Source: Oceaniovalibus guishaninsula JLT2003
GTDB lineage: Bacteria; Pseudomonadota; Alphaproteobacteria; Rhodobacterales; Rhodobacteraceae
Assembly: GCF_000299575.1 (NCBI RefSeq)
Contig: NZ_AMGO01000021.1
Span: 124,001 to 188,000, forward strand
DNA length: 64,000 nucleotides
Reading direction: 5' to 3'
Position 1 is the first letter of the stretch. The number at the start of each line of letters is the position of its first letter. The notes below the pieces were generated by a model. It made no database searches. It saw only the letters and a list, made by a program, of their open reading frames with translations, and was not told the DNA's origin. This document shows positions 1 to 64,000 of this stretch, piece after piece. The position numbers and the translations under genes were made by a program.

Positions 1-32
1 TTATATAGTCGGACCTGACCCGAACATGCCCA

Positions 33-404
33 ATGCGAGGCCCGGACGTGATCGACCTGCCCCCGCTGAAAACCGCCGCGCGCCCCGTCAGGCCGTCGCA
101 GGACGACGACGGCGCCACCGGCGTCGCGCTGGAGGCGAAGCCAAAGACCAAGCGGCCGCCGCTTTACAAGGTGATGCTGCTGAACGACGACTATACCCCG
201 ATGGAATTCGTGGTGCATGTGCTGGAACGGTTCTTCGGGCTGACCCACCCGCAGGCGTTCGAGATCATGCTGACTGTGCACAAGAAGGGGCTGGCCGTGG
301 TCGGGGTCTTCAGCTTCGAGGTGGCGGAAACGAAGGTGACGCAGGTGATGGATTTCGCCCGCCGCCATCAGCATCCGCTGCAATGCACGATGGAAAAGGA
401 ATAG
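33..404 (+). CDS. clpS: ATP-dependent Clp protease adaptor ClpS
   Basis: Adaptor that binds N-degron substrates and hands them to the ClpAP protease in the cytoplasm. The 123-residue protein has a poorly conserved charged N-terminal tail (residues 1-40) followed by the typical ClpS fold. Key family motifs are visible: [13 protein letters not shown] around residue 50, which forms the N-degron pocket, and a VHKKG segment near residue 90. Length is slightly over the usual 100-120. The start is the ATG at 33; only 32 bases of upstream sequence are present, so a farther start cannot be excluded. It is followed 18 bases later by a methyltransferase gene on the same strand. clpA is not in the window. 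Confidence 0.95.
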
Positions 405-422
405 GCGCGGCCCGCGCCCGTC

Positions 423-1412
423 ATGCTTGCCGCAAGATTGCCCCTTGCCCTGAACGAGGGGCTGCTGGACTTTCCGCTGCTGATCTGGGGCGCGGGGGAC
501 GGGGATCTGCCCGATGGCGTGCTGGCCGGTCTGCCGGGGCCGGTGACGGTGGTGCAGGCCCGCCAGCCCGATCACGACCGGCTTGCCACGCGCGGTATCG
601 ACGTGGTGCGCGCGCCGCGGGGCCGCTTTGCCACGGCGCTGGTCGTGCTGCCGCGGTCGGCGGCGCAGGCGCGCGACCGCATCGCGCGGGCGGCCGCATC
701 GACCGACGGCGCGGTGATCGTGGACGGGCAGAAGACTGACGGCGTTGATTCGATGCTGCGCGCGCTGCGCGGGCGCGGGGCGGTCGGGCCGGTCATCGCC
801 AAGGCGCATGGCAAGATCTTCGCGGTACGGGACGCGGATGTGACCGACTGGCTGGCACCGCCTTCGCGCAACGCCGAAGGATTCGTCACGCCGCCGGGCA
901 GCTTTTCGGCCGATGGGGTCGATCCGGCCTCGGCCCTGCTGGCCGCCGCATTGCCCGAGGGGCTGTCGGGCCGCGTCGTCGATGCCGGGGCCGGCTGGGG
1001 ATACCTGTCGGCGCGGGTTCTGGCCCGCCCAGGCGTCACCGCCTGCCATCTGGTCGAGGCGGATGCCGATGCGCTGGACGCCGCGCGCGTCAACGTCGCC
1101 GATCCGCGCGCGGTCTTTCACTGGGCCGACGCCACCGCGTTCCGGCCGCCGCAACCCGCCGATCATGTGGTGATGAACCCGCCCTTTCACCGCGACCGGC
1201 GGGCCGATCCCGATCTGGGGCGCGCCTTCATCGCGGCGGCGGCGCCGATGCTGGCCCCGCGCGGGCAGTTGTGGATGGTCGCCAACCGCCATCTGCCCTA
1301 TGAAGCCGATCTGGGGCGTGCCTTCGGACAGGTGACGGAACTGGCCGGGTCGGCATCGTTCAAACTTTACCATGCCGCCCGGCCCAGGGGGCCCGCGCGG
1401 CGCGTTCGCTGA
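423..1412 (+). CDS. RsmC-like class I SAM-dependent methyltransferase
   Basis: Probable N2-guanine methyltransferase of the RsmC/RlmG type acting on ribosomal RNA. In this family an inactive N-terminal methyltransferase-like domain precedes a catalytic C-terminal domain. Visible here are a degenerate N-terminal half (residues 1-150), a SAM-binding motif I (VVDAGAGWG at about 185-193), an acidic motif II residue (HLVEAD near 209-214) and the NPPF catalytic motif at 252-255, which is diagnostic of exocyclic-amine methyltransferases. Length 329 fits RsmC. The order (clpS, this gene, SDR, hemF) suggests loose co-transcription. The exact rRNA target cannot be read from sequence. Confidence 0.8.
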   Translation: MLAARLPLALNEGLLDFPLLIWGAGDGDLPDGVLAGLPGPVTVVQARQPDHDRLATRGIDVVRAPRGRFATALVVLPRSAAQARDRIARAAASTDGAVIVDGQKTDGVDSMLRALRGRGAVGPVIAKAHGKIFAVRDADVTDWLAPPSRNAEGFVTPPGSFSADGVDPASALLAAALPEGLSGRVVDAGAGWGYLSARVLARPGVTACHLVEADADALDAARVNVADPRAVFHWADATAFRPPQPADHVVMNPPFHRDRRADPDLGRAFIAAAAPMLAPRGQLWMVANRHLPYEADLGRAFGQVTELAGSASFKLYHAARPRGPARRVR

Positions 1413-1422
1413 AAGGCGCATC

Positions 1423-2232
1423 ATGTCCTTTTCCATCGCCGGAAAGACCGCCATCGTGACCGGGGCCGCGAACGGCGTGGGCCTTGCCATAGCGCGGCAT
1501 TTCATCGACCGGGGCGCCAATGTGATGATGGCGGATCTGGACGAGGAGAAGATGCGCGCCGAGATCGGCGAGCTGGACGACGACGGCGGCACGGCGCGCT
1601 ATTTCGCGGGCGACCTGCGCGAGAAGCTGACCATCGCCAACCTGCTGTCGGCCACGGTGGACGCGTTCGACGACATCGACATCCTGGTCAACGCTTCGCG
1701 GCAGATGGAGCGGTCCAATCCGCTGGACCCCGACGACGACGCGGTCGAGGCGCTGTTGCAGCAGAACCTGATGATTTCGCTTCGGCTGTCGCAGCAGGTG
1801 GCCAAGCGGATGATCCGCCAGACCGAGGAATCGGGCCGGACCGAGGGGCCGGCTGGGTCGATCGTGAACCTCAGCTCGATCGCGGCACGGCGCACGCAGC
1901 CCGACCTGCTGGCTTATTCGGTCAGCTCGGCGGCGCTGGACCAGGCGACGCGCTGTCTGGCGGTGGCGCTGGCCCCGCACCGCATCCGCGTCAATTCGGT
2001 GGCCTTCGGCAGCGTGATGAGCGCCAGCCTGCGCGGCGCCATCAAGGACCGCGCGCAGATCCGCGACGACATCATCGAGGGCACCCCGCTGAGCCGCATC
2101 GCCAAGCCCGCCGAGGTCGCAGGCGCGGTGCAGTTCCTGGCGGCGGACGAATCGGGCTTCATGACCGGGCAGATCCTGACCATCGACGGCGGCCGCACGC
2201 TGTTGGATGCCGTGGATGCGCCTGCCCATTGA
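1423..2232 (+). CDS. SDR-family protein lacking the catalytic lysine
   Basis: Short-chain dehydrogenase/reductase fold, 269 residues. The nucleotide-binding motif TGAANGVG (13-20), the catalytic Ser (LSSIAA, about 152) and Tyr165 are present. The YxxxK motif reads Y-S-V-S-S, so Ser169 replaces the proton-relay lysine, and the usual NNAG reads VNAS (about 89-92). These changes suggest altered or lost dehydrogenase activity, although NAD(P) binding may remain. The start is the ATG at 1423, preceded by GAAAGG; an in-frame upstream ATG at 1372 would overlap the methyltransferase gene and lacks a good ribosome site. It lies 10 bases after the methyltransferase and 57 before hemF. Substrate unknown. 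Confidence 0.8.
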   Translation: MSFSIAGKTAIVTGAANGVGLAIARHFIDRGANVMMADLDEEKMRAEIGELDDDGGTARYFAGDLREKLTIANLLSATVDAFDDIDILVNASRQMERSNPLDPDDDAVEALLQQNLMISLRLSQQVAKRMIRQTEESGRTEGPAGSIVNLSSIAARRTQPDLLAYSVSSAALDQATRCLAVALAPHRIRVNSVAFGSVMSASLRGAIKDRAQIRDDIIEGTPLSRIAKPAEVAGAVQFLAADESGFMTGQILTIDGGRTLLDAVDAPAH

Positions 2233-2257
2233 GCGGCGCGCGGGCCGGCGGCCGGGC

Positions 2258-2281
2258 ATGGGTATTTGGAGAAAGATGAAG
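2258..2281 (+). promoter_or_regulatory. conserved-looking intergenic motif before hemF
   Basis: The short AT-rich stretch GGTATTTGGAGAAAGATGAA, inside a very GC-rich gap, closely resembles a sequence I recall as recurring between genes of many Rhodobacterales. It ends in a purine-rich tract that overlaps the hemF ribosome-binding region. Its function is not known to me; it could act in translation initiation, mRNA processing or 3'-end formation. No second copy was noticed in this window. Confidence 0.35.
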
Positions 2282-2289
2282 GGCAGGCG

Positions 2290-3180
2290 ATGAGCGGGAT
2301 GGAAGCCGAGAAGGCCGAGGCGGCGGCGTGGTTCCGCGCGCTGCGCGACCGCATCGTGGCGGCGTTCGAGGGGCTGGAGGACAGTCACGATGCCGGTCCC
2401 TTCGCGGACGAGCCGGCGGGCCGGTTCGAGGTGAGCCGGACGCATCGGCGCGGCGAGGCGGGCGAGGATGCGGGCGGCGGGCTGATGAGCGTGATGCGCG
2501 GCGGGCGCGTCTTCGAGAAGGTCGGCGTCAACGTTTCGACCGTGCACGGAACGCTGAACCCGCGCGCGCAGGCGGCGATGGCCGCGCGACGGGGGCTGCC
2601 GGGCATCGCCGACGATCCGCGCTTCTGGGCATCGGGCGTCAGCCTGGTGGCGCATATGCGCAACCCGCATGTGCCCGCAGTGCATATGAACACGCGGATG
2701 TTCTGGACGCCGGGCGCCTGGTGGTTCGGCGGCGGGTCCGACCTGAACCCCTGCATCGAATATGCCGAAGATACGGCGCATTTCCACGCCGTGCAGAAGG
2801 CGCATCTGGATCCCCACGGGGCCGGGGAATATCCGCGTCTGAAGGCGTGGGCGGACGAGTATTTCTTCATTCCGCACCGCAACCGCGCGCGGGGCGTCGG
2901 CGGCATCTTCATGGACGACCGCTGCACCGGGGACTGGCGGGCCGATTTCGCCCTGACCCGCGACATCGGCGAAGCGTTCCTGCCCGCCTTCGTGCCGCTG
3001 GTCGAGCGGCGCCGGGTGCAGCCCTTCACCGATGCGGATCGCGACGCGCAGCTGATCCACCGAGGGATCTATGCCGAATACAATCTGGTCTACGATCGCG
3101 GCACGAAGTTCGGGCTGGAGACGGGACACGATCCCGATGCCGTGCTGATGAGCCTGCCGCCCCTGGCGAAATGGGTCTGA
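2290..3180 (+). CDS. hemF: oxygen-dependent coproporphyrinogen III oxidase
   Basis: Catalyses the O2-dependent oxidative decarboxylation of coproporphyrinogen III to protoporphyrinogen IX in heme and bacteriochlorophyll synthesis, in the cytoplasm. The 296-residue protein matches HemF along its length: GVNVSTVHG, HMNTR and WWFGGGSDLNP in the first half, then RGVGGIFMDD, AEYNLVYDRGTKFGL and a C-terminal LPPLAKW. The start is placed at the ATG at 2290, preceded by GAAGGG; an in-frame ATG at 2266 gives eight extra residues. The O2-independent counterpart hemN is not in the window. It follows the atypical SDR gene and a conserved-looking intergenic motif. Confidence 0.97.
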   Translation: MSGMEAEKAEAAAWFRALRDRIVAAFEGLEDSHDAGPFADEPAGRFEVSRTHRRGEAGEDAGGGLMSVMRGGRVFEKVGVNVSTVHGTLNPRAQAAMAARRGLPGIADDPRFWASGVSLVAHMRNPHVPAVHMNTRMFWTPGAWWFGGGSDLNPCIEYAEDTAHFHAVQKAHLDPHGAGEYPRLKAWADEYFFIPHRNRARGVGGIFMDDRCTGDWRADFALTRDIGEAFLPAFVPLVERRRVQPFTDADRDAQLIHRGIYAEYNLVYDRGTKFGLETGHDPDAVLMSLPPLAKWV

Positions 3181-3247
3181 CGGCCGGTCTGGCCAATGCC
3201 TTCGGCGCGGGCTAGATCGCCGCATCACGCAGAACGAAGGCCGAGCC

Positions 3248-4687
3248 TTGACCACGACGCATGACGCGACCGCGCCCGCCGCGAACAGATGGATCGCGAT
3301 GGCGGTGCTGCTGGTCGCCGGGTTCATGAACCTGATCGACGTGACCATCGTCAACGTGGCGCTGCCCCGCCTGCAAAGCGCGCTGGACGCGTCGGAATCG
3401 CAGATCGAGTGGGTGGTGGCGGGGTATATCCTGACCTTCGCGCTGTTCCTGCTGCCGGCGGGCCGGGCCGGCGACATCTGGGGACGGCGGCGCATGTTCG
3501 TCTGGGGAGTTGCGGTGTTCACCGTCGGCTCGGCGCTGTGCGGCCTTGCGCCGTCCATCGGGACGCTGATCGGCGCGCGGGTGGTGCAGGCGATCGGCGG
3601 CGCGATGATGACTCCGCAGACGCTGGCCATCGTGCCGATCATCTTTCCGCCGTCCGAACGCGGCACGGTCTATGCGCTGTTCGGCCTTTCGGCGGGGCTA
3701 GCGACGGTGACGGGGCCGGTTCTGGGCGGCGTGCTGATCAAGCTCGATCTTTGGGGGCTGGATTGGCGGCCGATCTTCCTGGTCAACATTCCCATCGGCG
3801 TCGCGGCGATCCTGCTGGCGTTCCGCTTCGTGCCGCGCACGCCGGGCACGGCGAGGACCGGCTTCGATGCGGTCGGCGTCGGGCTGGCCGCCGTCGCGCT
3901 GCTGCTGGTGGTCTTTCCGTTGATCGAGGGACGGCTGATCGGCTGGCCGGGGTGGATCCTGGCGATGCTGGCCGGTTCGGTCCCTGTCGCCGCGATCTTC
4001 GTCTGGTGGCAGCGACGCCAGGCCGAGATGGGCCGTCCGCAGCTTTTGCCGGCGCGGCTGATGGACAATCGCGACTTCCTGCTGGGGACGGGGCTGGTGA
4101 CGGTGCTGTTCTCGTGCATTCCGGGCTTCTTTCTGGTGATCGCGCTTTATCTTCAGAACGGCTATGGGCTGACGCCGCTGCAATCGGGGCTGACGACGCT
4201 GCCGTTTTCGATCGGCGGGCTGATCGCGTCGGTCGCTGCGGGATGGATGGGCAACCGCTGGCTGCGGCCGCGCATCTGCATCGGCGCGCTGATGCTGGCC
4301 GTGGCGATGGGCGCCACCCATGTCGTCGTCGCCACGACCGGCGATGCGGTGGTCTGGACCGCCTTTGCCGGTCCGCTGTTTTTGGGCGGTCTGGGGCTGA
4401 GCACGACGATCTCGCCGCTGTTCAACACCACGCTGTCGCGGGTGTCGGGTGCCGATACCGGATCGGCCTCGGGCGCGTTGCAGACGTTTCAGCAGGTGGG
4501 CGGCGCGCTGGGCGTGGCGTTGCAGGGGCAAATCTTCTTTTCGACCCTGGCCGGGGCCGCGGGCATGCCGGGGCACGACGCCTATGCCACGGCCTTCGGG
4601 CTGACGCTGTTCTATACGATGGGCATCATGGCGCTGATGGCGGCGCTGACATGGGTGCTGCCGCGGCCCGATATAGACGGGGCCTAG
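3248..4687 (+). CDS. DHA2-family MFS drug exporter
   Basis: Probable proton-driven multidrug exporter of the EmrB/QacA (DHA2) group, with about 14 predicted membrane segments in 479 residues. It shows the DHA motif at the first helix (NLIDVTIVNVALPRLQ), motif A (GRAGDIWGRRRMF) after the second, and a motif-C-like glycine/proline-rich helix (LATVTGPVLGGVL). The start used is a TTG at 3248 with GAAGG about eight bases upstream; the first in-frame ATG at 3299 would trim the N-terminus into helix 1. It is not next to a membrane fusion protein or a regulator, so the substrate is unknown. Its 3' end overlaps the convergent M48 gene by 4 bases. Confidence 0.85.
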   Translation: MTTTHDATAPAANRWIAMAVLLVAGFMNLIDVTIVNVALPRLQSALDASESQIEWVVAGYILTFALFLLPAGRAGDIWGRRRMFVWGVAVFTVGSALCGLAPSIGTLIGARVVQAIGGAMMTPQTLAIVPIIFPPSERGTVYALFGLSAGLATVTGPVLGGVLIKLDLWGLDWRPIFLVNIPIGVAAILLAFRFVPRTPGTARTGFDAVGVGLAAVALLLVVFPLIEGRLIGWPGWILAMLAGSVPVAAIFVWWQRRQAEMGRPQLLPARLMDNRDFLLGTGLVTVLFSCIPGFFLVIALYLQNGYGLTPLQSGLTTLPFSIGGLIASVAAGWMGNRWLRPRICIGALMLAVAMGATHVVVATTGDAVVWTAFAGPLFLGGLGLSTTISPLFNTTLSRVSGADTGSASGALQTFQQVGGALGVALQGQIFFSTLAGAAGMPGHDAYATAFGLTLFYTMGIMALMAALTWVLPRPDIDGA

Positions 4688-5409
4688 CGGCCGGCATACC
4701 CTGCCGCGACGCGGCGCACGGTATCGACCCGCTGGGCGTTGGGCGGATGCGACCCGAGGAAGCGGTTGCCGGGATCGGGCACGCGTTCGAAATAGGCGAC
4801 GCCGCGCACCGGGTCGAACCCCGCGCGCAGGGTCAGCACCGCGCCCAGCGCATCGGCCTCAAGCTCGAACGTCTTGCCATAGCGGCGCTGTCCGACATCC
4901 GCGCCGACCTGCTGCGCGCGTCTGATCGCGATTTCGTCCCCGCCGAGGATCTGCGCCATCGCGCCCGCCAGCACGGCCCCTTCGGCGGCGGATCGGCGGC
5001 CGCGGTCGATATGCCCGGCGATGTGATGCGCGGCCTCGTGGCCCAGGATGAACGCCAATTCGTCGGTGTTGCGCGCCTCGGCGATCAGCGGCAGGGTGAA
5101 GCCGATCACCGGCTGGCCGTCGGGCGCGCGCGTCTGGAAGGCGTTGGGCGGAACGCCGGGCCGGTCGTCGATGACGATGGCATAGTCGCACCGCACACCC
5201 CGCGTCCGGGCGTTGCATTCGCGCATGGCGACGGGCCGCATGCGATAGATCACCTCGACGAAATTGCGCGCGGCGATTTCGGGGCTTTGCAACCTGTCGG
5301 GCACCTGCGAGGGCGGCGGCGGTGGCAGCGATGGCGGCCGCGGCGCGACGACAGGCGTCCCGCAGGCCGTCAGCGCCAGCATCCCGATCGTGGCCAGCCA
5401 TTTCAGCAT
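4684..5409 (-). CDS. M48-family metalloprotease lipoprotein
   Basis: Small Zn-dependent peptidase, probably anchored in the periplasm and acting in envelope quality control, like LoiP/YcaL. The 241-residue protein begins with a lipoprotein signal ending in the lipobox LTAC (Cys16), followed by a proline-rich linker (residues 20-35). The catalytic motif HEAAHH lies at 124-129 (H124, E125, H128), and the third ligand glutamate lies in the ELEAD segment near 182-186. Its stop overlaps the convergent MFS gene by 4 bases, leaving no room for a terminator. It is divergent from a small conserved protein. No BON or TPR domain is attached. Confidence 0.85.
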   Translation of the reverse strand: MLKWLATIGMLALTACGTPVVAPRPPSLPPPPPSQVPDRLQSPEIAARNFVEVIYRMRPVAMRECNARTRGVRCDYAIVIDDRPGVPPNAFQTRAPDGQPVIGFTLPLIAEARNTDELAFILGHEAAHHIAGHIDRGRRSAAEGAVLAGAMAQILGGDEIAIRRAQQVGADVGQRRYGKTFELEADALGAVLTLRAGFDPVRGVAYFERVPDPGNRFLGSHPPNAQRVDTVRRVAAGYAGR

Positions 5410-5511
5410 CGTCCGTCCCCCCGGTCAGTGCGGTCATCATAACCGCGCGGCGCGCGACCGCCAGCCGATGCGGACTGGCCAGCGGCGGCGGCGTGCCCTA
5501 GCTTGCGCGGC

Positions 5512-5766
5512 ATGTTCACCATCGAGCACGATTTCGACGCCACGATCGTCACCCTCGTGGACGATCCCGCGCGTCACAGGCAGGAGGACGTGACCGTCAG
5601 CCTGTTCGCCGAATGCATCACCGTCGCCCAATACGACCCGCGTGCGGACAGGGTGACGACGATCACACTGTCGCTGGCGCAGGTGCGCGACCTGCGCGCG
5701 GCGCTGGACCTGCCCGAAGGCAGCTATCGCATCGCGCCGCAGGGGCGCGCAGACGCCAAGGAATGA
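5512..5766 (+). CDS. conserved hypothetical protein, 84 residues
   Basis: Family not recognised with certainty; it resembles small uncharacterised proteins seen in Rhodobacterales. The sequence is acidic, without signal peptide or membrane helix, and looks like a single small beta-rich domain (MFTIEHDFDATIVTL at the start, a YDPRAD segment in the middle, then a helix rich in Leu and Arg). The start is the ATG at 5512; a TTG at 5503 would add three residues. The stop overlaps the ATG of the downstream nitroreductase (ATGA), so the two are translationally coupled. Function unknown. Confidence 0.6.
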   Translation: MFTIEHDFDATIVTLVDDPARHRQEDVTVSLFAECITVAQYDPRADRVTTITLSLAQVRDLRAALDLPEGSYRIAPQGRADAKE

Positions 5767-6347
5767 CGATGCCCACGCCGAACCCCGCCGCCCTCGACTT
5801 TCTGCTGACGCGCCGGTCGCGTCCCGCCAAGACGCTGGGTCTGCCCGTGCCGGACCGCGCGGCGCTGGAGCCGATCCTGCAAGCGGCGCTGCGCAGCCCC
5901 GATCACGGCAAGCTGGAACCGTGGCGCCTGATCGTGCTGGAACGCGCGGCGCTGTTGCGTCTTGGCCGGCTGGCGGCGGATCGCGGCGCTGCGCTGGGCA
6001 AGTCCGAGCCCGAGATCGCCAAGCAGCGGTCGCAATACGACGATTCGCATCTGGCCGTGGCGGTGATCGCCGTCCCGCAGGACAGCGGCAAGATCCCGGT
6101 CGTCGAACAGACCCTGTCGGCGGGGGCGGTGTGCCTTGGATTGCTGAACGCGGCGCTGGCGGCGGGCTGGGGGGCGAACTGGCTGACCGGCTGGGCCAGC
6201 CAGGATGCGGATTTCGCGCGCGAGGGCCTGCATCTGGACGCGAACGAATGGGTCGCGGGCCTGATCCATCTGGGGACCGAGCGCGTGACGCCGCCCGAAC
6301 GGCCGCGCCCCGACATGGCGGCCAAGGTCAGCTGGCTGAGCGCATGA
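5763..6347 (+). CDS. YdjA-like nitroreductase family protein
   Basis: FMN-dependent NAD(P)H oxidoreductase of the small YdjA type, 194 residues. The family N-terminus is recognisable: a LLTRRSRPAKTL segment contributing FMN phosphate-binding arginines, followed by RSPDHGKLEPWR (about residues 42-53), which matches the RAPDH...QPW motif of YdjA. The C-terminal GWGANWLTGW and the HLGT segment are also typical. The start at 5763 overlaps the previous stop; ATG 5769 is two codons in and equally possible. The gene ends in an ATGA overlap with the EI24 gene. The natural substrate is unknown. Confidence 0.88.
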   Translation: MTMPTPNPAALDFLLTRRSRPAKTLGLPVPDRAALEPILQAALRSPDHGKLEPWRLIVLERAALLRLGRLAADRGAALGKSEPEIAKQRSQYDDSHLAVAVIAVPQDSGKIPVVEQTLSAGAVCLGLLNAALAAGWGANWLTGWASQDADFAREGLHLDANEWVAGLIHLGTERVTPPERPRPDMAAKVSWLSA

Positions 6348-7072
6348 CCATCGCGCGCGACGTGTCGCTGGCGCTGGCGCAGATGGGCGACCGGCGGTTC
6401 CGGGGCGTCCTGCTGCGCGGGATCGGCCTGACGCTGGCGCTGCTGGTCGGGGCGACGGCGCTGGTGGCGTGGGGCATCGGCTGGCTGCTGCCCGACAGCG
6501 TCAGCCTGCCGTGGATCGGTCCGGTCGGATGGCTCGACAACCTTGCTTCGGGGGCGGGCGGCGCGGCGATGCTGGTGCTGTCGGTGTTCCTGATGATCCC
6601 GGTGGCCAGCTTCTGCACGTCGTTCTTTCTGGACGACGTGACCGACGCGGTCGAGGCGCGCTATTACCCCGCGCTGGCCCCCGCCCCGCGTCTGGGGCTG
6701 GCCGAGGGGCTGGCCGAAAGCCTGTCGTTTCTCGGCGTGCTGCTGGTGGCGAACGTCGTCGCGCTGATCGCCTATCTGCTGGTCGTTCCGGCGGCGCCGT
6801 TCATCTTTCTGGCGCTGAACGGCTATCTGCTGGGGCGGGAATATTTCCAGCTTGTCGCGCGCCGCCGTCTGGGCGCACAGGGCGCGCGTGCGTTACGCAA
6901 GCGTCATGCGGCGCGGATCTGGCTGGCGGGGATCGTCATGGCGGTGCCGCTGCTGGTGCCGGTGGTGAACCTGCTGGTGCCGGTGCTGGGGGCCGCGACC
7001 TTCACCCACCTGACCCATCGGTTGATGGCAAGGGCGTCATCCGGCCGAACCAGTCCAGATCGCGCGCGGTGA
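6344..7072 (+). CDS. EI24-domain integral membrane protein
   Basis: Inner-membrane protein of the EI24/CysZ-like family (PF07264), 242 residues, with about four to five hydrophobic helices: roughly residues 25-48, 70-92, 125-160 and 195-225. The family includes the sulfate transporter CysZ, but most alphaproteobacterial members are uncharacterised, so no substrate is assigned. A SFCTSFFLDDVTDAVE segment after the second helix and the YLLGREYF segment near 175 are typical of the family. The start ATG overlaps the nitroreductase stop. The last 70 bases overlap the convergent DUF1467 gene, a long overlap for genes on opposite strands. Confidence 0.8.
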   Translation: MTIARDVSLALAQMGDRRFRGVLLRGIGLTLALLVGATALVAWGIGWLLPDSVSLPWIGPVGWLDNLASGAGGAAMLVLSVFLMIPVASFCTSFFLDDVTDAVEARYYPALAPAPRLGLAEGLAESLSFLGVLLVANVVALIAYLLVVPAAPFIFLALNGYLLGREYFQLVARRRLGAQGARALRKRHAARIWLAGIVMAVPLLVPVVNLLVPVLGAATFTHLTHRLMARASSGRTSPDRAR

Positions 7073-7298
7073 ACCCGCCCCAGACGATGATCGACGCCAC
7101 CACGGCCCAGATCAGCGTGGCCCATACCGTCGTCCAGAACGCCTTGCGCTTCATGGAAATGCGCGCCGGCGATCCGGCATGGGTGCCCGGAACGATCTCG
7201 CCCTCGTCGCCCTGGGTGCTGAGGCCGATCGGCAACATCACGAACAGCGTCATGAACCAGATGACCGCGTAAAGGACGATGCCGCTGGTGATGCCCAT
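7002..7298 (-). CDS. DUF1467 family small membrane protein
   Basis: A 98-residue alphaproteobacterial membrane protein of the DUF1467 type. Two transmembrane helices are visible (about residues 5-25 and 57-78), separated by a short loop with the SMKRKAFW segment characteristic of the family. No enzyme motif is present and the function is unknown. It lies 3 bases downstream of the methylmalonyl-CoA epimerase gene on the same strand, an arrangement common in this order. Its C-terminal 23 codons overlap the convergent EI24 gene. Confidence 0.85.
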   Translation of the reverse strand: MGITSGIVLYAVIWFMTLFVMLPIGLSTQGDEGEIVPGTHAGSPARISMKRKAFWTTVWATLIWAVVASIIVWGGFTARDLDWFGRMTPLPSTDGSGG

Positions 7299-7301
7299 GG
7301 C

Positions 7302-7706
7302 TCAGACCTGTTCCAGCTCGACCAGGCAGCCGTTGAAATCCTTGGGATGCACGAACAGCACCGGTTTGCCATGCGCGCCGATCTTCGGTTCGCCGTCGCC
7401 CAGAACCCGCGCGCCCTTGTCCAGCAGCCGGTCGCGGGCATCGCGGATATCGTCCACCTCATAGCAGATGTGATGGATGCCGCCCGCCGGGTTCTTTTGC
7501 AGGAACCCCGCGATGGGCGATGCGTCGCCCAGCGGATGCAGCAATTCGACCTTGGTGTTGGGCAGCGTGACGAAGACGACGCGCACGCCGTGGTCGGGTT
7601 CGTCCTGCGGCGCGCCGACATCGGCGCCCAGCATGTCGCGATATTGCGCCGAAGCCGCGTCGAGGTCGGGGACGGCGATGGCGATGTGGTTCAGTCGTCC
7701 GATCAT
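7302..7706 (-). CDS. mce: methylmalonyl-CoA epimerase
   Basis: Interconverts (2R)- and (2S)-methylmalonyl-CoA in propionyl-CoA and ethylmalonyl-CoA metabolism. The 134-residue protein is a single VOC (glyoxalase-fold) unit starting with the typical LNHIAIAVPDL. Metal ligands are visible as His7 (NHIAI), the Glu of KVELLHPLG, His of GGIHHICYEV and the terminal Glu of CLVELEQV. The segment HPKDFNGCLVELEQV is typical of this epimerase rather than of glyoxalase I. It starts at ATG 7706 with GAGGG-type purines upstream, and DUF1467 follows directly. The mutase subunits are not in this window. Confidence 0.93.
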   Translation of the reverse strand: MIGRLNHIAIAVPDLDAASAQYRDMLGADVGAPQDEPDHGVRVVFVTLPNTKVELLHPLGDASPIAGFLQKNPAGGIHHICYEVDDIRDARDRLLDKGARVLGDGEPKIGAHGKPVLFVHPKDFNGCLVELEQV

Positions 7707-7782
7707 GGCACCCTCCGTTTGGGGCGGGGATAGTGCGCGCGGGGCACGGCGGCAAGGGGCGCGGCCATCCGGCGGGCCGTGG

Positions 7783-7797
7783 TTAACCCCCTGTTAG
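7783..7797 (+). promoter_or_regulatory. candidate CtrA binding site
   Basis: TTAA, seven bases, then TTAG: one mismatch from the alphaproteobacterial CtrA consensus TTAA-N7-TTAA. It lies 61 bases before the start of the response-regulator gene in a region otherwise very GC-rich, where TTA triplets are scarce. It could therefore place the response regulator under CtrA control. Binding is inferred from sequence only. Confidence 0.45.
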
Positions 7798-7857
7798 GCA
7801 AGCTGCCGTCTGATCGGGGCATCGAATCGCCCGTGAGGCCCCATCAGGACACCCGCC

Positions 7858-8559
7858 ATGACCGACCGCATCGACGACATCCTCGTGCCCTATCGGCCGA
7901 CCGCCGACCGCCCGTTGCTGGGCCAGACCGTGCTGCTGGCCGAGGACAGCCGTTACGCGGGTGAGACGATGCGCCTGATCTGCCTGCGCAGCGGCGCCCG
8001 CATCCGGCGCGCCGACAGCCTGCGCGCGGCGGCCCGGCACCTGACCAACTATCGCCCCAGCGTGGTGGTGATCGACGCGGGCCTGCCGGACGGTTCGGGG
8101 CTGGACCTGCTGTCGCAACTGGCGGCGGCCAGTCCGCGAATCCCGGTCCTGCTGGCGATCTCGGGCGACCCCGATCTGCGCGACGCGGCGCTGGCGACAG
8201 GGGCGGACGGGTTTCTGGCCAAGCCCATCGCGTCGGTGGCCGCGTTCCAGTCGGCGATCCTGGCGCATCTGCCGGCCGGCGCGCATCCCGCCGGCCCCCG
8301 CGCCTTGTCGCAAGAGGACGTGCATCCAGACGATGCCGCGCTGGCCGACGACCTGACCCTGCTGGGCAACCTGCTGGACGGGCCGGGCGACGACGCGACC
8401 CGCGACTATGCCGTCCGCTTCGCGCTGGGCCTTGCCCGCAGCATCGGCGACACGGCGCTGGAACGCGCGGCGATGGCGGCGCTGGACGATCCGGCGCTGA
8501 CCGGGCGGCTGAAGCACGCCGTCCTGTCCCGTCTGCCGGTCAGGGCAATGGCCGTCTGA
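7858..8559 (+). CDS. response regulator with receiver domain and uncharacterised C-terminus
   Basis: Signal-transduction protein of 233 residues. The receiver domain covers about residues 22-140, with the acidic pocket Glu29/Asp30, phosphoacceptor Asp73 (VVVIDAGLPDG), Ser102 at the switch position and Lys122 (FLAKPI). The C-terminal 85 residues are alpha-helical, without HTH, GGDEF or a clear histidine phosphotransfer motif, so the output is unknown; protein-protein signalling is likely. No histidine kinase is adjacent. It is transcribed away from the epimerase gene, behind a candidate CtrA site, and is convergent with ilvD. Confidence 0.85.
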   Translation: MTDRIDDILVPYRPTADRPLLGQTVLLAEDSRYAGETMRLICLRSGARIRRADSLRAAARHLTNYRPSVVVIDAGLPDGSGLDLLSQLAAASPRIPVLLAISGDPDLRDAALATGADGFLAKPIASVAAFQSAILAHLPAGAHPAGPRALSQEDVHPDDAALADDLTLLGNLLDGPGDDATRDYAVRFALGLARSIGDTALERAAMAALDDPALTGRLKHAVLSRLPVRAMAV

Positions 8560-8573
8560 CGCGTCCCGCCCGG

Positions 8574-10337
8574 CTAGAGATCCATGTAGATATGCTTTTC
8601 GGCCGCGGCCCCCGGATGGGTGACGGCACCCTTGTTCGTGGCGCCGACAAGCTGGGCGTATTTCCACAGCGCGCCCGACGCATAGATCGTGTCGCGCGGG
8701 CCGGTCCATTCGGCGCGGCGGCGGGCCATCTCGTCGTCGGTGACATCCACGCTCAGCACGCCCTGCGTCGCGTCCAGCGTGATCACGTCGCCGTCGCGGA
8801 CCAGCGCGATGGGACCGCCCTGGGCCGCTTCGGGGCCGACATGGCCGACGCAGAAGCCGCGCGTCGCGCCCGAAAAGCGGCCATCGGTGATCAGCGCCAC
8901 CTTCTTGCCCATCCCCTGCCCCGACAGGGCGGCGGTGGTGGACAGCATCTCGCGCATGCCGGGGCCGCCGGCGGGGCCTTCGTTGCGGATGACGATGACC
9001 TCGCCCTCGTTGTAGGCGCGGGCCTTGACGGCCGCGAACGCGTCCTCCTCGCATTCGAAGACGCGGGCGGGGCCCGTAAAGACCTGCTCGGCCCGGCTCA
9101 TCCCGGCGACCTTGACGATGGCCCCCTCGGGCGCAAGGTTGCCCTTCAGCCCGACGACGCCGCCGGACGGGGAAAGCGGCGCGGCGATGGGATGGATGAC
9201 GCGGCCATCCGCCTCGCGGTCGATGCGGTCCAGCTCCTCGCCGATGCTGCGGCCCGATGCGGTCAGGCAATCTTCGTGGACCAGCCCGGCCTTGCGCAGC
9301 TCTTTCATCACCACGGGCAGGCCGCCCGCATCGTAGAGATCCTTGGCGACGAACTGGCCGCCGGGCTTGAGATCGACGAAATAGGGCGTGTCGCGGAAGA
9401 TCTCGCAGACGTCGTCGAGGTCGAAGTCGATGCCGGCCTCGTGCGCCATCGCGGGCAGGTGCAGCCCGGCATTGGTCGATCCGCCCGTGCAGGCGACGAC
9501 GCGGGCGGCGTTTTCCAGGCTTTGCCGGGTCACGATGTCGCGGGCGCGGATGTTCTTCTCGATCAGGTGCATGACCGCCTGGCCGGATGCCTGCGCATAC
9601 TGGTCGCGGCTTTCATAGGGCGCGGGCGCGCCAGACGAATTGAACAGCGCCAGACCGATCGCCTCGGACACGCAGGCCATGGTGTTGGCGGTGAACTGGC
9701 CGCCGCAGGCCCCGGCGGACGGACAGGCGACGCGTTCCAGGATGGCCAGCGCCGCGTCCGACAGGGTGCCGTTCTGGTGGCGGCCCACCGCCTCGAACAT
9801 GTCCTGCACGGTCAGGTCGCGGCTGGCGAAATCGTCGGGCACGTCCGCGCCCGCCGGAACCTTGCCCGGCAGGATCGAGCCGCCGTAAAGGAACACCGAA
9901 GGCGTGTTCAGCCGGATCATCGCCATCATCATACCCGGCAGCGACTTGTCGCAGCCCGCCAGACCGACGATGGCGTCATAGCAATGGCCGCGCATCGTCA
10001 GTTCCACCGTGTCGGCGATGGCCTCGCGGCTGGCCAGCGACGAGCGCATGCCTTCGTGGCCCATGGCGATGCCGTCGGTAACGGTGATGGTGGTGAATTC
10101 GCGCGGGGTGCCGCCGGCCGACTTGACGCCCATCTTGACCGCCTGCGCCTGACGGTTCAGCGCGATGTTGCACGGTGCCGCCTCGTTCCAGCAGGTCGCG
10201 ACACCGACGAAAGGCTGGGCGATCTGTTCCTCGTCCAGACCCATCGCATAGTAATAGCTGCGGTGCGGCGCGCGTGCCGGACCTTCGGTCACGTGCCGGC
10301 TAGGAAGGTTCGATTTGTCGGTCCTGGTCTTCAGCAT
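8574..10337 (-). CDS. ilvD: dihydroxy-acid dehydratase
   Basis: Converts 2,3-dihydroxy-isovalerate and its methylvalerate analogue to the 2-keto acids in valine, isoleucine and leucine synthesis; cytoplasmic Fe-S enzyme. The 587-residue protein carries the cluster cysteines in [10 protein letters not shown] (about 48-57), GCDKS (Cys129) and [12 protein letters not shown] (about 200). The [10 protein letters not shown] motif lies in the C-terminal half and GMREM / [14 protein letters not shown] before it. Length is typical. The gene is monocistronic here: convergent with the response regulator (15 bases apart) and divergent from the CPBP gene. The ATG start at 10337 is preceded by a GGAGG-like tract. 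Confidence 0.97.
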
Positions 10338-10461
10338 GGCATCCTCCGGCCGCGAAAGGGGTCGCCTCGGGTCTAGGTCAGGCGTCCGGACCGGGCAAGC
10401 GCGATTGCGGCACGGGGGCGGCGCGGCTAGGGTCCGCGCGACCGCGGTTCACCGGACATCC

Positions 10462-11334
10462 ATGACGCCCTTCGCCGCCTATATCGCCCCCGCCCGCGCA
10501 CGACCGCAGATCTGGCGGCTGGCGGCGGGCCTGATCCTGTGCACGCTGGTCATGGTGCTGTGGGTGGGCGCGCTGCTGGGCCTGGTGCTGATGCTGACGG
10601 GGGTGCAGGCGGCGCAGGACTGGGCCGCGCGGATGCCCTCGGGCGGGTCGCCTACCGCCACGCTGCTGATGCTGTTCGGCTTCACCGGGCTGGCGCTGGG
10701 CCCGGCCCTGGCCGCGCGCGTGCTGCATGGGCGCAGCCCGCGGACGCTGCTGGGGCCACCCGGCGCGGCGACGCGCGATTTCATTCGGGCCGTCGCCGTG
10801 GTGGCCGCGATTTATGGGCTCGGGCTGGCCGTATGGGGGTGGGGATACGACACGCTGCCGAACCTCGATCCGGGGGTGTGGCTGACCTTCCTGCCGCTGG
10901 CGCTGGTGGCGGTGCTGATCCAGACCGGCGCCGAGGAGCTGCTGTTTCGCGGCTATATCATGCAGCAGCTTGCTGCGCGCTTCGCCTCGCCGCTGGTCTG
11001 GATGGCGCTGCCGGCGCTGGTCTTCGGCGCGCTGCATTACGATCCCGCCCAAGCCACGGCCAGCGCGCTGGGCATCGTCGCGGCGACGACGGTCTTCGGC
11101 CTGATCGCGGCGGATCTGACCCGGCGCAGCGGCAATCTGGGCGCGGCCTGGGGGCTGCATTTTGCCAACAACACGCTGGCGATCCTGCTGGTCGCGACGC
11201 AGGACACGATCACCGGCCTCGCCCTGCGCGTCACCCCTTATGGCGTCGAGACGATCGGCCCCGCGCTGATGCTGGGCGATGCCGCGATGCTGGGGGTCGT
11301 GTGGCTGGTGCTGCGGCGCGTGACGGGCCGCTGA
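10462..11334 (+). CDS. CPBP-family intramembrane metalloprotease
   Basis: Multi-pass membrane protein (290 residues, about eight helices) of the CPBP/Abi family, related to CAAX prenyl endopeptidases. The three family motifs are intact: EELLFRG (motif 1, near residue 155), the FGALHYD histidine (motif 2, near 193) and HFANN (motif 3, near 235). Bacterial members have varied roles including envelope processing and bacteriocin immunity, so no substrate is assigned. The start is ATG 10462; an upstream in-frame extension to 10315 would run across the divergent ilvD start and is unlikely. accD follows 58 bases later. Confidence 0.85.
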
Positions 11335-11392
11335 TTGCAATGCGCGGCGTCACGGCGTATTTCGGGCGCGGTTGCAAGGGGGCGCTGGCTGC

Positions 11393-12331
11393 ATGAACTG
11401 GATCTCGAACTACGTCCGGCCCAAGATCAACTCGCTCTTTTCGCGGCGCGAAATCCCCGAGAACCTGTGGACCAAGTGCGACGCCTGCGGAACGATGCTG
11501 TTTCACCGCGAACTGGACGAGAACCAGCAGGTCTGCACGAATTGCGGCAACCACATGCAGATCGCGCCCCGCGCGCGGTTCGACGCGCTGTTCGACGGCG
11601 GCACCTATGTCGAGGTGCCGGTCGAGGCGCCGAAGCCCGATCCGCTGCATTTCCGCGACCAGAAGAAATATCCCGACCGCCTGCGCGCCGCCCAGCGCGC
11701 CACCGGCGAAAAAGAGGCGATGCTGGTCGCCGAAGGCGAGATCGGGCGCACGCCGATCATCGCCGCCGCGCAGGATTTCAGCTTCATGGGCGGATCCATG
11801 GGGATGTATGTCGGCAACGCGATTCTGGCCGCCGCCGCCCGCGCGGTCGAGACGCGGCGGCCACTGGTCCTGTTCTCGGCCGCCGGCGGCGCGCGGATGC
11901 AGGAAGGCATCCTGTCGCTGATGCAGATGCCGCGCACCACCGTCGCGGTCGAGATGCTGAAGGAAGCGGGCCTGCCCTATATCGTCGTGCTGACCCACCC
12001 CACCACCGGCGGCGTCACCGCCAGCTATGCGATGCTGGGCGATGTGCAGATCGCCGAGCCGGGCGCGCTGATCTGTTTCGCGGGCCCGCGCGTGATCGAG
12101 CAGACGATCCGCGAAAAGCTGCCCGAAGGGTTCCAGCGCGCCGAATACCTGCTGGAACACGGGATGCTGGACCGCGTGACCGACCGCCGTGCGCTGCGCG
12201 ACGAGCTGGTGACGATCCTGCGGATGATGCTGTCGCTGCCGCCCGCGATCCACGGCGAACTGCCGCCCCCCGCGCCCGAGACGCACGCCGCCCCGGACGA
12301 GGCGCGGCCCGTGCCGGTGGACGAACCCTGA
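11393..12331 (+). CDS. accD: acetyl-CoA carboxylase carboxyltransferase subunit beta
   Basis: Beta subunit of the acetyl-CoA carboxylase carboxyltransferase, which transfers the carboxyl group from biotin to acetyl-CoA to give malonyl-CoA for fatty acid synthesis. The 312-residue protein has the N-terminal zinc ribbon with Cys29, Cys32, Cys48 and Cys51, followed by the crotonase-fold domain containing [12 protein letters not shown] and [13 protein letters not shown], which form the oxyanion and CoA sites. The tail after residue 285 is proline- and acid-rich. The start ATG 11393 gives the usual MNWI beginning. folC follows closely, the standard accD-folC order. Confidence 0.97.
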
Positions 12332-12360
12332 GCGGACCGGACGCCATCCTGACGCGGCTG

Positions 12361-13596
12361 ATGACCCTGCACCCCAAGGTCATCGACCTGACGCTCGACC
12401 GGATGTGGCGGCTGCTGGATGCGCTTGGCAACCCGCAGGACGCGCTGCCGCCGGTGATCCACGTGGCGGGCACCAACGGCAAGGGATCGACGCTGGCGAT
12501 GATCCGCGCGGGGATCGAAGGGGCGGGCCAGACGGCGCATGTCTATACCTCGCCGCATCTGGCGCGGTTCAACGAACGCATCCGCGTCGCGGGCGACCTG
12601 ATCGGCGACGACGCGCTGTCGGCGCTGCTGGACGAATGCGAGGCCGCGAATGGCGGCCGGCCGATCACCTTCTTCGAGATCACCACCTGCGCCGCGCTGC
12701 TGGCCTTCGCCCGGACCCCGGCCGATTACTGTCTGCTGGAGGTCGGCCTCGGCGGCAGGCTGGACGCGACGAACGTGGTCGCGCGGCCTCGCCTGACGGC
12801 GATCACCCCCGTATCGCCGGATCACCAGCAGTATCTGGGTGACACGCTGCCGCTGATCGCGGGCGAAAAGGCCGGCATCCTCAAGCCCGGCGTGCCCTGC
12901 ATCGTCGGGCGGCAGCAGGATGCGGCGCTCGACGTGATCGAGGCGGCCGCCGCCCGTCTGGCCGCGCCGCTGCTGGTGCGCGGGCAGCATTGGCATACCG
13001 ACATCCAGCATGGGCGGCTGGTCTTTCAGGACGAAACCGGGCTGCTGGATCTGCCGCTGCCCAACCTGCCCGGCCCGCACCAGATCGACAATGCGGGCGC
13101 CGCGCTGGCGGCCCTGCGCTGCCTGCGCATCGCCCCGGCGGCGTTCGAGGCGGCGGTGACGCGCGCCGAATGGCCCGCGCGGATGCAGCGCCTGCGGCGC
13201 GGCCCGCTGCCCGATGCGGCACCGCGCGCCGAATTGTGGCTGGACGGCGGCCACAACCCCGCCGCGGGCGACGCGCTGGCCGCGACGCTGGCGGGGATGC
13301 CGCGCCGGCCCACGCGGCTGGTCTGCGGGATGCTGAACACCAAGGACGTGGCAGGCTATCTGCGCCCGCTTGCCGCCCATGCCGACAGCCTGACCGCGAT
13401 CTCGATCCCGGACGAGGCGAACACCCTGCCCGCCGAAGCCACCGCCGATGCCGCGCGGGGGGCGGGCCTGCGCGCCGACATCGCCGACAGCGCCCTCGAT
13501 GCCGTGCGCGCCATCGCGGCGGCCGATCCCGAGGCGCGCATCCTGATCTGCGGATCGCTCTATCTGGCCGGAAACGTGCTGCGCGACAACGGCTGA
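12361..13596 (+). CDS. folC: bifunctional folylpolyglutamate synthase / dihydrofolate synthase
   Basis: ATP-dependent Mur-ligase-family enzyme that adds glutamate to dihydropteroate and to folates. The 411-residue protein shows the P-loop GTNGKGST (37-44), the omega-loop segment TSPHLARFNERIR (about 62-74), the VGLGGRLDATNV signature near 130, and a C-terminal Mur-type domain with LDGGHNP (about 296-302). The ATG at 12361 is chosen. Homologues I know usually begin about ten residues earlier, and the frame stays open back through a CTG at 12328 that overlaps the accD stop, so a non-AUG upstream start is possible. accD and folC are probably co-transcribed. Confidence 0.93.
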   Translation: MTLHPKVIDLTLDRMWRLLDALGNPQDALPPVIHVAGTNGKGSTLAMIRAGIEGAGQTAHVYTSPHLARFNERIRVAGDLIGDDALSALLDECEAANGGRPITFFEITTCAALLAFARTPADYCLLEVGLGGRLDATNVVARPRLTAITPVSPDHQQYLGDTLPLIAGEKAGILKPGVPCIVGRQQDAALDVIEAAAARLAAPLLVRGQHWHTDIQHGRLVFQDETGLLDLPLPNLPGPHQIDNAGAALAALRCLRIAPAAFEAAVTRAEWPARMQRLRRGPLPDAAPRAELWLDGGHNPAAGDALAATLAGMPRRPTRLVCGMLNTKDVAGYLRPLAAHADSLTAISIPDEANTLPAEATADAARGAGLRADIADSALDAVRAIAAADPEARILICGSLYLAGNVLRDNG

Positions 13597-13656
13597 CGCT
13601 TGCCCCGCGTGGCGCGCCGGCCTAGCGTCGGATCGAAGCACCGGCAGGGGACCGCC

Positions 13657-14484
13657 ATGCCGCCCGATCCCGTCCACGAGGCCGAAACCGATTTTCGCGA
13701 CCGCATGTCCTATGGCGACTATCTGTTGCTGGGGGCGCTGCTGGACGCGCAGCATCCGCTGACCGATGCGCCGGACGAGATGCTGTTCATCATCCAGCAC
13801 CAGACATCCGAACTGTGGATGAAGCTGATGCTGACCGAGCTGGACGCCGCCCGCCGCGCCATCGCCGACGATCGCGCGCCCGAGGCGTTCAAGATGCTGG
13901 CGCGGGTGTCGCGCATCCTCGAACAGCTCAACAGCGCGTGGGACGTGTTGCGCACGATGACGCCCAGCGACTACACCACCTTCCGCGAAAGGCTGGGGCA
14001 ATCGTCGGGGTTCCAGTCGCTGCAATACCGCTTGGTCGAATACGCGCTGGGCAACCGCAACCGCGCGACGGCAAAGGCCCATGCCCACGATGCCGGGGCC
14101 GTGGCCGCGCTGGACGCCGAACTGGCGCGGCTGACGCTTTATCAGGAAGTGCTGGCCTTCGCCGCGCGGCGCGGCATGGACGTGCCCGCGCATCTGATCG
14201 ACGCCCCCTCGGCCGGCCCGCATGCCCCTGACCCGCGCGTTCAGACGATGTGGGCATCCGTCTATCGCGCGACCGACCGGCACTGGACCCTTTACGAGAT
14301 GGCCGAGAAGCTTGTCGATCTGGAGGATTACTTCCGCCGCTGGCGCTTCAACCACGTCACCACGGTCGAGCGCATCATCGGCTTCAAGCGCGGCACGGGC
14401 GGAACGGCGGGCGTCGAATATCTGCGGCGGATGCTGGCGGTCGAGCTTTTTCCCGAACTCTGGCACGTCCGCACCGACCTGTGA
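13657..14484 (+). CDS. kynA: tryptophan 2,3-dioxygenase
   Basis: Heme enzyme opening the indole ring of L-tryptophan to N-formylkynurenine, the first step of the kynurenine pathway. The 275-residue protein begins the catalytic region with MSYGDYLLLGALL and carries the substrate-binding segment FIIQHQTSELWMKL (His of IQHQTSE as acid/base, near residue 48). The RFNHV and GTGGTAGVEYLRRM segments near the C-terminus contain the heme ligand histidine and the amino-acid-binding threonine. The start is ATG 13657, behind GGCAGGGG. Kynurenine formamidase and kynureninase genes are not adjacent here. It is convergent with mnhG, 4 bases apart. Confidence 0.95.
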   Translation: MPPDPVHEAETDFRDRMSYGDYLLLGALLDAQHPLTDAPDEMLFIIQHQTSELWMKLMLTELDAARRAIADDRAPEAFKMLARVSRILEQLNSAWDVLRTMTPSDYTTFRERLGQSSGFQSLQYRLVEYALGNRNRATAKAHAHDAGAVAALDAELARLTLYQEVLAFAARRGMDVPAHLIDAPSAGPHAPDPRVQTMWASVYRATDRHWTLYEMAEKLVDLEDYFRRWRFNHVTTVERIIGFKRGTGGTAGVEYLRRMLAVELFPELWHVRTDL

Positions 14485-14488
14485 CCGC

Positions 14489-14887
14489 TCAGATCGGGTC
14501 GCGCGGCTCGCCCGGCGTGCGTTCCGAGATCGCGGGCGGATCGTCGAAGCTGGCCCAGCCGCGGTCGGTTCCCGTGGGCGGCAGATCCTCGGGGGGAATG
14601 TTGCGGTGCATATGCGCCTTGGCGATGAAATTGGCCGTCACCGGCGCCGTCAGGATCAGAAAGGCGGTGATCATCAGCTCGTGGAAGGACAGCGTGCCTT
14701 CCTGGCGATAGTAATAGACCATCGACGCGATCAGCACGCCGCCCACGCCCAGCGTCGTTGCCTTGGTCGGCGCATGCAGCCGCTGCATCGCGTCGGGCAG
14801 GCGCACCAGCCCGTAGGATCCCACCAGGCCGAAGATCGACGCGACGATCAGCGCCGCCCCGGCCACGATATCCAGAAACAGCGTCAT
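14489..14887 (-). CDS. mnhG: Mrp Na+/H+ antiporter subunit G
   Basis: Small hydrophobic subunit of the multisubunit Mrp cation/proton antiporter. The 132-residue protein has three predicted helices (about 3-25, 40-60 and 67-90), including the conserved GLVRLPDAMQRLHAPTKATTLG segment in the first loop. The hydrophilic tail after residue 95 is longer than in most MnhG proteins. It is the last gene of the mnhA-G operon; its ATG at 14887 overlaps the mnhF stop (ATGA). Confidence 0.92.
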   Translation of the reverse strand: MTLFLDIVAGAALIVASIFGLVGSYGLVRLPDAMQRLHAPTKATTLGVGGVLIASMVYYYRQEGTLSFHELMITAFLILTAPVTANFIAKAHMHRNIPPEDLPPTGTDRGWASFDDPPAISERTPGEPRDPI

Positions 14888-15174
14888 TCGATGATGTCTC
14901 CCCGCAACGCGAAGCGGCAATAGGCCACGGTCGAGACGAAGCCGACCATCGCGATCAGGATCGACGCCTCGAAATAGACCTGACTGCCCAGCCACATGCC
15001 GTAAAGCACGATCAGCGCGATCACGTTGATGACCATCGTGTCCAGCGCCAGGATCCGGTCGGAAACCCCCGGCGCATGGGCGATGCGGTAAAGGCAGAAC
15101 AGCAATCCCAGCGAAAAGGCCGCGGTGGCGCAGATCAGCGGGATGGCGACGATCAGGGACGGTGTCGGGTTCAT
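14884..15174 (-). CDS. mnhF: Mrp Na+/H+ antiporter subunit F
   Basis: Membrane subunit of the Mrp antiporter, 96 residues with three predicted helices (about 7-28, 38-60 and 66-86). The conserved segment RIAHAPGVSDRILALDTM, between helices 1 and 2, identifies MnhF/PhaF and carries charged residues needed for assembly in characterised systems. It overlaps both neighbours by ATGA junctions, which implies translational coupling. The start is ATG 15174, preceded by GGAAAG-like purines in the end of mnhE. Confidence 0.93.
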   Translation of the reverse strand: MNPTPSLIVAIPLICATAAFSLGLLFCLYRIAHAPGVSDRILALDTMVINVIALIVLYGMWLGSQVYFEASILIAMVGFVSTVAYCRFALRGDIIE

Positions 15175-15659
15175 GGAAAGATCTCCAGCAGCCGGCGTTC
15201 ATAGCGATGCTTGATCTCGGCGCAGACGGCGGCCGGATCGTCGGTATCCAGACAATGCACCAGCAGGCTGCGCCCGTCCGCCGACAGCATGGCCGAAACC
15301 GTGCCCGGCGTCAGCGTGATCGTGCCCGCCAGCATCGAGATCGCCTCGGGCGAGGTGACGTCCAGCGGGATCACCACCCAGGCCGACCGAATCCGGTCCC
15401 GCGGCCGGAACAGCACGATCTTCGCGACCGCGATATTGGCCAGCACGATGTCCCAGAACACCAGCAGGCAATAGAAGGCCAGCGACAGCGGCTTTTTCAG
15501 CACCGGCACGCCCGGCCAGTAGGGCGAGGTCAGGATCGGGATGACGACGCCCAGGATGACGGCCATCACCAGCGTGCCCAGCGAAAAGGAATTGACCAGC
15601 GCCAGCCATACCAGCACCAGCGTCAGCGTCAGCAGCGGATGGGGCAGCAGCCGCCGCAT
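15171..15659 (-). CDS. mnhE: Mrp Na+/H+ antiporter subunit E
   Basis: Subunit E of the Mrp antiporter, 162 residues: about two N-terminal membrane helices (7-40), a third near 60-80, then a cytoplasmic domain containing TITLTPGTVSAMLS and the LLVHCLDTDD segment that are typical of MnhE/PhaE. The start is the ATG at 15659, which shares one base with the mnhD stop (TGATG), so translation is coupled. The end overlaps mnhF. No unusual residues were seen. Confidence 0.93.
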   Translation of the reverse strand: MRRLLPHPLLTLTLVLVWLALVNSFSLGTLVMAVILGVVIPILTSPYWPGVPVLKKPLSLAFYCLLVFWDIVLANIAVAKIVLFRPRDRIRSAWVVIPLDVTSPEAISMLAGTITLTPGTVSAMLSADGRSLLVHCLDTDDPAAVCAEIKHRYERRLLEIFP

Positions 15660-17188
15660 CACCGCATCCCCCCCGCCAGCACCGCCCCGATATAGGCGGG
15701 CGTGTCGTAAAGCTGCCGCGCCGTCGCGTCGGCATATCCCGCGACGGGTCCGGCCAGCACCGTCAGCAGGATCAGCGCGCCGATGGCAGCGGCTGCCGCG
15801 ATCACCGCCAGCGCCGGGCTGGGCGCGTCCGCGGCCGGTCCCTTGGGCGCGTCCTGCGCCGTTTCGTGCGGCTTCCAGAACAGCGTGCTGCCCGCCCGCG
15901 CGAAGCCCACGACCTGCACCAGCGACCCGATCAGCACCGTGGCCCAGATCGCCCAAACCCAGCCCGATACCCGCGCCGCGTCGAGGATCAGCAGCTTGCC
16001 GACGAAGCCCGACAGCGGCGGCAACCCCGCCAGGGCGATGGCCGCCGCAAAGAACAGGGCCGCGATGGGACCGGCCATGCCGATTACCGGCCCGGTCCGC
16101 AGGTCGCCCCCCGCATCCCCCCGACGCGAAACGGCCAGATCGGCCACCAGGAACAGCGCCGCCGCCGCCAGCGTCGAATGGATCAGGTAATAGATCGCCG
16201 CCGCCGTCGCCTGCGGCGTGATCAACGCCACGCCCACCATCAGCGTGCCCATCGACGCCAGCACCGCGAAGGCCGCGAGGATGCCCAGCCGCCGCGCGCC
16301 CAGCACGCCTAGGGCGCCCACGGCCAGCGTCACCAGCGCCGCCGGAAGCAGCCATTCGGTCAGCATCCCGTCCGTCGCGGCGATGTTCGGGCCGAACACC
16401 GTCGTGGTGAAGCGGACGATCGCATAGGCGCCCACCTTGGTCATGATCGCGAACAGGGCCGCCACCGGCGCGCTGGCGCTGGAATATGCGCCGGGCAGCC
16501 AGAACTGCACCGGGAACAGCGCCGCCTTGATCGCGAAGACCCCAATCAACAGCATCACCGCCGTCCGCAGCAGCGCCGAGTCCTCCAGCGGGATCGTCGC
16601 CGACACGCGCGCCAGATCGGCCATGTTAAGCGTCCCCGTCACCGCATAGATCGTGCCCAGCGCGAACAGGAACAGCGTCGAGCCCGCCAGATTCATCACC
16701 ACGTATTGCAGCCCGGCCCGCAGGCGCGCGCCCCCGCCGCCGTGAATGATCAGCCCATAGGACGCGATCAGCAGGATTTCGAAGAAGACGAACAGGTTGA
16801 ACGCGTCGCCGGTCAGGAACGCGCCCATCAGCCCCATGAGCTGAAACTGGAACAGGGCGTGGAAATGCCGCCCCCGCGCGTCCCATCCGCTGCCCAGCGC
16901 GTAAAGCAGCACGATCAGCGCCAGCGCCGATGTCAGCACCGTCATCAGCGCCGACAGCCGGTCCAGAACCAGCACGATCCCGAAGGGCGCGGGCCAGTTG
17001 CCCAGCTCATAGACGTGGATGCCGCCCTGCGCGGCCAGCATCGCCAGCCCGCCGGTGATCGTCAGCAGCAGAACGGTTCCCGCCAGCCCGGCCACCCGCG
17101 CCAGCACGATGTCGTGGCGCATGGCGACGGCCATGATCGGCGCCAGCAGGGCGGGCAACAGGATGGGGGCGATGATCCAGTGGTTCAC
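15659..17188 (-). CDS. mnhD: Mrp Na+/H+ antiporter subunit D
   Basis: Large antiporter-like membrane subunit homologous to NuoM/NuoN of complex I. The 509-residue protein has about 14 predicted helices. The conserved glutamate in the segment after VFFEILLI (residues near 135) and the lysines in helices around MTKVGAYAIVRF (near 250) correspond to the proton path of this family; LPPLSGFVGKLLI near 390 is diagnostic for MnhD. The start is a GTG at 17188, 10 bases downstream of the mnhC stop. Length is normal. Confidence 0.94.
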   Translation of the reverse strand: MNHWIIAPILLPALLAPIMAVAMRHDIVLARVAGLAGTVLLLTITGGLAMLAAQGGIHVYELGNWPAPFGIVLVLDRLSALMTVLTSALALIVLLYALGSGWDARGRHFHALFQFQLMGLMGAFLTGDAFNLFVFFEILLIASYGLIIHGGGGARLRAGLQYVVMNLAGSTLFLFALGTIYAVTGTLNMADLARVSATIPLEDSALLRTAVMLLIGVFAIKAALFPVQFWLPGAYSSASAPVAALFAIMTKVGAYAIVRFTTTVFGPNIAATDGMLTEWLLPAALVTLAVGALGVLGARRLGILAAFAVLASMGTLMVGVALITPQATAAAIYYLIHSTLAAAALFLVADLAVSRRGDAGGDLRTGPVIGMAGPIAALFFAAAIALAGLPPLSGFVGKLLILDAARVSGWVWAIWATVLIGSLVQVVGFARAGSTLFWKPHETAQDAPKGPAADAPSPALAVIAAAAAIGALILLTVLAGPVAGYADATARQLYDTPAYIGAVLAGGMR

Positions 17189-17198
17189 GAACGGCGCC

Positions 17199-17570
17199 TC
17201 ATCGCAGGTCGGCCCCGCTCGGCGGCATCTCGTGATCCTCCTCGTCGGTCTCGGAAATGTCGATGCGGTCGGTGCCCGATTCCAGGAACGCCCCCAGCGC
17301 CACCAGAACCACCACCGCCGTCATTCCGAACGAGATCACGATGGCCGTCAGCACCAGCGCCTGCGGCAGCGGGTCGGTATAGGTGCCCGCGCCGCTGCCC
17401 AGCACGGGCGGCGCCCCGCTGACCAGCCCGCCGGTCGAGAACAGGAACACGTTGACCGCATAACTCAGCATCGACACGCCCAGGATAACCGCGAAGGCGC
17501 GCAACCGCAGGATCAGATAGATCCCCGCGGCCGTCAGCACGCCGATGCCCGAGGCGACCAGAAACTCCAT
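17199..17570 (-). CDS. mnhC: Mrp Na+/H+ antiporter subunit C
   Basis: NuoK-like small subunit of the Mrp antiporter, 123 residues with three predicted helices (about 2-22, 28-50 and 72-95). The typical segments GIYLILR, VNVFLFSTG, and DPLPQALVLTAIVISFGMTAV, the last holding the family signature DPLPQALVLTAIVI, are all present. The acidic C-terminal tail follows residue 98. Its ATG at 17570 shares one base with the mnhA stop (TGATG), so it is coupled to mnhA. Confidence 0.95.
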   Translation of the reverse strand: MEFLVASGIGVLTAAGIYLILRLRAFAVILGVSMLSYAVNVFLFSTGGLVSGAPPVLGSGAGTYTDPLPQALVLTAIVISFGMTAVVVLVALGAFLESGTDRIDISETDEEDHEMPPSGADLR

Positions 17571-20455
17571 CAGCGGTTCCCCGCCTTGCCGGACGGATCG
17601 AAATCCATCGGCCCCTCGTCGGCCTGCCCGCCGGCGCGCCGCGCGATCCGGCTGAGGCTGTAGAGCATCAGCAGCACCGATCCCAGCACGGTCAAGAACA
17701 CGCCCAGATCGAACAGCATCGCGGTCGCCAGCTCGAACCTTTCCAGCGGCGGAATGGTGAAGTAACCGAAGGCGGATGTCAGGAACGGCACCCCGGCCAG
17801 CATCGAACCCGCGCCGGTCAGCAGCGCCACCACGACGCCCAGCCCGATCAGCGTGTGATAGGCGACGCGCTGGCGGTTCTGCGTCCAGGCGAACCCGCTG
17901 GCCATGTATTGCATCAGCACCGCGATGGCTACGACCAGCCCGGCGATGAACCCGCCCCCCGGATCGTTGTGGCCGCGCAGGAAGATGAACGCGCCCACCA
18001 TGACCGCGATGGGCAGCATCAGCCGCGTCACCACCACCATCAGCAGCGGATGCCGGTCGCGCGACCGGGTCTGCCCGAACTGCCAGTTGATCAGCTTGGC
18101 CGAGGCCGGACCGGCCAGCAGCGCATCCATCAGCGCATAGATGGTCAGACCGGCGATCCCCAGCACGATGATCTCGCCGAACGTGTCGAAGCCGCGGAAA
18201 TCCACCAGGATCACGTTGACGACGTTGGTGCCGCCCCCGCCGGTCTTGGAATTGGCCAGATGGAAGGCGCTGATGCTGTCCACGTCGCGGCGCATGAACG
18301 CGAAGGCCAGCAGCCCCACCGCCCCGCCGCCGATCGCGGCGATCACCGCGTCGCGCCCGCGCCGCAGCATCGACGATTCCGCCACCGTCACCTTGGGCAG
18401 GAAATGCAGCGCCAGCAACAGCAGCAGGATCGTCACCGTTTCAACCGTAATCTGCGTCAGCGCTAGGTCGGGCGCCGACAGATAGACGAAACCGAACGAC
18501 ACCATCAGCCCGATGACCGAGATCACCACCAGCGCCAGGTAACGCTGCCGGTGCCAGACCACGACCGACAGGGCCGCCACCACCGTCAGAAGCCATGCGA
18601 CCCATGCCGCCTCGGGGACCGGCAGGACGGGGCGGTCGGCCATCCGCAGCCCGCCGCCCGACCACGCCCAGACCGCCAGCGCCACCGTCGCCGTGACGAA
18701 GATCGCCAGATAACGTGTCAGCGCCCCGTTATGCGTGACCCCGATCAGCCGCGCCGACCCGGCCGCCGAGGCGCCCACGATGGCGTCGAAGATCGACTTC
18801 GCCTCGGGGCGGGGGGCGGCGTCCCAGGCGCGCGACAGCGGCCCGTGCAGCGCCAGCAGCACCGCGCCACCCGCCACGGCCGCCACGCTCAGCCACAAGG
18901 CAGGCGTCACGCCGTGCCACAGTTTCAGCGAATAATAAGGCAGATCGCCCTGCCCCACGCCGATCACCGCCGAGGACGCGACGGCGACGATCGGCCCCAC
19001 CATCGCGGCCGAAGCCAGGCCGATGGCGATGACCAGCACCGTCAGGAAGGCGGGCGCGAACCACAGTCCTGCGCCCGGATCGTGCGGTTCGGCCGGATAA
19101 TCGTCGCGCACCTTGCCGCCGAAGGTGTGGAACGCGAAGCGCAGCGAATAGGCCACCGACAGCAGCGCGCCCAGACAGGCCAGCGCGGGCAGCAGCCAGT
19201 GATTGTCGCCCAGCGGGGTATGCACCGCCTCCTCCAGCATCATTTCCTTGCTGATGAAGCCGTTCAGCGGCGGGATCCCGGCCATCGACAACGCCGCGAC
19301 GACGCCGATGGTCGCGGTCAGCGGCATCAGCCGCGCCAGCCCGCCCAACCGCCGGATGTCGCGCGTATGCGCGGCGTGGTCGATAATGCCCGCCGACATG
19401 AACAAGGCCGCCTTGAAGGTGACGTGGTTGATGATGTGGAACACCGCGACGACGGCGGCGGCAGGCGTGGAAAAGCCCAGCAGCATCACGATCAGTCCCA
19501 ACTGGCTGACCGTGGAAAACGCCAGCAGCGCCTTCAGGTCGTCCTTGAACAGCGCGATCAGCGCGCCCACGATCATCGTCACCAGCCCCGTCAGCGTGAC
19601 GATCCAGAAGAACGCCTCGGTTCCCGACAGCACGGGCCACAGCCGCGCCAGCAGGAAGATCCCCGCCTTCACCATCGTCGCGGAATGCAGATAGGCCGAA
19701 ACCGGCGTCGGCGCGGCCATCGCATGCGGCAGCCAGAAATGAAACGGGAACTGCGCCGATTTGGTGAAGCAGCCCAGCAGGATCAGCAGCAGCGCCGGCA
19801 GATAAAGCGGACTGGCCCGGATGACGTCGCCCGCCGCCAGGATGTCGCCCAGCCGATAGCTGCCGGCGATGCCGCCCAGGATCAGCATTCCCCCGATCAG
19901 CGCCAGACCGCCCATGCCGGTCACGGCCAGCGCCATCCGCGCGCCCTGCCGCCCCTCGGGCAGATGTTTCCAGTAACCGATCAGCAGGAACGACGACAGC
20001 GATGTCAGCTCCCAGAAGATCAGCAGAAGCAGCACGTTGTCCGACAGCACGATGCCCAGCATCGCGCCTTGGAACAGCATCAGATAGGTCATAAACTGGC
20101 CCATCGGATCGTCGCCATCCAGATAGAAGCGTGCATAGAGGATGATCAGCAGGCCGATTCCCAGGATCATCACGGCGAACAGCAGCGCCAGGCCGTCTAG
20201 CCGGAACGCCACCTCCAGCCCCAGTTGCGGCAGCCACGCGAAGGCGGCCATCGGCACCTCGCCCCGCAGGACCGCTGGCGCGCGCAGCAGCACCAGGATC
20301 AGCGCCAGCATCGTCGCCGACGCGCAGGAGATGGCGCAGGCATTACGGCTTGCCCGGATCATGACGCCCGGCAGCAGCGCGCCCAGAAACGGCAGCGCGG
20401 CGATCAGCGGCAGCATCGTGTCGGCTGAAATGGCGTCTGGCGGCATATGGTCCAT
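17570..20455 (-). CDS. mnhA: Mrp Na+/H+ antiporter subunit A fused to subunit B
   Basis: First gene of the operon and largest subunit of the multisubunit Na+/H+ antiporter, used for pH and sodium homeostasis. The 961-residue protein combines a NuoL-like N-terminal half (signatures LLLIFWELTSLSSFLLIGYW near 145-165, FPFHFWLPHAMAAPTPVSAYLHSATMVKAG near 235-265, IPPLNGFISKEMM near 400) with an MnhA-specific C-terminal membrane domain. It ends in a fused MnhB module from about residue 800, marked by RGHNDPGGGFIAGL at 827. This gives the six-gene group-2 Mrp architecture known from Sinorhizobium pha and related operons. The ATG at 20455 is the longest start; ATGs at 20446 and 20413 are alternatives. 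Confidence 0.96.
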   Translation of the reverse strand: MDHMPPDAISADTMLPLIAALPFLGALLPGVMIRASRNACAISCASATMLALILVLLRAPAVLRGEVPMAAFAWLPQLGLEVAFRLDGLALLFAVMILGIGLLIILYARFYLDGDDPMGQFMTYLMLFQGAMLGIVLSDNVLLLLIFWELTSLSSFLLIGYWKHLPEGRQGARMALAVTGMGGLALIGGMLILGGIAGSYRLGDILAAGDVIRASPLYLPALLLILLGCFTKSAQFPFHFWLPHAMAAPTPVSAYLHSATMVKAGIFLLARLWPVLSGTEAFFWIVTLTGLVTMIVGALIALFKDDLKALLAFSTVSQLGLIVMLLGFSTPAAAVVAVFHIINHVTFKAALFMSAGIIDHAAHTRDIRRLGGLARLMPLTATIGVVAALSMAGIPPLNGFISKEMMLEEAVHTPLGDNHWLLPALACLGALLSVAYSLRFAFHTFGGKVRDDYPAEPHDPGAGLWFAPAFLTVLVIAIGLASAAMVGPIVAVASSAVIGVGQGDLPYYSLKLWHGVTPALWLSVAAVAGGAVLLALHGPLSRAWDAAPRPEAKSIFDAIVGASAAGSARLIGVTHNGALTRYLAIFVTATVALAVWAWSGGGLRMADRPVLPVPEAAWVAWLLTVVAALSVVVWHRQRYLALVVISVIGLMVSFGFVYLSAPDLALTQITVETVTILLLLLALHFLPKVTVAESSMLRRGRDAVIAAIGGGAVGLLAFAFMRRDVDSISAFHLANSKTGGGGTNVVNVILVDFRGFDTFGEIIVLGIAGLTIYALMDALLAGPASAKLINWQFGQTRSRDRHPLLMVVVTRLMLPIAVMVGAFIFLRGHNDPGGGFIAGLVVAIAVLMQYMASGFAWTQNRQRVAYHTLIGLGVVVALLTGAGSMLAGVPFLTSAFGYFTIPPLERFELATAMLFDLGVFLTVLGSVLLMLYSLSRIARRAGGQADEGPMDFDPSGKAGNR

Positions 20456-20530
20456 CTGTCGTCGGCGCTATGCACAGGTCTAGCGGGTGCGCGCGCGGAT
20501 TGCCAAGCCCTTCCGCGACCGGCCGCCATT

Positions 20531-21397
20531 TCACCCCTCGGCATAAGCCCGCGCCAGGATCAGCGCGCCGTCCAGCGGCGTGCCCAGGGGCGGCACGAAC
20601 CGCCGCCCGTCCCTGTCCAGCGCCGCGCGGTAAAGCGGCCCCAGCCCGCCCGTCAGGCACAGCGGATCGTCCGCCGCGTGCCCCAGCGCGGCCAGCGCGC
20701 GTTCCATCCACGCCGCCCCTTCGGCCACGATGCCGCGCGCGGTGGCGTCCCCGTCGGCGGCCGCGCGCATCACCTCGGGGGCCAGCGCGCCCAGATCGGC
20801 GGGCTGCGCGGTGGCGGCGAAGGCCACCAGCCCCTGCGGCGTCCCGCCCATTCGCGCCAGCAGCGCGTCCGTCAGCGGCGAGGGGTCGCGCATCCCGTCC
20901 GCCGCCTCCAGCGTCGCGGACAGCGCGGCGCGCCCCAGCCAGGCGCCCGACGCGCAATCGCCCAGCCGCAGGCCCCAGCCGCCCACGCTGCGCACCGCGC
21001 CGTCCTGCCGGCGGCCCGCGAAGCTGCCGGTGCCGATGGCCAGCACCGTGCCGTCGCCCTGCGGCCCCAGCGCGCCGGCGATGACGATGCCCCGATCCTC
21101 GTCCACGCGGGCGCGCGTGCAGGGCAGCGCGGCAGCCGCGCGCGCCGCCGTCTGCGGCGACTGCACGCCGGCCAGCCCGGCATGGCAGACTGCCCCCCTT
21201 GCGTCGTCGTCCGACAGCCCCGCATCCCGTGCCGCCGCCGCGATGGCCGCCCGCACATTGGCGATGCCGGCGTCGAAATCCGTGGTCAGGTTCGCCGGCC
21301 CCGCCAGCCCCGTTCCCAGCCGGCGGCCTTCGGTATCCCAGAACGCCGCCCGGCACCCCGTGCCGCCGCCATCCACGCCCAGATAGATCCGCCCCAT
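20531..21397 (-). CDS. BadF/BcrA-type sugar kinase (N-acetylglucosamine kinase-like)
   Basis: ATPase of the BadF/BadG/BcrA/BcrD fold, 288 residues. The N-terminal phosphate-1 loop LGVDGGGTGCRA (about 6-17), the adenosine-side GTGSFAG segment (about 125) and a second nucleotide motif (LTGGLGPLY near 250) are visible. In this family the genes next to sugar ABC transporters are usually N-acetylglucosamine or glucosamine kinases. The neighbouring divergent transporter operon supports a sugar kinase role, with the sugar unproven. The start is ATG 21397, with GGAGG only two bases upstream. The open frame runs much farther back but is antisense to the transporter gene there. Confidence 0.8.
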   Translation of the reverse strand: MGRIYLGVDGGGTGCRAAFWDTEGRRLGTGLAGPANLTTDFDAGIANVRAAIAAAARDAGLSDDDARGAVCHAGLAGVQSPQTAARAAAALPCTRARVDEDRGIVIAGALGPQGDGTVLAIGTGSFAGRRQDGAVRSVGGWGLRLGDCASGAWLGRAALSATLEAADGMRDPSPLTDALLARMGGTPQGLVAFAATAQPADLGALAPEVMRAAADGDATARGIVAEGAAWMERALAALGHAADDPLCLTGGLGPLYRAALDRDGRRFVPPLGTPLDGALILARAYAEG

Positions 21398-21544
21398 GCC
21401 CTCCGCCCCGATCCGTGCTGCTCCTTCAAGGACAGACGGCAAAATTCCGGGATGGACAAGCCGGATGCGAAAGGCTTCGATACCGCAGGCAGGGCACGGG
21501 GACAGCACAACGATCCGCCGGCCCCCATCCGACAGGAGGATCCC

Positions 21545-22798
21545 ATGACGAACCGCAAATTTCTGGCCGCCCTGCTGGGCAGCACGCTGCTGGCCACCGC
21601 CGCCAGCGCGCAGGACGTGACGCTGACCATTGAAAGCTGGCGCAACGACGACCTGTCGATCTGGCAGGACCAGATCATTCCCGCGTTCGAGGCCGAGCAT
21701 CCCGGCATCAAGCTGAACTTCACCCCCTCGGCCCCCGCCGAATACAACGCCGTGCTGAACTCCAAGCTGGATGCGGGCAGCGCGGGCGACATCATCACCT
21801 GCCGCCCCTTCGACGCGAGCCTCGCACTTTACGAAGGCGGCAAGCTGGCCGATCTTTCGGATCTCGACGGCATGTCCAACTTCTCGGACGTGGCGAAATC
21901 GGGGTGGAGCACCGATGACGGGTCCGTCACCTATTGCGTGCCGATGGCGTCGGTCATCCACGGCTTCATCTACAACAAGGACGCCTTTGCCGAACTGGGG
22001 CTGGAACCGCCCGAAACGGTGGACGACTTCTTTGCCGTGCTCGACGCGATCAAGCAGGACGGCACCTATATCCCGATGGCGATGGGCACCAACGACCAGT
22101 GGGAAGCCGCGACGATGGGCTATCAGAACATCGGCCCGAACTACTGGAAGGGCGAGGAAGGCCGCAAGGCGCTGATCGCCGGCGACGCCAGGCTGACCGA
22201 CCCCGAATGGACTGCGCCCTATGCCCAGCTTGCCCGCTGGGGCGACTACCTCGGCGACGGTTTCGAGGCGCAGACCTATCCCGACAGCCAGAACCTGTTC
22301 ACCTTGGGCCGCGCGGCGATCTTCCCCGCCGGATCGTGGGAAGTGTCGGGCTTCAACAATCTGGTCGACTTCGAGATGGGCGCCTTCCCGCCCCCCGTTC
22401 AGAACGAAGGCGATACCTGCTATATCAGCGACCACACCGATATCGGCATCGGCATGAACGCGGCGACCGACCACCCCGAAGCGGCCCGCACCTTCCTCGA
22501 CTGGGTCGCGTCCGAGGAATTCGCCACGCTCTACGCCAACGCGCTGCCGGGCTTCTTCCCGCTGTCCGAGGCCCCAGTGCAGATCGACGATCCGCTGGCG
22601 CAGGAATTCGCAAGCTGGCGGCAGGATTGCGAAAGCACGATCCGGTCCACCTATCAGATCCTGTCGCGCGGCACACCGAACTTGGAAAACGAGACGTGGA
22701 ACGCCTCGGCCCAGGTCATCAAGGGCGAGGAGACGCCCGAAGACGCCGGCGCGCGGCTTCAGGAAGGTCTGGCATCCTGGTATCAGCCGCAGCAATGA
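21545..22798 (+). CDS. sugar ABC transporter substrate-binding protein
   Basis: Periplasmic solute-binding protein of the carbohydrate family (cluster B, SBP_bac_1), 417 residues. A Sec signal peptide with Ala-X-Ala cleavage (ASAQ, about residue 22) is followed by the mature domain, which starts LTIESWRNDD. Four cysteines (Cys86, Cys131 and two in the C-terminal half) suggest one or two disulfides, unusual for this family. The strong ribosome site AGGAGGA precedes ATG 21545. It is the first gene of a five-gene operon running to 26604. The 147-base gap to the divergent kinase probably holds promoters for both. Ligand unknown. Confidence 0.93.
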   Translation: MTNRKFLAALLGSTLLATAASAQDVTLTIESWRNDDLSIWQDQIIPAFEAEHPGIKLNFTPSAPAEYNAVLNSKLDAGSAGDIITCRPFDASLALYEGGKLADLSDLDGMSNFSDVAKSGWSTDDGSVTYCVPMASVIHGFIYNKDAFAELGLEPPETVDDFFAVLDAIKQDGTYIPMAMGTNDQWEAATMGYQNIGPNYWKGEEGRKALIAGDARLTDPEWTAPYAQLARWGDYLGDGFEAQTYPDSQNLFTLGRAAIFPAGSWEVSGFNNLVDFEMGAFPPPVQNEGDTCYISDHTDIGIGMNAATDHPEAARTFLDWVASEEFATLYANALPGFFPLSEAPVQIDDPLAQEFASWRQDCESTIRSTYQILSRGTPNLENETWNASAQVIKGEETPEDAGARLQEGLASWYQPQQ

Positions 22799-22842
22799 CC
22801 GCGTGCGCGTCCCCAAGGGGGCGCGCATCCGCAGGGGGCCGG

Positions 22843-23763
22843 ATGCACAAACCCAGATCCCGCCGCCGCTGGCACATCGCCGTTTTTCTGGCGCCCGCCG
22901 TGCTGGTCTACAGCGCGGTGATGATCCTGCCGCTTTTCGATACGCTGCGCCTGTCGCTGTTTACCGAAGGGCCCGAGGGGCGCGTCTTCGCCGGCCTTGC
23001 CAATTTCCGCACGCTGTTCGGCGACCCCAATTGGTCGCGCCAGTTCTGGAACGCGCTGGCCAACAACTTCTGGTTCTTCCTCATCCACATGGCGGTGCAG
23101 AACCCCATCGGCATCGCGCTGGCGGCGATCCTGTCGGCGCCGGGGCTGCGGCTGGCGGGGTTCTACCGGTCGGCCATCTTCATCCCCACGATCCTGTCCT
23201 TCGTCATCGTCGGCTTCGCGTGGAAGCTGATCCTGTCGCCGATCTGGGGCATCGCGCCGTCGATGCTGGATGCGGTCGGCCTGAAATCCTGGTTCGCCCC
23301 GTGGCTGGGACGCGAGGAGACGGCATTGACCACGTTGGCGCTGATCTCGGTCTGGCAATTCGTCGGCATCCCAATGATGCTGATCTATGCCGCGCTGCTG
23401 TCGATCCCCGACGAGATACTGGAAGCGGCCGAATGCGACGGCGTGACCGGCTGGTCGGCCTTCTGGAAGATCAAGCTGCCGTTGATCCTGCCCAGCATCG
23501 GCATCATCTCGATCCTGACCTTCGTGGCCAACTTCAACGCCTTCGACCTGATCTATGCCGCGCAGGGCGCGCTGGCGGGGCCGAACTTCAGCTCGGACAT
23601 CCTGGGCACGTTCCTTTACCGCACCTTCTTCGGATTCCAGCTTCAACTGGGCGATCCCTATATGGGCAGCGCCATCGCGTCGGCGATGTTCGCGGTGATC
23701 CTGGTCGGGGTGTGCATCTACCTTTTCGGGATCCAGACCCGCATCCGCCGGTATCAGCTTTGA
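22843..23763 (+). CDS. sugar ABC transporter permease 1
   Basis: Inner-membrane permease of the MalF/UgpA type, 306 residues with six predicted helices. The first lies at about 13-35, and the conserved EAA loop is seen as EILEAAECDGVTGWSAFWKIKLP near residue 190-215. ATG 22843 is chosen because CAGGGGG lies six bases upstream. An alternative ATG at 22795 would overlap the preceding stop (ATGA) and add 16 polar residues. It is followed by the second permease in a TTGA overlap. It pairs with the MalG-like permease to form the membrane channel. Confidence 0.93.
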   Translation: MHKPRSRRRWHIAVFLAPAVLVYSAVMILPLFDTLRLSLFTEGPEGRVFAGLANFRTLFGDPNWSRQFWNALANNFWFFLIHMAVQNPIGIALAAILSAPGLRLAGFYRSAIFIPTILSFVIVGFAWKLILSPIWGIAPSMLDAVGLKSWFAPWLGREETALTTLALISVWQFVGIPMMLIYAALLSIPDEILEAAECDGVTGWSAFWKIKLPLILPSIGIISILTFVANFNAFDLIYAAQGALAGPNFSSDILGTFLYRTFFGFQLQLGDPYMGSAIASAMFAVILVGVCIYLFGIQTRIRRYQL

Positions 23764-24599
23764 GCCGCGCGAGAACCAATCCGCTAAACAGCGTCGCCGC
23801 GCATGCCGCGCTGATAACCTACACGCTGATCGCGCTGTTTCCGGTCTGGGTGATCGTCACCAACAGCTTCAAGTCGCGCCGCGCGATCTTTTCCGAACCG
23901 CTGGCCCTGCCCGACGCCGACAGCTTTTCGCTGATCGGCTATCAGACGGTCATGCGGCAGGGCGATTTCGTGCTTTATTTCCAGAACTCTATGATCGTCA
24001 CCGTCGTGTCGCTGGCGCTGATCCTGATCTTCGGCGCGATGGCGGCCTTCGCGCTGGCCGAATACAGGTTCCGCGGCAACACGCTCTGGGGGCTTTATCT
24101 GGCGCTTGGCATCATGATTCCGATCCGCATCGGCACGGTGGCGATCCTTCAGGGCATGGTGGCCACGGGCCTCGTCAACACGCTTGCCGCGCTGATCCTG
24201 GTCTATACGGCGCAGGGTCTGCCGCTGGCGGTGTTCATCCTGTCGGAATTCATGCGCCAGGTCAGCGACGATCTGAAGGATGCGGGCCGGATCGACGGGC
24301 TCAGCGAATACCGCATCTTCTTCCGCCTCGTCCTGCCGCTGGTGCGTCCCGCGATGGCCACGGTCGCGGTGTTCAACATGATCCCCATCTGGAACGACTT
24401 GTGGTTCCCGCTGATCCTGGCCCCCGCCGAGCAGGTCAAGACCCTGACGCTGGGCAGCCAGGTGTTCATCGGGCAATTCGTCACCGACTGGAACGCGGTG
24501 CTTTCGGCGCTCAGCCTTGCGGTGCTGCCGGTGCTGGTCCTCTATATCGTCTTTTCGCGGCAACTGATCCGCGGCATCACCTCGGGGGCCGTCAAATGA
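23760..24599 (+). CDS. sugar ABC transporter permease 2
   Basis: MalG/UgpE-type permease, 279 residues, six predicted helices. The EAA loop reads DDLKDAGRIDGLSEYRIFFRLVLP near residue 170-193, and a short periplasmic segment precedes it. No ATG lies before the first helix; the TTG at 23760, which overlaps the stop of permease 1 (TTGA), is the only plausible start. The gene ends in an ATGA overlap with the dehydrogenase. The channel partner is the preceding permease, and energy comes from the ATPase at 25618. Confidence 0.92.
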   Translation: MSRARTNPLNSVAAHAALITYTLIALFPVWVIVTNSFKSRRAIFSEPLALPDADSFSLIGYQTVMRQGDFVLYFQNSMIVTVVSLALILIFGAMAAFALAEYRFRGNTLWGLYLALGIMIPIRIGTVAILQGMVATGLVNTLAALILVYTAQGLPLAVFILSEFMRQVSDDLKDAGRIDGLSEYRIFFRLVLPLVRPAMATVAVFNMIPIWNDLWFPLILAPAEQVKTLTLGSQVFIGQFVTDWNAVLSALSLAVLPVLVLYIVFSRQLIRGITSGAVK

Positions 24600-25617
24600 C
24601 ACATCGCGTCCTGATCGCGGGGCTGGGCAATATGGGCCTTTGTCACGCGCTGGCCCATCATCGCCATCCGCGCGCCGAGATCGTGGCGCTGGTCAACCGC
24701 TCGCCCGTCGATCTGCCGCCCGAACTGGCCGGTTATCCGGTCTTTCAGGATTTCGACACGGCGCTGGCCGAAACCCGTCCCGACATCGCCGTCATCGCCA
24801 CCTATACCGACACCCACGCCGATTACGCCTGCGCCGCGATGCGCGCGGGCTGTCATGTCTTCGTGGAAAAGCCGCTGGCGACCACCGATGCCGACGCCGC
24901 CCGCGTCGCCGGTTGCGCGGCCGAAACGGGGCGCAAGGTCGTCGTCGGCTATATCCTGCGCCACCACCCAAGCTGGCAGCGCCTGATCGCCGAGGCGCGC
25001 GACCTCGGCGGCCCCTACGTCTTCCGGCTGAACCTCAACCAGCAATCGTCGGGCAAGACGTGGGAAACGCACCGCGCGCTGATGCAGACGACCAGCCCCA
25101 TCGTCGATTGCGGGGTGCATTACGTCGATGTCATGTGCCAGATCACCGACGCCGCCCCGCTGCGCGTCAACGGCATGGGCCTGCGGCTGACCGATGAATT
25201 GCCCGGAGGCATGTATAATTACGGCCAGTTCCAGGTCGTCTTCGCCGACGGATCGGTCGGCTGGTACGAGGCGGGATGGGGGCCGATGATGTCCGAGACG
25301 GCCAGCTTCGTGAAGGACATCGTCTCGCCCGCGGGATCCGTGTCGATCACCGAAGGCAACAAGGGCGCGTCCGACGACGTGGACGGCCATACCAGGGTCG
25401 GCGCGATCCTGGTCCACCGCCCCCAGGGCGACAGGCTGATCGAGATGCCGGACGAACCCGGCCACCAGCAGCTTTGCGAGGCCGAGCAGGACTTCCTGCT
25501 GCGCGCCATCGACGACGATACCGACCTGACGCGCCATCTGCGCGACGCGGTGCAATCGCTGCGCATCTGCCTTGCCGCCGACCGGTCCATCCGCACCGGG
25601 GCGCCGGTGGATCTGAC

Positions 25618-25621
<4 letters not shown>
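24596..25621 (+). CDS. Gfo/Idh/MocA-family oxidoreductase
   Basis: NAD(P)-dependent sugar or cyclitol dehydrogenase, 341 residues. The N-terminal Rossmann fold begins VLIAGLGNMG (about 4-13). The EKPLATTDADA motif near residue 98 holds the catalytic lysine. The GVHYVDVMC segment near residue 180 contains the Asp/His pair typical of the family. The C-terminal alpha/beta domain starts after about 125. Its position between the permease and ATPase genes, with overlaps on both sides, suggests it acts on the imported compound. Which sugar cannot be determined. Confidence 0.9.
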
Positions 25622-26604
<983 letters not shown>

Positions 26605-26628
26605 TCGCCCCGGCCCGCGTTCCGGCCG

Positions 26629-27678
26629 TCAGCCATAGACGCGCGCCAACGTGCCGCGCTGCGTGGCGGCGATCGCGGCAATCCGGTCCGCGACGACGAA
26701 ATCCCGCGGATCGGCCAGCACGTCGCCGATCCGCGCCAGCACATCGTCCACGTCCAGCGGCAGCGGGACCGTCATCCGGGGGTCCGCGTTCAGGGGGGCC
26801 ATGAAGTCGTGGCATTTGGGCAGATAGGCAATCATCAGCGCCGGAACCCCCGCGACCATCGCGAAACCGGCGGCATGCAGTTTCAGCCCAAGAAACACGC
26901 GATATCCGCTGATCGCGTGCATGAAGGCATAGGGATCGAAATAATGCGCCTCGATGCCGTATTGCCCTTCGGCCAGACCGGCGCGCGCGATGACCCGCTC
27001 GGTCGCGGGCAGGTCGGTTCTGACGGCGACATGGAACGCCAGCCGGTGATCGCGCGACAGCCTTTCGACCAGCGCCACGCAGGCATCCTCGAACGCGTCC
27101 TGATCGCCCAGACATTCGCCCAGACTCAGCCCGACGGGTCCGTCCTGCCGGTCACGGTTGGCGGCCGCCAGACCGGGCCGGTGCAGAAGAAACCCGAAAT
27201 CCCCGAAGATCCCGGCACGCACGCCCATCCGTTCGGCAAGGCCAACCGAATCGGGGCCGCGCAGATGGACATGCCGGGCTTGCCGCAGGATCGCGCGCCA
27301 GCGGCGATAAGGGTCGGATTCGTTGACGATCTGGTGTTCGGCAAAGGCCATCCCGGTCCCGAAGAACGACACCTCGACCCCCTGCCGCGCCCGCATCTCG
27401 ACATAGTCCAGCCATCCGGTATCCCCGCCATGAATCAGCGTCCCGCCGCCCACCAGCAGGTGTTTGCGACGCCTGCGCTCGACCAGACCGTTCAGAAGCG
27501 GTCGCGCGGGGTATCGCCGGCTCGGCACGATCCGCCGGGGGGACAGCGCCTGACCGGCAGCGACCAGCATCGCCTCGTCGCCCAGATTGCCGGGGCCGAA
27601 CATGCCGAAAACCTCGATGTCCTTTTGCGGATTCGCCAGAAAATCCAGCAGACCGACGATCTTGTTCGGCAGCGTCAT
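26629..27678 (-). CDS. polysaccharide pyruvyl transferase family protein
   Basis: Predicted transferase adding a pyruvate ketal from phosphoenolpyruvate to a sugar in a surface polysaccharide (PF04230 family), 349 residues. The N-terminal GMFGPGNLGDEAML (about 25-38), a VGGGTLIHG segment near 77, and a C-terminal half with FLGLKLHAAGFAMVAGVPALMIAY are typical of the family. The start is ATG 27678, overlapping the end of the upstream glycosyltransferase gene by 4 bases. The pair therefore forms a two-gene unit reading away from the tRNA. Acceptor sugar unknown. Confidence 0.85.
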   Translation of the reverse strand: MTLPNKIVGLLDFLANPQKDIEVFGMFGPGNLGDEAMLVAAGQALSPRRIVPSRRYPARPLLNGLVERRRRKHLLVGGGTLIHGGDTGWLDYVEMRARQGVEVSFFGTGMAFAEHQIVNESDPYRRWRAILRQARHVHLRGPDSVGLAERMGVRAGIFGDFGFLLHRPGLAAANRDRQDGPVGLSLGECLGDQDAFEDACVALVERLSRDHRLAFHVAVRTDLPATERVIARAGLAEGQYGIEAHYFDPYAFMHAISGYRVFLGLKLHAAGFAMVAGVPALMIAYLPKCHDFMAPLNADPRMTVPLPLDVDDVLARIGDVLADPRDFVVADRIAAIAATQRGTLARVYG

Positions 27679-28892
27679 CCGACGGGCTCGCCCAGTGTCC
27701 TGTCGCTCTGCGTTTTGCCGCGGCCGGGCCGCCCCACGGCCTGCAAATGCGCGATCCGGCGATCGAACTCGCGCTCGAACGAATGGGCAGCGGCGAAATC
27801 GCGCGCGGCCGTGCAGCATGCCGCCAGCCGAGCGCGGTCGGTCGCGGCCTCGGCCAGCGCCTCCGCCAGCGCCTCCGGTTTGCCCAGGGGCGCGGTCCAT
27901 CCCGCCCCCGAAACCTCGCACAGGGCCGCCCACATGCGGTTCGCATATCCGACCACGGCTAGCCCGCAGCCCATATTCTCAAGATATGTGCAGGACGGGT
28001 CCGATTGCCGGTGGCAGCTCAGATAGATATCCGCCCGCGTCCGCGCGAACGGCATAAGCTCGGTCCTGAAATCCACCGGCCCGTTCAGCCTGACCTTGCC
28101 CTGCAATCCATGCGCGGCGATCCCGGCGGCGATCTCGGCCTCCAGGCTGCCGGTGCCGAAGATATCCAGCTCGAACGCGATGCCCCTGGCCGTCAGCCGC
28201 CGCGCGATGGGGATCAGATCCTGCGACCCCTTCAGCGGCTCCAGCCGCCCCGAATGCATCAGCCGCAGCGGCGCACCCGTGGCCAGCCGCCCCGACCGCG
28301 CGGCCATGTCCGCATCGGTCGCCAGCAGGTCTTCCGAAACGCGGCTGTCGTAGAACATCATCGTGTCCGGGTTCATCGGACTGTAGGCGGCGAAGGCCGG
28401 ATGGCCGTTGGCCTGGATCCCGCCCGCCGCCTGGAAAGCCTGCCGCCGCCGCCGCCGGCCGCTCTGGATACTGGCCAGCGCCCGCGCCCGCCTCGGCCAG
28501 CTTCGCGTCCGGTCCAGCATGACCATCTGCCGCCGGGTCTCGTCGATATTCTCGATCACGAAGACCAGCGCCTGCCCGGTCCGGCGGCAGGTTTCGGCCA
28601 GATGCAGATGCGCTTGCCCGTCGCCCCCGCACAGGATGGTGTCGTAACCCGCGATCTCCCTGGGGCCGAGGGCACGGCCCTCCGGCAGAAGTTCGACCTT
28701 GAACGGAAGCTCGGCCGGGTCGTAATACTGCCCGAATGCGAACGTCCCTGTCCGTTCGTGCAGCAGACACCCGACCGGCCCCGGCCATCTGTCGCTGTAA
28801 AACCGCATCCCTTCGACGAATTTCTTGTCGAGAAACAGCTTTCCGTCCCTGGATGCGGCCAGCGTGGGCGAAATCACCAGAAGTCTGGACAT
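27675..28892 (-). CDS. GT4-like glycosyltransferase
   Basis: Retaining GT-B glycosyltransferase, 405 residues. The C-terminal half shows the GT4 pattern: LMHSGRLEPLKGSQDLI near residue 210 (start of the nucleotide-sugar domain), FDIFGTGSLE-type segment near 245, and an SDPSCTYLENMGCGLAVVGYANR segment near 305, equivalent to the E-x7-E region. A run of arginines (about residues 128-150) lies between the domains and may help membrane contact. The pyruvyl transferase gene overlaps its end. Donor and acceptor are unknown; surface polysaccharide assembly is inferred from context. Confidence 0.85.
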   Translation of the reverse strand: MSRLLVISPTLAASRDGKLFLDKKFVEGMRFYSDRWPGPVGCLLHERTGTFAFGQYYDPAELPFKVELLPEGRALGPREIAGYDTILCGGDGQAHLHLAETCRRTGQALVFVIENIDETRRQMVMLDRTRSWPRRARALASIQSGRRRRRQAFQAAGGIQANGHPAFAAYSPMNPDTMMFYDSRVSEDLLATDADMAARSGRLATGAPLRLMHSGRLEPLKGSQDLIPIARRLTARGIAFELDIFGTGSLEAEIAAGIAAHGLQGKVRLNGPVDFRTELMPFARTRADIYLSCHRQSDPSCTYLENMGCGLAVVGYANRMWAALCEVSGAGWTAPLGKPEALAEALAEAATDRARLAACCTAARDFAAAHSFEREFDRRIAHLQAVGRPGRGKTQSDRTLGEPVG

Positions 28893-29036
28893 CTATCCCA
28901 TCCCGATCCCGCACCTGCGCCAGCCACGCCTGCACGGGTCGCGCAAACCACCGGGCAAGTCCCCGATACCGGTCGGATACGCCATATCAAGGACTTGGCC
29001 AAGGCCATCCGTCACCCTGCGGAAAATTCGCAACGA

Positions 29037-29122
29037 TGGTGCGGGCGGCCGGATTCGAACCGGCACGGGCTTTCGCCCCAGGCAGTTTAAGTGCCATGTG
29101 TCTACCGTTCCACCACGCCCGC
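29037..29122 (-). tRNA. tRNA-Leu (anticodon UAA)
   Basis: Reading the minus strand, a 7-bp acceptor stem GCGGGCG / CGCCCGC is closed by discriminator A and an encoded CCA. The anticodon loop CTTAAAC flanked by GGCA/TGCC gives anticodon UAA. A long variable arm (GGGGCGAAAGCCC) marks a class II tRNA, and the T-loop GGTTCGAATCC is intact. Total length 86. No integrase gene or duplicate 3' end was seen near it. Confidence 0.95.
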
Positions 29123-29236
29123 GGCGGCGCGCCGTCCTAGCCGACCTTGCGCTGCGTGTCGATCACCCATGCGCGGGGGTTGCCCCGGCGCGCGGCGGCG
29201 GGAATAATGCCCCGAAGCCCGCCGCAAGGAGACCCC

Positions 29237-30646
29237 ATGATCGTCCCCGTCCTTCTGTCCGGCGGCTCGGGCACGCGGCTATGGCCGCTGTCGCGCAAAT
29301 CCTATCCCAAGCAATTCGCCAGACTGACCGGCGAGGGGACGCTGTTCCAGGCATCCGTGACGCGGCTTACCGGACCAGCCTTCGCGCCGCCTATCATCGT
29401 CACCGGGTCCGACTTCCGCTTCATCGTCACCGAACAATTGGCCGATGCCGGCATCGACCCCGGCGCCATCCTGATCGAGCCCGAGGCGCGCAACACTGCC
29501 CCCGCCGTTCTGGCCGCCGCCCTCTGGCTGGAAAAGACGCAACCGGGCGCGCTGATGCTGGTGGCGCCGTCCGATCACGTCATCGCCGATGCCGACGCCT
29601 TCTGCCGCGCGGTCGAGGCGGGCATTCCTGCTGCCCGCGAAGGCCGCCTGGTCACTCTGGGCATCACGCCGGACCGCCCCGAAACGGGCTATGGCTATCT
29701 CGAACTCGACGGCCAGCCCGGCAACGGCCCCGTGCCGCTGCGCCGTTTCGTCGAAAAGCCCGACCTCGACACCGCACGCGCGATGCTCGACGCCGGCACC
29801 TATCTCTGGAACGCCGGCATCTTCCTGTTCCGCGCCGACGCCATCGTCGCCGCCTTCCGCGAACACGCGCCCGCCCTGATCGACCCCGTAACGCAGGCGG
29901 TCGAACGCGCGCGCCCCGATCTGGGCTTCCTGCGCCTCGACGTCGATACGTGGAAAGAGGCCGAGGATATCTCGATCGACTTCGCGGTGATGGAAAAGGC
30001 CGCCAACCTCTCCGTCGTCCCCTTCCCCGGCGGCTGGTCGGATCTGGGCGGCTGGGACGCCGTCTGGCGCGAGATGGATCGCGACGGCACCGGCACCGCG
30101 GTCTCGGGCCACGCCACCGCCATCGACTGCACCGACACCCTGCTGCGCAGCGAGGATTCGCGCCTGGAACTGGTCGGGATCGGCCTGACCGACGTGATCG
30201 CCGTGGCCATGCCCGACGCCGTGCTGGTCGCCCACGCCTCGCGCGCGCAGGACGTCAAGAACGCCGTCACCGCGCTGAAAGGCAAGGCCGCCAAGCAGGC
30301 GACGGCCTTTCCGGTCGATCACCGGCCCTGGGGCTGGTTCGAAAGCCTGGTCATCTCCGACCGCTTCCAGGTCAAGCGCATCGTCGTGCATCCGGGGGCC
30401 GCGCTGTCGCTGCAATCGCATCACCACAGGTCGGAACATTGGATCGTGGTGCGCGGCACCGCCCGCGTCACCGTCAACGACGATGTCGCCCTGCTGACCG
30501 AGAACCAATCGATCTATATCCCCCTGGGCGCGGTGCACCGGATGGAAAACCCCGGCAAGGTCGATATGGTCCTGATCGAGGTCCAGACAGGCCCCTACCT
30601 GGGCGAGGACGACATCGTGCGCTACGAAGACATCTATGCCCGCTGA
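29237..30646 (+). CDS. manC: mannose-1-phosphate guanylyltransferase / mannose-6-phosphate isomerase
   Basis: Bifunctional type II enzyme making GDP-mannose and interconverting mannose-6-P and fructose-6-P, for surface polysaccharides. The 469-residue protein has the nucleotidyltransferase domain (1-about 340) with LSGGSGTRLWPLSRKSYPKQF near the N-terminus and FVEKP (about 171-175) for metal and substrate binding. A cupin isomerase domain follows (about 345-465), with QSHHHRSEHWIVVRGTA holding the metal histidines. AAGGAG precedes ATG 29237. Phosphomannomutase, the partner step, is encoded at 44269. Confidence 0.96.
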   Translation: MIVPVLLSGGSGTRLWPLSRKSYPKQFARLTGEGTLFQASVTRLTGPAFAPPIIVTGSDFRFIVTEQLADAGIDPGAILIEPEARNTAPAVLAAALWLEKTQPGALMLVAPSDHVIADADAFCRAVEAGIPAAREGRLVTLGITPDRPETGYGYLELDGQPGNGPVPLRRFVEKPDLDTARAMLDAGTYLWNAGIFLFRADAIVAAFREHAPALIDPVTQAVERARPDLGFLRLDVDTWKEAEDISIDFAVMEKAANLSVVPFPGGWSDLGGWDAVWREMDRDGTGTAVSGHATAIDCTDTLLRSEDSRLELVGIGLTDVIAVAMPDAVLVAHASRAQDVKNAVTALKGKAAKQATAFPVDHRPWGWFESLVISDRFQVKRIVVHPGAALSLQSHHHRSEHWIVVRGTARVTVNDDVALLTENQSIYIPLGAVHRMENPGKVDMVLIEVQTGPYLGEDDIVRYEDIYAR

Positions 30647-30652
30647 CGGCCC

Positions 30653-31846
30653 TCAATCGGGCGCGGTCAGGCAGTAGAACGCCAGCGACGAATAGATGAA
30701 CCGCGTGCTCGCGATCGGGGTCGAAGGGCGCAGCGCCATGATCAGCAGCCCGTCCTTGGGCACGTCATAGCCGATGGCCAGATCGACGACATACATCGCC
30801 GTGCCGGGAATCGGCACGCCGTCGCGCGACAGGATCTCGGTGCGCGCGTAATCGTTGCCCCAGAAATCGCCGTTCGCCCCGGTCTGGTGATAGACCCGCA
30901 CGTCGAAGGCCGACAGATCGGGCTGGTTCGCCCGCATCACCCCGCGCAGCGCCACGATCCGCGATCCCCTGCGCACGAACGGTCCCAGATCGACGAAGCG
31001 CGATGTGGGCTCGCCCGTCTTGGGGCCGTAATTCTGGTTATAGGTCTCGGCCCCGTGGCCCGAATTGTCCGAGAGGCCCGCCCATTGCCCGTTGGCCGCG
31101 CATTGCCACTTGCCGGGAATATGCAGCACCTGCGACACCCGCGCGCCCGATGGAAACCGCGCCGCACCGGACGCGCGGTCGATCCGCAGGCTTTCGCGAT
31201 AGGTGCCGGAATCGTCGGCGACCTTGATGCCGAAATCGTCCCGCCCCAGCAGCCCCATCAGCGCGCGCGGCGCATAGGCGGTCTTGAACGTCAGCGACGC
31301 GTCGTCGCCCGCGGCGGCCTTGTTCACCGCGATGTCGAATCCGCCATCGGATGTCAGCAGCGCGTTGGTGCCGTGAACCGCCAGCCGGTTCGTCGCGTCC
31401 CAGGCCGTGCCGATCCCCAGCCCCGGCACGTTCTGCAAATCGAGCGCGCCACCCGCGCCGCCCCCGCCCGCGCCGCCGCCCGTGCCCCCGTTCCCCGCAT
31501 CGCCCATCGCCAGCACCTCCCACACGCCGTTCTTGCGCACCCGCAATTGCGCGCCTTCGGTATCCCAGCCGATCCAGCCGTCGGCGGGCGCGATGAACCG
31601 CCAGCCGTTCGGCCCCCATGTCGCCAGCCTGCCGCCCTGCCCGGCCCATTCCGCCGAAGGGGCCGCGCCCAGAGCATAGGTCGCGCCCGGCAGCGGATCC
31701 GCGGGCGGGGCCGCAAGGTCGAAACCCGCGATGCTCAGTTGCACCACGGTATCCAGCGCCAGCACCGCCTCGTTATGGGTGACGTGCTTTTGCGCCTGCG
31801 ACGGCTGAATCAGCGGCAGGTCGAGCCGGGGCGAGGTGTCGGTCAT
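30653..31846 (-). CDS. DUF2793-domain phage/GTA-fibre-like protein
   Basis: 397-residue protein with an N-terminal DUF2793 domain (about 5-110: a PLIQPSQAQKHVTHNEAV segment, then a WGWIGWDTE-like beta region). A flexible glycine-rich linker (about 115-134) joins it to a beta-rich C-terminal region of about 260 residues, containing WQCAANGQWAGL and ending in FIYSSLAFYCLTAPD. DUF2793 occurs in phage and gene-transfer-agent tail or head-fibre proteins. There is no signal peptide. The start is ATG 31846; the frame stays open to 31978. No capsid, terminase or tail gene is adjacent. Its site within polysaccharide genes suggests a glycan-binding fibre, which is inference. Confidence 0.75.
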   Translation of the reverse strand: MTDTSPRLDLPLIQPSQAQKHVTHNEAVLALDTVVQLSIAGFDLAAPPADPLPGATYALGAAPSAEWAGQGGRLATWGPNGWRFIAPADGWIGWDTEGAQLRVRKNGVWEVLAMGDAGNGGTGGGAGGGGAGGALDLQNVPGLGIGTAWDATNRLAVHGTNALLTSDGGFDIAVNKAAAGDDASLTFKTAYAPRALMGLLGRDDFGIKVADDSGTYRESLRIDRASGAARFPSGARVSQVLHIPGKWQCAANGQWAGLSDNSGHGAETYNQNYGPKTGEPTSRFVDLGPFVRRGSRIVALRGVMRANQPDLSAFDVRVYHQTGANGDFWGNDYARTEILSRDGVPIPGTAMYVVDLAIGYDVPKDGLLIMALRPSTPIASTRFIYSSLAFYCLTAPD

Positions 31847-31998
31847 GGGGCGCGCTCCTGTTGGATGGATCGTGCGGCGTTCTACGCGGCGATGATGACC
31901 GAACCCCTGCACCGCCGCGCGTTGCGGCGCGCCTTCGCGCAACGCCCTTGCCCTCGGGGCCGCGATCTGGTCAGGCATCCCCGTTAACGGAGGGCGGC

Positions 31999-33009
31999 AT
32001 GAACAACATCGCAGGCAGGCTGACGGCCATCGTCGTCACCCACGAACGGCTGGACCAGCTGCGCGTCACGCTCGAAAGCCTGCTGGCCGCGCCCGCCGAC
32101 CTGCTACAGGCGGTGGTGGTGGTCGATAACGCGTCGCAGGACGGCACCCCCGCCTGGCTGGCCGCGCAGGACGATCCACGCCTGATCGTGCATCGCTGCG
32201 ACCGCAATGTCGGCGGCGCCGGCGGGTTCGAGGCCGGCATGCGTCTGGTCGTCGCCCGGCTCGATCCCGACTGGATCGTGGTGATGGACGATGACGGCCG
32301 CCCCGCGCCCGGCGCCATCGCCGCTTTCCATGCCGCGCCGCGCGATGCCCGCACCGCCTATGCTGCCGCCGTGCGCTATCCGGGCGGCGCGATCTGCGAA
32401 ATGAACCGCCCCGGCCTCAACCCGTTCCGCCGCCCGGCGGCCCTGCTGCGCGCGTTGGCGGGGCGGGGGCGCGACGGCTATCACCTCGATCCGCGCGCCT
32501 ACGACACCGACCGTCTGCACGACATCGACATGGCGTCTTTCGTCGGTCTCTTCGTGCCGCGCGCCGCCATCGAACGCTGCGGCTATCCGCAGGGCGGGCT
32601 GTTCCTTTACGGCGACGACGTGATCTATTCGCTGGGCCTGCGCCGCGCGGGCTTCCGCATCGCCTTCGATCCGGGCCTGCACTTCCAGCACGACTGCACC
32701 ACCTTCGCCGCATCGGACGGCAAGGCGCGGGTCTATCGTCCGCTCTGGAAGGTCTATTACACCTATCGCAACGGCCTGATCATGTATCGCGCCGCCGCCG
32801 GGCCGCTTTTCTGGGGCCTGCTGCCGGTCGTCGCGTTCAAATGGCGCCGCGCCGCCGCCCGCTACGGCGCCGACGCGCCCGCCTATCTGCGGCTGCTGCA
32901 CCGCGCCCTGCGCGACGGCGTCGCCCGCCGCACCGACATGACCCTGGCCGAGGTGCGGGCGCTTGCCGACGCGCCTCAGCGCCAGAAAAGCCCGCCCAGC
33001 ACGTCCTGA
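31999..33009 (+). CDS. GT2-family glycosyltransferase (GlfT1/rhamnosyltransferase-like)
   Basis: Inverting GT-A transferase, 336 residues. The fold starts TAIVVTHERLDQL (about 9-21), followed by VVVDNASQDGT, a RNVGGAGGFEAGM segment (about 69-81) typical of galactofuranosyl and rhamnosyl transferases, and the metal-binding VMDDDG (95-100). A catalytic-region segment LFLYGDDVIYSLGLRRAG lies near 205. AGGG precedes ATG 31999. The last 55 codons lie in copy 1 of a 187-bp tandem duplication; a second copy of this tail follows the stop. Ancestrally it probably overlapped the convergent PBP gene. Confidence 0.85.
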   Translation: MNNIAGRLTAIVVTHERLDQLRVTLESLLAAPADLLQAVVVVDNASQDGTPAWLAAQDDPRLIVHRCDRNVGGAGGFEAGMRLVVARLDPDWIVVMDDDGRPAPGAIAAFHAAPRDARTAYAAAVRYPGGAICEMNRPGLNPFRRPAALLRALAGRGRDGYHLDPRAYDTDRLHDIDMASFVGLFVPRAAIERCGYPQGGLFLYGDDVIYSLGLRRAGFRIAFDPGLHFQHDCTTFAASDGKARVYRPLWKVYYTYRNGLIMYRAAAGPLFWGLLPVVAFKWRRAAARYGADAPAYLRLLHRALRDGVARRTDMTLAEVRALADAPQRQKSPPSTS

Positions 33010-33029
33010 AGCAGCCTCTCGGCCGCGTC
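32843..33029. repeat. 187-bp tandem direct repeat, copy 1
   Basis: First copy of an imperfect tandem duplication with period 187 bp; the second copy abuts it with no spacer. Four mismatches were found between copies. It holds the true 3' end of the GT2 gene on the plus strand and, on the minus strand, a duplicate of the C-terminal codons of the penicillin-binding protein gene. Confidence 0.93.
32976..33029 (-). pseudogene. duplicated 3' fragment of the PBP1A gene
   Basis: Minus-strand copy of the last 17 codons plus stop of the penicillin-binding protein gene, carried in repeat copy 1. It reads DAAERLLQDVLGGLFWR then stop, versus GLFGR in the intact gene. It has no start or expression signal of its own and is a by-product of the 187-bp duplication. 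Confidence 0.85.
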
Positions 33030-33196
33030 GGCGCCGCGCCGCCGCGCGCTACGGCGCCGACGCGCCCGCTTATCTGCGGCTGCTGCACCGCGCCCTGCGC
33101 GACGGCGTCGCCCGCCGCACCGACATGACGCTGGCCGAGGTGCGGGCGCTTGCCGACGCGCCTCAGCGCCCGAAAAGCCCGCCCAGCACGTCCTGA
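33030..33196 (+). pseudogene. duplicated 3' fragment of the GT2 gene
   Basis: Plus-strand copy of about the last 55 codons of the glycosyltransferase gene at 31999, still open to an in-frame stop at 33196 (ending RPKSPPSTS, versus RQKSPPSTS in the intact gene). It overlaps the PBP1A 3' end by 34 bases, which shows how the two genes met before the duplication. It is not expected to be translated. Confidence 0.85.
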
Positions 33197-33216
33197 AGCA
33201 GCCTCTCGGCCGCGTC
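33030..33216. repeat. 187-bp tandem direct repeat, copy 2
   Basis: Second copy of the tandem duplication. It contains the true 3' end of the penicillin-binding protein gene (minus strand, stop at 33163) and a vestigial copy of the GT2 3' end on the plus strand. The boundary GGCGCC is shared with copy 1, and the identity stops at 33216-33218. Confidence 0.93.
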
Positions 33217-35352
33217 GGGGAACGATTCGCCGCGCGCCGGCACACCGCCCGACTGCGCCACCGCCCCCCCGCCGCCATAGACGGGGGCCGCCGCATAGGG
33301 CTGCGCGTGTTGCATGGCGGGCGCGCGCGGGCCCGCCATCGGCAGCGGCCGCGCCGGCAGCCCCTCGCTGATGCGCGACATCGCTTCTTGCCAGATCTCC
33401 GCCGGCAGGCCGCCGCCCGTCACGCCCTTCAGCGGCGTGTTGTCGTCATAGCCCATCCACACCCCCGCCACGTAATCGGCGGTGAACCCCACGAACCACG
33501 CATCCCGCGACGCCTGCGTCGTGCCGGTCTTGCCCGCCGCCTCGCGTCCCGGTAGCCGCGCGCGCTGCCCGGTTCCCGCCTCGATCACCCGGCTCATCAT
33601 CCAGGTCAGCTGCTGCGCCGCGTCCTGCGAGATCACCCGCTCGCCCAGGCCCCCCGTCTGGCCGATCAGCGGCGTGTCGTTGCCCTTCAGCCGCAGCTCG
33701 ACCAGGCCGTAGGGCTCGACCGACGATCCGCCGTTCAGGATCCCCGCATAGGCGCCCGTCATCTCCAGCAGCGTCGATTCGGACGCGCCCAGCGCCAGGG
33801 CAGGCCCCGCCGCCAGATCCGAATCGATCCCGAAATCCGACGCCACCTTGCGCACGTTCTCGCGGCCCACCGCTTCGGACACGCGCACGGCGGCGGTGTT
33901 GATGCTGTGCTCCAGCGCCTCGGTCAGCGTGATCTCGCCGCGGTATTCGCCGGTATAGTTGCGCGGCGACCACGGGCCCGATCCGGGGATGTTCAGCGTC
34001 AGCGGCGCGTCCATCACCCGGTCGTTGGGGCTATAGCCCAGCTCCAGCGCCGCGGCATAGACGAAGGGCTTGAACGCCGATCCGGTCTGCCGCTTGGCCA
34101 TGATGGCGCGGTTGAACTGCCCCGCCACGCCCTTGAACTTGCGCCCCCCCACCATCGCGCGCACCGCGCCGTCGGCGCTCATCACCACGATGGCGGCCTG
34201 CGCCTTGCTGCCCTCGCGCACCTTGGCGTCGAAGATGTAGTCCAGCGCGCTTTCCGCCGCCCGCTGGATGCGCGGATCGAAGGTGGTCCGCAGGATCACG
34301 TCCTCGGTGGTCTTGCGCGTCAGGAAATCGGGCGCGTCCGTCATCACCCAGTCGGCGAAATAGCCGCCCGCCCGCGCCTCGGCCGCCGCCGAAAGCTCAG
34401 CCGGATGCGCGCGCGCCTCGCGCACCTCCTCGGGGGTCAGATAGCCCTCGCGCTCCATCAGGCCGATGATCACCGATGCGCGGTCCTGGCTGCGTTGCAG
34501 ATCGTTGGTCGGCGCATAGCGCGTGGGCGCCACCAGCAGCCCGGCCAGCATCGCGCCCTCGGCCGGCGTGACCTGGTTGGCGGACTTGCCGAAATAGCGC
34601 TGCGCCGCCGCCTCGAACCCGCGCGATCCGGCCCCAAGGAACGCCCGGTTCAGATAGATCGTCAGGATCTCGTTCTTGGAATACTTGGCTTCCATCGCCA
34701 TCGCATAGACGGCTTCCTTGACCTTGCGCCAAAGCGATCCCTCGCGGCAATCGGCCTCGTATTCCGCTTCGGTCTCCCAGACCGCCGGATCGTAGGGCAC
34801 GCCGAGGCACAGCAGCTTGGCGGTCTGCTGGGTGATCGTCGATCCGCCGTTGCCCGACAGCGGCCCGCGCCCTTCGCGCAGGTTGATCGCCACCGCGCTG
34901 GCCACGCCGCGCGGCGACACGCCGAAATGGCGATAGAACCGGCGATCCTCGGTGGCGATGACGGCATTGCGCAGGTTGGGCGAAATGGTCGCGGCGTCGA
35001 TCTGGCCGCCGAACTGTTCGCCGCGCCAGGCGAAGATCGCGCCGTCGCGGTCCAGCATCGTCACCGATCCGCGCGCCCGCCCGTCCAGCAATTCCTCGAC
35101 CGGGGGCAGCGTCGTATAGAAATAATAGACCGCGACCCCCAGGATCAGCGCCAGCACCGCCGCCCCGCGCACCGCCAGCCCGCCCACCAGCCGGAACGCC
35201 CAGCGGATCACCGCGCCGATCCATGCCAGCGGCCCGCGCCGCCGCCCGCCGCGCCGCACCGCCGGCCTGCGGCGGGGGGCGGGTCTGGCCGGGGCCTTGC
35301 GCGTGCGTTTCGGCGCCACGAGGGGCGATCTGCCTTTGCCGGAGGTGGCCAT
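33163..35352 (-). CDS. mrcA: bifunctional penicillin-binding protein 1A
   Basis: Class A PBP that polymerises and cross-links peptidoglycan at the cytoplasmic membrane. The 729-residue protein has a basic Arg/Pro-rich cytoplasmic tail (1-45) and one membrane anchor (about 58-80). The GT51 transglycosylase domain follows, with catalytic Glu135 in ATEDRRFYRHFG and GGSTITQQ at 169-176. The transpeptidase domain has Ser425/Lys428 (TGSAFKPF), SxN at 483-485 and KTG at 608-610. A low-complexity Pro/Gly tail (665-710) precedes a conserved-looking C-terminal helix. The start is ATG 35352. Its end lies in repeat copy 2 and would overlap the GT2 gene but for the duplication. Confidence 0.95.
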   Translation of the reverse strand: MATSGKGRSPLVAPKRTRKAPARPAPRRRPAVRRGGRRRGPLAWIGAVIRWAFRLVGGLAVRGAAVLALILGVAVYYFYTTLPPVEELLDGRARGSVTMLDRDGAIFAWRGEQFGGQIDAATISPNLRNAVIATEDRRFYRHFGVSPRGVASAVAINLREGRGPLSGNGGSTITQQTAKLLCLGVPYDPAVWETEAEYEADCREGSLWRKVKEAVYAMAMEAKYSKNEILTIYLNRAFLGAGSRGFEAAAQRYFGKSANQVTPAEGAMLAGLLVAPTRYAPTNDLQRSQDRASVIIGLMEREGYLTPEEVREARAHPAELSAAAEARAGGYFADWVMTDAPDFLTRKTTEDVILRTTFDPRIQRAAESALDYIFDAKVREGSKAQAAIVVMSADGAVRAMVGGRKFKGVAGQFNRAIMAKRQTGSAFKPFVYAAALELGYSPNDRVMDAPLTLNIPGSGPWSPRNYTGEYRGEITLTEALEHSINTAAVRVSEAVGRENVRKVASDFGIDSDLAAGPALALGASESTLLEMTGAYAGILNGGSSVEPYGLVELRLKGNDTPLIGQTGGLGERVISQDAAQQLTWMMSRVIEAGTGQRARLPGREAAGKTGTTQASRDAWFVGFTADYVAGVWMGYDDNTPLKGVTGGGLPAEIWQEAMSRISEGLPARPLPMAGPRAPAMQHAQPYAAAPVYGGGGAVAQSGGVPARGESFPDAAERLLQDVLGGLFGR

Positions 35353-35566
35353 CTGCGGGACCTTGCCTGATCTGCTCTCGGCGACCCTACACCGAACCCG
35401 CGCGATATAGAAACGCCGTTCGGAACCGCAAGCGATTCGTCCCTGCCCAAAAACGCGTCGATTTGCCCGAAATGCAGGCAGGACCGTCTGAAATTCGCCG
35501 CAGCGCAGCGCGATCAGCGACCGCAGCCTTGCGCGGGATGGCCCGCTGCCGGTCCGCTGCGACGGT

Positions 35567-35583
35567 CCGGCACCGCTTGCCGG
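35567..35583. promoter_or_regulatory. inverted repeat upstream of amtB
   Basis: Perfect 6-bp arms CCGGCA / TGCCGG around a 5-base loop, ending 26 bases before the amtB ATG. It could be an operator, or an mRNA hairpin in the leader. No regulator is assigned. It is not a correct sigma-54 promoter (spacing is wrong). Confidence 0.25.
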
Positions 35584-35608
35584 CATCACGCCAAAGGGAA
35601 TATTGAGA

Positions 35609-36922
<1,314 letters not shown>

Positions 36923-36930
36923 CGCGGGGG

Positions 36931-36970
36931 TCCGACGGAACTCCGACGCGACTCTTACGCGATTATCATG
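36931..36970 (+). promoter_or_regulatory. 11-bp-phased TCnnACG direct repeats upstream of SDR gene
   Basis: Three heptamers TCCGACG, TCCGACG and TCTTACG start at 36931, 36942 and 36953, exactly 11 bases apart. A fourth, degenerate unit TATCATG follows at 36964. The array lies between amtB and the SDR gene, 75 bases before the SDR start. The spacing of about one helical turn suits tandem binding of an OmpR/PhoB-family response regulator. The same arrangement precedes ugd. Confidence 0.5.
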
Positions 36971-37045
36971 GCCGGCGGGGCATCCCCGCTGGCCAAAGCG
37001 CCCCGTTCCGTCCTAGCCTCGCCCGGCGGATTGCAGGAGGGGCCG

Positions 37046-37804
37046 ATGCAGGACATGGATGGCAAGGTGGTGCTGATCACCGGCGCAAGCCGGGGCATAG
37101 GTGAAGCCACGGCAAGGGTTTTTGCCGATTCCGGCGCCCGCGTCGTGCTGCTGGCGCGCAGCGCCGACGCCATCGGCGCGCTTGCCGGCGAACTGGGCGC
37201 CGACCGCGCCCTCGCCGTCACCTGCGACGTCAGCCGCTTCTGGGAAGTCGAAGCCGCCATAGGCGCCACCCTCCAGACCTTCGGCCGCCTCGATTTCCTG
37301 ATCAACAATGCGGGCGTCATAGACCCCATCGCCATGCTGTCGCGGGCCGATCCCGAGGCATGGAGTTCCTGTATAGATATCAACGTCAAAGGCGTGTTTC
37401 ACGGCATGCGTGCGGCGATGCCGGTGATGCTCGAACAACGCTCGGGCACGATCCTGACGGTCTCGTCCGGGGCGGCGCACAACGCGCTGGAAGGATGGTC
37501 GGCCTATTGCGCGTCCAAATCCGCCGCCGCGATGCTGACCGCCTGCGCCGACAAGGAAGGGCGCGGCCGGGGCCTGCGCGTCATGGGCCTGTCGCCCGGC
37601 ACCGTCGCCACGCAGATGCAGCGCGACATCCGGCAAAGCGGCGTCAATCCCGTCAGCCAGCTTGACTGGAGCGTCCACATCCCCCCCGACTGGCCCGCCC
37701 GCGCCCTGTTGTGGATGTGCGGCACCGATGCCGACGACTGGCTGGGCAAGGAGGTCTCGCTGCGCGACGACGCCATCCGCGCCCGCATCGGCCTGACCGC
37801 CTGA
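37046..37804 (+). CDS. SDR-family oxidoreductase
   Basis: Classical short-chain dehydrogenase, 252 residues. It has an intact cofactor motif TGASRGIG (about 12-19), NNAG (about 88-91), catalytic Ser (VSSGAAH, near 138) and YxxxK in YCASKSA (about 153-159). The strong site AGGAGGG precedes ATG 37046. The enoyl-CoA hydratase gene starts one base after its stop, so the two form a unit probably acting in acyl-CoA or acid catabolism; substrate unknown. Phased direct repeats lie upstream. Confidence 0.9.
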   Translation: MQDMDGKVVLITGASRGIGEATARVFADSGARVVLLARSADAIGALAGELGADRALAVTCDVSRFWEVEAAIGATLQTFGRLDFLINNAGVIDPIAMLSRADPEAWSSCIDINVKGVFHGMRAAMPVMLEQRSGTILTVSSGAAHNALEGWSAYCASKSAAAMLTACADKEGRGRGLRVMGLSPGTVATQMQRDIRQSGVNPVSQLDWSVHIPPDWPARALLWMCGTDADDWLGKEVSLRDDAIRARIGLTA

Positions 37805-37805
37805 C

Positions 37806-38435
37806 ATGGGCGACGGTCGCATCACCGCCACCCGCCAAGGCGGCATCCTGCGCCTGACCCTCGACCGCCCCGACAAGGCCAATGCCCTGACCGCGGCGAT
37901 GCTGACGGCGTTGCTGGCCGAATTGCGCAACGCGACCGAAGCCGACCGCGCCGTCGTTCTTGCAGGCGCAGGCGGCACGTTCAGCGCCGGGGCCGATCTG
38001 GGCGAAGCCGCCGACGGGCTGGCGACTTCGGGCTTGTGGGAAGACGTGTCGCGCGCCGTGGCCGACCTTCCCGGCCTTAGCATTGCGGCGCTGAACGGAC
38101 CCTGCGCCGGCGGGGCGATGGGCATGGCGCTGGCCTGCGACCTGCGGATCGCCACACGGCAGGCCCGGTTCTTCTATCCGGTCCTGCGGCTGGGCTATCT
38201 GCCGCAACCCTCCGATCCGGCGCGGCTGGCCGCGCTGGTCGGCCCTGCCCGCGCCAGACTGATCCTGCTGGGCGGTGCCCGCATCGACGCCGCCGAGGCG
38301 CTGACGATCGGCCTTGTGGACAGGCTTTGCGACGATCCGGACGCCGCCGTGGACGAGCTTTCGGCGGCCGCCATCGCCGCCCCGCCGGGCCACCTTCGGG
38401 CGATCGGGGCGATGATACCGGACATCCGCCCGTGA
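37806..38435 (+). CDS. short enoyl-CoA hydratase/isomerase family protein
   Basis: Crotonase-fold protein, 209 residues, shorter than the usual 255-265. Oxyanion-hole segments are present (GTFSAGADL near 60 and GPCAGGAMGMAL near 99). The position of the first catalytic glutamate of hydratases (normally in a PEV-type motif) reads FYPVLRLG, so that residue is missing. The C-terminal helical part is reduced. It may be a different crotonase activity (isomerase, hydrolase or lyase) or inactive. It is coupled to the upstream SDR (1-base gap) and to the downstream nitrilase-family gene (GTGA overlap). Confidence 0.8.
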   Translation: MGDGRITATRQGGILRLTLDRPDKANALTAAMLTALLAELRNATEADRAVVLAGAGGTFSAGADLGEAADGLATSGLWEDVSRAVADLPGLSIAALNGPCAGGAMGMALACDLRIATRQARFFYPVLRLGYLPQPSDPARLAALVGPARARLILLGGARIDAAEALTIGLVDRLCDDPDAAVDELSAAAIAAPPGHLRAIGAMIPDIRP

Positions 38436-39289
38436 CCGCGCTTCAGCTGTGCCTTGCGCAGATGACATCGGCCGACAACCATGCCGACAACATCGCCTGG
38501 ATGCGCGAGGCCGCATCGCGGGCCGCGAAAGACGGGGCGCAACTGCTGGCCCTGCCCGAAGTCGCCGGCCTGATGAACCGCGACCCCGAACAATCCCGGC
38601 GTCAGGTCACGACCCATGCGGCGGACCCGTTCGTCGCGGCCTGCCGCAAAGAAGCCGCCCGGCACCGCCTCTGGATCCATACCGGATCGACCCCGGTTCT
38701 TGCGCCCGGCGGCGACCGCTATCTCAACCATGCGGACCTGATCGGGCCGGATGGCGGCATCGTCGCATCCTACGACAAGATCCACCTGTTCGACGTGTTC
38801 CTCGAAGGACGCCCCCCGACAGGCGAATCGCGGCGATTCGCCGCCGGGGCCCGCGCCGTTCTGGCCGGCACGCCCTGGGGGCTGGCCGGGTTGAGTATCT
38901 GCTACGATCTGCGCTTTCCGCAGCTTTATCGCGACTATGCCCGCGCCGGTGCGGTGTTGCTGTTCGTGCCCTCGGCCTTCACCGTCCCGACCGGCCGCGC
39001 CCATTGGGAGGTTCTGCTGAGGGCCCGTGCCATCGAGACGGGCGCCTTCGTCATCGCCGCGGCGCAGGTCGGCCCCCATGCGGACGGACGGCGGACCTGG
39101 GGACATGCCATGGTCGTGTCGCCATGGGGCGAGGTGCTGGTCGATATGGGTGGCGACGATCCGGGCCTTGCCACGGTCGATCTCGACCTGGCTGCCGTGG
39201 ATGCCGCCCGGCGGCAAATCCCGTCCCTGCAAGGCGACCGGCCCTATGGTCTGGACCGACCTGTTGCCGTGGACGGACCGGCGGGGTAA
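38432..39289 (+). CDS. carbon-nitrogen hydrolase (Nit1-like amidase)
   Basis: Nitrilase-superfamily amidase, 285 residues. The catalytic triad is visible: Glu in LLALPEVAG (about 43), Lys in YDKIHLFD (about 112) and Cys in SICYDLRFPQLYR (about 154). The latter extended motif and the overall sequence match the Nit1/NitFhit branch, which hydrolyses deaminated glutathione; that assignment is by family resemblance. The start is a GTG at 38432 overlapping the upstream stop. It ends 9 bases before kdsA. Confidence 0.88.
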   Translation: MTALQLCLAQMTSADNHADNIAWMREAASRAAKDGAQLLALPEVAGLMNRDPEQSRRQVTTHAADPFVAACRKEAARHRLWIHTGSTPVLAPGGDRYLNHADLIGPDGGIVASYDKIHLFDVFLEGRPPTGESRRFAAGARAVLAGTPWGLAGLSICYDLRFPQLYRDYARAGAVLLFVPSAFTVPTGRAHWEVLLRARAIETGAFVIAAAQVGPHADGRRTWGHAMVVSPWGEVLVDMGGDDPGLATVDLDLAAVDAARRQIPSLQGDRPYGLDRPVAVDGPAG

Positions 39290-39298
39290 GCGGCGCGC

Positions 39299-40168
39299 AT
39301 GACCGATATGCCCCTTCACCCGGAAATCCAGCCGCGCATCGTCCGCATCGGGACGATAGACGTGGGCGGTGACGCGCCCATCGCCCTGATCACCGGGCCG
39401 TGCCAACTGGAAAGCCTTGATCATGCGCGGATGATGGCGGACCGAATCTCCACGGCCTGCGCGCCCACGGGGACGCGGTTCATCTTCAAGGCCAGTTACG
39501 ACAAGGCGAACCGATCCTCCATCGGCACCCGGCGCGGTCTGGGGATCGAGGCGGGGCTGGAGATTCTGGGCCGCATCCGCGAGGAATTCGACTGTCCGGT
39601 CCTCACCGACGTGCATCTTCCCGATCATTGCGCGCGCGCGGCCGAGGTTTGCGACGTTCTGCAAATCCCCGCCTTCCTGTCGCGCCAGACCGACCTGCTA
39701 CTGGCGGCCGGCGAAACCGGGGCGGCGGTCAACGTCAAGAAAGGGCAGTTCCTGGCGCCCTGGGACATGGCGAATGTCGCCGCCAAGATCGAAAGCACCG
39801 GCAATGCGCGCATCCTGCTCTGCGAACGCGGCACGTCGTTCGGCTATAACACCCTTGTCAGCGATTTCAGGGCCTTGCCGATCATGGCGCGGACGGGCTG
39901 GCCGGTGGTCTTCGACGCGACCCACTCGGTGCAGCAGCCGGGCGGCATAGGCGCGACCAGCGGCGGGCAGCGCGAATTCGCGCCTGTTCTCGCCACGGCG
40001 GCCTGCGCAATCGGCGTTGCCGCGCTGTTCATCGAAACGCATCAGGATCCCGACCGCGCGCCGTCCGACGGGCCGAACATGATCCCGGTGGACCGGATGG
40101 AGCCGCTGATCGCCCGCCTGCGCGCCTTCGACGATCTGGCCAAGGGACGGACGGGGGCGCAGACCTGA
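39299..40168 (+). CDS. kdsA: 3-deoxy-8-phosphooctulonate synthase
   Basis: Condenses arabinose-5-phosphate with phosphoenolpyruvate to KDO-8-phosphate, the precursor of KDO in LPS and capsules. The 289-residue protein has the family segments ITGPCQLES (about 31-39), FKASYDKANRSS (about 62-73), LTDVHLPD and NVKKGQFLAPWDM (about 141-153), and DATHSVQQPGG near 200. It sits among nucleotide-sugar genes rather than with lpx or kdsB genes, and is followed by rfbC after one base. KDO may therefore be used for the capsule here. Confidence 0.96.
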   Translation: MTDMPLHPEIQPRIVRIGTIDVGGDAPIALITGPCQLESLDHARMMADRISTACAPTGTRFIFKASYDKANRSSIGTRRGLGIEAGLEILGRIREEFDCPVLTDVHLPDHCARAAEVCDVLQIPAFLSRQTDLLLAAGETGAAVNVKKGQFLAPWDMANVAAKIESTGNARILLCERGTSFGYNTLVSDFRALPIMARTGWPVVFDATHSVQQPGGIGATSGGQREFAPVLATAACAIGVAALFIETHQDPDRAPSDGPNMIPVDRMEPLIARLRAFDDLAKGRTGAQT

Positions 40169-40169
40169 C

Positions 40170-40736
40170 ATGCAGATCGAACAGACCGCACTGGACGGCG
40201 TGCTGATCCTGACGCCGCGCCGCCACGGCGATGCGCGCGGCTGGTTCGCCGAAAGCTGGAACCGCGCGACGCTGGCCGAACACGGCATCACGACGGATTG
40301 GGTGCAGGACAACCATTCCTTCTCGGCCCGCGCGGGAACGGTGCGGGGTCTGCACTACCAATCGCCGCCTGCCGCCCAGGCCAAGCTGGTCCGCTGCGCG
40401 CGCGGCGCACTGACCGATGTGGCGGTCGATTTCCGTTCCGGCAGCGCGACGTTCGGCCGATGGGTCGCTGTCGATCTGACCGAGGAGGACGGCCGCCAAC
40501 TGCTGATCCCCCAAGGGTTCCTGCACGGTTTCGTCACCCGCAAGGATGCGACCGAGATCGCCTATAAATGCTCGGCCCCCTATTCGCCGCGGCATGACGG
40601 CGCGGTGCGCTGGGACGATCCGGCCATCGGCATCGACTGGCGCATCGACCCCGCCGATGCCATCCTGTCGGCCAAGGACGCGGCGGCCCCGCTGCTGAAC
40701 GAGGTGGAAAGCCCCTTCGTCACCGCCGATGCGTAG
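40170..40736 (+). CDS. rfbC: dTDP-4-dehydrorhamnose 3,5-epimerase
   Basis: Cupin-fold epimerase of the RmlC family, 188 residues. The catalytic histidine lies in TVRGLHYQ (about 58-65), supported by DNHSFSA, a DVAVDFR segment and [20 protein letters not shown] near the C-terminus with the family tyrosine. The other dTDP-rhamnose genes (rfbA, rfbB, rfbD) are absent from the window, so it may act on a related 4-keto sugar. Its last 8 bases overlap the next gene. Confidence 0.92.
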
Positions 40737-41745
40737 TGCGTTCATCACCGGGACGGCCGGATTCGTCGGATTCCATCTGGCCCGGCGCCTTCTTGACGAT
40801 GGCTGGAACGTCGCCGGCTTCGACGGGATGACCGACTATTACGATGTCACGCTAAAACGGCGGCGGCACGAAGCGTTGTCGCGATTTGACCGGTTCACCG
40901 CGACCGAGGCGTTGCTGGAGGATCGCGCGGCCCTGGCCCGTGCCGCCGACGCTGCGCGACCCGACGTGATCGTCCATCTGGCCGCGCAGGCCGGCGTGCG
41001 CTACAGCCTCGACAATCCGCGCGCTTATGTGGAAACGAACGTCACCGGCACCTTCAACGTGATGGAGATCGCCCGCGACCATGCGGTCCGCCACCTTCTG
41101 ATGGCCTCGACCAGTTCCGTCTATGGCGCCAATACCGATCTTCCCTATGCCGAAACCGACAAGGCCGACCACCCGCTGACGATCTATGCCGCGACCAAGA
41201 AGGCGAACGAGGCGATGGGTCATGCCTGGTCGCATCTGCATGACCTGCCGACCACGATGTTTCGCTTCTTCACGGTCTACGGCCCGTGGGGACGGCCCGA
41301 CATGGCCTATTTCAAGTTCGCCCGCGCCATCCTGACGGGGGAACCCATCGACATCTACAATCACGGCAAGATGTGGCGCGACTTCACCTATGTGGACGAT
41401 CTGGTGCGCGGTATCGCGCTGCTGATCGACGCCGTTCCGCCCCTGCCCGGACAGCGCGACGGGGCGTCTGTCGCGGGCGACACCCTGTCGCCGGTCGCCC
41501 CGTGGCGGGTGGTGAATATCGGCAACTCGGACAAGGTGCGTTTGATGGATTTCGTCGCCGCCATCGAAGAGGCGACGGGCCGCACGGCCATCCGCAACAT
41601 GATGCCGATGCAGCAGGGCGACGTTCCCGCCACATGGGCCGATGCCGCGCTGCTGGCGGCGCTGACCGGATACCGCCCGCAGACCGATTTCCGCGATGGC
41701 GTCGCCCGGTTCGTCGCGTGGTATCGCGACTATTACGGGCTGTGA
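40729..41745 (+). CDS. UDP-glucuronate 4-epimerase-like NAD-dependent epimerase
   Basis: Extended SDR sugar epimerase, 338 residues. The Rossmann motif [10 protein letters not shown] (about 8-17), STSSVYG (catalytic Ser region, about 125-131), and YAATKKANE (Tyr and Lys, about 148-156) are present. The [14 protein letters not shown] segment near 182 is characteristic of UDP-glucuronate epimerases, converting UDP-GlcA to UDP-GalA. ugd, which makes UDP-GlcA, is the convergent neighbour 4 bases away, which fits this substrate. The ATG lies inside the end of rfbC. Confidence 0.9.
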
Positions 41746-41749
41746 CGGA

Positions 41750-43072
41750 TCAGGCCGCGTTCATCGCGGCCCGCCCGACGGGGACATAGGCGTCGAACCC
41801 CGCATCCCGCGCGTCGTCCACCGAATAGATGTTGCGCAGATCGGCCATGTGCCGCGTCGCCATTTCGCCGGCGATACGGCCCAGATCCAGCGCGCGGAAC
41901 TCGTTCCATTCGGTCAGGATCACCAACAGATCGGCGTCCTTCGCGGCGGCATAGGCATCGTCGCACCAGGTTACGCCGGGCAGCAGCGCCTCGCCCTCGT
42001 GGCGGCCCTGGGGATCGGTGACGCGCACCTTCGCGCCGCCGCCCACGAGGGCCGGAACAATGGTCAGCGACGGTGCATCGCGCATGTCGTCGGTGTTGGG
42101 CTTGAACGTCACGCCCAGCACCGCGACCGTCTTGCCATTGAACGAACCGCCGCAAAGATCGCGCAGCTTGTCGATCATCCGGCGCTTGGCGTCCTCGTTC
42201 ACCTCGATCACCGTCTCGGTGATGCGCATGGGGCGGCCATGTTCCTGACCGATCCGGGCCAAAGCCTTGGTATCCTTGGGAAAGCACGACCCGCCATAGC
42301 CGGGGCCGGCATGCAGGAACTTGTTGCCGATACGGTTGTCCAGCCCGATGCCGCGGCTGACCTGCTTGATGTCCGCCCCGACCGCCTCGCACAGTGCCGC
42401 AATCTCGTTGATGAAGGTGATCTTGGTCGCCAGAAAGGCGTTCGCGGCGTATTTGATCATCTCGGCCGATTCCAGATCGGTCACGAGGATCGGAAATTCG
42501 CGAAGGAAAAGAGGGCGATAGATGTCGGCCATGATCTGGCCGGCGCGTTCGGTCTGGACGCCGACGACGACGCGGTCGGGGCGCATGAAATCGTCAATGG
42601 CGGCCCCTTCGCGCAGGAATTCGGGGTTGCTGGCCACGTCGAAGTCCAGGGTCGGATTCGCGGCGCGGATCACCTCGGCCACCTTGCGATTGGTGCCGAC
42701 GGGAACGGTGGATTTCGTAACGATAACAACGGGTCCCTCGACAGCGCGGGCGACTTCGTCGGCGGCGGCCATGACGTAGGTCAGGTCGGCGTGGCCGTCA
42801 CCTCGGCGGGTGGGGGTGCCGACGGCGATGAAGACGGCCTGCGCGCCCTTGAGGGCGGCGGCCAGGTCGGTGGTGAACCGAAGCCGCCCGGCATCGACGT
42901 TCCGCGACATCAGATCCTCGAGTCCCGGTTCGTAGATCGGCACCTCGCCCGCGTTCAAGCGTTTGATCTTGCTTGCATCCTTGTCCACGCAGACGACATC
43001 GTGGCCGAAATCGGAAAAGCAGATACCAGAGACGAGGCCGACATAGCCGGTCCCGATCATGACGATGCGCAT
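41750..43072 (-). CDS. ugd: UDP-glucose 6-dehydrogenase
   Basis: Oxidises UDP-glucose to UDP-glucuronate with two NAD+. The 440-residue protein has the N-terminal NAD motif GTGYVGLVSG (about 7-16), the KSTVPVGT segment (about 120-127), catalytic Cys in GYGGSCFPKDT (about 256-266) and the NEFRALD region near the C-terminus. The ATG start at 43072 leaves a 110-base gap to the upstream gene, containing four 11-bp-phased repeats. It supplies UDP-GlcA for the convergent 4-epimerase and the capsule. Confidence 0.97.
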   Translation of the reverse strand: MRIVMIGTGYVGLVSGICFSDFGHDVVCVDKDASKIKRLNAGEVPIYEPGLEDLMSRNVDAGRLRFTTDLAAALKGAQAVFIAVGTPTRRGDGHADLTYVMAAADEVARAVEGPVVIVTKSTVPVGTNRKVAEVIRAANPTLDFDVASNPEFLREGAAIDDFMRPDRVVVGVQTERAGQIMADIYRPLFLREFPILVTDLESAEMIKYAANAFLATKITFINEIAALCEAVGADIKQVSRGIGLDNRIGNKFLHAGPGYGGSCFPKDTKALARIGQEHGRPMRITETVIEVNEDAKRRMIDKLRDLCGGSFNGKTVAVLGVTFKPNTDDMRDAPSLTIVPALVGGGAKVRVTDPQGRHEGEALLPGVTWCDDAYAAAKDADLLVILTEWNEFRALDLGRIAGEMATRHMADLRNIYSVDDARDAGFDAYVPVGRAAMNAA

Positions 43073-43128
43073 CGAAAACGTCCTTGTTCCGTTGTGGCGG
43101 CGGCGGCTGTGGCCACCCTGTTTCGGGG

Positions 43129-43168
43129 CATCGGATAAACGTAAGAGAAGCGTAAGACCAGCGTAGGA
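43129..43168 (-). promoter_or_regulatory. 11-bp-phased TCnnACG direct repeats upstream of ugd
   Basis: Read on the minus strand, TCCTACG, TCTTACG and TCTTACG are spaced exactly 11 bases apart (plus-strand 43162-43168, 43151-43157, 43140-43146). A fourth, weaker unit TCCGATG lies at 43129-43135. The array ends 56 bases before the ugd start. It matches in motif, period and unit number the array before the SDR gene at 36931, suggesting one response regulator controls both. Confidence 0.55.
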
Positions 43169-43182
43169 GCGGCCGCGCGGTT

Positions 43183-44130
43183 TCAGCGGATCGCCTTGCG
43201 CCGCAAAAGACCGCCAAGCCGTCCGTCGATGACCGCCAGCCCCGTACCGATCAGCGCCAGTCCGGCGATCTGCATGGCACCCAGCGATTCGCCCAGAAGG
43301 GTCACGCCGAGCGTTATGGCCGAGACGGGAATGAGGAACGTCACCAGCAACAGGTTCGTCGCGCCCGCGATCCCCAGAAGCCGGAAGTAGAGGATATAGG
43401 CCAACGCGGTCGAAAGGACCGCCAGCCCGACAATCGCCGCGACGGTCGTTGCCGAAGGCGCGGCCAGCGTCCAGGGGCGATCGACGATCAGCGCGGCGGG
43501 GCCGAGGATCAGGGTCGCGCCCGTCACCTGCCCCGCGGCCACGACGACCGGATCGACACCCAGCCGTCCGAATCGCCGCCCGAAGACCCCCGCCACGGCA
43601 TAGGACAGCGCGCCGCCCAGACAGGCGATCTGCGCCAGCACGTTGTCTTGCAGACCCGCCAGCGCACCGGGGCCGATCACCGCCACCACGCCCCCGAGGC
43701 CGAGCGCCATCCCCACCGCCTTGCGCCGGACTAGCCGTTCATCGGCCAGGAACAGTGCCGCGACGGCCATCGTGAAAAGCGGCGTCGTCGCGTTGAGGAT
43801 CGAAGCAAGGCCCGAGCCGATCGTCTGCTGGCCCCAGACGATCAGGCCGAAGGGAACCACATTGTTGAGAAGCCCCATAACGAGGAAGGCCAGCCATACC
43901 GACGCGTCACGCGGCAGCGGGCGGCCCAGAACCGCGACGGCAGCCCAGAGGACGGATGCCGCAAGCGAAACCCGCAGCAGCACGATGGTCAGCGTGGGCA
44001 GTTCGCGTACCGCCAGTTCGACGAAGAAGAACGATCCGCCCCAGAGGACCGACAGGACGACAAGCATCGCACAGGCGCCGGATCCCATCGGGCCGATGGC
44101 GGGGGCGGGTGGCTGGAGGGTTGCTGTCAT
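43183..44130 (-). CDS. EamA/DMT-family transporter
   Basis: Drug/metabolite transporter of the ten-helix EamA type, 315 residues with two EamA repeats (about 22-145 and 160-295). The first helix contains LSVLWGGSFFFVELAVREL, typical of the family, and a VPFGLIVWGQQTIGSGLASIL segment closes helix 4. The start is ATG 44130, with AAAGG eight bases upstream; a GTG at 44139 lies too close to that site. Substrate unknown. It lies upstream of ugd on the same strand and is divergent from manB. Confidence 0.85.
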   Translation of the reverse strand: MTATLQPPAPAIGPMGSGACAMLVVLSVLWGGSFFFVELAVRELPTLTIVLLRVSLAASVLWAAVAVLGRPLPRDASVWLAFLVMGLLNNVVPFGLIVWGQQTIGSGLASILNATTPLFTMAVAALFLADERLVRRKAVGMALGLGGVVAVIGPGALAGLQDNVLAQIACLGGALSYAVAGVFGRRFGRLGVDPVVVAAGQVTGATLILGPAALIVDRPWTLAAPSATTVAAIVGLAVLSTALAYILYFRLLGIAGATNLLLVTFLIPVSAITLGVTLLGESLGAMQIAGLALIGTGLAVIDGRLGGLLRRKAIR

Positions 44131-44268
44131 GGCGGGCACCTTTCGTCGGTTTCGGCCCAGCTTCGCCAGCGCCCTGCCGATACGCGACCCGAAAGCCGCG
44201 CATAGGGCGCTTTACGGCGCGGCGGCGATGGGACAGATTCATGCTTTGCCCTGCCCCCGGAGCGCGCC

Positions 44269-45648
44269 ATGCCCCCAAAGTTCGGAACCAGCGGCCTGCG
44301 CGGTCTGGCGGTGGAATTGACCGACAGCCTGATCGCCGCGCATGTGCGGGCCTTCGCGTCGGTCTGCGACAGCGGCGGCACGGTCTGCATCGGGCGCGAC
44401 CTGCGCGACAGTTCGCCCCGCATCGCCGCCGCCGTCGGTCAGGCCGCGCGGAAGGCGGGGCTGGACACGGTCGATTGCGGCCTGGTGCCGACGCCCGCGC
44501 TGGCGATGGCGGCGCTGGATGCGGGGGCCGGCGCGATCATGGTCACGGGTAGCCATATCCCGGCGGACCGCAACGGGCTGAAATTCTATACCCGCGCAGG
44601 CGAGATCACGAAGCAGGAGGAAGCGGCGATCACCGCGGCGCTGTCGGGCACCCCGCCCGCCGCTGACGGGACAGGCAGGGGATCCGACGATCCGCAGGCG
44701 GGTGCGCGGTTCGCGGCACGGTATGTCGATGCCTTCGGGGCGGGGGCGTTGACGGGCCGGCGCATTGGCATCTTCAGCCATTCTGCGGTGGGCCGCGACC
44801 TGCTGGCGGACATGCTGCGCGGTCTGGGGGCTGTGACGGTGGAGCTTGGCCGGTCCGACACGTTCATCCCCGTCGATACCGAAGCGGTGGATCCGGCGGC
44901 CAGGGCGCAACTGGCCGCGTGGACGTCCGAACACGATCTGCATGCGATCGCATCGACGGACGGCGACAGCGACCGCCCCATGCTGTGCGACGAAAAGGGC
45001 CGGATGATCGCCGGCGACGTCCTGGGACAGATCGTGGCCGAGACGCTGGGCGCGCGCACGGTGGTGACGCCGGTATCGTCGAATACGGGGGCCGAACGGA
45101 AGGGCTTCGATGCCGTCATCCGCACCCGGATCGGATCGCCCCATGTCATCGCCGCGATGCAGGACGCGATGCGCGACGGCGCCCTGAACGTCGCGGGATA
45201 CGAGGCGAATGGCGGCTTCCTGCTGGGATTCGCGGCCGATGCGCCGGGCGGAACGCTGTCGCCGCTGATGACGCGGGACAGCTTTCTTCCCATCGTCGCG
45301 GCGGGCGACGCCCCGCTGTCGCAGCGCGTCGGTGCCGAGCCTGCGCGCTTTACCGCGACGGACCGGGTGCAGGACGTGCCAACCAACCGGTCGCTGGCGC
45401 TGGTGGCGCGGCTGACGGACGACGGCGCCGCACGGTCGCAATTCGCCGGACGGGCCGGGCTGGCGGGGGGCATCCGGGCGGATGTCACCGACGGATTGCG
45501 TCTGACGGACGGGGACGGGAATATCATCCATCTGCGCCCCTCGGGCAACGCGCCGGAATTGCGCGTCTATGCCGAGGCGGACACGCCCGCCCGCGCCGAG
45601 ACCCTGCTGGCGCAGGGGATGGGGGCGGTGCGCGGCCTTGTCAGCTAG
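44269..45648 (+). CDS. manB: phosphomannomutase/phosphoglucomutase
   Basis: Alpha-D-phosphohexomutase making mannose-1-phosphate (and perhaps glucose-1-phosphate), 459 residues. The phosphoserine is Ser95 in TGSHIPADRNG, the metal loop is DGDSDRPM (Asp231, Asp233, Asp235), the sugar-binding loop is EANGGF (near 310), and the phosphate-binding loop RPSGNAPELR lies near 425. The N-terminal FGTSGLRG is intact. It provides the substrate of ManC (29237). It is transcribed alone, divergent from the EamA gene. Confidence 0.92.
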   Translation: MPPKFGTSGLRGLAVELTDSLIAAHVRAFASVCDSGGTVCIGRDLRDSSPRIAAAVGQAARKAGLDTVDCGLVPTPALAMAALDAGAGAIMVTGSHIPADRNGLKFYTRAGEITKQEEAAITAALSGTPPAADGTGRGSDDPQAGARFAARYVDAFGAGALTGRRIGIFSHSAVGRDLLADMLRGLGAVTVELGRSDTFIPVDTEAVDPAARAQLAAWTSEHDLHAIASTDGDSDRPMLCDEKGRMIAGDVLGQIVAETLGARTVVTPVSSNTGAERKGFDAVIRTRIGSPHVIAAMQDAMRDGALNVAGYEANGGFLLGFAADAPGGTLSPLMTRDSFLPIVAAGDAPLSQRVGAEPARFTATDRVQDVPTNRSLALVARLTDDGAARSQFAGRAGLAGGIRADVTDGLRLTDGDGNIIHLRPSGNAPELRVYAEADTPARAETLLAQGMGAVRGLVS

Positions 45649-45746
45649 GGCCGGGGCGGCGGCCGCCGGTTGCCATCGCGGGGCCGTTCTGAAATATCGG
45701 CGCGCACGAAGGACCGCGGACGCGGCATAACGGGATTCGGAACGCC

Positions 45747-46763
45747 ATGCTGCGCACGCTTTACCTGCATATCGGCGCCCATCGCACGGCGACCAGTTCG
45801 ACCCAGCGGTTCCTGCACAACAACGCGCCCGCGCTGCTGAAACAGGGATACCTCTATCCGTTCGGCGTGCGGCGGCACATGGACCTGATGAACGAGGTCT
45901 TCGCCGGCAAGCGCAGCGCGGCGCAGGTGGCGGGGGCGCTGAACGATGCCGCGCGCGGGCAGGACGTGCATACCGCCATCCTGAGCGACGAGGACGTGGC
46001 GATGCGGCGCGACCTGTCGCCGCTGGCCGCGCTGCGCCGGCATTTCGATGTCCGCGTCGTCTATGCCATGCGGCGGCAGGATACCTGGCTGGAAAGCTGG
46101 TATCTGCAGAACATCAAGTGGCAATGGAACGACAGCCTGGCGCATGTCACCTTTCCCGAGTTCCTGGCCCGGTCCGAGGAATTTCACTGGATCCATTACG
46201 ACCGCTTCCTTGCGCATGTCGCGGGGCTGTTCGGCGCGGAAAACATCGTGCCGCTGGTCTTCGAGAAGGGGCAGATGCCGGACGGGCCGGTCCTGGCCTT
46301 CTGCCGGGCGGTGGGGCTGCGCGACATGAGCGAGGCGCGCAAGGTGCCGCATGTCAATTCCAGCCGGTCGCCGCAGATGGCCGAGTTCATGCGATTGCTG
46401 CCGCTGGACCGCGCCGCGACGGATGTGCGCAACGCGCTGGCTTCGGCCTGCGAGACGGTGGATCGCCGCAGCCTGGGCCACAAGGGCAAGCAGAGCGAGC
46501 TGCTGATGGAGCCGGGACTGCGGCGCGCGGTGATGGCGCGTTATGCGGACGGCAACGCGGCGGTAGCGCGGCATTATCTGGACCGCGACGCGCTGTTTCT
46601 GGACCCGCTGCCGCCCGAGGACGCGCCGCTGGCCAGCCTGACCCTGCCCGCCGATCCCGAAGTGCTGATGGCGCGCTTCGTGGCACCGCTGTTCGAGGCG
46701 CTGATCGAGAAGGGCGCGGTCGTCAACCCGCGCAAGGCGGGCGCCGCAAAAGACCGCGGCTGA
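45747..46763 (+). CDS. sulfotransferase-like P-loop protein
   Basis: 338-residue protein with an N-terminal LYLHIGAHRTATSST segment (about 5-19), which resembles the 5'-phosphosulfate (PAPS) loop of bacterial sulfotransferases (hIGxxKTGTT-type), here with Arg in place of the usual Lys. A VVYAMRRQDTWLESWYLQN segment (about 103-121) matches the 3'-phosphate-binding region. No signal peptide is present. Its stop shares one base with the start of the GlfT2-like gene (TGATG), so it probably modifies the same glycan. The assignment is by motif and context; other P-loop roles are possible. Confidence 0.65.
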   Translation: MLRTLYLHIGAHRTATSSTQRFLHNNAPALLKQGYLYPFGVRRHMDLMNEVFAGKRSAAQVAGALNDAARGQDVHTAILSDEDVAMRRDLSPLAALRRHFDVRVVYAMRRQDTWLESWYLQNIKWQWNDSLAHVTFPEFLARSEEFHWIHYDRFLAHVAGLFGAENIVPLVFEKGQMPDGPVLAFCRAVGLRDMSEARKVPHVNSSRSPQMAEFMRLLPLDRAATDVRNALASACETVDRRSLGHKGKQSELLMEPGLRRAVMARYADGNAAVARHYLDRDALFLDPLPPEDAPLASLTLPADPEVLMARFVAPLFEALIEKGAVVNPRKAGAAKDRG

Positions 46764-48589
46764 TGCCCCATCCGTTGCAGGCGCAGGACGGTCTTCATAC
46801 GGTTCAGCGGCTGATCCGCCCCGATCCCGCCCTGCCCGCGCCGCCCCGCCTTTTCATGCAGACCGACGGGGACGGGTTCGTGCTGGAACCGGGCGGGTTT
46901 CTGGGGACGAACGGGTATTCCAACTATTTCGCGCTGGGCGACTGGCAGGATCGCTGCGGGCTGGACGATCTGACGGTCGTGCTGCGCGGCAGCGGACGGG
47001 TCGAGGTCGCGGTGGTGCTGTCCCAGCCCGCGGGGGCGGTGCGGCTATGGGCGGGGACGGTCGATCTGGATGCGGATGCGGGATGGCGTCATCGCATCGA
47101 CGGGATCGGTCCGGCGACGCGGCGGGGATTGCTGCATGTCGAGATCCGGGCGCTGACGGCGGTGCGGATCGACGCGATCGACTGGCGGACGGCGCGGGCG
47201 CCGCAGCGGCAGCCGGACCTCGTCGCGTCGATCACCACGTTCGGGCGACCCGAGGCGGTGCAGCGATCCGTGGCGCGGTTCAGGGATTACCTGGCCGCGT
47301 CGCCCCTGCGGGGGCATGTCCGGCTTCAGGTCGTCGATAACGGGCATGACAGCGCCCGGCCCTCGGGGGTCGGGGCGGGCCGCGGCGTCACAGTGATCGC
47401 CAACCGCAACCTGGGCGGGGCCGGCGGGTTCGCGCGCGGTCTGATCGAGGCGCGCGCGGCGGGGGCCAGCCATGTGCTGTTCATGGACGACGACGCCGCG
47501 ATCCACATGGACAGCATCGAGCGGACTTGGACGTTTCTGGCCTGGGCGACGAACCCCGATACGGCGGTGGCCGGCGCGATGATCGACGCGGGCAAGCCGG
47601 GCATTCTTTGGGAAAACGGCGCGACCTTCGATGGCGGATGCCACCCCATCGACAACGGGGCCGACCTGCGCGATCCCGACGAGGCGGCCGAGGCGATCCG
47701 GGGCGGGTTCGGGGCCAATCCGCCCCATCTTTACGGCGGATGGTGGTTCTTCGCCTTTCCGGTTCGGCCGGTGCGCCACCTGCCCTATCCGTTCTTCGTG
47801 CGCGGCGACGATGTCAGCTTTTCGCTGGTCCACGATTTCGATATCGCGCGCCCGCCGGGCGTGGTGTCGTTTCAGGACGGATTCACCGGCAAGGAAAGCC
47901 CGCTGGTCTGGTATCTCGACCTGCGCAGCCACCTTGCGCATCACCTGTCGCTGCCGAACCTCGACAGCGGCGCGCGGACGCTGCTGCGGCTGCCGGTCTG
48001 GTTCTTCGCCCGGAACCTGATCCGCCTGCATTACGAGACGCTGGCGGCGATCAATCTGGCGGTCGAGGATGTGATCGACGGCCCGATGCGGATGGCCGAG
48101 GATGCCGACATGGCGCGCCGCCGCCCGCAACTGGCCGCGCTGCGGCATGCCGAGGCGTGGAAACCGTCGACGGACCCCCTGCCGCAGGACCGCATCGCGC
48201 TGAACCCCGACAATCCTGCCGCGCGCTGGCTGATGAAGCTGACGGCGAACGGCCATCTGCTGCCGTTCTTCGGCAGGTTCGGCAACCGGATCACGCTGGA
48301 CGCGGCGGACCGGGGCGCGGTGCGGCGGATGTGGGGGGCCGCGCGCATCACCGTCCTGAGCGGCGACGGGCAGCATTACACCGTCGCCCATTCCAAGGCG
48401 GCGGCCTGGCGGCAGGGCCGGCGCATGGCGCGCAATCTGTGGCGGCTTTATCGGCGGCGGGCCGATCTGGTCGCGCAATGGCGCGCGGCCTACGATCCGC
48501 TGACATCGCAGGCTTACTGGGACCGGGCCCTGGACCGCGAGGGAATGCAGCCCGAAGACATGCGACGATCCACCCGGATCGCCGACTGA
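46763..48589 (+). CDS. GlfT2-like galactofuranosyltransferase
   Basis: Large GT2-type transferase, 608 residues, with the domain order of mycobacterial GlfT2: an N-terminal beta-barrel-like domain (about 10-145), a GT-A domain (about 150-400) and a C-terminal helical region. Visible are VASITTFGRPE (about 154-164), NRNLGGAGGFARG (about 214-226), the metal motif MDDDA (241-245), an aromatic acceptor segment YGGWWFFAFP (324-333) and the candidate catalytic VRGDDVSFSL (Asp349/Asp350). Together with glf at 50427 this predicts galactofuranose polymer synthesis. It is translationally coupled to the sulfotransferase-like gene. Confidence 0.82.
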   Translation: MPHPLQAQDGLHTVQRLIRPDPALPAPPRLFMQTDGDGFVLEPGGFLGTNGYSNYFALGDWQDRCGLDDLTVVLRGSGRVEVAVVLSQPAGAVRLWAGTVDLDADAGWRHRIDGIGPATRRGLLHVEIRALTAVRIDAIDWRTARAPQRQPDLVASITTFGRPEAVQRSVARFRDYLAASPLRGHVRLQVVDNGHDSARPSGVGAGRGVTVIANRNLGGAGGFARGLIEARAAGASHVLFMDDDAAIHMDSIERTWTFLAWATNPDTAVAGAMIDAGKPGILWENGATFDGGCHPIDNGADLRDPDEAAEAIRGGFGANPPHLYGGWWFFAFPVRPVRHLPYPFFVRGDDVSFSLVHDFDIARPPGVVSFQDGFTGKESPLVWYLDLRSHLAHHLSLPNLDSGARTLLRLPVWFFARNLIRLHYETLAAINLAVEDVIDGPMRMAEDADMARRRPQLAALRHAEAWKPSTDPLPQDRIALNPDNPAARWLMKLTANGHLLPFFGRFGNRITLDAADRGAVRRMWGAARITVLSGDGQHYTVAHSKAAAWRQGRRMARNLWRLYRRRADLVAQWRAAYDPLTSQAYWDRALDREGMQPEDMRRSTRIAD

Positions 48590-48653
48590 CCTGCGACGAT
48601 CCGCCGATGCGGGACCGCGCGCCTTGCCGCCCTGCAAGGGACCGGCGTTAATA

Positions 48654-48680
48654 TCCCGATCCGACCGACCGACATCGGGA
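48654..48680. promoter_or_regulatory. inverted repeat upstream of CAP-RTX gene
   Basis: 7-bp arms TCCCGAT / ATCGGGA separated by 13 bases, 79 bases before the gene start, next to a rare AT-rich patch (GTTAATAT). It could be an operator for a dimeric regulator. No family is assigned. Confidence 0.3.
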
Positions 48681-48758
48681 CGTCACGACAGCGCCCTCAA
48701 ACCGTCCAGATCCGCGGGCATCCATCCCGAAAGGATCGACCCCGGAAGGAGATGACGC

Positions 48759-50417
48759 ATGGCTGCCGCAACGGAATTCGAACATTACATGCTGGGGCTG
48801 GTGAACGCGGCGCGCGCGGAACACGGCCTTGGCGCGCTGAAGATGGAACTGAACCTGAACCTGTCCGCCGACCGGCACAGCGACTGGGTGCTCGAGACCG
48901 ACACATTCTCGCATACCGGGGTCGAGGGGACGAAGGCCACGGAACGGATCGAGGCCGCCGGTTTCGATCTGTCGGGCGGATGGGCGACGGGCGAGAACCT
49001 TGCCATCCAGTCGCTGAACGACGACGGATCGTGGTTCGACGAAATCGACGACATGTTCGACAGCCTGATGAAAAGCCCCGGACACCGGGCCAACATCCTG
49101 TCGGACAAATACACCCATGTCGGCATCGGTATCGACGACGGCGCATTCGCCTTCGACAAGTTCAACACCCGCGATTCGCTGATGGTCACGCAGAACTTCG
49201 GAATGACGCACGGCACCGTGGATCTGGATCTGCTGGGCGGCGACAAGGCCGACCGGCTGACCGGCGGCACGGGCGACGATCACCTGCGCGGGGCCGGCGG
49301 CGACGACCTGCTGGACGGTCGCGGCGGCAACGACACGATCGACGGCGGCAAGGGAACCGATACCGCCGTCATCGGCGCGGATTGGGATCCGGCGCGGATC
49401 GCGCATCTGTCCGATGGCGGCGTGCGCATCCGGTCCGATGCCGGAACGGACGTGTTCTATTCGGTGGAACGGTTCCGGTTCGCCGACCGTGTCGTGACCG
49501 CCGACGGCCTGCAAAGCGGCGCCGAAGCGCCCCCTGCGCCGGATGACGGCCAGCGGATCAAGGGAACCGGGCGGTCCGACACGCTGAAGGGCGGGGATGG
49601 CGACGACTGGATCGACGGCGGCAAGCGCCACGACACCATCGCCGGGGGTGGCGGAGACGACACAATCACCGGCGGGCTGGGGCGCGACAAGGTGAATATG
49701 GGGGACGGCGACGACCTCTATCTCGATCACGGTCAGGGCGGAAGGCTGGGACAGGACATCGTGCGCGGCGGGGCCGGCGACGACACCATCAAGGGGCGCG
49801 GCGGCAATGACCGCTTCTTCGGCGGAACCGGCGACGACGCGATCTATGGCGGGGCCGGGAACGACACCATCCGCGGCGGATCGGGCGACGATTTCATCAA
49901 GGGCGGAACGGGCCGCGACCGTGTGCTCATGGGCGGCGGCAACGACTTTTATCAGGACAGCGGCCAGAACGGGTTTCGCGGCCGCGACGTGGTGCGCGCG
50001 GGAAGTGGCAACGACACGATCGAGGGCGGCGGCGGCAACGACCGTTTCTTCGGCCAGCGCGGCGACGACAGCATTTCCGGCGGGCGGATGCACGACGTGC
50101 TGAAGGGCGGATCGGGCGACGACACGATCTATGGCGGCAGCGGGAACGACACGATGGTGGGCGGCACGGGGCACGATACCTTCGTCTTCGATGCCAAGGC
50201 GCAGAACGACGTCATCCGCGACTTCGATCTGGCGGAAGACAGGCTGCATCTGAACGACGACCTGTGGCGCGGGCAGATGGACGCGCAGGATGTCGTGGAC
50301 CGCTATGCGTCGCAGACGCGCGACGGGGTGCTGTTTGACTTCGGCGGCGGCAACACGCTGATGCTGGACGACGTGACCGGCCTGGACAGGCTGGCCGACG
50401 CGATCGACATCGTCTGA
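48759..50417 (+). CDS. CAP-domain RTX exoprotein
   Basis: Predicted type I-secreted protein, 552 residues, without an N-terminal signal. Residues 7-148 are a CAP/SCP domain with His40 (ADRHSDW), GENLA (79-83), SPGHRANIL (106-114) and TQNFG (144-148). Ca2+-binding RTX nonapeptides of the GGxGxD type occupy 158-205 and 268-475, split by a small beta module. Two longer inserts (about 313-357 and 389-432) share a DxYxDxGQ pattern. The C-terminus (475-552) matches that of the serralysin-like protein at 51734 and is probably the secretion signal. AAGGAG precedes the ATG. No type I secretion genes are in the window. Confidence 0.88.
   Translation: MAAATEFEHYMLGLVNAARAEHGLGALKMELNLNLSADRHSDWVLETDTFSHTGVEGTKATERIEAAGFDLSGGWATGENLAIQSLNDDGSWFDEIDDMFDSLMKSPGHRANILSDKYTHVGIGIDDGAFAFDKFNTRDSLMVTQNFGMTHGTVDLDLLGGDKADRLTGGTGDDHLRGAGGDDLLDGRGGNDTIDGGKGTDTAVIGADWDPARIAHLSDGGVRIRSDAGTDVFYSVERFRFADRVVTADGLQSGAEAPPAPDDGQRIKGTGRSDTLKGGDGDDWIDGGKRHDTIAGGGGDDTITGGLGRDKVNMGDGDDLYLDHGQGGRLGQDIVRGGAGDDTIKGRGGNDRFFGGTGDDAIYGGAGNDTIRGGSGDDFIKGGTGRDRVLMGGGNDFYQDSGQNGFRGRDVVRAGSGNDTIEGGGGNDRFFGQRGDDSISGGRMHDVLKGGSGDDTIYGGSGNDTMVGGTGHDTFVFDAKAQNDVIRDFDLAEDRLHLNDDLWRGQMDAQDVVDRYASQTRDGVLFDFGGGNTLMLDDVTGLDRLADAIDIV
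49230..50183 (+). repeat. RTX nonapeptide-encoding repeat region (CAP protein)
   Basis: Two blocks, 49230-49373 and 49560-50183, encode about 20 glycine/aspartate-rich nonapeptides. Ca2+-filled beta-rolls are expected. The DNA repeats are imperfect and in frame, so they are protein repeats, not a CRISPR array. Confidence 0.85.
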
Positions 50418-50426
50418 TCGCGTCGC

Positions 50427-51671
<1,245 letters not shown>

Positions 51672-51733
51672 CTATCGCGAAGAAACCGACGCAATGGCGT
51701 CCCCGGTGATTCGAGGTTGGAGGACAGGCCGTC

Positions 51734-53437
51734 ATGTCAGACCGCACAGGCCGTTCGGGCGGCGGGTTCGATCCGCTGGACACGATCCACTGGGGCGAGC
51801 CGGTATCCGACCCCCATGTCACCGTATATTTCACGGGGGCCGGCGAAACCGTCCGGCTTTACGGCGAATCGGGCCGGTCCGAGGGGTTCAATGCCTATGA
51901 ACAGGCGCAATTTCGCGCGGCCTTCGATCTGATCTCGGCCGTCAGTGGCCTGACATTCGAGGTGGTGCAGTCCCGGCGCGCGGCGGATTTCGTGCTGGCG
52001 CTGGATACCGACGAGATCGACGGCGAGTTTCTGGGCATCTTCATGCCGCCGGGCGAACCCGACGAGGGCATCGGCGTGTTCAACGGCGCGATGTGGGACC
52101 GCCATCCGGGCGGCGACCTGGCGCAGGGCGGTGCGGGCTTCGTGACCATCGTGCACGAGTTGCTGCACGGGCTGGGCCTGGCGCATCCGCACGACCGGGG
52201 CGGATCGTCCACCCTGCTGCCGGGCATCTACGACGAGTTCACGGATACGGGACGGTTCGGCCTCAATCAGGGGGTCTTTACTATGATGAGCTATATCGAC
52301 GGCTTTGTCGAAGGGCCGGTCGGCACGCCTGCATCGGTGGACGACTGGGGCAGCCAGTTCACCCCGATGGCGCTGGACATTGCGCTGTTGCAGAAGATGT
52401 ACGGGGCGAATTACGACCATGCCGCAGGCGCGACGACCTATCTGCTGCCCGATGCGAACCGCATGGGAACGGGGTGGCAGTCGATCTGGGACGGCGGCGG
52501 CGACGACACGATCCGGCATGACGGAAACCGCGACGCGGTGATCGACCTGCGCCCCGCGACGCTGATGGCGGAACAGGGCGGCGGCGGTTTCATCTCGGCC
52601 GTGGATGGAATCGCGGGCGGCTTCACCATCGCCGCCGGAGTGCGGATCGAACGGGCGCTTGGCGGCGGCGGCGACGACAGGCTGATCGCGGGGGACGAAG
52701 GGCACATCCTGAACGGCCGCAACGGCGACGACGACCTGCGGGGCGGGCGCGGCGACGACAGGCTGATCGGCGGGCGCGGCGACGATACGGTATTCGGCGG
52801 GCGCGGCGCCGACATCGCGCGGCTGGGCGGCGGCGACGACACCTATCGCGATACGGGCCAGCCCGGCAACGCGGGGGGCGATACGGTCTTCGGCGGCCGC
52901 GGGCGCGACACGATCGCCGGCGGCGGCGGTCACGACAGACTGCTGGGCGGAATGCACGCCGACACGCTGTCGGGCGGCCGGGGGCGCGACGACATTCATG
53001 GCGGGCTGGGACGCGACCGGATCGCCGGCGGCGGCGGTGCCGACACGCTGTCGGGTGGCACGCATGGCGACACGATCCGGGGCGGACGCGGCAACGACCT
53101 GCTGGACGGGGGGCGCGGCAACGACGTTCTGCGGGGCGGCGACGGCGCGGACATCCTGAAGGGCGGCGCGGGGCGCGACGTGCTGACAGGCGATGCCGGG
53201 CGCGATGTCTTCGTCTTCGCGCTGGGCTTCGGCGCGGACCGGATCACCGACTTCGCCCTGTCCGAGGACGCGCTGAGTTTCGACGCGACGCTGGCCGATC
53301 TGGCGGGCATCCGCGACGACCGGCTGCCCGACACGTTCGCCAGCCTGACGCGGGACGGCGTGCTGTTCGATTTCGGCAACGGCGATTCGCTGCTGCTGGA
53401 GGATGTGACGGATCTGACCGGGTTCGCGCTTGCCTGA
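51734..53437 (+). CDS. serralysin-like M10 metalloprotease with RTX repeats
   Basis: Predicted secreted zinc protease, 567 residues, no signal peptide. The catalytic metzincin motif HELLHGLGLAH is at 141-151 (His141, Glu142, His145, His151), and the Met-turn MMSY is at 184-187. RTX repeats run from about 308 to 490, including one DxYxDxGQ insert (about 363-405) like those in the CAP protein. The C-terminus, after DVFVF near 491, has the DGVLFDFGNG and LLLEDVT segments shared with that protein. Secretion by a type I system encoded elsewhere is expected. The gene is convergent with kpsT, 9 bases apart. Confidence 0.9.
   Translation: MSDRTGRSGGGFDPLDTIHWGEPVSDPHVTVYFTGAGETVRLYGESGRSEGFNAYEQAQFRAAFDLISAVSGLTFEVVQSRRAADFVLALDTDEIDGEFLGIFMPPGEPDEGIGVFNGAMWDRHPGGDLAQGGAGFVTIVHELLHGLGLAHPHDRGGSSTLLPGIYDEFTDTGRFGLNQGVFTMMSYIDGFVEGPVGTPASVDDWGSQFTPMALDIALLQKMYGANYDHAAGATTYLLPDANRMGTGWQSIWDGGGDDTIRHDGNRDAVIDLRPATLMAEQGGGGFISAVDGIAGGFTIAAGVRIERALGGGGDDRLIAGDEGHILNGRNGDDDLRGGRGDDRLIGGRGDDTVFGGRGADIARLGGGDDTYRDTGQPGNAGGDTVFGGRGRDTIAGGGGHDRLLGGMHADTLSGGRGRDDIHGGLGRDRIAGGGGADTLSGGTHGDTIRGGRGNDLLDGGRGNDVLRGGDGADILKGGAGRDVLTGDAGRDVFVFALGFGADRITDFALSEDALSFDATLADLAGIRDDRLPDTFASLTRDGVLFDFGNGDSLLLEDVTDLTGFALA
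52655..53212 (+). repeat. RTX nonapeptide-encoding repeat region (serralysin)
   Basis: In-frame imperfect repeats encoding about 18 GGxGxDxL-type nonapeptides, interrupted once by a longer DxYxDxGQ module. The extreme GC content also opens a full-length antisense frame here that is not a gene. Confidence 0.85.
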
Positions 53438-53442
53438 CAAAG

Positions 53443-53457
53443 GCGGTCAGCGACCGC
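53443..53457. terminator. possible weak bidirectional terminator hairpin
   Basis: GCGGTC / GACCGC arms with a 3-base loop lie at the convergent ends of the serralysin-like and kpsT genes, partly within the kpsT 3' end. On the minus strand it is followed by CTTTGTC, a short T tract only. A weak or factor-assisted terminator is possible. Confidence 0.3.
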
Positions 53458-54112
53458 GCAGCAGCAGCGATTCATGGCGCTCAATGGCCTCGTCGATATC
53501 CTCGAAATACTCGATATGGCCGCCGCGCGTCATCACCAGCCCGGACGAACAGAACCGGCGCACCTGACGGGTTTGGTGGCTGACCATGATGGCGCTAGAC
53601 GACTTCACCCGTTCCATGAACACGGCGCGGCTTTTGCGCTGGAAATCGGCATCGCCCACGGCCGTCGTCTCGTCGATCAGATAGGTGTCGAAGCGGATGC
53701 CCATCGACATGCCGAAGGCCAGCCGCGCCTTCATCCCCGACGAATAGGTCGAGATCGGCATGTAGAAGTGATTGCCCAGCTCGGCGAAGTGTTCGACGAA
53801 ATCGGTCAGCTCGTCGCCATCCACGCCATAGACGCGCGCCACGAACCGCACATTCTGCGCGCCGGTCAACTGGCCGTGGGTCGATCCCGAGAAGCCGACC
53901 GGCCAGGAAATCGTGCCGTCGGTGACGATGCGCCCCGAATCGGCGGAAAGGATCCCGGCGATAATTTGCAGCAGCGTGGTCTTGCCCACGCCGTTGCGAC
54001 CCAGCAGCGCCAGCGACTTGCCGCTGGGCAGCGTCAGGTTCAGCCCGTCGATCACCTGCTTGCGCTGGCCCCGGACCCAGAAGGACTTGGACAGGTTTTC
54101 GAACCGGATCAC
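53447..54112 (-). CDS. kpsT: capsule polysaccharide export ATPase KpsT
   Basis: ATP-binding component of an ABC-2 capsular polysaccharide exporter, 221 residues. Walker A GRNGVGKTT (about 38-46), the KpsT-type signature STYSSGMKARLAFGM near 137-151 in place of LSGGQ, Walker B YLIDETTAVGD and the switch His in MVSHQTRQVRRF are all present. Length matches KpsT/BexA/CtrD. The start is a GTG at 54112, 10 bases after the kpsE stop, so the two are co-transcribed. The permease KpsM is divergent at 55614. Confidence 0.94.
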   Translation of the reverse strand: MIRFENLSKSFWVRGQRKQVIDGLNLTLPSGKSLALLGRNGVGKTTLLQIIAGILSADSGRIVTDGTISWPVGFSGSTHGQLTGAQNVRFVARVYGVDGDELTDFVEHFAELGNHFYMPISTYSSGMKARLAFGMSMGIRFDTYLIDETTAVGDADFQRKSRAVFMERVKSSSAIMVSHQTRQVRRFCSSGLVMTRGGHIEYFEDIDEAIERHESLLLRGR

Positions 54113-54122
54113 TGGCAGGCCG

Positions 54123-55478
54123 TCAGCGGCTGTCGCGGATACTGTAATAGACCAGCGCCATGATCGCCCAGGCCAGCGTCAGGAACAACGCCGCCAGCCC
54201 CAGCATCGACCAGCGGCGCGGGTATTCGGCGGTCTGCGGCAGGGTCGGTTCGACATAGGCGGTCAGGTACCGGCTTTGACGGACGGCGTTCGACCGGGCC
54301 ACGTCCAGCGCCTGAAGGGCGGCGCGATAGCTTTCCTCGGCATATTCGCGGTCCACGCTGAGACCTTCGTATTCTGCGATGAGCGACGGATAATCGTCGC
54401 CCGCCGCCGACGCGTCCGCGGACGAAAACGTGTCGCGTTCCTGCACGATGCGTTCGCGGATCACGTCGATGCGCTGGCGCGTCTGCTGCACGCGCGGATC
54501 GCTGGGGGCGGCGGTCGTCAGCAGCAGGTCGTATTCCACCAGCGTCGCGGCAAGCTGCTGCTGAAGGTTGTTGATGACGCCCATGCGGCCCTGGATGTCG
54601 GCGGACGGATCGACGATCTGGGTGCGCGTGCGAAAGAGCGTCAGCGCCTCGCGCGCGGCCTTGAGCCGTTCCAGGGCGGTTTCGAGATCGCGCTCGGCGA
54701 AGGCGATGGTGTCGCGGCGGGCCTGCAGGTTGAGGTCGTTGATAAGCCGCTGGCTTTGTTCGAGGATCGCCTGCGCCACCGCCTGCGCGGTCTGCGGATC
54801 GAAGGCCAGCACCCGCAATTCGATCAGGCCGCTGGCCTTGTCATAGGAGATCTGGACGATGCGGCTGTCCCAATAGGCCGTGAGCTCGGCCATCGTGGCG
54901 TCGGGGCGAAGGGCGAAATAGGGATCGGACGGGTATGGCGCGGAATAGGCGGCCCGCAGGTTCAGCTCGTCGTCCACCCGCGACACCAGCGAGGCGGACT
55001 GGATGAATTCGTAAAGGATGTCGCTGTCGCTGGATCCGGTGCCCGACAATTGCGTCAGCCCGCCCAGCAGGTCGGCGGCGGCGCCGCCTTCCTCGCGCCG
55101 GACGGTGAAGCCGACGGTGGAGCCATACTGATCCTCGGCCACGGCCCAGAGATAGAAGGCGGCGACGGCCAGCGGCAGCAGGACGATGACGACAAAGCTG
55201 GCCAGCACGCCCCAATGCCGCCGCTGCATGCGCGCGGAACGGGCCATCGGCGTGACCTCCACGACCGTGACGGTTTCGTTGGGGTCGGGTCTGGCAGGCT
55301 TCTTGCGCTTCGGTTCGGCCTCGGCCGGTTGGGGCTTGGGCTTGGGCGCAGCCTTGGGCTTCTCGGGCGCGGCCTCGGCGCCGGCAGCGGCATCGGGTGA
55401 CGACGGGACGGCGCGCAGGGGTGGCGCACCCTTTCCCGACGGGACGGGACGCATCGGGGATTTGGGGTCGTCTGACAA
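54123..55478 (-). CDS. kpsE: capsule export inner-membrane protein KpsE/CtrB type
   Basis: Polysaccharide co-polymerase-like adaptor of the capsule exporter, 451 residues. A long Ala/Pro/Lys-rich cytoplasmic tail (about 10-68) precedes membrane helix 1 (about 90-112). A periplasmic domain with coiled-coil helices (about 230-370) follows, and helix 2 (about 424-446) is near the C-terminus. This matches KpsE/BexC/CtrB, with an unusually long N-terminal tail. The start is a TTG at 55478 with GAGG five bases before it; ATG 55454 is an alternative without a ribosome site. An outer-membrane KpsD/Wza partner is not in the window. Confidence 0.9.
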   Translation of the reverse strand: MSDDPKSPMRPVPSGKGAPPLRAVPSSPDAAAGAEAAPEKPKAAPKPKPQPAEAEPKRKKPARPDPNETVTVVEVTPMARSARMQRRHWGVLASFVVIVLLPLAVAAFYLWAVAEDQYGSTVGFTVRREEGGAAADLLGGLTQLSGTGSSDSDILYEFIQSASLVSRVDDELNLRAAYSAPYPSDPYFALRPDATMAELTAYWDSRIVQISYDKASGLIELRVLAFDPQTAQAVAQAILEQSQRLINDLNLQARRDTIAFAERDLETALERLKAAREALTLFRTRTQIVDPSADIQGRMGVINNLQQQLAATLVEYDLLLTTAAPSDPRVQQTRQRIDVIRERIVQERDTFSSADASAAGDDYPSLIAEYEGLSVDREYAEESYRAALQALDVARSNAVRQSRYLTAYVEPTLPQTAEYPRRWSMLGLAALFLTLAWAIMALVYYSIRDSR

Positions 55479-55613
55479 TGGCGCCTCGCTTGCGGGCGGT
55501 TTGATCTTTGCCGAAGCAACCTACATAAGCGCAGGCGAAGAAACCAGCCGCCCCGCCGCGTTCGCGTTACGACGGCGCAGCGGCCGCCATCACTTTTGCG
55601 GTAAATCCCCCCC

Positions 55614-56456
55614 GTGACCCGGACAGCGACAGACGACGCCATCGCCCTTCCGCCGCCCCTGACGCCCGCGCGCGCGACGGTCACGGGCAAACGCCCGCCC
55701 GCCGCCATCGCCCGGACCGTCACCGCGCTGGTGCTGCGCGAGATGTCGACGCGATACGGCAACAAGCCGGGCGGCTATCTGTGGGCCATCGTCGAGCCGC
55801 TGGGCATGATCGCCATTCTGGCGCTGGGCTTTTCGCTGCTGCTGCGCACACCGCCGCTGGGCGACAGTTTCCTGCTGTTCTATGCCACGGGGTTTCTGCC
55901 CTACACCTTCTTTCAGGGCATGTCGCGGACGGTCGGGCGGTCCTTGCGCGCATCGCGGGCGCTGCTGGCCTATCCGGTGGTGCACTGGATCGACACGATC
56001 ATCGCGCGGATCGTGCTGAACACGCTGACCTCGCTTCTTGTGGCGTATATCCTGCTGGCGGGGATCCTTGGCATGACCGGCGCCCCGGTGGTCATCGACA
56101 TGGGCCCGGTGCTGGAAGCCTATGCGGTGGCGGGGCTTCTGGGGATCGGGGTCGGGCTGGTCAACTGCGTCCTGACGGGGTTCTTTCCGATCTGGGATTC
56201 GGTCTGGGGCATCATCACCCGGCCGCTGTTTCTGGCATCAGGGGTGCTGGTCCTTTATACCGCGCTGGGACCGCAGGCGCAGGCCGTCCTGTGGTGGAAC
56301 CCGCTGATCCACGTGATCGGACGTATGCGGTCGGGGTTCTATTCGATGTATTCGCCCGACTATATCTCCATGACCTATGCGATGCTGGTCGCGCTGCCGC
56401 TGATTGCCCTCGGGCTGGTGCTGCTGCGGCGCCATCACAAGCGGATCCTCGAATGA
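55614..56456 (+). CDS. kpsM: capsule polysaccharide export permease KpsM
   Basis: ABC-2 type permease of the capsule exporter, 280 residues with six predicted helices after a basic cytoplasmic N-terminus. The family start VLREMSTRYGNKPGGYLWAIVEPLG (about 40-64) is very clear. The GTG at 55614 is the start; it lacks a strong ribosome site. It is divergent from kpsE-kpsT across 135 bases, so the exporter genes share a bidirectional promoter region instead of the usual single operon. It is convergent with an aldehyde dehydrogenase gene. Confidence 0.94.
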   Translation: MTRTATDDAIALPPPLTPARATVTGKRPPAAIARTVTALVLREMSTRYGNKPGGYLWAIVEPLGMIAILALGFSLLLRTPPLGDSFLLFYATGFLPYTFFQGMSRTVGRSLRASRALLAYPVVHWIDTIIARIVLNTLTSLLVAYILLAGILGMTGAPVVIDMGPVLEAYAVAGLLGIGVGLVNCVLTGFFPIWDSVWGIITRPLFLASGVLVLYTALGPQAQAVLWWNPLIHVIGRMRSGFYSMYSPDYISMTYAMLVALPLIALGLVLLRRHHKRILE

Positions 56457-56486
56457 TCCGGCGCCGCCCGCTGGCCCGCTGGCCCC

Positions 56487-57932
56487 TCACTCGTCTTCGG
56501 TGGACCAGCCGGAAACGGCCTTGACCTCCAGAAAGTCCTCGATCCCCCAGACGCCGCCCTCGCGGCCGTTGCCCGACCGCTTCATCCCGCCGAACGGCGA
56601 TCCGGCGCCGCGGGCCTGGCCGTTCATCTCGACCATGCCGGACCGCAGCCTGCGGGCCAGACGGTTGCGGCGGGCGCCGTCCTGGCTTTGGACATAGTTG
56701 GTCAGGCCATAGACGGTATCGTTCGCCATCGTCACGGCTTCGTCCTCGGACCCGAATTTCATGATCGACAGGACGGGGCCGAAGATTTCCTCGCGCGCGA
56801 TGGTCATGTCGGCGGTGACATCCGCGAAAACCGTGGGCTTGACAAAGAAGCCGCGATTCGTCCCCTCGGGGCGTCCGGTGCCGCCGGCGACCAGCCGCGC
56901 GCCTTCGTCGATGCCGGTCTGGATCAGATCCTGGATCTTGTTCCATTGGGTTTCGTTGACGACCGGCCCGATATGGCGGCCTTCCTTGCCGGCCGGGCCG
57001 ACCTCGATCGCGCGGGCGATCGCGCCCGCCTCATCGACGGCGCGGTCGTAAATGGGCGCCTCGACCATCATGCGGCTTGGCGCGTTGCAGCTTTGGCCCG
57101 AATTGTTCATCATGTGCAGCACGCCGCGCTTGACCGCCTTGTCGTCGGCATCGGCGAAGATCAGGTTGGCGCCCTTGCCGCCCAGTTCCAAATGCACCCG
57201 CTTGAGCGTTTCGGCGGCGTTGCGGGAAATGGCGGTGCCGGCGCGCGTCGATCCCGTGAAGCTGACCATGTCCACAGCCGGGTGGCCCGACAGCGCGGTG
57301 CCGATCCCGGCGCCGTCGCCGTTCACCAGGTTGAAGACGCCGGCGGGAAACCCGGCCTCGTCCATCAGTTCGGCGAAAAGCAGCGCGCTGAGCGGGCTTT
57401 CCTCGGACGGTTTGAGGATCATCGTGCAGCCCGCCGCGACGGCCGCGCCGACCTTCAGCGTGATCTGGTTCATCGGCCAGTTCCACGGCGTGATCAGCGC
57501 GGCGACGCCCACCGCTTCATAGATGATCCGGTCGTTCGGCGCATGATCGCCCAAGGGTCGCACGAAAGCAAAATCGCGGGCCGTGCGGATGAACGTCTTG
57601 AGATGGCCATAGCCCGCACCCCATTGCGCGGCGCGCGCCATGTCGATGGGCGCGCCCATTTCGGTGCTGATCGCCTGGGCCATATCCTCGGACCGGGCCT
57701 TGTAGAGGTCTGCCAGACGGTCAAGCAGCGCGATCCGGTCCTCGGGCGCGGCATGCATCCAGCCGGGCAGCGCATCCTTCGCGGCGGCGACGGCGGCGTC
57801 GGCATCGGCGGCACCGCCCAGCGCGATGACGGCGCAAGGCTCTTCGGTGGACGGGTCGATCACGGGATGATCGCGGCCCTCGACGGCATCGACCCAGCGG
57901 CCGCCGATATAGAACTGGCGTTTCTCGATCAT
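56487..57932 (-). CDS. aldehyde dehydrogenase family protein
   Basis: NAD(P)-dependent aldehyde dehydrogenase, 481 residues. TPWNWPMNQ (about 151-159), the glycine motif FTGSTRAG (about 228-235), catalytic Glu in LELGGKGAN (about 250-258) and nucleophile Cys in SGQSCNAPSRM (about 285) are intact, as is EEIFGPVLS near 385. The enzyme looks active. Substrate specificity cannot be read from sequence; relatives act on many aliphatic and aromatic aldehydes. It lies downstream of rppH with a 45-base gap. Confidence 0.93.
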   Translation of the reverse strand: MIEKRQFYIGGRWVDAVEGRDHPVIDPSTEEPCAVIALGGAADADAAVAAAKDALPGWMHAAPEDRIALLDRLADLYKARSEDMAQAISTEMGAPIDMARAAQWGAGYGHLKTFIRTARDFAFVRPLGDHAPNDRIIYEAVGVAALITPWNWPMNQITLKVGAAVAAGCTMILKPSEESPLSALLFAELMDEAGFPAGVFNLVNGDGAGIGTALSGHPAVDMVSFTGSTRAGTAISRNAAETLKRVHLELGGKGANLIFADADDKAVKRGVLHMMNNSGQSCNAPSRMMVEAPIYDRAVDEAGAIARAIEVGPAGKEGRHIGPVVNETQWNKIQDLIQTGIDEGARLVAGGTGRPEGTNRGFFVKPTVFADVTADMTIAREEIFGPVLSIMKFGSEDEAVTMANDTVYGLTNYVQSQDGARRNRLARRLRSGMVEMNGQARGAGSPFGGMKRSGNGREGGVWGIEDFLEVKAVSGWSTEDE

Positions 57933-57977
57933 GGAAGACTGTCCTTTCGGGTTTCGGTCAATTCAATGGGGCAGCGG

Positions 57978-58448
57978 TCAAAGCCGGTCGCCAAACGCCC
58001 GGAACACCGCGTCATAGACATCGCGCTTGAATGGCACGATGCGCGTCACCAGTTCCTGCGGGGTCAACCATGTCCAGTCTGAAAATTCGGGATGCGCGGT
58101 GGCAATGTTCACGTCGGCGTCGCTTCCGTCGAAGCGCATCAGGAACCATTTCTGCCGCTGGCCGCGAAAGCGCCCTTTCCAGAGCCGCCCCAGAAGTTCG
58201 GGCGGCAGGTCGTAGGTGATCCAGTCCGGCGTCTCGCCCTCGACCCGGACGAGGGATCGGGTCACGCCGGTTTCTTCCTCGAGCTCGCGCAGGGCGGCGT
58301 CGCGCGGAGTTTCGCCCGCGTCGATCCCGCCCTGCGGCATCTGCCAAGCGCCGCCCGGATGGTCGAGCCGCTGGCCCGCGAAGACCAGGCCGTCACGGAC
58401 CAGCACGACCCCGGCGCAGGGGCGATAGGGCAGATCGGCGGTGCTCAA
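57978..58448 (-). CDS. rppH: RNA pyrophosphohydrolase
   Basis: Nudix hydrolase removing pyrophosphate from mRNA 5' ends to trigger decay, 156 residues. The Nudix box [22 protein letters not shown] runs at about 38-59 with all catalytic glutamates. YRPCAGVVL at the N-terminus and WITYDLP and the QKWFLMRF segment are typical of RppH/NudH. The start is a TTG at 58448, which overlaps the ctpA stop (TTGA), so it is coupled to ctpA. Confidence 0.94.
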
Positions 58449-59788
58449 TCCCCGGTTCTCAGCGCCGAGAGGCCCTTGAGGATGTCGATGGCGTAGGCGA
58501 GCTGATAATCCTCGTCGCGCAGCTTGGCCGCTTCTTCGGCCGCGGCCTGTTCGTCGAGGATGATCTTGCGCTCGTCCTCGGACACCGAATCGTTGCTGAT
58601 CGCGCCGCGCAGGTCGGCCTCGGACCGCAGGGGGCGCGCCGGGCTGTCGTCCTCCTCCTCGATTTCGGCGTCGGGGTCGCGGCGGGGCTGCTGCACCACG
58701 ATGTCGGGCGACACGCCCAGCGTCTGGATCGACCGGCCCGACGGCGTGTAATAGCGCGCCGTGGTCAGCCGCATCGCGCCGTCGCCGCGCACCGGCATGA
58801 CCGTCTGCACGGATCCCTTGCCGAAGCTCTTGGTGCCGATGACGATGGCGCGGCGATGATCCTGCAAGGCACCCGCGACGATTTCGGACGCGCTGGCCGA
58901 TCCGCCGTTGATCAGCACGACGATGGGCTTGCCCTGCGCCAGATCGCCCTCGGTCGCGTTGAAGCGGTCGCTGTCGGCCACGTCGCGACCGCGGGTCGAG
59001 ACGATCTCGCCCTCGTCGAGGAAAGCGTCGCTGACCTCGATCGCCTGGTTCAGCAGGCCGCCGGGATTGTTGCGCAGGTCGATGATGAAGCCGTTGACGT
59101 TGTCGATGCCGCCCGCCGCCTCGACCTGTTCGTTCAGGTTCTCGACCAGCTTGGGATAGGTCTGGTCGCTGAAGGTGATGACGCGCAGCACGACGCTGTC
59201 GCCTTCGGTGCGCGACCGCACGGCGGTCAGTTCGATCGTGTCGCGGATGATCGACACGTCGAAGGGTTCGTCGGTGCCTTCGCGCACCACGGTCACGACG
59301 ATTTCGGATCCGACCGGGCCGCGCATCATCTTGACCGCATCGTCCAGCGTCAGGCCCAGCAGCGATTCGCCGTCCACATGGGTGATGAAATCGCCCGCCT
59401 CGATCCCGGCGGTGTCGGCCGGGGTGCCGTCCATCGGCGAGACGACCTTGACGAAGCCTTCCTCCTGCGTGACCTCGATGCCGAGGCCGCCGAACTCGCC
59501 CTTGGTCTGGGTCCGCATCTGCGCCGCGTCTTCGGGCGAAAGATAGCTGGAATGCGGATCGAGCGACGTCAGCATGCCGTTGATCGCCGATTCGATCAGG
59601 TCGGTCTCGTCCACTTCCTCGACATATTGCGACCGGATGCGCTCGAAGATGTCGCCGAACAGGTCGAGTTGTTCGTAGACACCGGCGGAGCGCGCGCTTT
59701 CCTGCGCGATCAACGGGCCGGCGACCTGCGTGGTCAGGATGGCCCCGGCCAGAATACCGCCGATTGCGGCCCAAGCGTATCGTTTCAT
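58445..59788 (-). CDS. ctpA: carboxy-terminal processing protease CtpA (S41)
   Basis: Periplasmic Ser/Lys-dyad protease, 447 residues. An N-terminal signal or anchor helix (about 5-28) is followed by a helical N-domain and a PDZ domain (about 95-180, with GLGIEV). The catalytic core has Ser299 within [10 protein letters not shown] and Lys324 in SFGKGSVQ, 25 residues apart as in Prc. A Glu/Asp-rich insert (350-375) follows. The start ATG 59788 has AGGA five bases upstream; ATG 59794 is an alternative. In relatives an envC-type M23 peptidase gene usually lies between gpmI and this gene; here only 152 bases separate them. Confidence 0.95.
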
Positions 59789-59940
59789 CTTCATCCTATT
59801 CGTTCGGCGGCAAGGCGGCCCCTGCGGCGGCGACGGTAACGTCCCGGTGCGGAAAAGAACATCCCGCCGCCGCCGGTGACAATAGGCGATTGGACACACC
59901 TGCGGCACCCCGTGGCAAGGCGGGCGCGGTCACGGCGCCA

Positions 59941-61470
59941 TCACGTTTCGGGGCGGTCGATTAGGCTGCGGCCCGTCATCTCGGGCGGCGGCTTCAGCCC
60001 CATCAGATCCAGCAGCGTCGGTGCCAGATCGGCCAGGCGTCCGTCATGCAGCGTCGCCCCCTTCGGCCCGCCGGTCATCACGACAGGCACGGGGTTCAGG
60101 GTGTGCGACGTATGCGGACCGCCGGTTTCGGGATCGACCATTGTTTCGCAATTGCCGTGATCGGCCGTCACGATCATCGCGCCGCCCGCATCGCCCAGCG
60201 CGCGGATCACCCGGCCGAGGCCCCGGTCCACCGCCTCGCAGGCGGCGATGGCAGCGTCCAGATCGCCGGTATGACCGACCATGTCGGGGTTGGCGTAGTT
60301 GCACACGATCAGGTCATAACCCTGCGCGATCGCCTCGACGAAGCGGTCCGTCACCTCGACCGACGACATTTCGGGTTGCAGATCGTAGGTGGCGACCTTG
60401 GGCGATGGCGGCATGGCGCGGTCCTCGCCCGTCTCGGGCGCTTCGCGGCCGCCGTTCAGGAAGAAGGTGACGTGGGGGTATTTCTCGGTCTCGGCCACGC
60501 GGAACTGGCGCAATCCGTGCTGCGCGACCCACGAACCCAGGGTGTTCACCAGCGTCTGCTTGGGAAACATCGCGGCGAACCAGGCATCGTGGTCGCTGGA
60601 ATAATCCACCATCCCCAGCCGCGCCGTCAGGTCGGGACGCGGGCCGCGGTCCCAGGCGGCGAAATCAGGATCGCCGATGGCGGCCAGAATCTCGCGCGCG
60701 CGGTCGGCCCGGAAGTTGAGGCAGAACACGCCGTCGCCGGCGGCCATGCCCGCATAATCGCCGATCACGGTCGGCGGGATGAATTCGTCGGTTACGTCCG
60801 CCGCATAGGCCGCTGTCACCGCCGCCAGCGGGTCGGCCGCGCCGCGCCCCTGGCCCCGCACCATCGCGTCATAGGCCAGACGCACCCGGTCCCAGCGCTT
60901 GTCGCGGTCCATCGCGTAGTAGCGGCCCGAAACCGTCGCGATGCGGGCCGCGTCGGGCAGGCGGTCGATGAGGATGGGCAGAAAGTCGATCGCCGTCTTG
61001 GGGCCGACATCGCGCCCGTCGGTCATGGCGTGGATGGCGACGGGGACGCCTTCCTTCGCGATGATCGTTGCGGCGGCGATCAGGTGGTCGATATGGCCGT
61101 GCACGCCGCCATCGGATGCCACGCCCAGCAGATGCGCGGTGCCGCCGCTTTGCCGCAAAGTGGCGATGAAGTCGTCGAGGGCCGGGTTCAGGGCAAAGCT
61201 GCCATCCTCGAGCGCAAGGTCGATCTGGCCCAGATCCATCGCCACGATCCGGCCCGCGCCGATATTCGTGTGGCCGACCTCGCTATTGCCCATCTGACCG
61301 CGGGGCAGGCCGACATCGGGGCCGTGCGTGACCAGTTGCGCCGAAGGGCCATTCGCCATCAGCCCGTCGAAATTGGGGGTCGCGGCCAGCAGGGGCGCGT
61401 TGGCCTGCGCCTCGGCGCGCAGGCCCCATCCGTCGAGGATGCAAAGAACGACTGGGCGGGGTGCGGTCAT
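59941..61470 (-). CDS. gpmI: 2,3-bisphosphoglycerate-independent phosphoglycerate mutase
   Basis: Mn2+-dependent glycolytic enzyme interconverting 3- and 2-phosphoglycerate, 509 residues. The N-terminal LCILDGWG holds metal ligand Asp13, and the phosphoserine Ser63 lies in QMGNSEVGHTNIGAG. The inserted phosphotransferase domain (about 80-310) and C-terminal metal ligands (NYANPDMVGHTG and TADHGN) are all present. It lies 60 bases downstream of rlmH, within the conserved rsfS-rlmH-gpmI order. Confidence 0.97.
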   Translation of the reverse strand: MTAPRPVVLCILDGWGLRAEAQANAPLLAATPNFDGLMANGPSAQLVTHGPDVGLPRGQMGNSEVGHTNIGAGRIVAMDLGQIDLALEDGSFALNPALDDFIATLRQSGGTAHLLGVASDGGVHGHIDHLIAAATIIAKEGVPVAIHAMTDGRDVGPKTAIDFLPILIDRLPDAARIATVSGRYYAMDRDKRWDRVRLAYDAMVRGQGRGAADPLAAVTAAYAADVTDEFIPPTVIGDYAGMAAGDGVFCLNFRADRAREILAAIGDPDFAAWDRGPRPDLTARLGMVDYSSDHDAWFAAMFPKQTLVNTLGSWVAQHGLRQFRVAETEKYPHVTFFLNGGREAPETGEDRAMPPSPKVATYDLQPEMSSVEVTDRFVEAIAQGYDLIVCNYANPDMVGHTGDLDAAIAACEAVDRGLGRVIRALGDAGGAMIVTADHGNCETMVDPETGGPHTSHTLNPVPVVMTGGPKGATLHDGRLADLAPTLLDLMGLKPPPEMTGRSLIDRPET

Positions 61471-61530
61471 CGGCGGGTTCCTTCGGCTTGTCCGGCGCGG
61501 CCTTAGCACGGCGCGGCCCGACACGGAATG

Positions 61531-62001
61531 TCAGGCGCGGTGATAGGGACTGCCGGCAAGGATCGACGCCGCGCGGTAAAGCTGTTCGGCCAGCATCACG
61601 CGCGCCAGAAGATGCGGCCAGACCATCGGGCCGAAGCACAGGCGCGCATCCGCATCGTCGCGCAAGGCGGGGTCCAGGCCGTCGGCACCTCCGATCACGA
61701 AGGTCAGATGCGCGCATCCGCCATCGCGCCTGCGTGCCAGCCAATCGGCGAATTGGGGCGAGCTGAAAACCGCGCCGCGTTCGTCGAGCGCGCAGATCAG
61801 GCCGCCGGGCCGGATCGCCTGGCGCAGCGCATCGGCTTCGGCTGCCATTCCGGTGGCGCGCTTCGACTCCACCTCGGTCAGGGCGAGGGGGCCCAGCGAC
61901 AGCGGGCGGCCGGCGCGGTCGAACCTTCGGGCGTAATCGTCGACAAGGTCGCGTTCAGGGCCGGACCGGCACCGGCCGACCGCGCAGATGGCGACCTTCA
62001 C
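61531..62001 (-). CDS. rlmH: 23S rRNA pseudouridine-1915 N3-methyltransferase
   Basis: SPOUT-class methyltransferase modifying helix 69 of 23S rRNA, 156 residues. The SAM-binding knot is seen as FVIGGADGLD near 105-114 and the ICALDERG segment near 70. The protein ends in the essential tyrosine-histidine-arginine motif (SPYHRA). The start is a GTG at 62001, 6 bases after the rsfS stop. Confidence 0.97.
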   Translation of the reverse strand: MKVAICAVGRCRSGPERDLVDDYARRFDRAGRPLSLGPLALTEVESKRATGMAAEADALRQAIRPGGLICALDERGAVFSSPQFADWLARRRDGGCAHLTFVIGGADGLDPALRDDADARLCFGPMVWPHLLARVMLAEQLYRAASILAGSPYHRA

Positions 62002-62007
62002 CCCGGA

Positions 62008-62418
62008 TCAGGACGCGTCGGCGCCCTGCGGCGGAACGACAGGTGCGGAGCCGGGCGCCATCCACATCTTTTCGAGCTGATAGAATTCGCGCACTTCGGG
62101 ACGGAAGACATGGACGATGACATCGCCCGCGTCGATCAGCACCCAGTCGGCGGAATCCTTGCCTTCGATCTTGGCCAGAATGCCATGATCCTGCTTCAGC
62201 CGGTCGGCCAGCTTGTCGCTGATGGCCGCCACCTGCCGGGTCGAGCGCCCCGAGCAGATCACCATGAAATCGGCCATGTCGGACTTGCCCGCAAGGTCGA
62301 TGCGGATCACGTCTTCGGCCTTGTCGTCATCGAGCGAGGTCAGGATATGGGCCAGCAGCTGGTCGCTGGTGGGCTTGCTGGCGGCCTTGTCGGCGGCCTT
62401 GTCAACGGGGGCGCTCAA
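62008..62418 (-). CDS. rsfS: ribosome silencing factor RsfS
   Basis: Binds L14 of the large ribosomal subunit and blocks subunit joining in starvation, 136 residues. The conserved core runs from LLAHILTSLDDDKAED to VHVFRPEVREFYQLEKMW, including DFMVICSGRSTRQVAA and DWVLIDAGDVIVHVF. The N-terminal tail is Ala/Lys-rich. No ATG is suitably placed. The TTG at 62418, with GGGGG six bases upstream, fits the family length; a farther in-frame TTG at 62586 is unlikely. It is the first gene of the rsfS-rlmH-gpmI-ctpA-rppH run. Confidence 0.93.
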   Translation of the reverse strand: MSAPVDKAADKAASKPTSDQLLAHILTSLDDDKAEDVIRIDLAGKSDMADFMVICSGRSTRQVAAISDKLADRLKQDHGILAKIEGKDSADWVLIDAGDVIVHVFRPEVREFYQLEKMWMAPGSAPVVPPQGADAS

Positions 62419-62621
62419 TGCAGGCCCCCAGGCGGCGGCGCTATCGGCCGCGCTATGGTCGAGAGACAGGACATCGTCCTCCGGGTTCTGGCGCCGACCG
62501 GCCGCGGCGCGGGCATGACCGTAATATAAGGCGCAGGCCCCGGCCTTTTCAACGATCCCGCGCGCGGAACCGCACCCATCGGCCAAGGGTTGCCACGGGC
62601 AGCCGCAAAGCAGAGGATCGC

Positions 62622-62831
62622 ATGGTACAGCACAAGATCGGCGAGAAGGTCGAATGGAACTGGGGCAACGGCACCGGAACGGGCAAGATCACCGAACGGT
62701 TCACCGACAAGGTGACGCGCACCATTTCGGGAACCGAGGTGACGCGCAACGCGACGGACGACGATCCGGCCTATCTGATCGAGCAGGAGGACGGCGGCAG
62801 GGTGCTGAAATCGGCCTCGGAACTGAAATGA
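62622..62831 (+). CDS. DUF2945 small Tudor-like protein
   Basis: 69-residue protein of the DUF2945 (hypervirulence-associated, Tudor-like) family, starting IGEKVEWNWGNGTGTGKI and containing the DDDPAYLIEQEDGGRVLK end segment. A small beta-barrel is expected; the molecular role is unknown. AGAGGA precedes ATG 62622. It is divergent from rsfS and 10 bases before the YihY/BrkB gene. Confidence 0.85.
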   Translation: MVQHKIGEKVEWNWGNGTGTGKITERFTDKVTRTISGTEVTRNATDDDPAYLIEQEDGGRVLKSASELK

Positions 62832-62841
62832 CCGCACCGGC

Positions 62842-63786
62842 ATGACGTCGGACCATCATCACCACGTCACCGGACCCGGCCTGTCGCGGCGCAAATGGTG
62901 GGATGCCGTGAAGGCGGTCTATATGGAGATGAACGACAACAATCTCGGCCTGATTTCGGCCGGGATCGCGTTTTATGCGATGCTGGCGATCTTTCCCACC
63001 GTGGCCGGGCTGATCGCGATCTGGGGCTTTTTCGCGGACCCGTCCGAAGTGTCGATGCAACTGCACCTGCTGCGCGGCATCATCCCCGAACAGGCCTACC
63101 GCATCCTCGACAATCAGGTGACGAGCCTGATCACCGCCAATACCAGCACTCTGGGCTGGGCGACGGCGGCGTCGCTGGCGCTGGCCCTGTGGTCTTCGCG
63201 CGCGGGGGTCGAGGCGATGACGCGGGGCCTCAATGCCATCTACCGCGAACGCAACCGCCTCGGTCTGCGCCAATGGACCGCCGCTTTCGGGATTACGTTC
63301 CTGCTGATGGGGGTGGCGTTGGTCGCGCTGGCCAGCGTCGTGATCCTGCCGATCGTGCTGGCGGTGTTGCCGCTGGGGCCGCTGACTTCGTGGCTGATCG
63401 CGTCGGTGCGCTGGATCGTGGCGCTGTCGGTGATCGTCGTGGCGCTGGGCGTCGTCTATCGCTATGGCCCCAACCGCCGGGGCGCGCGGCCCGGATGGCT
63501 GACGCCCGGCGCGATGGTCGCGGTGGTGGTCTGGGGCGCGGTGTCGTGGGGGTTTTCGTTCTATCTGTCCAACTTCGGACGCTATAACGAGATCTATGGT
63601 GCGCTGGGGGCCTTCATCGCATTGCTCATGTGGCTCTATTTCAGCGCGTTCTCGGTCCTGCTGGGCGCATCGCTGAATGCGGAGCTGGAATTACGGACGC
63701 GAGAGGACAGCACGATCGGCCCCGACCGCCCCATGGGCGAGCGCAAGGCCTATGTCGCGGATCATCTGGTCGAGCCCAAATCATAG
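62842..63786 (+). CDS. YihY/BrkB-family membrane protein
   Basis: Inner-membrane protein with about six helices, 314 residues. The family segments ISAGIAFYAMLAIFPT (about 34-49), ALWSSRAGVEAMTRGLNAIY (about 116-135), FSFYLSNFGRYNEIYGALGAFIALLMWLYFSA (about 233-265) and GASLNAELE are clear. An N-terminal histidine cluster (residues 4-7) is unusual. Despite the old ribonuclease BN name, the family is of unknown function, with suggested roles in transport. It overlaps the convergent Crp/Fnr gene by 6 bases. Confidence 0.92.
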   Translation: MTSDHHHHVTGPGLSRRKWWDAVKAVYMEMNDNNLGLISAGIAFYAMLAIFPTVAGLIAIWGFFADPSEVSMQLHLLRGIIPEQAYRILDNQVTSLITANTSTLGWATAASLALALWSSRAGVEAMTRGLNAIYRERNRLGLRQWTAAFGITFLLMGVALVALASVVILPIVLAVLPLGPLTSWLIASVRWIVALSVIVVALGVVYRYGPNRRGARPGWLTPGAMVAVVVWGAVSWGFSFYLSNFGRYNEIYGALGAFIALLMWLYFSAFSVLLGASLNAELELRTREDSTIGPDRPMGERKAYVADHLVEPKS

Positions 63787-64000
63787 CAGCGGCCGGTTGC
63801 GCGCCGGTTCGATCTCGGCGCCCGCAAGACGGTGCAACTGGCCCGGATCGCGGATATGCAGGGCGTCGTTGCGCCAGACGACGATGTCCATTTCCCGCAG
63901 GCGGGCCAGCGTCTTGTTGGTGTGGACCAGCGACAGGCCCAGAAGATCCGCCAGATCCTGCTGCCGATAGGGAAACGGCATCGTGTCGCCCAAGGCGAGA
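63781..64000 (-). CDS. Crp/Fnr-family transcriptional regulator, 3' part
   Basis: C-terminal 72 residues of a Crp/Fnr-type regulator; the gene continues beyond the right edge. The winged-helix HTH is seen as PYRQQDLADLLGLSLVHTNKTLARLRE, with HTNKTLARL as the recognition helix, a form common in heme- or redox-sensing alphaproteobacterial members. The sensor domain is outside the window, so the signal is unknown. The stop overlaps the YihY/BrkB gene end. Confidence 0.85.
   Translation of the reverse strand, partial: LALGDTMPFPYRQQDLADLLGLSLVHTNKTLARLREMDIVVWRNDALHIRDPGQLHRLAGAEIEPARNRPLL

Follow-up and report, generated by a model that had tools for sequence, protein, structure and literature searches.

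Two genes converge on a 187-bp tandem repeat in the window considered here (the whole 64-kb stretch of DNA that was analysed, part of contig C21 in a 2.9-Mb genome of 68 contigs): a glycosyltransferase family 2 gene (GT2) on the plus strand and a gene for a PBP1A-type transglycosylase/transpeptidase (PBP1A) on the minus strand. The features at their joint are the following:

31999-33009, plus strand: GT2 (Pfam PF00535, 4.8e-15); the start is a chosen codon, the longest open reading frame starting at 31861
32843-33029: repeat copy 1, with the GT2 3' end in use and an unused PBP1A 3' end
32976-33009: 34-bp stretch in which GT2 is antisense to the unused PBP1A end, the trace left by the overlap that arose at the joint
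33010-33162: 153-bp spacer between the GT2 and PBP1A stops, from the duplication
33020-33068: inverted repeat with arms 33020-33036 and 33052-33068 (16 of 17 pairs), the first arm crossing the joint between copies 1 and 2
33030-33216: repeat copy 2, with the PBP1A 3' end in use and a second GT2 3' end that lies beyond the reach of GT2
33163-35589, minus strand: PBP1A (PF00912, 3.5e-51; PF00905, 2e-30), with an uncertain upstream start
35603-36922, plus strand: ammonium transporter gene (PF00909, 3.1e-99), the divergent neighbour of PBP1A, which stayed with it

When the window sequence is compared with itself, the two copies measure 187 bp apiece, follow each other with no base between them and are 98% identical, and the match runs two bases (GG) beyond copy 2 (32843-33218 in TRF). 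They differ at four positions, namely 32859/33046 (C in copy 1, G in copy 2), 32883/33070 (C, T), 32943/33130 (C, G) and 32984/33171 (A, C). As adjacent direct copies without a spacer, they form a short tandem duplication. The first-pass annotation had described the same adjacent copies and the same four differences, which both the sequence and TRF confirm, and had correctly placed the 3' ends of both genes in each copy, with GT2 ending at 33009 in copy 1 and PBP1A at 33163 in copy 2, so that neither overlaps the other. Copy 2 is ruled out as an in-frame extension of GT2, since 187 equals 62x3+1 and GT2 stops within copy 1. The TRF score of the repeat is 724, against 115 for the runner-up array in the window, and across contigs C21 and C7, which together make up about 702 kb or 24% of the 2.9-Mb draft, no further tandem array of units longer than 60 bp reaches a score of at least 100. 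With no other such array in these contigs at the threshold used, a repeat-rich genome is ruled out as the background of the duplication. Shorter units do occur: several arrays of 27-bp period lie within 49820-53437, beside the capsule export genes, where an RTX-type nonapeptide repeat protein is also encoded (51734-53437; PF00353). Contig C7 carries a 48-bp array of about two copies at L151:16401-16516 (93% or 81% matches, depending on the TRF row), and the other C7 arrays listed with a unit of at least 45 bp have 76-78% matches.

In a single-copy state, the PBP1A stop at 33163 would move by 187 to 32976 and produce a 34-bp tail-to-tail overlap with GT2 (32976-33009), as the first-pass annotation had calculated; the duplication alone converts this convergent overlap into the 153-bp spacer. 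The differences at 32859/33046, 32883/33070 and 32943/33130 are third-position changes, synonymous in the GT2 frame, while the one at 32984/33171 gives the GT2 tail Gln in copy 1 and Pro in copy 2, and the PBP frame Trp and Gly, respectively, so that the PBP C-terminus reads GLFGR in the used copy 2 and GLFWR in the unused copy 1. A Gly one or two residues before the PBP1A end is present in all 13 other genomes of the genus; by these relatives Gly is ancestral, and thus the change to Trp arose in copy 1, outside the PBP1A end now in use. For 33070, the rare Ala codon GCT (59 of 2667 Ala codons in mechanically chosen open reading frames of the window) suggests a change in copy 2. For the most part, the relatives gave little indication of the direction of change at the three synonymous sites. 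These substitutions had previously been read as a sign that the two genes, once freed from each other, had begun to evolve independently. The spacer is indeed there and the GLFWR/GLFGR difference is real, but independent evolution is weakly indicated, with three of the four differences synonymous in GT2, and Trp is found only in unused copy 1, PBP1A itself being unchanged there.

The neighbourhoods of the two genes in relatives are different from that in the window. PBP1A orthologues are present in all 13 other genomes of the genus, and a close GT2 (61-66% identical) in four of them, never on the contig of PBP1A; for instance, the GT2 of Palleronia sp. LCG004 is located on plasmid NZ_CP136763.1, and the relatives of GT2, kpsM, rfbC and kdsA in that strain are on a 125-kb plasmid. 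When 394 genomes of the family were scanned with 701 bp of junction DNA, the whole stretch was matched in this genome only, and four other genomes were matched on the GT2 side alone; the scan (E ≤1e-20), being a DNA search, is not a sensitive one for distant relatives, the PBP1A side being matched in no other genome. GT2 as such is found at E ≤1e-60 in 69 genomes of the same set, this genome counted. For a wider comparison, the neighbours of GT2 were identified, by matches at E ≤1e-10, in 76 GT2 loci (41 from another search, four stretches from the genus, the 30 of the family set for which a locus was given, one of these being the window's own, and a plasmid record, which is the same place as one of the genus stretches); some genomes may occur in two sets, and the shortest flanks cover a few bases, the longest about 20 kb. 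PBP1A occurs in the fetched flank of none of the 75 other loci. Instead, GT2 is convergent with a kpsM-like permease gene in 44 of the 76, including all four genus loci, and the two stops overlap in 21 of these 44 (by 71 bp in the annotation of Palleronia sp. LCG004). The permease gene lies elsewhere in the stretch in five loci, and none was seen in 27, the window's own locus included. PBP1A has neighbours of its own: the divergent ammonium transporter gene of the window recurs in all 13 genus loci, and a NUDIX gene is convergent with PBP1A in eight (at 57 and 185 bp in two, at 1.7-3.7 kb in six), on the same strand in two and not found within the 20-kb stretch in three. The first-pass annotation had taken GT2 and PBP1A for a formerly overlapping pair. 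A long-standing pair of this kind is not supported: among the genomes searched, the adjacency was seen in this one only, and the fetched flanks of the 75 other GT2 loci contain no PBP1A. The junction, in single or double copy, is in none of the relatives examined, and a close relative with the single-copy 34-bp overlap, which that annotation had proposed as the check, was not found among them.

The former partners of both genes appear to be present further along the window:

55614-56456, plus strand: kpsM-like ABC-2 permease gene, probably the ancestral partner of GT2 (PF01061, 8.9e-17; NF050053 below its cut-off)
56487-57932, minus strand: aldehyde dehydrogenase gene (PF00171, 4.9e-149), within the second breakpoint interval, between kpsM and NUDIX
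57978-58430, minus strand: NUDIX gene (PF00293, 3.2e-24), with an approximate start
57978-59908, minus strand: NUDIX/S41 gene pair

The kpsM-like gene and the NUDIX gene lie 23-25 kb from the GT2/PBP1A joint, on the plus and minus strands, respectively, and reversing about 33.0-56.5 kb brings back both the GT2-kpsM and the PBP1A-NUDIX pairings, as expected of an inversion breakpoint. Since one reversal is enough to restore both, the joint is best read, from sequence and gene order, as one breakpoint of an inversion that is specific to this lineage and about 23.5 kb long, with the second breakpoint probably between 56456 and about 57978. After the reversal, the aldehyde dehydrogenase gene is left over at the right end; it has no match in the 13 PBP1A or the four GT2 stretches of the genus. 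The gene tails allow a closer look at the break itself. In tail alignments, the homology of GT2 with its relatives runs to about ALADAP, close to the codon where the PBP1A stop begins, and the final ~10 residues of GT2 are PBP1A-end antisense, while the conserved tail of PBP1A is intact in the window, as is the C-terminal tail of KpsM (aligned with ten relatives). With GT2 homology ending at the PBP1A end and the other two tails intact, the break falls at the ends of both gene pairs. The 34-bp overlap is thus best explained as a by-product of the rearrangement, with the original GT2 stop removed and the frame left open as far as the next one.

A simple inversion is not free of difficulties. 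NUDIX is not directly adjacent to PBP1A in six of the eight convergent genus loci. GT2 is on another contig or on a plasmid in the other genus genomes, and thus at least one more move is needed. The 5' side of GT2 was rearranged as well, since rfbC, which adjoins GT2 in the four genus loci, lies at 40170 in the window. The capsule and rhamnose genes must have reached the side of the ammonium transporter by a separate step. Upstream of GT2, where the four genus loci have rfbC, the window encodes a DUF2793 protein (30653-31978, minus strand). Rhamnose and capsule genes (manC-like, kdsA, rfbC, kpsT/E/M-like and GT2) occupy 29147-33009 and 39299-56456, and share the contig with the housekeeping genes for PBP1A, the ammonium transporter, the S41 peptidase, iPGM and rsfS. 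When 32501-33700 and 56001-58200 were used as self-BLAST queries against the window, no insertion sequence or long repeat common to both inversion ends was among the matches listed, the best of which, apart from the tandem repeat, extend over at most 49 bases at 78%. A circle that opened between GT2 and kpsM and then inserted was ruled out by reasoning, because PBP1A and the ammonium transporter gene lie between the two ends.

Under the inversion reading, GT2 would originally have stood tail to tail with kpsM, and PBP1A with the NUDIX/S41 pair. The inversion would then have joined GT2 to PBP1A, with loss of the GT2 stop and a run of 34 bp into PBP1A antisense, and a later, single tandem copying of the joint region would have given each gene one complete 3' end and separated them by the 153-bp spacer. 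The repeat itself is a real tandem duplication and looks like a commonplace local copying error beside one end of the older inversion, with an effect that is by default probably neutral. We consider this complete history, an inversion followed by a neutral 187-bp tandem duplication at its left breakpoint, likely through a template switch, to be probable.

The mechanism of the copying step may be read from the new joint. Direct microhomology at the ends of the duplication amounts to 2 bp (GG). In the single-copy unit, the end (178-187) and the start (1-7) are both complementary to the contiguous positions 23-39, so that a strand stalled at the unit end could pair with 23-39, copy seven bases and land on the unit start, which would yield a tandem copy. 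Simulated 187-bp duplications rarely reach the 16-of-17 pairing observed: 2 of 8000 did so in the window with the real site excluded, and 1 of 5100 in the C21 and C7 pieces (5 of 1500 when the joint was GC-rich). Of all 6000 starts in 30-36 kb, 4 attain this pairing: one is a different site, and the other three are the real joint in equivalent positions. Simulations on the single-copy sequence gave 2 of 6000 in the window and 2 of 3000 in 30-36 kb, where the local draws could include the true start. The inverted repeat over the new joint thus goes beyond chance and has the form of a quasipalindrome, although the test was picked after the repeat had been seen, which overstates its strength. Its position across the joint points to replication template switching as the likely copying step. 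In the part of the literature cited here, E. coli provides established cases of template switching at imperfect inverted repeats (PMC7202029), and the process has been proposed as an origin of new hairpins (PMC8794818).

The four differences between the copies might also be older than the repeat, if the copies were joined by exchange between two related alleles, one of which could, for example, have arrived with conspecific DNA. Within the 133 bp that belong to GT2, none of the three differences alters an amino acid, for which P = 0.025 if all of them arose in an unconstrained copy 2, and the codon ACG at 33128-33130 in copy 2 is shared by both relatives with Thr at that position, one of them in the genus. 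However, P rises to a non-significant 0.093 if copy 1 adds synonymous changes, Trp in copy 1 where 13 of 13 relatives have Gly would be odd for a working allele, and the rare GCT in copy 2 resembles a change in an unused copy. There is no firm sign of pre-diverged alleles as the source of the copies, and we regard such an origin as unlikely.

Another alternative concerns the retention of the duplication rather than its origin. At -49.3 kcal/mol, the 75 nt past the GT2 stop now fold more stably than those past the same stop in copy 2, which represent the single-copy context (-24.6 kcal/mol). This fold is the lowest of 59 post-stop regions of mechanically chosen open reading frames in the window, only 4 of 1500 GC-matched 75-mers are as stable, and the plus strand at 33010-33090 has a z of -2.69, with 4 of 200 shuffles equally stable. 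The joint hairpin after the GT2 stop could therefore have been retained because it serves the two convergent genes as a terminator or 3' end. However, no terminator-like site was found in 32700-33400, where a stem is present without the T run of an intrinsic terminator, folding of the minus strand is ordinary (z -1.44; 19 of 200 shuffles equally stable), and the hairpin falls directly out of the repeat geometry. A predicted role of the hairpin as a 3' boundary is possible, but that the duplication was retained for it seems to us quite improbable. The same low standing applies to a more ambitious version, in which one template switch would have repaired the rearrangement scar by doubling the ends of both genes, undone the 34-bp overlap and built a hairpin whose function as a shared 3' boundary keeps the duplication in place; this, too, is quite improbable.

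The two remaining alternatives are weaker still. In the first, an old overlapping GT2-PBP1A pair was parted by the duplication, and selection favoured the free evolution of each gene. The 34-bp overlap does follow from the sequence, and copy 1 did lose the PBP Gly shared by 13 of 13 genus relatives; against this, the adjacency occurs in no other genome examined, the PBP1A end in use is unchanged, the three GT2 differences are synonymous, and GT2 overlaps kpsM in 21 of 44 convergent loci, so such an overlap is tolerated. Gene overlap in any orientation is described as common and highly plastic in bacteria (PMC4161906, in the part cited), and in many relatives GT2 itself shares an overlap with kpsM, so nothing indicates that the 34 bp had to be relieved; we hold this history to be very unlikely. 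An assembly artefact, in which two strain versions of a 187-bp contig overlap were joined unmerged, would suit a draft of 68 contigs and exactly adjacent copies with few mismatches, the form expected of such a joint, but is highly unlikely in view of sequence free of N throughout the window and the C21 and C7 pieces, a site about 157 kb inside a 374-kb contig, an estimated contamination of 0.17%, a longest exact run of 59 bases between the copies, which longer k-mers should resolve, the lack of a second such duplication in about 702 kb, and the fact that one of the versions would encode a PBP tail without the conserved Gly.

Taken alone, the duplication alters no view of GT2 or PBP1A. The locus nevertheless illustrates, on a small scale, how gene ends may be remade after a rearrangement, with a stop lost, an overlap made and the overlap undone again, and the inverted repeat over the joint hints at a testable template-switch route to short tandem duplications without direct homology. 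A literature search combining convergent overlapping genes, bacterial genomes and duplication returned no match, although publications may exist, and, judged by titles and the openings of abstracts, no publication was recognised as this combination.

Each component can nevertheless be related to known systems. Spontaneous short tandem duplications are of a known kind in bacterial chromosomes, and the present case resembles them in its two adjacent direct copies of less than 200 bp with 2 bp of direct microhomology, but differs in sitting on an older rearrangement joint and in carrying both 3' ends of a convergent pair. Bidirectional intrinsic terminators are known between convergent genes; like them, this locus has a strong GC-rich hairpin between tail-to-tail stops, but unlike them no stem followed by a T run was found here. 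The overlap that the joint created is comparable to the convergent overlaps by stop loss in the part of PMC2174442 cited here, in that GT2 continues beyond the site of its former stop as far as the first one in PBP1A antisense; in contrast to that route, a rearrangement joint rather than a point change would have removed the GT2 stop, and duplication would then have undone the overlap. Finally, the copying step, if it was a template switch, would be akin to the events at the E. coli thyA hotspot and the lacZ quasipalindrome (PMC7202029), which likewise take place at an imperfect inverted repeat, with a stalled strand copying from a different stretch and thereby making the inverted repeat more perfect. 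In the part of that source cited here, the quasipalindrome reporters correct a 4-bp change within one hairpin, whereas the outcome in this genome would be a tandem duplication of 187 bp.
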